Shown: positions 1 through 29,624 of the stretch, piece by piece
Layout: every line of letters starts with the position of its first letter
Position numbering within the stretch: the stretch's first letter is position 1
IMG/VR virus record: IMGVR_UViG_3300020185_000186
Coordinates: 1 to 29,624 of that record
Length of the DNA: 29,624 bases
DNA from: a virus
Direction: 5' to 3' (one strand)
Program-made: the position numbers and the translations under genes
Notes under the pieces: generated by a model
Databases searched by the model: none
Told to the model about the DNA's origin: nothing
Seen by the model: only the letters and a program-made list of their open reading frames with translations

Positions 1-1
1 G

Positions 2-3000
2 TTAAATGAGATTAAATTCTACAATAGATATGATTTAAGTCTAGAAACAACTTTACAAAATAATTCAGTCGTATTTACTGAAAGGAGTTCTAATTTGGTA
101 GATAATCAATTGTATGTAACCTCTACCGGATCTACTATAATTGCAACCGATGAGATATATACTAATGTTGACCCTCTACTTGGTAATTTCTTTGCCGATG
201 GAACAGGAGTTCTTGGAAAAAAGAAGTTTACATCAAGTACTTTCTCTTCTGAAGGATCTTATGCTGATATTGCTTTTTCTCTTGCTGGAGCTATCAGAAA
301 TAATAGTGAATTTGATGCATATAATATTGGAGATGATGTTTATGTTAAGAGCAAGGTTAACGGATATAATCTTAGAAACGCTGTACTTTTAGTAGGAGTA
401 TTAAACCAGGTTCAATTTATTCAGTCTAATAATATAGACCAGAATAATATCCTAAATCTAAGTGATGATATTCTTACACTGTTTAATTCATACTATTTAA
501 CTGGAGGTAATTCAGGTGGAAAATCAGTATATGTTACTTTTGAAACTGCGGATGTAATAAATGTCGGTGATTATTTGCCTACCAAATATCTAAATGAATT
601 CAACCAGATATTGCATATTGGAGAGGACACGGTTAGAAGAAATGGTGAATATAAGAAGTTAGTGCTGAAGTCTAAAAATGAGCTAAAGAGTAAAGACTAT
701 GAAATCTATTCAAAAAATAGAATTACATTAGGCCTATTTTCAGCATATGATATTTATGACATGGATTTTGATTTTTATGATGATTCTAATTCAAAATTAA
801 AAGAGCTTAATCTTGAGACTAGTGATAATATGGGATACGTTCCATATAACTATGCAATAGATCATCCTCCAACTGGAGCTGTAACGCTAAGTCCTGATTT
901 AGTTATAGGTCCTGATTTTAAAGAATCTCCTCTTGATTATTTTGCTAATCTACTTCCTCTCTTACAGGATGAAGTACCTGGTGAATTTCAAAAAGAGATA
1001 ATTTCTACTGAATACGACAGACTAAAAGAAAATTACACAAAAGAATATTCAACCTATTCTAGAATTGTTCCCTTCATTAATAAGTGGGTTCTAAAAGACA
1101 GTATGACAGTTAGAGAAGAGCCATACCACCTTAATACTAACGAGGCGTTTGGTAGAACTAATTTTTCACCAGATGTTACAGTAGAAGGAAGAGTTCAAGA
1201 TTCATTTACACATGAATGGTTCTATATTGATAAGTGGCCATCGTATTTTACACCAAACGCAATAGATTCTCAAGAATTGTCAAGCTATAGAGACGATTTT
1301 AATGAAGGCTTTAGTTACATTAACTTTGTTAAAGACTTTGAAGTTACAAGATCTTTATTTACGTCTACTCAATATGACTACTTTGAAAGATTTATGGTTA
1401 CTGAAGGAACTGAGACTAATGTTGAGATCAATGATAATGGAGAAATATTAGGATCTTCGATCTGGTCTAAAACTAATTTGCAGAAAAAATACACTATAAT
1501 AAGTGGAGGTTCTGAAATTGACTTTGGATCTACCGTGTTTAAAGGTTTAAAATATGCATTCAAAAAGAGAAAAGACGATGAATCTATAGTTGCTTCTGAA
1601 TTTGTTAAAAACACTGAATTTAACGGTTATAGATTCTCAGTACTTGCTAAAGCAAACACGGGTGCAGAGAGTAATACTGTGAAATACGAATTTATTAAGA
1701 ATGATAAATTTAAGTTTATTGTTTTATTTATTGAAATTAGCATCGACGATTCATATGTTGAATTTATCAATAGAAAATATCTATATGAATTATCAAATAA
1801 GATTATATCTAGCCCTGTCAGTGGATTTGAATCGTACGTATATGCTGATGTTAGAATAGATGGTGCAATTGACTTAACTGGAGTTAAATTTAATTTGGAT
1901 GGACCATATATTGCAAGAGGAATCGAAAATTCTAACGGTACACTTCCTCTATTTACTCAACAAATTAGCCCAGGGGTAAGCGAATCTTATGGAAGTATTA
2001 AAATAGACTATGGTCAGTCTAGTTACACTCCAAATGGTGAGGATATATTTATTAATGTTGTAAAGACTATTTCAAACGAATCTATTCAATTGGAAGGTGC
2101 TCCTTATTATATTGATTCAAATTCTTCATTAAAAGTTACTCTTAATGCTGCGGCAATTCCATTGGCGATTCAACGAAGTGCAACATACACTTACATTGGA
2201 GGCGGTGCTAATTTATATGACAATCTGTTTACTCAATTGTCAGCTAACTATTTTTATGATTTATTGAAAAATGATCCTAATCAAGTTAAATATACTACTA
2301 TAGATGTTAGTGGAACCGAACTTTCAAATAGATACTCAATCGATATGGAAGATGGTAAAGAGATTATTAAACTTTCAAACCTAGTTTCTGTACCAGATAC
2401 AGATACGCCGAAGGCATTTAAGTTAAGTAAGAAGACAATTGGTTACAACATTGAAGAATCTAGTACATATTACCCGTTCTTAATTAGACACAACGGTAAT
2501 TACACAGTAGACCTAACTCCAATTGTTACCTTTACTGATGTTTATGGATTTAATAAAGTGCTTCGAGATCAAAGAGAGTTTGAAATAGCACAGAGAGTTC
2601 TAAAAGAACCGTACTATAAATTAAGTCTATCTTCCGGATATGAAGTTAAAAAATCACTTGCCTATTATAAAAGGTTTAATCGACTTGGTGTTGCATTTAA
2701 CGTCGGGTTTATTAGTGATGGAGGAAAACATGACGCTGATTGGGGAATAATTAAGAACCATTTTTATCATAAGACTAACGAGGTAAACACCTTAGGTGTA
2801 ACTAAACTCTCAGAGAGTAGTGAGTACCTTCCGCAGTACCCTTTAATAAATGAAATTGCAATCGACCGAAGAGACATTAATGTATTTAGGTCTTCTTGGG
2901 AGGATGATTATTATTACAGATCTGTAGCGGGAGGAGGAATAGAATCAGTTCCAGGTACTATTTCTACGATCGAAGAGAAATCATATGTTGGTTCTTCGGC

Positions 3001-3523
3001 AATTAAGACAAAAGATTCATATTCCGTCTATCAATTTGAATCTTCAAGAGTAGAGACAGAGTCCGAGTTGGATGAAATACTTAGAAACTCTAATAACTTG
3101 ACGAATGTTGTCTTTTTTGAAGATGATTCTAATATATTTGCGGATTTCTATATGGACGGTCTAATTGCCAAGATTATTGGAGAAGACGGACTAGCATCAA
3201 CTATTGAAAAATTTGTGGACCCTGCAAAATCAGCGGGAGACAAAGAAACTGTAAGCGATGATGTTATACTGTATGCATTAAATAATATGGTTCCTATCTA
3301 TGGAATTGATAGTATTGAAATATATTCTCGTAGATTTAAAGGAGAAGCTTCTGAAATTATATCTACCTCAGCAATTGATTTGCTTAATAATGGTGGTTAT
3401 AAAGAAGATGGTGGATTTACATATAGATTGCATGGTAAAAAGTCACTTAATTTTAGACTAATATATAATAAACAGTTAGGATATTCTTATAGTATAAGAG
3501 CCCTAATAAAAATACAATCATAA
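2..3523 (+). CDS. Large virion structural protein, 5' end cut by window edge
   Basis: I do not recognise a family. The frame is open from base 2 to the TAA at 3521-3523, about 1,173 codons, so the gene probably begins before the window. A TTG at 95 with AAAGGAG at 81-87 looks like a start, but the codons before it read as ordinary protein and other genes here do not use Shine-Dalgarno sites, so I treat 95 as internal. The protein is rich in Ser, Asn, Tyr and beta-forming residues, has no transmembrane segment, and has few Cys. It is followed after one base by a collagen-repeat fibre-like gene, and three more structural-looking genes come next. A baseplate, tail-fibre or neck component is the best inference; its exact place in the virion cannot be read from sequence. 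Confidence 0.7.
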   Translation, partial: LNEIKFYNRYDLSLETTLQNNSVVFTERSSNLVDNQLYVTSTGSTIIATDEIYTNVDPLLGNFFADGTGVLGKKKFTSSTFSSEGSYADIAFSLAGAIRNNSEFDAYNIGDDVYVKSKVNGYNLRNAVLLVGVLNQVQFIQSNNIDQNNILNLSDDILTLFNSYYLTGGNSGGKSVYVTFETADVINVGDYLPTKYLNEFNQILHIGEDTVRRNGEYKKLVLKSKNELKSKDYEIYSKNRITLGLFSAYDIYDMDFDFYDDSNSKLKELNLETSDNMGYVPYNYAIDHPPTGAVTLSPDLVIGPDFKESPLDYFANLLPLLQDEVPGEFQKEIISTEYDRLKENYTKEYSTYSRIVPFINKWVLKDSMTVREEPYHLNTNEAFGRTNFSPDVTVEGRVQDSFTHEWFYIDKWPSYFTPNAIDSQELSSYRDDFNEGFSYINFVKDFEVTRSLFTSTQYDYFERFMVTEGTETNVEINDNGEILGSSIWSKTNLQKKYTIISGGSEIDFGSTVFKGLKYAFKKRKDDESIVASEFVKNTEFNGYRFSVLAKANTGAESNTVKYEFIKNDKFKFIVLFIEISIDDSYVEFINRKYLYELSNKIISSPVSGFESYVYADVRIDGAIDLTGVKFNLDGPYIARGIENSNGTLPLFTQQISPGVSESYGSIKIDYGQSSYTPNGEDIFINVVKTISNESIQLEGAPYYIDSNSSLKVTLNAAAIPLAIQRSATYTYIGGGANLYDNLFTQLSANYFYDLLKNDPNQVKYTTIDVSGTELSNRYSIDMEDGKEIIKLSNLVSVPDTDTPKAFKLSKKTIGYNIEESSTYYPFLIRHNGNYTVDLTPIVTFTDVYGFNKVLRDQREFEIAQRVLKEPYYKLSLSSGYEVKKSLAYYKRFNRLGVAFNVGFISDGGKHDADWGIIKNHFYHKTNEVNTLGVTKLSESSEYLPQYPLINEIAIDRRDINVFRSSWEDDYYYRSVAGGGIESVPGTISTIEEKSYVGSSAIKTKDSYSVYQFESSRVETESELDEILRNSNNLTNVVFFEDDSNIFADFYMDGLIAKIIGEDGLASTIEKFVDPAKSAGDKETVSDDVILYALNNMVPIYGIDSIEIYSRRFKGEASEIISTSAIDLLNNGGYKEDGGFTYRLHGKKSLNFRLIYNKQLGYSYSIRALIKIQS

Positions 3524-3524
3524 A

Positions 3525-5435
3525 ATGTCGATTAATATACAGGAAATACTCTATCCAAATGACAGCGACTCTGTAAAATGGGGAAAGGTTAATTATAACT
3601 TTGACCAGATATTAGCGTCTGGAGGAAAAGAAGGTCCAAAGGGAGAGAGAGGTGCGTCTGGTTTAACAGGTGCAGTAGGTCTTAAAGGTGAAAAAGGAGA
3701 CGAAGGTGCCCCTGGATCTAAAGGAGAAACTGGAACCTCAACTAACTTTTGGGATCAATTCCAAACAACGCTACAAGGCGCAGACGCTTGGATATTAAAG
3801 CCAAAGAACGAAGTCGTAGGAGGTAATAATAGATCGGAGCAAACTGCAATTATAATTGGAGACTCTTCATATAACTTTGGATCAGCAGATGGTGTTTTAG
3901 ACTCACCTGCACAGCTAACAGTATTTACTGATAGTGCTTTTTCATATGCACAAAAATGGGGACCTTCTACTGGAAATGACTTTTTAACTATTAGAGGAGA
4001 GGTAAATGGATTTGATACAACTCGTACAGATTGGAAAATTCAACCTGAAGGGATGTCAACAAACTCTAGTATTATTCTAAGTTCAGAGAATGTTGAGTTA
4101 ACTGGAGGTAGCATATTATTTAGTGGTACAGATACCTTTATTGGAGGCGGTGGAGAAACTAGTGTTACAAATGATGGAGTTGACATAGTATCTGGATATT
4201 TAAAAGTAGGAGGAGTCAGTACATTTTCTGATACTGTTTCTGTTAATTCTACTAAATTTTTAAAGATTCCCGTAGGAACAACAGTTCAAAGAGCAAGTAC
4301 AGCATTTACATCATCTAATGGGATGATTAGATATAATAGTACAACTGATAAATTTGAAGGTTATGTAGATGGTGGTTGGAGAGATTTTCAAAGACTTTCA
4401 GACTCCACTAGATTTACACACGTTTCAGTAGAAAGTGACAATAGATATGCTCTAAGTGAAGATAGTAAAATTAATTTAGTAGCCGGTCAAAATAAAATGG
4501 TCAGTGTTTCAAGTACTGAAGTAAAGATTAAAGATACTACAGGCACGGATATAATTAAGACAAGCAATACTGCTATTGACGTGTACCAAGATGTTAGAGT
4601 AGACAGCGGACACGATATTTATATTCTTGGGAATGATGAAGGGATAATTTATCCAGCAGGAGGTTTAAAAAGTTCTGGAACTCCTACCTTTGGAACTGCA
4701 TTATTTTCATCTCCTAGTTATAATAGTGCTGAATCACTTAGAAACTTAAATGACTATTTTTATCAAGCGTCATACTTTCCAGAGTCAATCAATCAATCTG
4801 GTGGTAATTGGAATGAAGGTACTTATTTTATTGGATTATACGGTACAAATGGCATATACTGGCAGCCGCCATCTGCCACGGTGAATCAGACCTCAACGAC
4901 TTATTACCAAAAATCTACTGAATCGAAAGTAACTTGGACTAAAATAGGAAACCAAGTAATGGTTAATGGCCATTATAAAATGGGTGGTTGGTCGAGTACC
5001 GACTGGAGAAGAGATACTATTGCTGGCTACGATAGTGTTCTTTTAGGGCTTGGAGAAATTACTGGAACAACGGGAACTAAATCGCAATTTCCATTTATAA
5101 ATCAGACAGGCCAACCTATACTTGTAAATGTAAAAATATACGGAGTTAATTACGATGACACTACTGATAACAGATACCTATCTAACTGTTTTGGTTTGAT
5201 TAAACCTAATGAAAGATACATAAAGCTATTCTACACTACCGATGCGAACGGTACTCATAATAGTTATATCGAGGCGGTTAAAGGCGTATATCTTAAGAGA
5301 ATTAGCGCTACTTTCGATGACACTGTAATCTTATTTAACTTTACAATGCCGACAATAGTTAACACTGGTAGAACCAGTTATTCAACCGGAGGCGGAGGAG
5401 CTCAAAATGGAAACAATCAATTTCAAGGAGCTTAA
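3525..5435 (+). CDS. Collagen-repeat tail fibre/structural protein
   Basis: This 636-aa protein has a short N-terminal region (residues 1-33), then 13 uninterrupted Gly-X-Y triplets (residues 34-72), then a long beta-rich part full of Ser, Thr, Gly and Asn. It ends in a Gly/Gln/Asn-rich tail. Collagen-like triplets are well known in phage tail fibres and appendages, where they form trimeric stalks; the rest would then form the shaft and tip. The ATG lies one base after the preceding stop, so the two genes are probably cotranscribed and translationally coupled. Residues 275-290 (NGMIRYNSTTDKFEGY) resemble repeats common in fibre proteins. Assignment as a fibre or adhesin is inference from composition and context; receptor specificity is unknown. 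Confidence 0.7.
   Translation: MSINIQEILYPNDSDSVKWGKVNYNFDQILASGGKEGPKGERGASGLTGAVGLKGEKGDEGAPGSKGETGTSTNFWDQFQTTLQGADAWILKPKNEVVGGNNRSEQTAIIIGDSSYNFGSADGVLDSPAQLTVFTDSAFSYAQKWGPSTGNDFLTIRGEVNGFDTTRTDWKIQPEGMSTNSSIILSSENVELTGGSILFSGTDTFIGGGGETSVTNDGVDIVSGYLKVGGVSTFSDTVSVNSTKFLKIPVGTTVQRASTAFTSSNGMIRYNSTTDKFEGYVDGGWRDFQRLSDSTRFTHVSVESDNRYALSEDSKINLVAGQNKMVSVSSTEVKIKDTTGTDIIKTSNTAIDVYQDVRVDSGHDIYILGNDEGIIYPAGGLKSSGTPTFGTALFSSPSYNSAESLRNLNDYFYQASYFPESINQSGGNWNEGTYFIGLYGTNGIYWQPPSATVNQTSTTYYQKSTESKVTWTKIGNQVMVNGHYKMGGWSSTDWRRDTIAGYDSVLLGLGEITGTTGTKSQFPFINQTGQPILVNVKIYGVNYDDTTDNRYLSNCFGLIKPNERYIKLFYTTDANGTHNSYIEAVKGVYLKRISATFDDTVILFNFTMPTIVNTGRTSYSTGGGGAQNGNNQFQGA
3624..3740 (+). repeat. Collagen-like Gly-X-Y repeat tract
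   Basis: Thirteen consecutive Gly-X-Y codon triplets (GKE, GPK, GER, GAS, GLT and so on through GTS) inside the fibre-like gene. The X and Y positions are rich in Lys and Glu and poor in Pro, as in bacterial and phage collagens that lack hydroxyproline and are stabilised by charge pairs. Confidence 0.9.
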
Positions 5436-5437
5436 GT

Positions 5438-6268
5438 ATGATTACTCTATTAAAAATATTAGACTTTGTTAAGTCAATTGATAAGAAAACGCTGGCGTTT
5501 ATCGGTGGTGCAATCCTTATGTTATTTATGCTGAAGCAGTGCAATACTATCTCGAACCTAAAGAGTGATCTTAAGATTCAAGAAGAGCTGACCGAAATCA
5601 ACTTTAATAATTATTTAGCATCCCATGATTCTGTTAAATATTTTGAAAACGAAATAGGAGATAAGGTAGCTCAAATTTCTAGCTTTCAATTTGAAGTATC
5701 TCAACTAGAGAGGACTAATATTGAAATAGAAAATAAATACATCAAGGCTCTAAATCTAAATAAGGACCTAGCTGGTGTTAATTCACTTCTTTCTGCCGAC
5801 ATTAGAATAAAGGACAGTTTACTTGCGATGTCAACCTTAACTGAAATAGATTCAGTTTCAAGCATGGTTAATTTTAATAAGGAGGATGACTTTGGATCTG
5901 GAAATACTAGAATTGTTAATGGGAATTTAATAATTAGATACGACTCTTCTGGTAGTTTTACAACCAGTCCTGTTAATTTGTCAATTGCTCAAACTCTATC
6001 ATTAAGTGCGGCCGTTGAAGAATTAGAAGGAAGAGAAACTCTAAAAATTACAAGTTCCTATCCTGGGTTAACAATTACTGGGATCGAGAACATAAGTTTA
6101 ATAGACCAAAGATTGAACGATAAAAACAAGATAAATAATAAGGCTGGATTTAGTATTGGTATGGGAATTGGATATGGTATTAATTACAATACGTCAAATT
6201 CTTCAATAACGCTTGGACCATCAATAAACGTTGGTCTATATTGGTCCCCTAAATGGTTAAGATTTTAA
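5438..6268 (+). CDS. Membrane-anchored coiled-coil protein with beta-rich C-terminus
   Basis: This 276-aa protein has one clear hydrophobic segment near the N-terminus (about residues 18-33). Next comes a long charged and heptad-like region (about 38-125) suggesting a coiled coil, then a linker, then a Gly-rich alternating hydrophobic C-terminus (about 235-276) ending in Phe. A terminal aromatic residue after amphipathic strands is typical of outer-membrane beta-barrel proteins. The order inner-membrane anchor, coiled coil, outer-membrane-like strands could span the envelope, as a spanin does, but no lipobox is present and I do not recognise the family. The ATG is two bases after the previous stop. 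A virion or lysis role is equally open. Confidence 0.65.
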   Translation: MITLLKILDFVKSIDKKTLAFIGGAILMLFMLKQCNTISNLKSDLKIQEELTEINFNNYLASHDSVKYFENEIGDKVAQISSFQFEVSQLERTNIEIENKYIKALNLNKDLAGVNSLLSADIRIKDSLLAMSTLTEIDSVSSMVNFNKEDDFGSGNTRIVNGNLIIRYDSSGSFTTSPVNLSIAQTLSLSAAVEELEGRETLKITSSYPGLTITGIENISLIDQRLNDKNKINNKAGFSIGMGIGYGINYNTSNSSITLGPSINVGLYWSPKWLRF

Positions 6269-6269
6269 T

Positions 6270-8420
6270 ATGGCACAATCATCAACATACTTCAGAATCG
6301 ACGAAGACGTACTTTTAGAGTTCATCTATCACGATCAATCGAACCCAACTCTATATGATATTGAGGTCGATGATAATGGTAGTGAAATAAAGGTGCTTGA
6401 CACCCTAGACGGTGATGCCCTCTCGAAAAGACATTTAATACATGAGCTTGGAGGTGATGTTGTTAATTTTGATGTCACTCAAAGCTTTGGATATTTAGCA
6501 ATTGAAAATTTTGCGGCGAGAAAACTATTGCTGCAGGTCGGCAAGACATATAAATTCAACTTAGGGGATGGGACTGGAAATTATGTTCCGACCGCAGCTA
6601 ACTTTAAAATTGGAGGAGCTCTTGGAATTTCAAGTTATTCAGTAGTGAATGGTGAAACTATTTTAACATATACACCAACTGAATTAGGATCAGTACAATA
6701 TTACTATGATGACACTAGCTTTCTATTAAAAGGAGGAACTATTAATGTTGCTGAAAAGGCAAACCCTCTATTCTCTACCCCAGACGAAGATACTGGAAAC
6801 GATATTAATCAATTAAGAGGAAGGTTCCATGCGGTTAAAGTTCCTGGGGAGGTAACAAAATGGGCTCTTCTAGGATATGATTCTACTGGAGCATATGAAA
6901 CATTTAATTATATTAATAATAACCCTGATTGGATAGGAGGTAATGAAACTGACCTAAATAATTCACAATCAGATGCTTTTGATGCAATTAACTTTATTAG
7001 ATATGATAAAGTAAGACTTCATTTTAGAAGTGGTTATAGTTTTGCAAGTAGAGGATATGAAGGATTCTTATTTCAAGTATTAGCCGATAGGATTGGAGGA
7101 GTACAAAATAATCTAACTCAACTTGTCTATTTGAATCAAAGTAACTATGAGATTTCAAATCCAAAGCCCTTTGTTTTAGGAGAGACCTTATTTGCAAAGT
7201 TTATTGAGATAAAGATACCGACGGTTCTTGCTAATCAAAACCCAGAATTTAATGACTTCTTTTATGGAGATGGAACGATAGGATCTTCAAATCTTGATCC
7301 AACTTCAAACTACGGAATTAAATTCAGTCTAATTGATAGAATTACAACCGAATCAGGATATGACTATATTCATTTAGGAGAGGAGAATGCATTCACAGTT
7401 TCAAGAGAGGATGAATTTCAAGATTTTACAGCGGTTGTTGAAGACGCTGAAGATGGAGACTATTTTAAAATATATGGAGAGAGGGACGGAAGTGCAAGCG
7501 CATTTGAGGCATACATATTAAACAGGATTAACACAAGTTCTGATGATATTATAGTCCTATATGAGGTCGAATTATATGAACAGATTGGATTAAGTCAAGT
7601 TAAAACATTTGACACTACATTCACGCAAGTAGAGGATTTTGACACTCCTATTCTATTCAGACCTGTAATTCAAAACTCAAACGTCGCAGTTAACTTCTCG
7701 ATCGACGTTACAATGAGAATTTACAATGAGACCAATAACACTCAAATTGTAAAGAGAGCAAGTTTAACAGTAAACACTCCAGCTAAGTATGGAAAAATAC
7801 TAGGAAGCATAAATATATCCGGTAAAAATTCAATAACTGAAGTATTTAACACTCTGCCTAATCTTTCTCAAAATAGAAGTATTAGAGAGGCAATCGCAGC
7901 AACAATACCAAGGACTACTAAAAAGATAAAAACATTTATTGAGAGGTACAACATTGTTACTTCTGTAAATGCAGTTGATTTTAATGCAAGTCAAACTGCT
8001 ACATCAAGTTCAACTGCAGCACTTGGTTCAGTAAATCCTTCCACAGCTAATACAAATGCTTCGGTAACTGATACTGGTAATAATCCATATGTTAGCTCTT
8101 CTGACCTTTCAATTGAAGTCTATCCAATGACTACTTATTATAAGTTTAAAGTAGCAAAACAAGTTGGAAATGATTATGAATCTCTAGATTTAAGCTCAGT
8201 TGAAAATATGACCTTAAACTTTATTGATGGAAAAGTAAGAAAGAGATTTAATCACATTCCTAATAAAGACATAGATATGTCGTCAGGTGAAATATTATTT
8301 AGGGTAGATGCAAGTCACCTATCTGAGATAAGAACTATGAAAAATAGATCTTTTTATATAGGTCTTGATAACGGTAGTGACGAGACTGTAGTAACTAAAG
8401 GAAAATTCACAGTTGAGTAA
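6270..8420 (+). CDS. Virion structural protein (unknown type)
   Basis: I do not recognise this 716-aa protein. It is acidic, beta-rich and Asn/Ser/Thr-rich with no transmembrane segment or Cys cluster. A Ser/Thr/Ala/Asn-rich low-complexity linker at about residues 574-610 separates a C-terminal domain (about 611-716) with a strand-rich pattern. The ATG is one base after the previous stop, and the stop TAA shares its last A with the ATG of the next gene, so it belongs to the same translationally coupled structural operon. Position and composition suggest a tail, baseplate or fibre-connector protein. This rests on context rather than a motif. Confidence 0.6.
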   Translation: MAQSSTYFRIDEDVLLEFIYHDQSNPTLYDIEVDDNGSEIKVLDTLDGDALSKRHLIHELGGDVVNFDVTQSFGYLAIENFAARKLLLQVGKTYKFNLGDGTGNYVPTAANFKIGGALGISSYSVVNGETILTYTPTELGSVQYYYDDTSFLLKGGTINVAEKANPLFSTPDEDTGNDINQLRGRFHAVKVPGEVTKWALLGYDSTGAYETFNYINNNPDWIGGNETDLNNSQSDAFDAINFIRYDKVRLHFRSGYSFASRGYEGFLFQVLADRIGGVQNNLTQLVYLNQSNYEISNPKPFVLGETLFAKFIEIKIPTVLANQNPEFNDFFYGDGTIGSSNLDPTSNYGIKFSLIDRITTESGYDYIHLGEENAFTVSREDEFQDFTAVVEDAEDGDYFKIYGERDGSASAFEAYILNRINTSSDDIIVLYEVELYEQIGLSQVKTFDTTFTQVEDFDTPILFRPVIQNSNVAVNFSIDVTMRIYNETNNTQIVKRASLTVNTPAKYGKILGSINISGKNSITEVFNTLPNLSQNRSIREAIAATIPRTTKKIKTFIERYNIVTSVNAVDFNASQTATSSSTAALGSVNPSTANTNASVTDTGNNPYVSSSDLSIEVYPMTTYYKFKVAKQVGNDYESLDLSSVENMTLNFIDGKVRKRFNHIPNKDIDMSSGEILFRVDASHLSEIRTMKNRSFYIGLDNGSDETVVTKGKFTVE

Positions 8421-8971
8421 TGATATTAAATAGTAGAAATAATACATACGATTTTAGGTTTCCAAGAAAGTTTATTCCAGAAGAGGTTGCCCAAAAATAC
8501 AAGAAGTATCTTGAAAAGATTCCAGGAAACCTTCTTGCGGAGCCGGTAGACTTTATAAATTATTCAATTCAAGGGTTAAATATACCTGGAATGAGCTTTG
8601 ATCCTGTAACTCAACAAGATAATGATGGTACTATAAGATACCATAGAGGAGCAATACCAATACAAAACACAGTAGAGAGGCAGTTTACAGTGACGATGCA
8701 ATTACTTGATGGTTTTATAAACTATTGGATAATGCAGGACACTCTTTTATATTATTATGCCAGATCTACTAAACCAGCGTTTACTCAGGATTTAACAATG
8801 AGAGTCTTAGATTCAGAAGGAGCAAGCGTTGCCTACTTTAAGTTTGAGAATCCAATTATGAACTCAATCAATGAACTGAATTTGAATATGAGTGATAACA
8901 TAGCAGACTTTAGCACTTTCGAGGTAACCTTCTTTTATAATAAGATAAATATAGAACTAGAAATACAATAA
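8420..8971 (+). CDS. Small structural protein, tail-tube-like
   Basis: This 183-aa protein overlaps the previous stop by one base (TAATG). Its middle and C-terminal parts show alternating strands around an aromatic-rich segment with WIMQDTLLYYY (about residues 103-113) and the phrase FSTFEVTFFYNKI near the end. This resembles the layout of T4 gp19-type tail-tube and related baseplate-tube proteins (T4 gp19 is 163 aa), in which a beta-sandwich carries one long helix. I could not confirm homology. Other possibilities are a tube-initiator or minor baseplate protein. It is the last gene of the structural block. Confidence 0.45.
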   Translation: MILNSRNNTYDFRFPRKFIPEEVAQKYKKYLEKIPGNLLAEPVDFINYSIQGLNIPGMSFDPVTQQDNDGTIRYHRGAIPIQNTVERQFTVTMQLLDGFINYWIMQDTLLYYYARSTKPAFTQDLTMRVLDSEGASVAYFKFENPIMNSINELNLNMSDNIADFSTFEVTFFYNKINIELEIQ

Positions 8972-8976
8972 CAACA

Positions 8977-9351
8977 ATGAGCAATACTATAAAAACATTT
9001 AACGAGTATCTAATCGAGCAAAAGGTAACTGATGCTGATCTTAAGATCCTAACAGAGGGACTCCAGCAAGAGTGGACCGATGAACTAGAAGAAAAGGTAG
9101 ATGCCGCTCTTGATCAATTTATACTAGAATACGCTGACGATCGAGGTGAGATTGATATTGATAAGTTTAATACTGAACTAACCAATGAGGGCATTTTAGG
9201 ATCTATTTTCGGTGGTTTAGCTGGATTTGCTCTTGGTAAAACAGTTGGTAAAACGATTGCAAAAGTACTTGGTATAGACAAAGGAGTTCTATACGACTTA
9301 TTAACATCAAGACTTGTAGGTGCCGCTTTGGGTGCATCGCTTGGTAAATAA
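8977..9351 (+). CDS. Tagged small protein with glycine-zipper C-terminus
   Basis: This 124-aa protein starts MSNTIKTFNEYLIE, the first occurrence of the short peptide shared by the 14505-23565 gene block and similar to T4 capsid-targeting sequences. An acidic helical region follows (to about residue 70). Then a Gly/Ala-rich hydrophobic segment (about 73-124) shows G-x3-G spacings such as GSIFGG, GFALGK and GAALGASLG. Such glycine zippers pack helices in membranes or membrane-active peptides. The sequences ILTEG (about residue 25) and NEGILG (about 70) resemble possible prohead-protease sites. An internal head protein released into the host envelope on infection is a plausible inference. I do not recognise a named family. 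Confidence 0.7.
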   Translation: MSNTIKTFNEYLIEQKVTDADLKILTEGLQQEWTDELEEKVDAALDQFILEYADDRGEIDIDKFNTELTNEGILGSIFGGLAGFALGKTVGKTIAKVLGIDKGVLYDLLTSRLVGAALGASLGK

Positions 9352-9358
9352 CATATCT

Positions 9359-10012
9359 ATGAATTATTTAGCAGTAGACTTTTCCCTGAATTCTCCAGGT
9401 ATTTGCATCTACAACGATAAAAGTAAGAGGTATCATTTTATATCATATATGAAGCCTGGTACTGGAACAAAGAAAGAGCAACAGCTCCAAGAGGAGATGA
9501 CTCTTTTAAAGGACGTAACCTTAATTAGTCAGCCAGATTTTAAGAAGGAAGAGTCAGAATATTCTAGCGTAGAGCTAGCTAAGATCAAGAGATACGATCG
9601 AATGGCTGACGATATTATTAACCTTGTCCTTCAAGAATCTTTCCGAGATGACTCTTTTATTATTTCATTTGAAGGGACAAGTTATGGGTCTAAGATGGGA
9701 ACTAATAATGTTATTGATATGGCTGCCGGTGCCGCTGTACTTAAGCTTAAACTCTTGAAAACCCTGCAGCCTGAGAACTTGATGACTGTCGCTCCAACCT
9801 CTATTAAGAAATTTGCAGGTAAAGGTAACATGAATAAAGGTCAGCTCTTTGAGGCATTCTTGAATAATGTTAATGGGGATAAAAATCTTGAGAAGAGCCC
9901 GCTCTACCAATGGATCCTAACCCAAGACTTTGGGAAGAAGATTCCGAAACCCTTAGACGACCTTGTAGATGCTTACTTTTTAGCAGCAATGACCTCAACC
10001 CCTGTAAGCTGA
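9359..10012 (+). CDS. RuvC-like Holliday-junction resolvase / RNase H-fold nuclease
   Basis: The protein is 217 aa from the ATG at 9359. A GTG at 9320 would extend it by 13 residues but lies inside the previous gene. RuvC-type features are present: a first strand LAVDFSLNSPG with Asp7, a second acidic residue in SFEGTSYG (Glu105), the basic loop IKKFAGKGNMNK (about residues 149-160), and the C-terminal acidic cluster PLDDLVDAYFLA (Asp200, Asp201, Asp204). These positions match the metal-binding carboxylates of RuvC-family resolvases, which cut branched DNA. In T4 that job belongs to the unrelated gp49 (endonuclease VII), so this phage may use a different enzyme to debranch DNA before packaging. 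It stands just upstream of the gp32-like leader region. Confidence 0.75.
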   Translation: MNYLAVDFSLNSPGICIYNDKSKRYHFISYMKPGTGTKKEQQLQEEMTLLKDVTLISQPDFKKEESEYSSVELAKIKRYDRMADDIINLVLQESFRDDSFIISFEGTSYGSKMGTNNVIDMAAGAAVLKLKLLKTLQPENLMTVAPTSIKKFAGKGNMNKGQLFEAFLNNVNGDKNLEKSPLYQWILTQDFGKKIPKPLDDLVDAYFLAAMTSTPVS

Positions 10013-10097
10013 CCTTATCTCTCCTTCAAAACCTGAAGATTATATGCAACTGCATCCTGTTTGTTTCAAAAAAAACAAAAAAATAATCTAGAAAGGC

Positions 10098-10126
10098 TTG
10101 AAACTTACCTAAAATAGGATATATAA
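10098..10126 (+). promoter_or_regulatory. Promoter P1 upstream of gp32-like gene
   Basis: TTGAAA at 10098-10103, a 16-base spacer, then TATATAA at 10120-10126. The identical combination recurs 145 bases downstream. If this acts as a sigma70-type promoter the transcript would begin about 10132-10134, on top of the ATGATGATG at 10130-10138, which would make any translation from there leaderless. Confidence 0.55.
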
Positions 10127-10129
10127 TAC

Positions 10130-10228
10130 ATGATGATGGATAAAGATTTAATCGTCGAATCATCACATCCAAAGAAAAGTATTCTCGGTGAGAATAACGT
10201 TAGCCGCGTAGGCATATTAGAGATGTGA
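10130..10228 (+). CDS. Possible 32-aa leader peptide
   Basis: An ORF of 32 codons opens with three consecutive ATG codons (10130-10138) and ends with TGA at 10226-10228. The product would be hydrophilic with no recognisable motif. It overlaps almost completely with a stretch that can fold as RNA (10162-10229), so the ORF may be accidental and the RNA the functional element, or both could matter as in an attenuation-type leader. Nothing in the sequence decides this. Confidence 0.25.
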   Translation: MMMDKDLIVESSHPKKSILGENNVSRVGILEM

Positions 10229-10229
10229 T
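10162..10229 (+). ncRNA. Foldable leader RNA (three-way-junction candidate)
   Basis: ATCACATC (10162-10169) is perfectly complementary to GATGTGAT (10222-10229) and would close a loop. Inside is a 7-bp hairpin TATTCTC-GGT-GAGAATA (10180-10196) and a short GCC/GGC helix further on. A competing helix exists: GATGAT at 10132-10137 can pair with ATCATC at 10159-10164, which would break the closing stem. This gives two mutually exclusive folds. It would be present only on transcripts from P1, because P2 starts downstream. It fits no ribozyme or riboswitch consensus I know. Confidence 0.4.
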
Positions 10230-10242
10230 CGATCATTTAATC

Positions 10243-10271
10243 TTGAAACATTATTATTTAACGGTATATAA
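10243..10271 (+). promoter_or_regulatory. Promoter P2 upstream of gp32-like gene
   Basis: TTGAAA at 10243-10248, a 16-base spacer and TATATAA at 10265-10271, the same layout as P1. The predicted start lies about 10277-10279, roughly 33 bases before the gp32-like ATG, giving a short A/T-rich leader. Two promoters in tandem fit the very high expression needed for a stoichiometric single-stranded-DNA-binding protein. Confidence 0.55.
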
Positions 10272-10310
10272 GTATCACTTAACAAAAATTTAAAAGTAAA
10301 TTAAAGTATT

Positions 10311-11231
10311 ATGGCAGATTTTGACATTTTCAATTTGGGCGTAGAAGACGTAGAGACGCATCAGCCCGCATCAACAACCACCAGTGAGGTTTACAAACCA
10401 ACCGCTGACGATGGTAAAGACGGAACCTATAAAGCACTTATTCGCTTTGTTCCTAACCCAGAGAATCCTCGTAATTCTCTTGTTCAGAAATACGTTCATT
10501 GGTTAACAGATTCCAATGGCGATTCTAAATTGGTAGATTCACCATCTTCAATCGGTGAAAAATGCCCTATTGCAGACGTATTTTGGAAGCTTCGCAACTC
10601 TGATTCAGCAGTTGACCGCAAGTCTTCAGAAAAACTAAAAAGACGTCAACAATATTATTCTCTAATCAAGATTATTAAAGATCCTCAAAATCCAGATTTC
10701 GAAGGTAAATATATGATTTACAAATTTGGCTACAAGATCAAAGAAAAGATTGATGCAGAATTAAAACCAGACTTTGGCGAACCAACTCAAGTATTTGACC
10801 TATTTGAAGGTAAAAACTTTGAATTGATTATTACTCGTCAAGGAGATTACAACAACTATGACAAATCTAAATTCTCAGCTTCTAGGTCAGCTATTGCAAT
10901 TGATGGAGAACCAGTAGAAAGAACTAAAGAATCAATGTCTCAAATTAAAGAAGAGTTAGATAGCGCTCCTTCTCTATCAGGTTATGAATATAGAGCATGG
11001 GACGGAGAAACTAGAGATTTCGTAAATAGCGTACTTAAGATGTATTTGAATCCTGGAGATGCAATCTCTGAGATTTCAACATCAGCCGCCCCAAAGAAAT
11101 CAGCTCCAAAGAAAGAGGCTCCAAAGAAAGAAAAAGTTGCTGAACCAGCAGGCTCTAATGAGTCAAGTTCAGCCGCTGAAGTTTCAAGTGATGATGATTT
11201 AGACTCTTTCTTGGATGACCTCGACATCTAA
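10311..11231 (+). CDS. 32: Single-stranded DNA-binding protein, gp32-like
   Basis: This 306-aa protein matches T4 gp32 (301 aa) in length and order. The core resembles T4 in YYSLIKIIKDPQNPDFEGKY (residues 115-134) and IYKFGYKIKEKID (136-148), which correspond to the T4 OB-fold segment with VKDP, NEGK and FGKKIWDKI. The tail is highly acidic (DDDLDSFLDDLDI, 294-306), the region that in T4 contacts UvsY, gp59 and other replisome proteins. A Lys/Pro-rich repeat (PKKSAPKKEAPKKE, 261-274) links core and tail. T4 binds zinc with one His and three Cys, but here only one Cys (Cys85 in CPIA) remains near that position, so the zinc finger appears lost. It coats ssDNA in replication and recombination. 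The primase gene overlaps its end by 17 bases. Confidence 0.9.
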   Translation: MADFDIFNLGVEDVETHQPASTTTSEVYKPTADDGKDGTYKALIRFVPNPENPRNSLVQKYVHWLTDSNGDSKLVDSPSSIGEKCPIADVFWKLRNSDSAVDRKSSEKLKRRQQYYSLIKIIKDPQNPDFEGKYMIYKFGYKIKEKIDAELKPDFGEPTQVFDLFEGKNFELIITRQGDYNNYDKSKFSASRSAIAIDGEPVERTKESMSQIKEELDSAPSLSGYEYRAWDGETRDFVNSVLKMYLNPGDAISEISTSAAPKKSAPKKEAPKKEKVAEPAGSNESSSAAEVSSDDDLDSFLDDLDI

Positions 11232-12291
11232 AATAGAGCTTAATGAAGAGCTTAGACTAAAAATAATGAAAGCGCTGAAAGACGTAGTTCTAACGGCGCA
11301 TTCAAATTCCAATAAGCAAATGATAAAGGACATGCCGGGACGATTAAGTCTCGCATGTCCTTATTGTGGTGACTCCTACAATGATGATACTAAGAAGCGA
11401 GGAAACATGTACTGGGACACTCTTCAATATCATTGTTATAATTGTGGAATACACACTGACATTAAAGGTATTCTTAAGGACCATGAGGTAAGACTGCCAA
11501 GCTCTGAGGATTCATTTACTATCATTGACTATATCAAACACAATCGGTCAGTAACAACACAGGCAGACACCTTAACACACTCAGTATTTAAAAGTGTAAA
11601 TGATTTAGCAATAACAATTGAAGACTTTAAAAAAGGATTTGGAGCAAGAGAAATAGAACCTGGTGACTGGATCTGGCTCTATCTTAAAAAGAGACTACTT
11701 CATAAAAAGAGTGAAGAATTCTTATTTAGTGCAAGAGATAATAGGCTTTGGATTCTTAACTTTACCGGAGATGGTAAAATTATGTCTGCACAAAGCAGAA
11801 GAATGAAAGGTAAGGGTCAAAGATACTTAACGTATGATTTACCTAAACTATATGAAGAACTTGGAAAAGAGTTAGAAATTAGTAAAGAAGATCTGGAAAA
11901 GATCACTAAACTGTCTACTCTATTTGGAATTATGCAGGTAAACTTTCAGCGTCCAGTTACGATGTTTGAGGGTCCTATCGATGCGAAGTTTATGATTAAT
12001 AGTATAGCGCTTGCGACTGCTGGAAGAAACACTGAAGAATTTGATCAGATGGCAACCGTAAGATATATGTTTGATAATGATGAAACCGGGAAAAAGAAAA
12101 TGATTGAGAAGCTAAAGAAGGGTCGCCCTGTATTTATGTGGTCTAAATTTTTAAAAGAAAATAAACTAGATACATATGATATAAAAGACCTAAATGACTT
12201 GGTTATCAAATGTTTTGAATTAAAGAATCCAGCAATTAAAAAACTGGACCAATATTTTACAGCAAGTCAATTAGATCTATGGTACGTATAG
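11215..12291 (+). CDS. 61: DNA primase, gp61-like
   Basis: This 358-aa protein is close in size to T4 gp61 (342 aa). An N-terminal zinc-binding domain has CPYC (Cys48, Cys51) and CYNC (Cys74, Cys77). A TOPRIM catalytic domain follows, with Glu252 in FEGPIDAKFM and the acidic pair Asp287/Asp289 in FDNDETG. Such primases make short RNA primers for lagging-strand synthesis together with the gp41-type helicase, which is not in this window. The ATG at 11215 lies inside the end of the gp32-like gene, implying translational coupling, and its own end overlaps the next small ORF by 13 bases. Confidence 0.9.
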   Translation: MTSTSKIELNEELRLKIMKALKDVVLTAHSNSNKQMIKDMPGRLSLACPYCGDSYNDDTKKRGNMYWDTLQYHCYNCGIHTDIKGILKDHEVRLPSSEDSFTIIDYIKHNRSVTTQADTLTHSVFKSVNDLAITIEDFKKGFGAREIEPGDWIWLYLKKRLLHKKSEEFLFSARDNRLWILNFTGDGKIMSAQSRRMKGKGQRYLTYDLPKLYEELGKELEISKEDLEKITKLSTLFGIMQVNFQRPVTMFEGPIDAKFMINSIALATAGRNTEEFDQMATVRYMFDNDETGKKKMIEKLKKGRPVFMWSKFLKENKLDTYDIKDLNDLVIKCFELKNPAIKKLDQYFTASQLDLWYV

Positions 12292-12500
12292 AAGAAATTA
12301 CAGAAATGGTAGACAAGGATCTAGATGATTTTTATGAAGATCGAGACCGGTTTAAAGGAATGAAAGTCCTTCTTGACTTTAATTCAGCCGAATACGATCA
12401 TAGTGCTCCAAATATTGAGATTGAGAGACCTAAGTTTAAAAAGAAACTAAAGGCTTCGAAATTTGTGAGAGGTAACAACAAGAACAGAGGATTGTTTTAA
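12279..12500 (+). CDS. Small basic-tailed hypothetical protein
   Basis: This 73-aa ORF overlaps the primase end by 13 bases. The N-terminal half is acidic (DKDLDDFYEDRDRF) and the C-terminal half strongly basic (PKFKKKLKASKFVRGNNKNR). I recognise no family. Its place between the primase and the UvsY-like gene, in the same direction and without a gap, suggests a small accessory replication protein. The charge split could suit binding to DNA or to an acidic partner tail, but that is speculation. Confidence 0.6.
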   Translation: MVRIEEITEMVDKDLDDFYEDRDRFKGMKVLLDFNSAEYDHSAPNIEIERPKFKKKLKASKFVRGNNKNRGLF

Positions 12501-12512
12501 AAAAGAACTTAA

Positions 12513-12935
12513 ATGTCGAAAGAAAAGATTTTAGCGCTAGATAAAAAACTAAGCGATCAACGCAGTGAATGGACCCTAAAAATTCAAGATCACGCAAAAT
12601 CACTAAGATACATAAATGGTATTGAAGATACTATCGCAATGGTGTTATCAGATCGTCAGAGAATGATTGATCAGATAGCCTATATTAATACAAAGATAAA
12701 AGATCAAAAACGCAAGGTTGCAGAAAGATATCGTGAAAAATATCTTGAGTACTACAATTTTGATTATAAATTAGGAGAGCGGCAAAAAGAAATATTTATC
12801 AATGCTGATTTGTCAGATGATAATTCAATCCTTTCCCACCTTGAAAATCAATTAGACTTTTTCAGGGAATCGGTAAAAACCCTAGATAACATGGGATTTG
12901 CCATCCGAAATAGGTTAGCATTAAAAGACCTATAG
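12513..12935 (+). CDS. uvsY: UvsY-like recombination mediator
   Basis: This 140-aa, mostly helical protein has the length of T4 UvsY (137 aa) and lies next to a UvsW-like gene, as in T4. The C-terminal segment with LDFFRESVKTLDNMGFAIRNR (broken here as LDFFRES, then NMGFAIRNR) resembles the T4 ending around LDFCSGALDAIKSRGFAIK. UvsY loads the UvsX recombinase on gp32-coated ssDNA. No UvsX is visible in this window. The rest of the sequence is too diverged for me to align, so the call relies on the C-terminal similarity, size and gene order. Confidence 0.65.
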   Translation: MSKEKILALDKKLSDQRSEWTLKIQDHAKSLRYINGIEDTIAMVLSDRQRMIDQIAYINTKIKDQKRKVAERYREKYLEYYNFDYKLGERQKEIFINADLSDDNSILSHLENQLDFFRESVKTLDNMGFAIRNRLALKDL

Positions 12936-12959
12936 GAAAATAAAAAGACTGCGCCATGA

Positions 12960-14468
12960 ATGGAGCTCAGTTTAACAGAAAATAAACAATTGCTTAGAAT
13001 AGATGATGCAACAGCATTAGAACTAGAGCAGTTGAATATTTCATTGACGAAAAGAATTGATTCGTGGAGGTTTAATCCACTCGTCAAAAAGGGTGTATGG
13101 GACGGCTACATCTCATATGTAAAGGACGATCGCTGGATTCCTGCAGGTCTTTGGAAAGAAGTCGTTGACATTTGTAAAGAGTATAGATTTGAATTAAAAG
13201 TAAATGGAATCTCTCAAATGTTTGATAAGGACATCACTCCTGAGTCATTTGAAAAGTGGGCTCTTGATTTCTTTAAAGATTCAGAAATAACACCACGAGA
13301 TTATCAAATTGACGCAGCTTTTAACATTTTAAAGTTTAAAAAATGTCTTTCAGAATTAGCAACATCTGCAGGTAAGACACTAATATCCTTTCTTACCGTA
13401 GCATATATATTAGAAAAGCAGAAGGCTGAGAAGATACTATTTATAGTGCCTAATGTTTCACTAGTAATTCAGGCAAGTGAAGATTTTGCCGACTACAACT
13501 ATCGAAATCAAGTAAACATTAAAATACAACAAATCTATAGCGGTCAAAAGATTAGAGCTGGAAGAAATGTAGTGATTGGAACCTATCAATCTCTAATTAA
13601 AAAGAAAGAGGACTACTTTGATCAATTTGATGCCGTTATTATTGATGAGACACATAAGGCAAAATCTCAATCAATTAAAACTATCCTATCGAAATGTAAA
13701 AATGCCAACTATCGATATGGTCTTTCAGGTACGATTCCAAAACCAGGAACTCTTGATAGACTAACCTTAATGTCCTACACAGGTCCTCTAATTACCGAAG
13801 TAAGTGCAAACTTTCTTCAAAATGAGGGACACATTGCAAAGTGTAAAGTAAAGGTAATTGAAATGGACTATGCAACACAAAGCGCTAAGGATGCATTCAA
13901 AGAAATGGCATTTAATAAATATGAAAGTAAAGACGTATTTAAGTTCGAGCAAAATTATGTCATCAACTCGGAAGGCAGGCTCAACTTTATTTGTAACATT
14001 ATTTCCAGAGTACGAGGCAATTCCCTTGTACTTTTCCATCGTATTGAACATGGGCAAAGGGTATATGAAAAGCTTCGACAAGAAAGCGACAAGACAGTAT
14101 ATTATGTTGACGGCGGAACAGACAAGGACGTTAGGGAGGAATATAAAAAGAAAATGGAAGCCGGAGAAGAGATTGTTATTGTCGCATCATATGGTACCTT
14201 CTCGACCGGTATCTCGATTAAGAAGATTCACAACATCTTCTTTACGGAATCGTTTAAATCAGAAGTAATTATTAGACAATCAATTGGTCGTGGACTAAGA
14301 CAACATGCATCAAAAGACAGAGTTACAATCATAGATTTCGTCGATGATATAAGCTCTCCGGATTGGGATAATTACCTAATACGGCATGCTAAAGCAAGAC
14401 AGGCTATCTATAAAGAACAGAAATTCGAATACGACATTAAAAAGGTCAAGTTTGATGGAGATATATAA
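12960..14468 (+). CDS. uvsW: UvsW-like SF2 DNA/RNA helicase
   Basis: At 502 aa this is nearly the length of T4 UvsW (503 aa). Superfamily-2 motifs appear in order: a Q-type region TPRDYQ (111-116), Walker A ATSAGKT (134-140), DETH box (229-232), motif III GLSGT, and motif VI RQSIGRGLRQ. An N-terminal domain of about 100 residues precedes them, as in UvsW. The enzyme unwinds R-loops and branched DNA and in T4 switches replication from origin-driven to recombination-driven. An ATG at 12956 in another frame gives only ten codons, so 12960 is chosen. The final codons (GAT ATA TAA) coincide with a GATATATAA promoter-like motif. Confidence 0.9.
   Translation: MELSLTENKQLLRIDDATALELEQLNISLTKRIDSWRFNPLVKKGVWDGYISYVKDDRWIPAGLWKEVVDICKEYRFELKVNGISQMFDKDITPESFEKWALDFFKDSEITPRDYQIDAAFNILKFKKCLSELATSAGKTLISFLTVAYILEKQKAEKILFIVPNVSLVIQASEDFADYNYRNQVNIKIQQIYSGQKIRAGRNVVIGTYQSLIKKKEDYFDQFDAVIIDETHKAKSQSIKTILSKCKNANYRYGLSGTIPKPGTLDRLTLMSYTGPLITEVSANFLQNEGHIAKCKVKVIEMDYATQSAKDAFKEMAFNKYESKDVFKFEQNYVINSEGRLNFICNIISRVRGNSLVLFHRIEHGQRVYEKLRQESDKTVYYVDGGTDKDVREEYKKKMEAGEEIVIVASYGTFSTGISIKKIHNIFFTESFKSEVIIRQSIGRGLRQHASKDRVTIIDFVDDISSPDWDNYLIRHAKARQAIYKEQKFEYDIKKVKFDGDI
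14460..14468 (+). promoter_or_regulatory. GATATATAA promoter-like motif before the tagged-gene block
   Basis: One of five exact GATATATAA copies found by eye, all at gene junctions. It lies 36 bases upstream of the ATG at 14505 and could be a -10/late-type element driving the cargo block. It overlaps the last codons of the helicase gene (Asp-Ile-stop), which could also produce it by chance. Confidence 0.35.
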
Positions 14469-14504
14469 AAAAGATAAAATAATCAAAAAATAAAATAATA
14501 CATA

Positions 14505-16541
14505 ATGGCTGGATTACATTCATTTGAAGAATTTACTAAATTAAAGGCTGAGTCTTTAGCCGCTGAAGAAGCAGCAAAAAGCGCAAGCGCTAGAGAAAAG
14601 ACAGCAGCGAGCTTTAAAGAACTATTGGCAGAGTATGGCGTAACAAGTCTTTCTGAATTAGACGAAGAACAAAGCACTGAATTCTTTACTAAACTAAAAG
14701 GTTCTAAAATAAACGAATCGACTACAATAATCGAAGAGGGCACTAGAGGTCAATTCGGTAAAATCGATAAGAATGGAAATATTACTTCGGTATATACGCA
14801 CTATGATTCATACCCAGAAAACATGCTACCTTTAATTAAGAAGGCATATAAAGGTGGTAAAAATGTAGATGCTGTTATTAAAGGTGGTGATAATTCAGGT
14901 TTAGAATCATCAGTTAATAAAATTAACTTCTATGGCGATGGTGCAACTCCAATGAAAGGATCCATCACAAATATATCCAAATATTTAAAAACAGCAGCCG
15001 ATGAAGGTGGTGCAGAATTTGTATATTTATGGGATGAAGGTAATAAAAAATGGTTAATGGCAGACATTTACGGTAATGGATTTGATGTAGAAGAACCAGC
15101 ATTTGAATCGTTTTTAATTAATGAAAACTACGAGGTTATCTATAGTGATGGCATAAGTGCAATGAAAAAGTTTAGAAGCGAAGGACAGGCTCTTGACTTC
15201 ATGAAGCAAACCATTGCTTCTAACAAGAAATTAAGAGACATCGCAGTTTACAAACCAGGCATGTATTCAACAACTCAAACTGAATTAGTTGTAGCTTTCT
15301 GGGGAAATGGTTCATATCTAGATAATGTTTCTAAAAGAGATCCTAAACTAGCTGCTAAGAAATTAGATGAATCATTAGTTACTGAAGCATCCGGTAATTT
15401 TCCAATTCAAGAGAGAAGAGTTGCTAAAAAAGTAGTAACACAATACAATCATATATTCGGTAAAAAATACACCTCACTTGTAGATGGTGGTAAAACACAA
15501 TTAGGAGCAATTAAGGTTATTTTTCAAGCGGCAATGGAAGACGCTAACTTTAGTAGAGAGGGAAATGAAATCATGAAAAATATCAAAGGAGCGCTGCAAA
15601 ATATAGTAGTTCCAGTTAGTGGACTTGGTAATATTGAAGCAAAGGTTTCAGCAAGAAGAATTCAAGATGCTCTATATGATGAAGCTAGTAGAATTTCAAA
15701 TGCGGCAGAATGGGGAGGTCTTGGAATCGTTGAAGGAACTGCACTCTATCTAGAATCAATTGGAAATGAGGCAATGGGTGCTCAACTAGTAACTGCATTC
15801 CACGCTCAATTCGAAAGCAGAGAAGTTATGGAGGCTAGAATACTTGAAGGTAATGAGTTCGGCGCAGCCAGAGCAAAAGCAATTGCCGATGGTAAAGATG
15901 AGTTTGAAGTTGATGGAGAAACTTATAAAGTCACTAAGGTTGACAAGGAAGACAAAGAAAATGCAGAAGAATTTGCTGGAGAATCAGCAGTTACTGAAGC
16001 TAAATTCGTAAAAGATTTTAACAGAGATGTTTTAAAGGCGAAAACAAAAGAAGAAGTTTTAGAGCTTTATCCAAACGCTCAATTCTTTATCGGTAAATCA
16101 GATCATTTCTTTGGAGAACTAGACGGTAACTTATTCTTTAAAGCATACTATACTAAAGCACAAAAAGAATTTGAAATCAAATCAGTTTATTCTGAAAAAG
16201 GAAGCAACTATGTTCATTTATACAATGAATCTGTAGTTACTGAAGCAGACGAACCAAAATGTTCTAATAAAAAAGGACACTTATATAAACAAGTTGATAA
16301 AGACGGAACTGTAGAATGCGTGCACTGTGGTCTAAGAAATTCATTAAGTGAATCAGTAATTACTGAAGCTGAAATTAAATCTGACGATGAATTTAAAGAA
16401 TATGCATTTACAGTTTTAAAGAAAGCTTTCGGAGAAGACTTTGACGAAGCAAAGGCACAAGAAGTGGTCGATGGTATTTTATCAAAAGCAGACGGCGATT
16501 ATGGAACTGCAGTTGGAATACTAACGAGTTCACTAGGATAA
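14505..16541 (+). CDS. Modular head-cargo polyprotein candidate
   Basis: This 678-aa protein reads as a string of small domains. Residues 1-16 (MAGLHSFEEFTKLKAE) form a divergent tag. Residues 34-69 are helical. About 78-200 is a domain with GQFGKIDKNG, SVYTHYDSYPE and KGGDNSGLE, resembling a phage domain I have seen with a YCHxDGYPE-type motif. About 207-287 is an alpha/beta domain. About 298-490 is helical with GNEFGAARAKAIADGKDEF. About 499-573 is another alpha/beta domain. About 584-612 is a zinc-ribbon-like module (Cys586, His592, Cys605, Cys608). About 625-678 is helical. The junctions carry DESLVTEA (288), GESAVTEA (492), NESVVTEA (574) and SESVITEA (615), similar to prohead-protease sites with hydrophobic-x-Glu. 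I infer a packaged, cleaved polyprotein; the function of each module is unknown. Confidence 0.75.
   Translation: MAGLHSFEEFTKLKAESLAAEEAAKSASAREKTAASFKELLAEYGVTSLSELDEEQSTEFFTKLKGSKINESTTIIEEGTRGQFGKIDKNGNITSVYTHYDSYPENMLPLIKKAYKGGKNVDAVIKGGDNSGLESSVNKINFYGDGATPMKGSITNISKYLKTAADEGGAEFVYLWDEGNKKWLMADIYGNGFDVEEPAFESFLINENYEVIYSDGISAMKKFRSEGQALDFMKQTIASNKKLRDIAVYKPGMYSTTQTELVVAFWGNGSYLDNVSKRDPKLAAKKLDESLVTEASGNFPIQERRVAKKVVTQYNHIFGKKYTSLVDGGKTQLGAIKVIFQAAMEDANFSREGNEIMKNIKGALQNIVVPVSGLGNIEAKVSARRIQDALYDEASRISNAAEWGGLGIVEGTALYLESIGNEAMGAQLVTAFHAQFESREVMEARILEGNEFGAARAKAIADGKDEFEVDGETYKVTKVDKEDKENAEEFAGESAVTEAKFVKDFNRDVLKAKTKEEVLELYPNAQFFIGKSDHFFGELDGNLFFKAYYTKAQKEFEIKSVYSEKGSNYVHLYNESVVTEADEPKCSNKKGHLYKQVDKDGTVECVHCGLRNSLSESVITEAEIKSDDEFKEYAFTVLKKAFGEDFDEAKAQEVVDGILSKADGDYGTAVGILTSSLG
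15366..16373 (+). repeat. Four ESxVTEA inter-domain linker repeats
   Basis: Four copies of an eight-residue linker, [DGNS]-E-S-x-[VI]-T-E-A, begin at about bases 15366, 15978, 16224 and 16347. Each falls between regions that look like separate domains. The V/I-T-E step before Ala is close to the [L/I]-x-E cleavage rule of the T4 prohead protease gp21. Confidence 0.7.
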
Positions 16542-16552
16542 AAATCTTAAAG

Positions 16553-17842
16553 ATGAAAAAACTATTTACATACGAACAATTTTTAACAGAAAGAGAGGTC
16601 AGGAATACTGACCTTGAATCTGTTTTTGAGGGAGGAGCATACGGTCACTTAACTCATCCATTTGAAGACCTAGGTCTTACAATGAGAGATGTAAAAGATA
16701 TGATAGACTCTACGGTTGAAGGTGCCTTTGGTCCTGAAAACTTTGTTCAAGAGAAAACAGATGGCCAACAACTTTCAATTTCATGGAAAGATGGCAAACT
16801 AATAGCAGCTAGAAACAAGAGCCACTTAAAGAATGCCGGAGCAGAAGCAATGTCAGCACAAGATCTTGCTCTTAAGTTTAAAGACAGAGGAGACATTGAA
16901 ATAGCATACAATGCTGCAATGAGAGACCTACAGTCTTCAATTGGATCGCTTTCACCAGCTCAACTTGAAAAGATGTTTGCAAATGGTAAGAAATTTGCAA
17001 GTATCGAGATCATGACGCCAGTTACACAGAATACTGTTCCATATGGTCAAGATCTAATAGTATTTCATGGTATTGTAGAATATGATGAAAATGGAAATAG
17101 TATTGACGAAGACAAACAAGCGGGTAGAGATCTTGCCAAGATGATTGCAGACGCAAATGCAGCATCACAAGAGATGTTTTATGTTCGTGGACCTCAAGAA
17201 ATACCTATTAAACCATTTAAGAACACAAAGGCAAGAGCTCAATATTATAATAAGAAACTAAGCGAAGTCATGAAAGATGCTGGAATCAACCTAGATTCAA
17301 CAGTACAGGACTTTGTACTTGGCAGAGCAAAGAACATTGTTAAGGGACTAGACGTAGATATTCCAGAGGGTTCAATTGAAGGAATTGCAATGAGACTTGG
17401 AGACATTAATAAATCATATAGCATTGCCAATATGAAAAAGGACATGGGTCCTGAATTAACGAAGGAATACAGTGATTTTGAGAAGAAAAACTCAAAGATG
17501 ATTAAAAAGCAAATTTACGCTCCTCTAGAGAATTTATTTCTTGAAGTTGGAACTGAGATGATGATGCACATGGAAGCATTTCTTTCTGCGAACCCAACTG
17601 CTGCTGGAGAACATATGCGCAAAGAAATTGAGGACACTATTAATAAAATTAGAAAGAACGGAGACGCTACTGATGTTGAAAAACTAGAACATGAACTAAG
17701 TAGAGTTGCTGCTGTCGGTGGATTAGATAATATAGTTCCAACTGAGGGAATTACTTTTGTTTATAAAGGTAAAGTATACAAGTACACTGGAATCTTTGCA
17801 CCAATTCATCAAATTAGAAGTATCTTAGCCTATAAAAAATAA
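16553..17842 (+). CDS. Tagged nucleic-acid ligase-like nucleotidyltransferase (KxDG family)
   Basis: This 429-aa protein begins with the tag MKKLFTYEQFLTE. After a conserved-looking N-terminal region (GGAYGHLTHPFEDLGLT, residues 27-43) comes motif I of the covalent nucleotidyltransferase superfamily, EKTDG with Lys68. Next are SWKDGKLIAARNKSHLKN (77-94), a motif III-like Glu152 in ASIEIM, a motif IV-like IEGIAMR (275-281), and a basic motif V-like SIANMKKDM. A second EGITFVYKGKVYKYTG (399-413) is followed by FAPIHQI. Such enzymes form a lysyl-AMP intermediate and seal nicks or cap RNA. Whether this one ligates DNA or RNA cannot be told. It belongs to a family common in marine T4-like phages, as far as I recall. 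The tag suggests packaging in the head. Confidence 0.75.
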   Translation: MKKLFTYEQFLTEREVRNTDLESVFEGGAYGHLTHPFEDLGLTMRDVKDMIDSTVEGAFGPENFVQEKTDGQQLSISWKDGKLIAARNKSHLKNAGAEAMSAQDLALKFKDRGDIEIAYNAAMRDLQSSIGSLSPAQLEKMFANGKKFASIEIMTPVTQNTVPYGQDLIVFHGIVEYDENGNSIDEDKQAGRDLAKMIADANAASQEMFYVRGPQEIPIKPFKNTKARAQYYNKKLSEVMKDAGINLDSTVQDFVLGRAKNIVKGLDVDIPEGSIEGIAMRLGDINKSYSIANMKKDMGPELTKEYSDFEKKNSKMIKKQIYAPLENLFLEVGTEMMMHMEAFLSANPTAAGEHMRKEIEDTINKIRKNGDATDVEKLEHELSRVAAVGGLDNIVPTEGITFVYKGKVYKYTGIFAPIHQIRSILAYKK

Positions 17843-17850
17843 AACCAGTA

Positions 17851-18447
17851 ATGAAACACGTAAAACTTTTTGAACAATTTATTAACGAGGCAGACATAAC
17901 TCAACCAATTGAAGGTACTGAAGTTGTTGTAATGCCTGGTAGATTTCAGCCGTTTCACAATGGTCATATTGCCGCACTTAAAAACGCTGCTAAAATGTTT
18001 GGTAAACCAGTAGTTGCAATGCAAATTGTTTCAAAGAAGGATGAGTCTCCATTTCCAGAGAATTTATTACTTCAAATTGGACAAGAAGTTGCAAAGAATG
18101 AGACTGAAATTGCGGACTTCTTTATTTACCCAAATAGTTACGGTAGAACAGTCATTCCATGGTTTGTTAGATTCTTAAGAGAACAAGGATATGAAACAGT
18201 TGGCGTAGGAGCTGGAAGTGATAGAATTAAAGCATACACTCCGCAAATCAAGTATATTACAAGCGAAAAGACAGATACTGTTGTTCATCCAGATTTTAAA
18301 TTAGAGATGGTAGATGCTAGAGCAGAAGGTGGTCCAAGTGGAACAAAAACTAGAGAGGCTCTTGCAAATGATGATAGAGAAGCATTCGAAAAGATGGTGC
18401 CGAAATATCTTTATAAATACTATGATAAATTAAGAAAGCATATATAA
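17851..18447 (+). CDS. Tagged NMN adenylyltransferase-like / cytidylyltransferase-fold protein
   Basis: This 198-aa protein starts MKHVKLFEQFINEA, the cleanest copy of the tag. The catalytic part begins at about residue 24 with VVVMPGRFQPFHNGH (25-39). This carries the GRFQPxHxGH signature of the HIGH-type nucleotidyltransferase fold seen in archaeal-type NMN adenylyltransferases and NadR. The second signature is SGTKTREAL (163-171), matching the ISSTxxR-type loop. The reaction would transfer AMP to NMN to give NAD+, or CMP to a phosphorylated acceptor; the substrate is not certain. Phages such as KVP40 carry NAD+ salvage genes, and NAD+ rebuilding counters NAD+-depleting defences. Delivery with the genome would put the enzyme in place before transcription. 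Its stop overlaps the next ATG (TAATG). Confidence 0.8.
   Translation: MKHVKLFEQFINEADITQPIEGTEVVVMPGRFQPFHNGHIAALKNAAKMFGKPVVAMQIVSKKDESPFPENLLLQIGQEVAKNETEIADFFIYPNSYGRTVIPWFVRFLREQGYETVGVGAGSDRIKAYTPQIKYITSEKTDTVVHPDFKLEMVDARAEGGPSGTKTREALANDDREAFEKMVPKYLYKYYDKLRKHI
18439..18447 (+). promoter_or_regulatory. CATATATAA, one-mismatch copy of the promoter-like motif
   Basis: Differs from GATATATAA only at the first base. It abuts the ATG at 18447 and overlaps the stop of the upstream gene, so as a promoter it could serve only genes further downstream. It is most likely the product of a His-Ile-stop ending. Confidence 0.12.
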
Positions 18448-19802
18448 TGAAGTACGTAAAATTATATGAAGATTTTATCGCTGAAGAAGAATTCTTCAAG
18501 GGCGGTGTTGCAAATGGAATGACACCTGAAGATCTTGCTAAAACGCATAAAGTTTCAGTCGATGTTATTAAAGCAGCTCTAGAAAAGGGTGTTAATGTTG
18601 AAGTAGAACATACTAACGACAAGGCAAAGGCATATGAAATAGCAAAGGATCATATTTTCGAGGATCCTAAATACTATGATAAACTTGCTAAGATTGAAGA
18701 GTTTGTAAATGAGAGCAGGATGCCAGAAAAATTCATTGGTAATGATGAGATAGTATATCTCAAGACCAAAGAGGACTCTAGAGGTGCCCACTACAATCTT
18801 TATTATAAAGGACATAATATTGAAACAGGAGGTGTACGATTCGGTAATGAAAAAGAATTAAAGTCTTTTGCTAATGATTATATTCTATCTAATCAATGGT
18901 ATAACAAATTAAGGTATGCGGACCCAAAACCGCTTCCAGAATCTTTTATAAGTGAGAGTGGTAATGCAATTGCGCAATCAAGACCGTTTGAGCAGCATGA
19001 GGTTGCTAAGACCCTAGAATGGATCGAGAAGAACGTTTTTCCTCACATTGGAATAGATGGACTTGGAGCAGACGCTGCAGTTATTGGAAGCGCTGGTAAA
19101 AAGAATCCAGGAGAAACAAGTGGAGATATTGATATTGCTGTTTCAGCAGATAAGATCGCAGGACACTTAGACACTTCACTGGCTAAAGTTCTTTTCGAAA
19201 TGAATGATTTATTGAAGTCAAAAGGAATGGACACCTCGATGGCTGTGGGATTCCAACAGGTATCAATCGCAGCTCCTATTGAAGGTAATCCAAAAAATGG
19301 AGTTGGACAGGTAGACTTAATGTTATCGAGAGATATTAATTGGAGCACATTTATGTACCATTCTCCGGATTTTACAAAGGACGAATCAAAATATAAAGGA
19401 GCATATAGAAATATTCTCTTAATGTCAGCAATTGGTAAATCGTTTGTTGAAATATTAGACCAAACTGACGAAGGAGAGACCAAAGAATATGAAGCATATG
19501 TTATTAGACTAAATCAAGGTGTTGTAAAGGTTCGTAAATCTTTTGTTGGAAAGAGAGGTCTAGTAAAGAACGCTAAGCTTCTTAAAGACTTTGATAAGGA
19601 AATAACTAACGTTCCAGAACAAATAGCAGATCTTCTTTTCACAGGAGCAAATGTTGGAGATTTGATGACATACGAAAGTTTAAGAGACTTAATCAATTCA
19701 GGACAGTTTAAGTTTCCTGAAAAGAGAAAGGAAATCTTTGAAGAATTTGAAGTTAAATTAGGAATGTCGGGTTTACCTTTACCGGAGGACATGACAAAAT
19801 AA
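18447..19802 (+). CDS. Tagged polymerase-beta-type nucleotidyltransferase with N-terminal DUF5661-like domain
   Basis: This 451-aa protein starts with the tag MKYVKLYEDFIAE. Residues about 18-88 resemble the small domain I know as DUF5661 (GMTPEDLAKTHKVSVDVI, then EHTNDKAKAYEIAKDHI, then DPKYYDKL). A short module (about 92-155) follows, and linker PESFISESG (164-172). The C-terminal part has the nucleotidyltransferase signature: GSAG (214-217), GDIDIAV with Asp227 and Asp229, and a third carboxylate in GQVDLML (Asp290). This arrangement matches minimal nucleotidyltransferases, polyA and CCA polymerases and related toxins or antitoxins. The linkers VNES (87-90) and ISES (168-171) resemble those in the polyprotein, so it may be cut into domains after packaging. 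Substrate unknown. Confidence 0.75.
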   Translation: MKYVKLYEDFIAEEEFFKGGVANGMTPEDLAKTHKVSVDVIKAALEKGVNVEVEHTNDKAKAYEIAKDHIFEDPKYYDKLAKIEEFVNESRMPEKFIGNDEIVYLKTKEDSRGAHYNLYYKGHNIETGGVRFGNEKELKSFANDYILSNQWYNKLRYADPKPLPESFISESGNAIAQSRPFEQHEVAKTLEWIEKNVFPHIGIDGLGADAAVIGSAGKKNPGETSGDIDIAVSADKIAGHLDTSLAKVLFEMNDLLKSKGMDTSMAVGFQQVSIAAPIEGNPKNGVGQVDLMLSRDINWSTFMYHSPDFTKDESKYKGAYRNILLMSAIGKSFVEILDQTDEGETKEYEAYVIRLNQGVVKVRKSFVGKRGLVKNAKLLKDFDKEITNVPEQIADLLFTGANVGDLMTYESLRDLINSGQFKFPEKRKEIFEEFEVKLGMSGLPLPEDMTK

Positions 19803-19810
19803 AATAAATT

Positions 19811-21073
19811 ATGGCACTACAAAGCTTACATACATATTTTGAATCTACGAACAGGGAAGAGTTTATAGAGATGTTAAAATTACCATGCGTTGTCACTGAA
19901 AAGGTACAAGCATCCTCATTTCATGTTAGAAATGATTCAAAAGGATATGAATATTTTAAAAGTGGTAAAAAGACACCTCTTGATAAAGTTGATAGAACAA
20001 TCGCAAAGTATTATGAGAACGCGATCAAATACTTCGAGTCAATAAGCGAGGAGGTTCGCAGTGAAATGCCAACAGATTGGAAGTTTGGATTTGATTATAT
20101 GACGGACAACCAAACAATAGACATTAAATACGATTCAATTCCTAAGAACGGTTTGATATTAACTCACATTCAAGTAATGAATCCATCTGATAAAACTTTA
20201 ATCAATAAGGTTATTAGAGACCCGAAGATACTTTTTGAATGGTCAGACAAATTAGAGGTACAGAGACCTCAAATTGTTTTTAAAGGAGTTTTAAGTTCAA
20301 ACCAAAAGGACGAATTAGTAAGACTATTAGAGATGAGTGGCGCTGAAAGAAAACAGGCATTTGAATCTCTTGGATTTACAAGAAGAGCATATAACATATT
20401 CAATGCTGAACTGAGCAAAACAGCTCTTAATGAAGACCTAGATGGAGAAATAGACTCTCTTGTTATTAATTTCTTTGATGGAAAAAATGTAAAGAACTTC
20501 AAGCTTAAAGGATCAGAAGATACAATTATTGAGAATCGAAAGTCTAGCGATACATATCAAATTGCACTTCTTGATCTAGTTGAGTTTTTTTCTGACTATA
20601 AAATAGACGACATTAAGTTAGAGTCTGAAGACGCCGACGAGAGATATATTGAATTAATATCAAATGCATTTAACGCATATATAGGTGAAAACGCATCTAA
20701 GTATGCTGGTGTTAATTTTGATTCAGCTGAATTTAGCGACAGACCTGAATTCCAACTCAATACTAAGTTTATAGTAAATGAAAAAACAATTGAGCTCGTA
20801 GACAACAAAACACTGGCTGAACTTTATAAAATTGCGCTAGGTTCTTTTAGAAAGAGAAGACTTAAAGAGACGGATATAATTAACGCAGATCTAATGAGTC
20901 AAATTAATGAGATTGTAGACAGGATAGATGGAATTGTAATGCTAAAGAGTAACGAATCAAACGTAATGCCATTCAAGACCTATCTAAATCATCAAAAATT
21001 AAAGTCTCAAATAAGTCCAATTGAAGAGTCGAGTTTATTAACTTATTCTCAGTTCTTAGAAAAAGATATATAA
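19811..21073 (+). CDS. Divergent ligase-like nucleotidyltransferase with C-terminal tag-like sequence
   Basis: In this 420-aa protein, residues 27-40 (VVTEKVQASSFHVR) look like motif I of the ligase superfamily with Lys31 kept but the usual Asp-Gly replaced by Gln-Ala. KFGFDYM (91-97) fits motif III, with Asp in place of Glu. GEIDSLVINF (212-221) fits motif IV, and NFKLKG (229-234) fits a motif V with two lysines. The pattern resembles RNA-ligase-like enzymes, but the altered motif I leaves activity uncertain. The N-terminus (MALQSLHTYFEST) is at best a weak tag, while the C-terminus LLTYSQFLEKDI (409-420) closely resembles the N-terminal tag of the 429-aa ligase-like protein (LFTYEQFLTE). 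The start is preceded by an A/T-rich leader nine bases after the previous stop. Confidence 0.6.
   Translation: MALQSLHTYFESTNREEFIEMLKLPCVVTEKVQASSFHVRNDSKGYEYFKSGKKTPLDKVDRTIAKYYENAIKYFESISEEVRSEMPTDWKFGFDYMTDNQTIDIKYDSIPKNGLILTHIQVMNPSDKTLINKVIRDPKILFEWSDKLEVQRPQIVFKGVLSSNQKDELVRLLEMSGAERKQAFESLGFTRRAYNIFNAELSKTALNEDLDGEIDSLVINFFDGKNVKNFKLKGSEDTIIENRKSSDTYQIALLDLVEFFSDYKIDDIKLESEDADERYIELISNAFNAYIGENASKYAGVNFDSAEFSDRPEFQLNTKFIVNEKTIELVDNKTLAELYKIALGSFRKRRLKETDIINADLMSQINEIVDRIDGIVMLKSNESNVMPFKTYLNHQKLKSQISPIEESSLLTYSQFLEKDI
21065..21073 (+). promoter_or_regulatory. GATATATAA promoter-like motif inside the cargo block
   Basis: Exact copy of the motif, 14 bases before the ATG at 21088. It overlaps the Asp-Ile-stop end of the preceding gene, so chance is possible. 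It has no TTGAAA upstream at the P1/P2 spacing. Confidence 0.25.
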
Positions 21074-21087
21074 AAAAAGAAATAAAC

Positions 21088-22668
21088 ATGATTTCATTTA
21101 ATAAATATATAGACAATGTTACTGAGGCAACTATTGAGATAGACGCAATGGACCCTAAAGATAAGAACTTCTTAAAATTCTTAAAGAAACATAATGTTGA
21201 GATTATCAACACACAAGATGCGTTTAACGGTTGGGAAATAACAATACAGGGTAAAAGAAAAGATCTTGAAGCTGTTCTTGCCGATGATGAATATGGTTGG
21301 GATGACCCAGACTTAGCAGAATACATTGAAGAGTCAGCAACTAATGAGTCCAAGATCGTGTTAAAGAGAAAATACACTGAAAATCATCCAGAGGTTACTG
21401 CTGGTAAAAATGCTAGAATAAGAAATAAAATGTTAGAGGCTATTGCTGATGGTAAAATCAGTCAAGAAGAGTTTAACAATATTCTAAAAGAATTTTCAAA
21501 AGACACTTCTAAATGGACTCGTAGAAATTCAAAATTCTTTAACGTTTCTGAAGAAGGAATATCACTATCTAAATTCGGTAAAAAAGCCCTAGCACAAATT
21601 ACAGTCAATGAAGAAACAAATAAAACAGAAAATAAAATGAAAAACAATTTCATATTCGAATCATTTAGTGAGTTCGTTAACACATTAAACGAAGAATCAA
21701 CAGAATCATTAAATGAGGCTTTTGCTTCACAAAAACTTGCAAGCCTTTTAACAGGTGGAGAGCATATGGATAAAGACCTTCCAAAGGCATTTTACCAAAT
21801 GTCAAAACTACAGCTTGATAAAATTCAAGACGTTGATATTATTGAAATGGATCCTAAAGAGGCAAAGAAGGAGAAGAGAGCTAACGCAGTTTACTTTTAC
21901 TTTACAACAAATGAAAAAGAGAATCCATATGCTGGAAAAAGCACATGGAGAGAAGAGAAACAAATTCCTGCAAATACACTATTAGCAATCACAAATGGTT
22001 CTAATGAATGGATGGCTACAGAATGGCAAAGAACATACAGTAGAAGTCAAAAATCAACCAAAACGCTAAAAGTTGGTAAACGCGAAGATGCTGCTGGATT
22101 TAAAAAATCTGGAAGAGGAGAATATAACAGTGGAATCTCAAGTATGAAACAAGTTTCTGAACTTGCAGATAGAGCATATGTATTAGACCTTGATATTCTT
22201 AAGGCAAGATATTCTTCTGCAGAACAAAGAGATGAGAGAGCTGCTGCTAAAAAAGGAGCTACAGCTTTTAAAAATGACAAGGACTTTAAAGCAGAAAACC
22301 TTGCAAGATACAATAATATTATAGCGGACAGAGCTGCATCTATGCCTATTGATAAAATGGTACAAGACTCTATTGATATAATGGCTAATCAAATTAAAGA
22401 TGCTATTGCTAGAGGAGAAAAAGGAAGATACGGAGATATTATTGTTGGAAAAACTGATAAAGGTAGAGAGGCTAAATTAAGCGATGCTTCTAATCATATG
22501 AGAGGAATTTTAGATGACTTCAATAGATATGTAAGCTATACTAATCAAGCTGAGGAAGAAAAGAAATCAGGTTACAGTGGAGACTACTATGCAAGAGAGG
22601 TTAAGAACTACGCAAAAACAATAACTGACAAGATAAAACAAATTGAAACATTTTCTTACGCTTGGTAA
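21088..22668 (+). CDS. Multi-domain head-cargo protein with internal second tag
   Basis: This 526-aa protein has a first tag-like start, MISFNKYIDNVTEA. Residues 20-80 form a small alpha/beta domain and a linker EESATNES follows (81-88). Next is a helical basic module (91-170; KYTENHPEVTAGKNARIRNK). At residue 184 comes a second full tag, MKNNFIFESFSEFVNTLNE, then EESTESLNEAF. The C-terminal part (about 212-526) is alpha/beta then mostly helical, with no motif I recognise. The codons before Met184 (TNKTENK) have the A-rich composition of the leaders in front of other genes here, so the ORF looks like two tagged genes fused in frame, or one with an internal start. All parts are hydrophilic without membrane segments. 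Confidence 0.7.
   Translation: MISFNKYIDNVTEATIEIDAMDPKDKNFLKFLKKHNVEIINTQDAFNGWEITIQGKRKDLEAVLADDEYGWDDPDLAEYIEESATNESKIVLKRKYTENHPEVTAGKNARIRNKMLEAIADGKISQEEFNNILKEFSKDTSKWTRRNSKFFNVSEEGISLSKFGKKALAQITVNEETNKTENKMKNNFIFESFSEFVNTLNEESTESLNEAFASQKLASLLTGGEHMDKDLPKAFYQMSKLQLDKIQDVDIIEMDPKEAKKEKRANAVYFYFTTNEKENPYAGKSTWREEKQIPANTLLAITNGSNEWMATEWQRTYSRSQKSTKTLKVGKREDAAGFKKSGRGEYNSGISSMKQVSELADRAYVLDLDILKARYSSAEQRDERAAAKKGATAFKNDKDFKAENLARYNNIIADRAASMPIDKMVQDSIDIMANQIKDAIARGEKGRYGDIIVGKTDKGREAKLSDASNHMRGILDDFNRYVSYTNQAEEEKKSGYSGDYYAREVKNYAKTITDKIKQIETFSYAW
21637..21693 (+). other. Internal capsid-targeting-like tag with leader-like codons before it
   Basis: An in-frame ATG at 21637 starts MKNNFIFESFSEFVNTLNE, similar to the N-terminal tags of neighbouring genes. 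The bases just before it (ACAAATAAAACAGAAAATAA, then A) carry out-of-frame stops and look like an intergenic leader that became coding. It may still serve as a translation start giving a 343-aa product. Confidence 0.55.
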
Positions 22669-22690
22669 AAAAATATATTAAAACAAAACG

Positions 22691-23194
22691 ATGAAACACA
22701 TTAAGCTATTTGAAGAATTTTCTTCAGAATTAAACGAAAAGGTAAACGCATCTGGTTACATTAAAGCTGGAAAATTAGGTTATAACGATCAATTCCTAGG
22801 AAGACAATCACTTTCTAAAACATTATCATTAGATTTAGGTTTTGATAAAAAGAACGAATTTGGTGGTGGAGATTGGATTGGATTCGACCACATATCAATG
22901 TACGCTTCTGGTAAAAAGGGTGGAACTATAATAGATGACGCTCTATCAGGAAAATATACATATGATGAGTTAAAGGCAGCAGCTGCTAAACACTTTGGTA
23001 TTAGCGAATCTGTAGTTAACGAATCAGAAGCTGAAAATATCTTACAAGATCTTTTAGATGAAAGAGGTGGAGACATGGGAGAATTACATGGAATGAACAT
23101 GGAAGATGCTCTAGATACAGTTGAAACATATGGACATAAAGGTTCTAAAGCAAAAAAGATTGCACAGGAATTACATTCTTTATGTAACGCTTAA
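22691..23194 (+). CDS. Tagged two-domain small protein
   Basis: This 167-aa protein begins with the tag MKHIKLFEEFSSELNE. Residues about 18-104 form a Gly-rich alpha/beta domain (GGGDWIGFDHISMYASGKKGG). The linker ISESVVNESEAE (104-115) repeats the ESVVTEA-type junction of the 678-aa protein. The last 52 residues are a helical domain (MNMEDALDTVETYGHKGSKAKKIAQEL in outline). Both domains could be released by hydrophobic-x-Glu cleavage at VNE and LNE. I do not recognise a function. It is followed two bases later by the next gene. Confidence 0.7.
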   Translation: MKHIKLFEEFSSELNEKVNASGYIKAGKLGYNDQFLGRQSLSKTLSLDLGFDKKNEFGGGDWIGFDHISMYASGKKGGTIIDDALSGKYTYDELKAAAAKHFGISESVVNESEAENILQDLLDERGGDMGELHGMNMEDALDTVETYGHKGSKAKKIAQELHSLCNA

Positions 23195-23196
23195 TT

Positions 23197-23565
23197 ATGC
23201 CAAGTACTTCTAAAGCACAACAAAGACTAATGGGAGCTGCATACTCGGTCAAGAAAGGAGACTCTAAAATCTCCGATATCGACCCAGAATACAGAGACAA
23301 GGTAAAAGACCTTGTCGATGGCATGACTCTTAAGCAGCTTAAAAAGTATGCAGCAACAAAACATGAAGGACTTCCAGAAGTTGCAGAAAATATCTCAATT
23401 GATAACATCGGAGGAATGGGACCAGTTAAATTACCAACCTCAACTGAATATGGCTCTGGTGATGTACCAGCAGGTCAAGGTGATGCAGAAGAAGAATATA
23501 AAAAGAAAAAGAGAAAAATGAAACACGTGAAGACGTTTGAATCATTTTTAGCAGACTCTAAGTAA
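23197..23565 (+). CDS. DUF3008-like protein ending in a tag sequence
   Basis: In this 122-aa protein, residues 1-55 (PSTSKAQQRLMGAAYSVKKG at the start, then KQLKKYAATKHEGLP) match the small phage family I remember as DUF3008, defined by SKAQQRxMG and by an FAxTKHxGLP-type ending. The middle is Gly/Pro-rich and probably disordered. The last 15 residues are MKHVKTFESFLADSK, an almost perfect tag at the C-terminus. It is preceded by EEEYKKKKRK, whose codons resemble an A-rich gene leader. This looks like a tag whose own gene has been deleted and which has fused to the upstream ORF, or a true C-terminal targeting sequence. It closes the cargo block, just before a terminator. Confidence 0.7.
   Translation: MPSTSKAQQRLMGAAYSVKKGDSKISDIDPEYRDKVKDLVDGMTLKQLKKYAATKHEGLPEVAENISIDNIGGMGPVKLPTSTEYGSGDVPAGQGDAEEEYKKKKRKMKHVKTFESFLADSK
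23518..23565 (+). other. Stand-alone tag remnant
   Basis: ATG at 23518 opens 15 codons (MKHVKTFESFLADSK) and then stops. Its first 11 bases (ATGAAACACGT) are identical to the start of the 198-aa adenylyltransferase-like gene at 17851. In frame it forms the C-terminus of the 122-aa protein. Confidence 0.6.
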
Positions 23566-23593
23566 GATTGTTAACAACTTTTACAAAATAATT

Positions 23594-23624
23594 AGCCTGA
23601 GATTTTTTAGTCTCGGGCTTTTTT
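23594..23624 (+). terminator. Rho-independent terminator after the cargo block
   Basis: Stem AGCCTGAGA (23594-23602) pairs with TCTCGGGCT (23611-23619) over nine positions including one G-U, with an eight-base loop, followed by a T-run to 23624. It ends transcription of the tagged-gene block 29 bases after the last stop. Confidence 0.85.
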
Positions 23625-23630
23625 ATTATA

Positions 23631-23667
23631 TTTACACCGTAAACAAGTGTAAACTTCTTAATATAAT
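23631..23667 (+). promoter_or_regulatory. Inverted repeat and -10-like element before the HAD gene
   Basis: TTTACAC (23631-23637) and GTGTAAA (23647-23653) form a perfect 7-bp inverted repeat with a nine-base spacer. Eight bases later lies TATAAT (23662-23667), which is too close to the ATG at 23672 for a normal leader. The repeat sits where a repressor or activator would bind to control a transcription unit starting after the terminator; it could also be an mRNA hairpin if transcription begins earlier. Confidence 0.4.
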
Positions 23668-23671
23668 TAGT

Positions 23672-24289
23672 ATGAAAGTAATATTCTTAGATAATGACGG
23701 CGTGATATGCCTCTCTAATAACTGGGGAAGTCGCTTTAAGAAACAGAAGGCATTCTTTACTGAAGATAATCCACGTAAGAGCTTTGCTGATAATGGACCA
23801 GTTGAAGTGCGCTTCGACAACTTTGACCAAAAGGCAATTAAGGTACTTAATAAGATCCTAGAACAAACAGGAGCTGAGATTGTAGTTAGCTCAGACTGGA
23901 GACTACATGCGAATTTAGAAGAGTTAGGAGACTACTATGAATCTAAAGGTATTATCAAACGACCGATTGGACTTACCGAAGTTTTTCATTTTACAAACTG
24001 GCTAGAAGAAGGGTTTGTCCCAGACGACGGTGATTTTCCTTGGAACCGACATGAAAGGCATGAACAGGAGAGATATTTTGAAATCAAACGATGGTTAAGA
24101 GATCACCCAGAGGTTACACATTGGGTTGCGGTTGATGACCTACACATGGGGGTTCATGTTAAAAACAGTTCTTATGGTGCGTTTGATCGTGAGGATTGGG
24201 GTCTTGAGAACTTTGTTTGGACTCCAAGAGATTGGGAAGGTATCAAACAGAGTGGAGTCAAAGACAAGATATTAAAGTTTTTAAAATAA
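23672..24289 (+). CDS. HAD-superfamily phosphatase-like protein
   Basis: This 205-aa protein has the HAD motif I at the N-terminus, VIFLDNDGVI (residues 3-12), with Asp7 as nucleophile and Asp9 as acid. Motif II is VVSSDWR (71-77) and motif IV is WVAVDDLHMG (151-160) with Asp155/Asp156. The layout resembles the HAD domain found in multi-domain nucleic-acid repair proteins. A 3'- or 5'-phosphatase acting on RNA or DNA ends is plausible, which would complement the ligase-like proteins upstream. It lacks the capsid tag and has its own promoter region after a terminator, so it is probably made in the infected cell. Substrate unproven. Confidence 0.75.
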   Translation: MKVIFLDNDGVICLSNNWGSRFKKQKAFFTEDNPRKSFADNGPVEVRFDNFDQKAIKVLNKILEQTGAEIVVSSDWRLHANLEELGDYYESKGIIKRPIGLTEVFHFTNWLEEGFVPDDGDFPWNRHERHEQERYFEIKRWLRDHPEVTHWVAVDDLHMGVHVKNSSYGAFDREDWGLENFVWTPRDWEGIKQSGVKDKILKFLK

Positions 24290-24353
24290 GAACTCGGAAC
24301 TGAAACATTACACCTAGGTCCTATATAAAACATACATAGAAAAATAAAATTGA

Positions 24354-25754
24354 ATGCTATTAGATATTGAACAGAGAGACCAAGAGGTAATCGTCTCATA
24401 CTATAACAAAGAGGGAAAAGTCTCCTTTAAAAGATACCCAGTAAGTCAATTTGAAAACTGGGTAGTTACAGAGGAAAAAGATAAATGGAAAGACAATAAG
24501 TACACAAACTGGGACGGAAGACCAATTAAAAGACAAAGATCAAAATCTTTTAATAAGTTTTCATTAGTTTATTTTATGGACTCTCTTCCGGAAAGCGATC
24601 GACAAGAAATCTTCGAGTTTAACATGCCAAGAACATACTACGTCGATATTGAAACTGAAATAGTTGATGGTTTTCCAAAGCCAGAAGAGGCAAAGACTAG
24701 AATTTTATCGTTCTCTATCATTACTCCAGAGCGCAAGGCTATTGTTTTAGGTCTTGATGATTTATCTAGTGAACAAATAAAGAAGATTGAAGAGGACACT
24801 AATAAACACTTTAAGAACTATGACCAGGATTGGGAGTTCTCATATTATAAGTTTAAAGACGAATATAATATGCTCTACACATTCCTACATAAGTTTCTTC
24901 CGAAGTTTCCAATGATGACGGGCTGGAACTTTATTAACTATGACTGGCAGTATATTGTAAACCGATGTAAAAGACTTCAAATTGATTTAACAGAAATTGC
25001 GATCACTGGATCTCTTGATAAAAACGATAGTCGTCCACTTCATATGGGAATACTTGATTATATGCAATTGTATGATAAATATGATAGAAGTGTTAAGGTA
25101 AAAGAATCAAATAAACTTGATTTTGTTGCAGGCCAAGTTCTTGATGTTGCAAAGATCAAATACACTGGAGGTCTACAAGATCTCTATGAAAATGACTTTC
25201 AAAAGTACATTTATTATAACGTTGTCGATTCGATTCTTGTCTATTATATCGATCAAAAGTTAAAGTCAATGGAGGTACTTTTAACGCTTGCAACAATTAC
25301 CCAGATGCCTCTATATAAAGCAGCTTCTCCCGTTGCAGTTACTGAAGCATTAATGGCTCGTAAGATGGCTGAATCAAATCATAAAATTGGAGTTGATTAC
25401 AAACAAGAGGATAATAAAAAAGACGGCAAATACGCTGGAGCTTTTGTAAAACAACCAATCGTCGGTTACTATTCTGGTGTAAGTGCTTTTGACTTTGCGT
25501 CTCTATATCCATCAGTGATGAGACAATTTAATATCTCTCCAGATGCTTATATTGATTTGATACCTAAGAATCAAATAGAAGAACGTAGGAAGAATCCTGA
25601 TGAAATCGTTTGCGAGAATGGTGTAGTCTATTCAAAAGACGAATCAATCTTAAAAAGAATATTAGGTGACCTCTATAATCAACGTAAAGAATACAAGAAG
25701 ACATCGTATGAGTATTATGAAAAAGCACACGAACTTAAAAAAACTTTTAGATAG
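24354..25754 (+). CDS. 43: Family B DNA polymerase, N-terminal half only (gp43-like)
   Basis: The product is 466 aa against about 900 for T4 gp43. The exonuclease domain is intact: Exo I YVDIETE (Asp98, Glu100), Exo II GWNFINYD (Asp197), Exo III YNVVDSILV (Tyr288, Asp292). Polymerase motif A DFASLYPS (380-387) is present. The sequence continues through YNQRKEYKK, matching T4 around VFNQRKEHK, then stops at TAG. Motif B (KxxxNSxYG) and motif C (YxDTDS) are absent and not found downstream in this window in any frame. Split family-B polymerases with this kind of break are known in some Aeromonas T4-like phages (43A/43B). I infer that a second half is encoded elsewhere. A terminator follows, so the half-gene is a finished unit. 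Confidence 0.85.
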   Translation: MLLDIEQRDQEVIVSYYNKEGKVSFKRYPVSQFENWVVTEEKDKWKDNKYTNWDGRPIKRQRSKSFNKFSLVYFMDSLPESDRQEIFEFNMPRTYYVDIETEIVDGFPKPEEAKTRILSFSIITPERKAIVLGLDDLSSEQIKKIEEDTNKHFKNYDQDWEFSYYKFKDEYNMLYTFLHKFLPKFPMMTGWNFINYDWQYIVNRCKRLQIDLTEIAITGSLDKNDSRPLHMGILDYMQLYDKYDRSVKVKESNKLDFVAGQVLDVAKIKYTGGLQDLYENDFQKYIYYNVVDSILVYYIDQKLKSMEVLLTLATITQMPLYKAASPVAVTEALMARKMAESNHKIGVDYKQEDNKKDGKYAGAFVKQPIVGYYSGVSAFDFASLYPSVMRQFNISPDAYIDLIPKNQIEERRKNPDEIVCENGVVYSKDESILKRILGDLYNQRKEYKKTSYEYYEKAHELKKTFR

Positions 25755-25781
25755 CCGGTGAAAGTACTCTTGTATGGATTT

Positions 25782-25790
25782 GATATATAA
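25782..25790 (+). promoter_or_regulatory. GATATATAA promoter-like motif before nrdB
   Basis: Exact motif in non-coding sequence 27 bases after the polymerase stop, lacking a TTGAAA at the expected distance. Oddly, a terminator hairpin stands only 33 bases downstream, so a transcript starting here would begin with that hairpin. Confidence 0.35.
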
Positions 25791-25822
25791 AAAACAAACT
25801 ATTAACAAATCAATACAAAAGG

Positions 25823-25847
25823 GGTCTAATCAATTTAGACCTTTTTT
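25823..25847 (+). terminator. Rho-independent terminator between polymerase half-gene and nrdB
   Basis: GGTCTAA (25823-25829) pairs with TTAGACC (25835-25841) around a five-base loop, followed by six T. The short AT-rich stem suggests moderate strength, so read-through into nrdB is possible. Confidence 0.7.
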
Positions 25848-25875
25848 AGTCTAAAAAAAAAGGTAATATAAGAAT

Positions 25876-26880
25876 ATGGCATTATTTAAAGAAAGAATAG
25901 AATTTAAACCGTTTGAGTACCCTGTGTATTATACAGAAGGTTGGCTGAAACAGGCACAGGCATTTTGGCTGCACACCGAGATCTCAATGCAAGGAGATGT
26001 TAAAGATTGGAATGAAAGAATGGAACATCATGAAAAAAACCTAGTGGGTAACATTCTTTTAGGATTTGCACAGACCGAATGCGCAGTTTCAGATTACTGG
26101 ACAGGAATGGTTACGGACTGGTTTCCAAAATGGGAAATTAAGCAGATGGCGATGATGTTCGGTTCACAAGAGACTATTCACGCCACAGCATATTCATATT
26201 TAAACGAGACTTTAGGACTTGAAGATTTTACTGCATTCTTACATGAACCTGCAACTGCAGAAAAATTTGAGCATTTAACTTCAGTCGAAGCCGATTGGAC
26301 CCATGAAGATTTAGCTAAAAGTTCAGAGGCCAGAAATCAAGTAGCTCGTTCTCTTGCAATCTTTTCAGCGTTTGCCGAAGGAGTTTCACTATATTCTTCT
26401 TTTGCGGTACTTTACTCATTTCAAATGCGTAATCTATTAAAAGGTATTGGCCAACAAATGAAATGGTCAGTGAGAGACGAATCACTACATAGTCGAATGG
26501 GATGCCAGTTATTTAGACATATGTGTGAAGAATATCCAGAACTAAAAGAAGAAGTAAAAGGAGACGTACTTAGAGCCGCTGAATTGATGGTTGAAATGGA
26601 ACACAAATTTATTGATAAGATGTTTGAGATGGGAGATTTAGAAAACCTAAAAGCCGAAGATCTAAAACACTTTATAGTTAAGAGAGCAAATGAAAAGATT
26701 GCAGAACTTGGCTATATTGAAGGACCTTTTATGGAATTTGATGAAGTAAAAGCTTCAGAACTGGATTGGTTCTACCATTTAACCGGAGGAACAACACATA
26801 CTGACTTCTTTGCAATTAGACCTACCGACTATTCTAAGGCAGGAGAAGATGAAAACTGGGATGAAGACGACATATTTTAA
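25876..26880 (+). CDS. nrdB: Ribonucleotide reductase class I beta subunit
   Basis: This 334-aa protein supplies the tyrosyl radical that the large subunit uses to reduce ribonucleotides to deoxyribonucleotides. Metal ligands can be placed by alignment with the E. coli protein: Glu68 (QTEC, in place of Asp84), Glu99 and His102 in QETIHATAY, Glu168 (FAEG), and Glu202 and His205 in RDESLH. The radical tyrosine is Tyr106, in the HxxxY position. The acidic C-terminus (ENWDEDDIF) fits the tail that binds NrdA. The ATG lies behind an A-rich leader. Two bases after its stop comes the oxygenase gene, then nrdA, so the three form one unit. Confidence 0.93.
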   Translation: MALFKERIEFKPFEYPVYYTEGWLKQAQAFWLHTEISMQGDVKDWNERMEHHEKNLVGNILLGFAQTECAVSDYWTGMVTDWFPKWEIKQMAMMFGSQETIHATAYSYLNETLGLEDFTAFLHEPATAEKFEHLTSVEADWTHEDLAKSSEARNQVARSLAIFSAFAEGVSLYSSFAVLYSFQMRNLLKGIGQQMKWSVRDESLHSRMGCQLFRHMCEEYPELKEEVKGDVLRAAELMVEMEHKFIDKMFEMGDLENLKAEDLKHFIVKRANEKIAELGYIEGPFMEFDEVKASELDWFYHLTGGTTHTDFFAIRPTDYSKAGEDENWDEDDIF

Positions 26881-26882
26881 AG

Positions 26883-27314
26883 ATGAGAATATTTGAACCA
26901 GATTTCTTAACCGGAGAAGAAATATCAACCGCACTAAAGACTAAGCCTGGTACTTATAAGTTAAATAGGGTTCCAAGTCAAATAGCTGAAAAGGTAATCA
27001 ATAAGCTTAAAGAAAAGATTGACTTTGATGTTAAAGAACAATCATATTGGAGAATTGAAACAATGCCAAACGGACATGGATGGCATATAGACACCGGTGA
27101 TAATAATCAAATGACCTGGTGTCAAGTTGGAGTTTCTATACTACTAAATGGATCATTTACGGGTGGAGAAACATACTATGCTGATGACGCTGGAATAACC
27201 AACGTTACCAAGCAAGAAAGAAAAATTGGAGACCTATGCGCACATACTTCAGATGAATGGCACACGGTTACTCCACATAAGGGAAAAAGAACTGTCTTCC
27301 TAATGTTTATTTAA
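26883..27314 (+). CDS. 2-oxoglutarate/Fe(II)-dependent oxygenase
   Basis: This 143-aa protein has the compact double-stranded beta-helix pattern of prolyl-4-hydroxylase-type oxygenases. The iron ligands are His68 and Asp70 in GWHIDTG and His127 in DEWHTVTP. Arg136 in GKRTVFL is in the place of the 2-oxoglutarate-binding residue. GGETYYAD (94-101) matches the conserved GGxTxF/Y-type strand. The substrate could be a protein side chain, a nucleobase or a nucleotide. It lies between nrdB and nrdA with a two-base gap upstream, so it is cotranscribed with nucleotide-synthesis genes, which hints at, but does not show, a role in modified-nucleotide or DNA modification. Confidence 0.8.
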   Translation: MRIFEPDFLTGEEISTALKTKPGTYKLNRVPSQIAEKVINKLKEKIDFDVKEQSYWRIETMPNGHGWHIDTGDNNQMTWCQVGVSILLNGSFTGGETYYADDAGITNVTKQERKIGDLCAHTSDEWHTVTPHKGKRTVFLMFI

Positions 27315-27327
27315 AAAAATAAAAAAA

Positions 27328-29175
27328 ATGTTTAAAATGTTTGAAAATAAAAAAGAATCAAATAACAGCACTGTTAACCATGGTGAATCATTAGGCTGGG
27401 AACTCGGAGTAGACTTCCCAACCTGGGCTAATACTGAAATTTATGTAAAGACTATTAGTAATGGGTACCTTTTAGAAGGAGAAACCCCAAAGGACGCATA
27501 CTGGAGAGTTGCTACTACCGTAGCTAAGAGACTACAGAAACCAGAGATGGCCAGTAAATTCTTTGACTACATCTGGAAAGGCTGGTTAAATTTAGCCTCT
27601 CCAGTACTTTCAAATACTGGCACAGAACGTGGTCTTCCAATCTCCTGTTTTGGGATTGATGTCGCTGATTCGATTGCAGATATTGGCGGTAAAAACTTAG
27701 AGATGATGCTACTTGCAAAGCACGGAGGTGGCGTTGGAATTGGTGTTAATCAAATTAGACCAGCAGGAGCTACTATTAGAGGAAATGGTACAAGCGATGG
27801 TGTAGTTCCATTCTGTAAGATTTTTGATTCGACTATTTTAGCAACTAACCAGGGTTCAGTTCGTAGAGGAGCAGCATCTGTAAATATGGATATTGAACAT
27901 AAAGACTTTTGGGAATGGCTAGAAATTAGAGAGCCGAAAGGTGATGTAAACCGTCAATCTCTTAACCTTCACCAATGCGTTGTTGTACCTGATGGCTTTA
28001 TGCAAAAGATTAAGCAGGGAGACAAAGAGGCTCGTAAAAGATGGGCAGCCGTACTTAGAAAACGTAGAGCAACTGGAGAGCCATATATCATGTTTAAGGG
28101 TAACGTTAACAATGCAAGCCCAGAAGCATATAAGCAGAACGGTCTTAAAGTTTACATGACTAATATTTGTTCTGAAATTGCATTACATACTGACGAAAAT
28201 CATTCATTCGTATGTTGTTTAAGTTCTCTAAACTTGGCAAAATATGATGAGTGGAAAGATACTGATCTAATCTACACTGCAACCTGGTTCTTAGATGGAG
28301 TCTTAGAAGAATTTATTCAAAAGGCAAAATACATGCGAGGTTTTGAGAATAGTATTAGATCTGCAGAAAAGGGAAGAGCACTAGGACTTGGAGTCTTAGG
28401 ATGGCACACATACTTACAAGATCGTAACATTCCATTTGAAGGTTTATCAGCACAATTTGAAACTCGTAAGATTTTTAGTGAATTAAAGACTGAGAGCGAA
28501 AAGGCAAGCCGTGATATGGCTAAAGAATACGGAGAACCACTATGGTGCGTTGGAACAGGAATGCGAAACACTCACTTAAGAGCAGTTGCACCTACAGTTT
28601 CTAACTCTAAACTATCAGGTAATGTAAGTCCAGGAATAGAACCATGGGCGGCAAACGTATTTACTGAACAAACCGCAAAGGGAACATTTATTCGCAAGAA
28701 CAATACTCTTGAAGTGGCTCTAGAAAAGATTGGTAAGAATAGTAAAGAAACATGGGATAAGATTTTAGAAGATGGAGGAAGCGTACAGGGAATAGATTGG
28801 ATGGATGAATATTATGTAAAACACGGAGAGGTTATAGACGGTGAAAAAGGAAAGCCAGTACATAGAGAAGAACTTAACACTCTTTCAAACCAAGATGACT
28901 TTATTCCAATGAAAGATGTATTTAGAACATTTAAAGAAATCAATCAAATGGAATTAGTACGACAGGCTGGAGTTAGACAACAATATGTCGATCAGGCAGT
29001 TTCATTAAATTTAGCCTTTCCAAACACTGCAGATCCTAAGTTTATTAATCAAGTCCACCTTGAAGCATATGACCAAGGAATTAAAACACTCTACTATATG
29101 AGAACTGAATCAGTCTTAAGAGGAGACATTGCATCAAGAGCAACCGATCCCGACTGTTTAAGCTGTGACGGTTAA
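27328..29175 (+). CDS. nrdA: Ribonucleotide reductase class I alpha subunit
   Basis: At 615 aa it is shorter than T4 NrdA (754 aa) because it starts near the catalytic barrel and lacks an N-terminal ATP-cone regulatory domain. Catalytic residues are complete: Cys107 (ISCFG), the active-site group Asn279-Cys281-Glu283 in TNICSEIAL, the partner Cys296/Cys297, the radical-transfer pair Tyr589-Tyr590 (KTLYYMR), and the C-terminal redox cysteines Cys610 and Cys613 (CLSC). It reduces ribonucleoside diphosphates with NrdB. Without an ATP-cone the enzyme would escape dATP feedback inhibition through that domain, useful when a phage needs much dNTP. The leader is strongly A-rich with no Shine-Dalgarno. 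Confidence 0.93.
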   Translation: MFKMFENKKESNNSTVNHGESLGWELGVDFPTWANTEIYVKTISNGYLLEGETPKDAYWRVATTVAKRLQKPEMASKFFDYIWKGWLNLASPVLSNTGTERGLPISCFGIDVADSIADIGGKNLEMMLLAKHGGGVGIGVNQIRPAGATIRGNGTSDGVVPFCKIFDSTILATNQGSVRRGAASVNMDIEHKDFWEWLEIREPKGDVNRQSLNLHQCVVVPDGFMQKIKQGDKEARKRWAAVLRKRRATGEPYIMFKGNVNNASPEAYKQNGLKVYMTNICSEIALHTDENHSFVCCLSSLNLAKYDEWKDTDLIYTATWFLDGVLEEFIQKAKYMRGFENSIRSAEKGRALGLGVLGWHTYLQDRNIPFEGLSAQFETRKIFSELKTESEKASRDMAKEYGEPLWCVGTGMRNTHLRAVAPTVSNSKLSGNVSPGIEPWAANVFTEQTAKGTFIRKNNTLEVALEKIGKNSKETWDKILEDGGSVQGIDWMDEYYVKHGEVIDGEKGKPVHREELNTLSNQDDFIPMKDVFRTFKEINQMELVRQAGVRQQYVDQAVSLNLAFPNTADPKFINQVHLEAYDQGIKTLYYMRTESVLRGDIASRATDPDCLSCDG

Positions 29176-29177
29176 TA

Positions 29178-29186
29178 GATATATAA
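29178..29186 (+). promoter_or_regulatory. GATATATAA promoter-like motif before a short RNA
   Basis: Exact motif starting three bases after the nrdA stop, in non-coding DNA. Its predicted start (about 29192-29194) coincides with the beginning of a stretch holding three hairpins and a terminator. Confidence 0.4.
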
Positions 29187-29192
29187 TATAGA

Positions 29193-29281
29193 TCCGGTGG
29201 TATGAAACAGGACCACATTTAGGACCGTTATAGTTAACGGCTTGGGCAGAGAAAAGTTCGCTACTATCTCTGCCCTTTTTA
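29193..29281 (+). ncRNA. Candidate small structured RNA after nrdA
   Basis: Three hairpins follow each other. GTGGT (29197-29201) pairs with ACCAC (29212-29216). CCGTTA (29225-29230) pairs with TAACGG (29235-29240) over a four-base loop. GGGCAGAGA (29244-29252) pairs with TCTCTGCCC (29267-29275) and is followed by a T-run. A GATATATAA motif lies just upstream. Start motif, compact fold and terminator together suggest an independent RNA of about 85-90 bases, though a simple nrdA 3' end with extra structure is the plain alternative. It has no cloverleaf and is not a tRNA. Confidence 0.45.
29244..29281 (+). terminator. Rho-independent terminator after nrdA
   Basis: Perfect nine-base-pair stem GGGCAGAGA/TCTCTGCCC with a 14-base loop followed by five T, an A and more T. 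It is the strongest terminator in the window and closes the nrdB-oxygenase-nrdA unit and the RNA candidate. Confidence 0.88.
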
Positions 29282-29296
29282 TTTTTACAAATAAAA

Positions 29297-29305
29297 GATA
29301 TATAG
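29297..29305 (+). promoter_or_regulatory. GATATATAG, near-copy of the promoter-like motif
   Basis: Eight of nine bases match GATATATAA. It stands 12 bases after the terminator T-run and 26 bases before the ATG at 29331, the expected place for the promoter of the next unit. Confidence 0.35.
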
Positions 29306-29330
29306 ATTATAAAAAATGAAAATAAACATT

Positions 29331-29624
29331 ATGAAACACATTAAATTATTTGAACAGTTTATCAATGAATCTCAATTCGCCGATGACAGTACTTCTAGCC
29401 AAGATGCTAAGTTAAGGCTAAAAGAACGTAAAGAACTAACAAAAAAATTAATTAAGGCAACCGGGATTACAACATGGGAAGTATACTATGGCCATGGTTT
29501 TTTTATCATGAATACAAAGACTAAAGGAAATACCGGAACTGAAATATTTGGAATAAAAGATTTAGATTATAGTTTTACTTGGAGAATTCTTAACTCTGAC
29601 GATTATGAACCATTGGCACCAAAA
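29331..29624 (+). CDS. Tagged protein, 3' end cut by window edge
   Basis: The frame is open from ATG 29331 to the last base, 98 codons, so the gene continues beyond the window. It begins MKHIKLFEQFINES, differing from the 198-aa protein's tag at one position within the first 13 residues. A charged linker and helix (about 20-45; DAKLRLKERKELTKKLIK) follow, then a strand-rich part with WEVYYGHGFFIMNTKT. I recognise no family. It shows that tagged cargo genes are not limited to the 14505-23565 block and can form separate transcription units. Confidence 0.75.
   Translation, partial: MKHIKLFEQFINESQFADDSTSSQDAKLRLKERKELTKKLIKATGITTWEVYYGHGFFIMNTKTKGNTGTEIFGIKDLDYSFTWRILNSDDYEPLAPK

Follow-up and report, generated by a model that had tools for sequence, protein, structure and literature searches.

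What is the short peptide with which unrelated phage proteins begin in a viral DNA fragment of 29,624 nt (the whole stretch analysed, hereafter the window)? The initial annotation described a block of such genes and read the peptide as a capsid-targeting signal resembling that of the T4 internal head proteins. Our analysis points the same way. The shared peptide is very probably a T4-type capsid-targeting propeptide, which would send proteins into the head, be cut by a protease and let its cargo exit with the DNA. It appears that phages of one T4-like group label two or three dozen proteins, enzymes of RNA-repair type included, for head packing and, probably, delivery to the host.

Distribution of the shared peptide

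A PSSM was trained only on genes of G001, a relative of the window phage, that lie outside the syntenic block. It was used to score the first 26 residues of each window protein, with p values from per-protein shuffles. Seven window proteins were positive at p of 0.001 or less, a recurrence far above chance. Their N-terminal tags, on the + strand like all features given below, are MSNTIKTFNEYLIE (8977–9018; p=1e-4) on a 124-aa protein (8977–9351), the looser MAGLHSFEEFTKLKAE (14505–14552; p=1e-3) on a modular protein of 678 aa (14505–16541), MKKLFTYEQFLTE (16553–16591; p=1e-4), MKHVKLFEQFINE (17851–17889; p=2e-5), MKYVKLYEDFIAE (18447–18485; p=4e-5), MKHIKLFEEFSSELNE (22691–22738; p=2e-5) on a 167-aa protein, and MKHIKLFEQFINE (29331–29369; p=2e-5) on a gene truncated by the window end. 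Proteins are named below by their start positions. The N-terminal peptides listed in the initial annotation are all present where it placed them. One of them, the loose form MISFNKYIDNVTE at 21088–21126 on a 526-aa modular protein, is not significant alone in its window copy (p=0.27), but 32 of the 67 distinct relatives of this protein bear the strict tag (for example MNFQDFLNEG and MKKFEEFIGE). With the same PSSM, none of the window's replication, nucleotide-metabolism and tail genes reached a tag-level score (lowest p 0.04).

Homologous proteins retain the peptide. The strict tag is found on 11 of 12 distinct relatives of the 8977 protein and on 43/64 distinct matches of 16553 versus 2/1190 interior segments, and L-x-SF-x-x-F is kept among relatives of the 14505 protein. 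It was absent (0) from uvsW, ssb, primase, polymerase and one tail gene. Genome-wide clustering of N-termini with no motif prior recovered the tag in both G001 and G006, giving 23 and 31 tagged N-termini, respectively, 19 in phage PAU and 2 in T4, and interior control segments yielded pairs at most. In a whole-genome motif search of the kind proposed in the initial annotation, many genes proved to be tagged, but none of the replication and tail genes that were recognised and tested. The tag also extends well beyond the block, the 23 G001 genes being scattered over several clusters. A megablast search of phage records with the block gave no match, no tags were seen in the regions of Lak phage and megaphages LR756502/LR756504, and no late-promoter motif common to structural and tagged genes was resolved in G001.

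Likeness to the T4 capsid-targeting sequence

In T4 IPIII, residues 4 and 7 decide targeting and residues 8 and 10 decide processing (PMC9026906). The pattern [FY]xxF[ILVM]xE characterises the 46 distinct N-termini of 16553 orthologues, which are not phylogenetically independent. The equivalents of T4 Tyr4 and Phe7 are [FY] in 46/46 and F in 46/46, and the hydrophobic-x-Glu ending noted at the outset stands at the place of T4 positions 8–10, with [LIVM] in 46/46 and Glu in 44/46. Glu is also present in 29 of 31 G006 tags; the terminal residue of some tags is D, N or K instead. The conserved columns are the four published key residues of the T4 capsid-targeting sequence (CTS), which supports the CTS reading, and MKTYQEFIAE of IPI, IPII and IPIII is alike at these four positions to MKHVKLFEQFINE of the window. 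In contrast to T4, each lineage here has its own tag consensus.

The window is a 29.6-kb fragment without a head module, and a protease of its phage is deduced through relatives. PF03420, the gp21-family protease for which a search had been proposed, was found above cut-off in G001, G002, G003, G004, G006, G008 and G009, and gp23 and gp20 of T4 type are also present among the relatives. One tagged gene sits between portal and protease in G001, five lie immediately before the portal in G006, and MA9V-1 has a similar one.

The cultured Sphingomonas (Sphingobacterium) phage PAU carries 19 genes with MKTLTQLYEAKLNEA-like starts, a consensus that differs from that of the window lineage. Cryo-EM revealed strong density within the PAU capsid (PMC5646251). 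Four of the five PAU proteins annotated as 'internal capsid protein' are tagged, as is the scaffold (hypergeometric 6e-5), these internal-capsid labels being depositor annotation for which the record gives no basis. The annotated internal protein gp70 and both internal vertex proteins are untagged, and 14/19 tagged genes have neither an internal-capsid nor a scaffold annotation. Searches of 16553 and 19811 against PAU gave no match. Taken with the conserved columns and the T4-type head genes of relatives, the overlap with the PAU annotation supports a T4-like capsid-targeting role.

The tag might instead serve assembly alone, by docking its carriers to the scaffold or protease of the prohead (in scaffold-like or chaperone roles), the proteins being mostly degraded or leaving, with no host delivery. 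T4 gp22, gp67 and gp68 are largely degraded or leave the prohead; the tagged PAU scaffold protein, gp152, and a tagged G001 gene at 45462, in the position of T4 gp67/gp68, would suit such a role. We consider it unlikely, since the carriers include several folded enzymes whose catalytic motifs are conserved and for which a scaffolding role is not obvious, and one cut at a single-site tag would leave the enzyme whole.

The composition of the tagged proteins also favours the capsid-targeting reading. Cysteine makes up 0.16% of tagged, 0.07% of structural and 0.86% of replication/metabolism proteins in the window; the T4 values are 0.43% for virion, 0.28% for internal and 1.25% for non-virion enzyme proteins. 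The difference between tagged and other proteins is marked in G001 (p=1e-10) and G006 (p=4e-10), and the tagged proteins are depleted in cysteine as virion proteins are. The idea that the tag and cysteine loss are linked is in line with two homologues, two cases only: that of the 18447 NTase in Lak phage is untagged and contains 5 Cys (325 aa), and that of 19811 in LR756502 lacks a C-terminal tag and contains 4 Cys (446 aa). In the marine relative G008, another short tag, MIKLKDILxE, has 14 carriers that contain 0.90% cysteine and are not depleted, so either the generalisation fails or the carrier set is mixed there; for this reason the set is no more than a candidate further tag lineage.

A signal recruiting proteins to another destination, such as a membrane, replication compartment or host protein, its T4 likeness being convergence between amphipathic helices, is more improbable still. 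Short amphipathic peptides often serve as localisation signals, and the terminal Glu is missing from some tags, but a docking helix needs neither the conserved Glu nor the aliphatic residue before it, and the virion-like cysteine depletion and the overlap with PAU internal capsid annotation also argue against it. That the tag is a functionless relic of duplication or recombination copying gene 5' ends is hardly credible: tagged genes do cluster (12 adjacent pairs in G001 vs 2.5 expected; four neighbouring G006 genes with MKNYINTFEGFLNE-type starts), but in G001 the synonymous codons of the tag vary and the upstream DNA is unrelated, orthologues with 35–60% enzyme identity keep the tag and lose similarity in the variable adjoining linker, and tags also occur at C-termini and within proteins. 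The free variation of codons indicates that the peptide itself is selected, and recent duplication as the source of the shared start is ruled out by it.

Cargo enzymes, C-terminal tags and modular carriers

Several carriers had been described as enzymes, and sequence and models agree: a Pol-beta-like motif, a HIGH nucleotidyltransferase and two predicted RNA-ligase folds were identified. The predicted cargo of 16553 (16592–17842) is an RNA-ligase-fold covalent nucleotidyltransferase that has no cysteine and an invariant EKTDGQ motif I (16745–16771); a second [LIF]-x-E/GG site lies upstream of the domain (16613–16636). The best structural matches of its AlphaFold model (pLDDT 79; residues 1–29 disordered) are RNA ligases, namely Naegleria RNA ligase (Z 9.6) and T4 Rnl1 (Z 8.9). 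The predicted cargo of 19811 (19811–21013; one cysteine) is a T4 Rnl2-like RNA ligase with TEKVQASS at 19889–19921, of which EK and QASS are invariant; its model matches T4 Rnl2 with a Foldseek E of 5e-6 and a Z of 12.2 over 191 residues. By fold and motif I lysine, both are predicted members of the RNA ligase (covalent nucleotidyltransferase) superfamily, from models of pLDDT 75–79 in which the tags sit in disordered tails. A sequence-profile search of solved structures gave no credible match for either; structural comparison alone indicated the folds. The predicted cargo of 17851 (17890–18447; no cysteine) is a HIGH-superfamily nucleotidyltransferase with GRFQPFHNGH at 17938–17967 (Pfam CTP_transf_like, E=7e-8; PHROG cytidyltransferase, 2e-11). 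In marine relatives HIGH-NTase and ligase are fused into proteins of 667–757 aa that lack Cys and have [LI][NT]E/GG where the two join. Pfam assigned few confident families to 40 tagged proteins drawn from G001 and G006 (P-loop/zeta-toxin-like kinase, HD, RimK-like ATP-grasp, PAP2, KTSC, DUF5824), indicating no single shared function.

Besides many tagged genes beyond the block, the sequences add candidate C-terminal tags and polyproteins with putative internal cut sites to the initial description. The 19811 protein ends in the C-terminal tag LLTYSQFLEKDI (21014–21070), read as SPIEE/SSLLTYSQFLEKDI with a cleavage-like Glu preceding. C-terminal [TS][FY]xx[FY] is present in 47/52 orthologues, and [ILVTAM]xE occurs within 14 residues ahead of the tag in 41/43 (control 36%). 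T4 Alt, whose N- and C-terminal propeptides are cut by gp21, is a precedent for C-terminal processing (PMC9026906). A second candidate, MKHVKTFESFLADSK (23518–23562), ends a DUF3008 protein (23197–23565) with E=0.06 in a scan of all interior positions, and recurs at this position both in L093 and in megaphage LR756500. The next protein, at 23672, is untagged and has a HAD-SAK RNA-repair domain.

Cleavage-like junctions within the 14505 protein span 14697–16367: KGSKINE/S (14697–14717), FESFLINE (15102–15125) and DESLVTE/A (15366–15386) in the first half, and GESAVTE/A (15978–15998), NESVVTE/A (16224–16244) and SESVITE/A (16347–16367) in the second. In the 18447 protein (18693–18956), IEEFVNE/S (18693–18713) and PESFISE/S (18936–18956) separate a DUF5661 module (E=2e-11), a second module and a module with the Pol-beta-like NTase motif GSAGKKNPGETSGDIDIAV (19086–19142); in G001 the tag is followed by the NTase module alone, MRYVKLFEQFIGESGNAIAQ. 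The 21088 protein contains a full internal tag, FESFSEFVNTLNE, and an STESLNE/A junction (21655–21717) in a region whose cassette insertions differ among relatives, and modules of the 22691 protein are embedded within polyproteins of relatives. The window's tagged set holds 12 [ILV][NT]E[ASG] sites versus 1.3 after shuffling and 2 in untagged proteins. Internal cleavage-like sites are concentrated in few families, and neither in G001 nor in G006 are they enriched across the N-tagged proteins overall (p=0.3 and 0.8), so the polyprotein proposal rests on the 14505, 18447 and 21088 families.

Proposed delivery with the genome

Under the capsid-targeting reading, tagged precursors would bind the prohead core late in infection through the two aromatics of [FY]xxF. 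A gp21-family protease would cut behind the Glu in [ILV]-x-E and so release the mature protein within the head before DNA entry, and the cargo would exit with the DNA at the following infection. The signal would act on roughly 20–30 genes, at either protein end, with several cargo modules joined as polyproteins with cuttable junctions. The cargo is plausibly an RNA-repair or nucleotide-handling kit, active ahead of phage gene expression. We infer from these features, tentatively, a general protein-delivery system in which tens of interchangeable modules, including polyproteins and C-terminally tagged proteins, are injected with the genome; the pre-made kit might undo tRNA-cutting or nucleotide-depleting defences before phage genes are read.

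The system can be regarded as a greatly enlarged form of T4 capsid targeting, and the evidence for head packaging is good but indirect. T4 has about four carriers and the phages here about 20–30; RNA-ligase-fold and nucleotidyltransferase carriers, full C-terminal tags and modular cargo polyproteins also set them apart from T4. An obscure four-protein feature of T4 would take on the look of a delivery system in wide use, with a sequence rule to predict phage proteins that enter the host with DNA. Dozens of phage genes without known role would become testable first-wave effectors, and natural head-loading signals may be available at either protein end and between modules.

The phiKZ-like Salmonella phage SPN3US likewise has dozens of head-internal proteins, from which the prohead protease gp245 removes propeptides; these differ in being mostly 111–254 residues long, 42 head proteins are uncut, and the available part of that account reports no common short tag (PMC10052503). 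As here, the same kinds of enzyme (RNA ligases, RlaP Pol-beta NTase, HIGH NTases) lie next to one another in jumbo-phage RNA repair sets, and their packaging is not described in the available part of the source (PMC7824862), whereas the window enzymes carry a putative head-targeting signal, a hint as to when RNA-repair enzymes may act against host defences.

A shared terminal peptide in related phages

The initial annotation had described a short peptide shared by unrelated window proteins. Every peptide that it quoted is present, and the observation was confirmed by profile scores and by genome-wide clustering of N-termini. The window, a 29,624-base virus record, is a fragment of a T4-like phage, encoding a gp32-like protein, a UvsW-like protein, and a family B DNA polymerase, as well as tail and ribonucleotide reductase genes recognized by inspection. 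The polymerase reading frame (24354–25754) terminates after 466 aa, within the palm region, both in the window and in its relative G001; the polymerase therefore seems split. The head module is absent from the window and close relatives are much longer; two were taken whole, namely G001 (166.6 kb; 85% identity over the protein starting at 16553) and G006 (254 kb; 62%).

Window proteins, named here by their start positions, were scored with a profile whose training set was restricted to G001 genes lying beyond the stretch syntenic with the window. The per-protein p was about 0.001 or lower for seven proteins, including four at about 2e-5 to 4e-5, and no replication, tail, or metabolic protein of the window reached this level. 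Protein 21088 of the window did not reach it either; a perfect tag is frequent among its relatives. All N-termini of each genome were also clustered by BLOSUM similarity, motif-free, with the threshold set from shuffles. A single large cluster was obtained in G001 (23 genes), G006 (31), and the cultured phage PAU (19), whereas interior stretches of the same proteins, clustered as a control, gave nothing above pairs. The tag is thus a genome-wide feature common to several related phages. T4 N-termini formed pairs only, one being IPII with IPIII.

Orthologues of 16553 were gathered by enzyme domain alone and 46 distinct N-termini were compared. The tag, [FY]xxF[ILVM]xE, keeps its aromatic, phenylalanine, and aliphatic positions in 46/46 and its glutamate in 44/46; the linker between tag and enzyme is not conserved. 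In T4 IPIII, capsid targeting is determined by Tyr4 and Phe7 and processing by Ile8 and Glu10 (T4 work reviewed in PMC9026906); the four conserved positions fall in the same four places. The G001 tags show synonymous codon variation and the DNA upstream of them is unrelated, indicating that the peptide itself is what is kept. In the AlphaFold models of 16553 and 19811 the tags, N-terminal in the former and C-terminal in the latter, fall within disordered tails.

Evidence for probable targeting to the head

A gp21-like protease, which the initial annotation had suggested seeking, is encoded by both relatives: Peptidase_S77 (gp21 family) and the gp23 family capsid protein exceed Pfam cut-offs in G001 and G006, and the portal of G001 scores 4e-68 against Portal_T4. 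The protease makes up the N-terminal portion of a long protein, the remainder of which is scaffold-like in look and heptad-rich, with repeated LAEA/IAES-like sites (G001, record L054:3482–5410; G006, 101682–103583), apparently combining protease and scaffold in a single protein. In G001 the interval from portal to protease, occupied in T4 by gp67 and gp68, contains a tagged acidic protein; five tagged genes immediately precede the portal in G006; and Chryseobacterium phage MA9V-1 has MKTFTCFINEA in its own portal–protease interval. PAU capsids contain strong internal density by cryo-EM (PMC5646251), and the PAU depositors noted five genes as 'internal capsid protein' and one as 'scaffolding'. 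The scaffold and four of these five internal capsid proteins begin with the PAU tag (chance probability 6e-5). The fifth gene and the PAU vertex proteins are untagged, which suggests that the notes were made independently of the tag; the record gives no basis for them.

Cysteine content, which played no part in the tag search, provides separate evidence for the predicted virion location of the tagged proteins. In T4, cysteine makes up 0.43% of virion proteins, 0.28% of internal proteins, and 1.25% of non-virion enzymes. The window values are 0.16% for tagged, 0.07% for structural, and 0.86% for replication and metabolism proteins (p=4e-5), and tagged proteins are likewise depleted in G001 (0.12% vs 0.84%; p=1e-10), G006 (0.29% vs 1.05%; p=4e-10), and PAU (0.40% vs 0.97%; p=6e-4). 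Proteins 16553 (429 aa), 17851 (198 aa), and 18447 (451 aa) contain no cysteine. A marine relative, G008 (L074–L082), has a gene run (e.g., 103–6148) starting with a different shared peptide, MIKLKDILxE; its carriers as a group are not cysteine-poor and did not pass this test.

The interpretation given by the initial annotation, a T4-like signal on proteins probably packaged in the head, is well supported by indirect evidence, and the defining features that sequence can test were found; the system probably works like the T4 capsid-targeting sequence. It differs from the latter in scale, enzyme cargo, C-terminal form, and polyproteins, and is for these reasons counted as a new variant. A literature search, with most subscription journals outside its coverage, found no published description of such a system.

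C-terminal tags and polyproteins

C-terminal tags, polyproteins, and marine ligase fusions all extend the initial annotation. Protein 19811 ends in LLTYSQFLEKDI, and the motif is C-terminal in 47/52 of its orthologues. An [ILVTAM]xE site lies at most 14 residues before it in 41 of 43 distinct orthologues, compared with 36% of control segments, a mirror image of the N-terminal arrangement. The tag of 23197 is also C-terminal and is kept in megaphage LR756500. T4 Alt offers a precedent for C-terminal processing.

Proteins 14505, 18447, and 21088 each contain several modules, with sequences like ESVVTE/A and FVNE/S (slash, presumed cut) at the boundaries between them; the window's tagged set has 12 cleavage-like junctions vs 1.3 in shuffles. 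Modules are shuffled among relatives. In one genome that of 22691 is a separate protein bearing a tag of its own; in another it lies within a 21088-type protein, even as tandem copies; a 1170-aa version bears ESKIYTEFSQFMNE and ETMIYTNFQQFVNE internally. The 18447 nucleotidyltransferase module immediately follows the tag in G001. In marine relatives, a HIGH-family nucleotidyltransferase and a 16553-type ligase are fused in one gene that lies upstream of those for portal and protease; the joint carries a conserved [LI][NT]E/GG, and the fused protein has no cysteine. Fusions of this kind (667–757 aa, cysteine-free) occur near terminase and portal genes on marine T4-like contigs (L013–L032), and in Microcystis phage Mel-JY01 under the name 'cytidylyltransferase like protein'. 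Orthologues of 19811 of ∼613 aa (L100, L104, L107, and others) join an Rnl2-like ligase to a HIGH-nucleotidyltransferase domain, so both ligase types are joined to this domain in different lineages.

Probable cargo enzymes

Protein 19811 is Rnl2-like (Foldseek 5e-6, Z 12.2), the fold of 16553 is that of an RNA-ligase nucleotidyltransferase plus a helical insert (RNA ligases rank top, Z 9.6), 17851 is a HIGH-family nucleotidyltransferase, and 18447 shows, by inspection, a Pol-beta-like GS...DID motif. Such enzymes in jumbo phages are proposed to repair host-damaged RNA (PMC7824862). Packing RNA-repair-type enzymes in the head would presumably let repair begin at once. Most other tagged cargo lacks a Pfam family in a Pfam search. 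Tagged proteins of the relatives include an HD-domain protein (G001, 144897–145772), a zeta-toxin-like P-loop kinase (G001, 125095–126063), a RimK-like ATP-grasp protein with a zinc-protease-like part (G006, 109121–110626), and a PAP2 phosphatase (G006, 223447–224112). Directly after the window block, an untagged protein (23672–24289) carries PF18143, the HAD domain of Swiss Army Knife RNA repair proteins.
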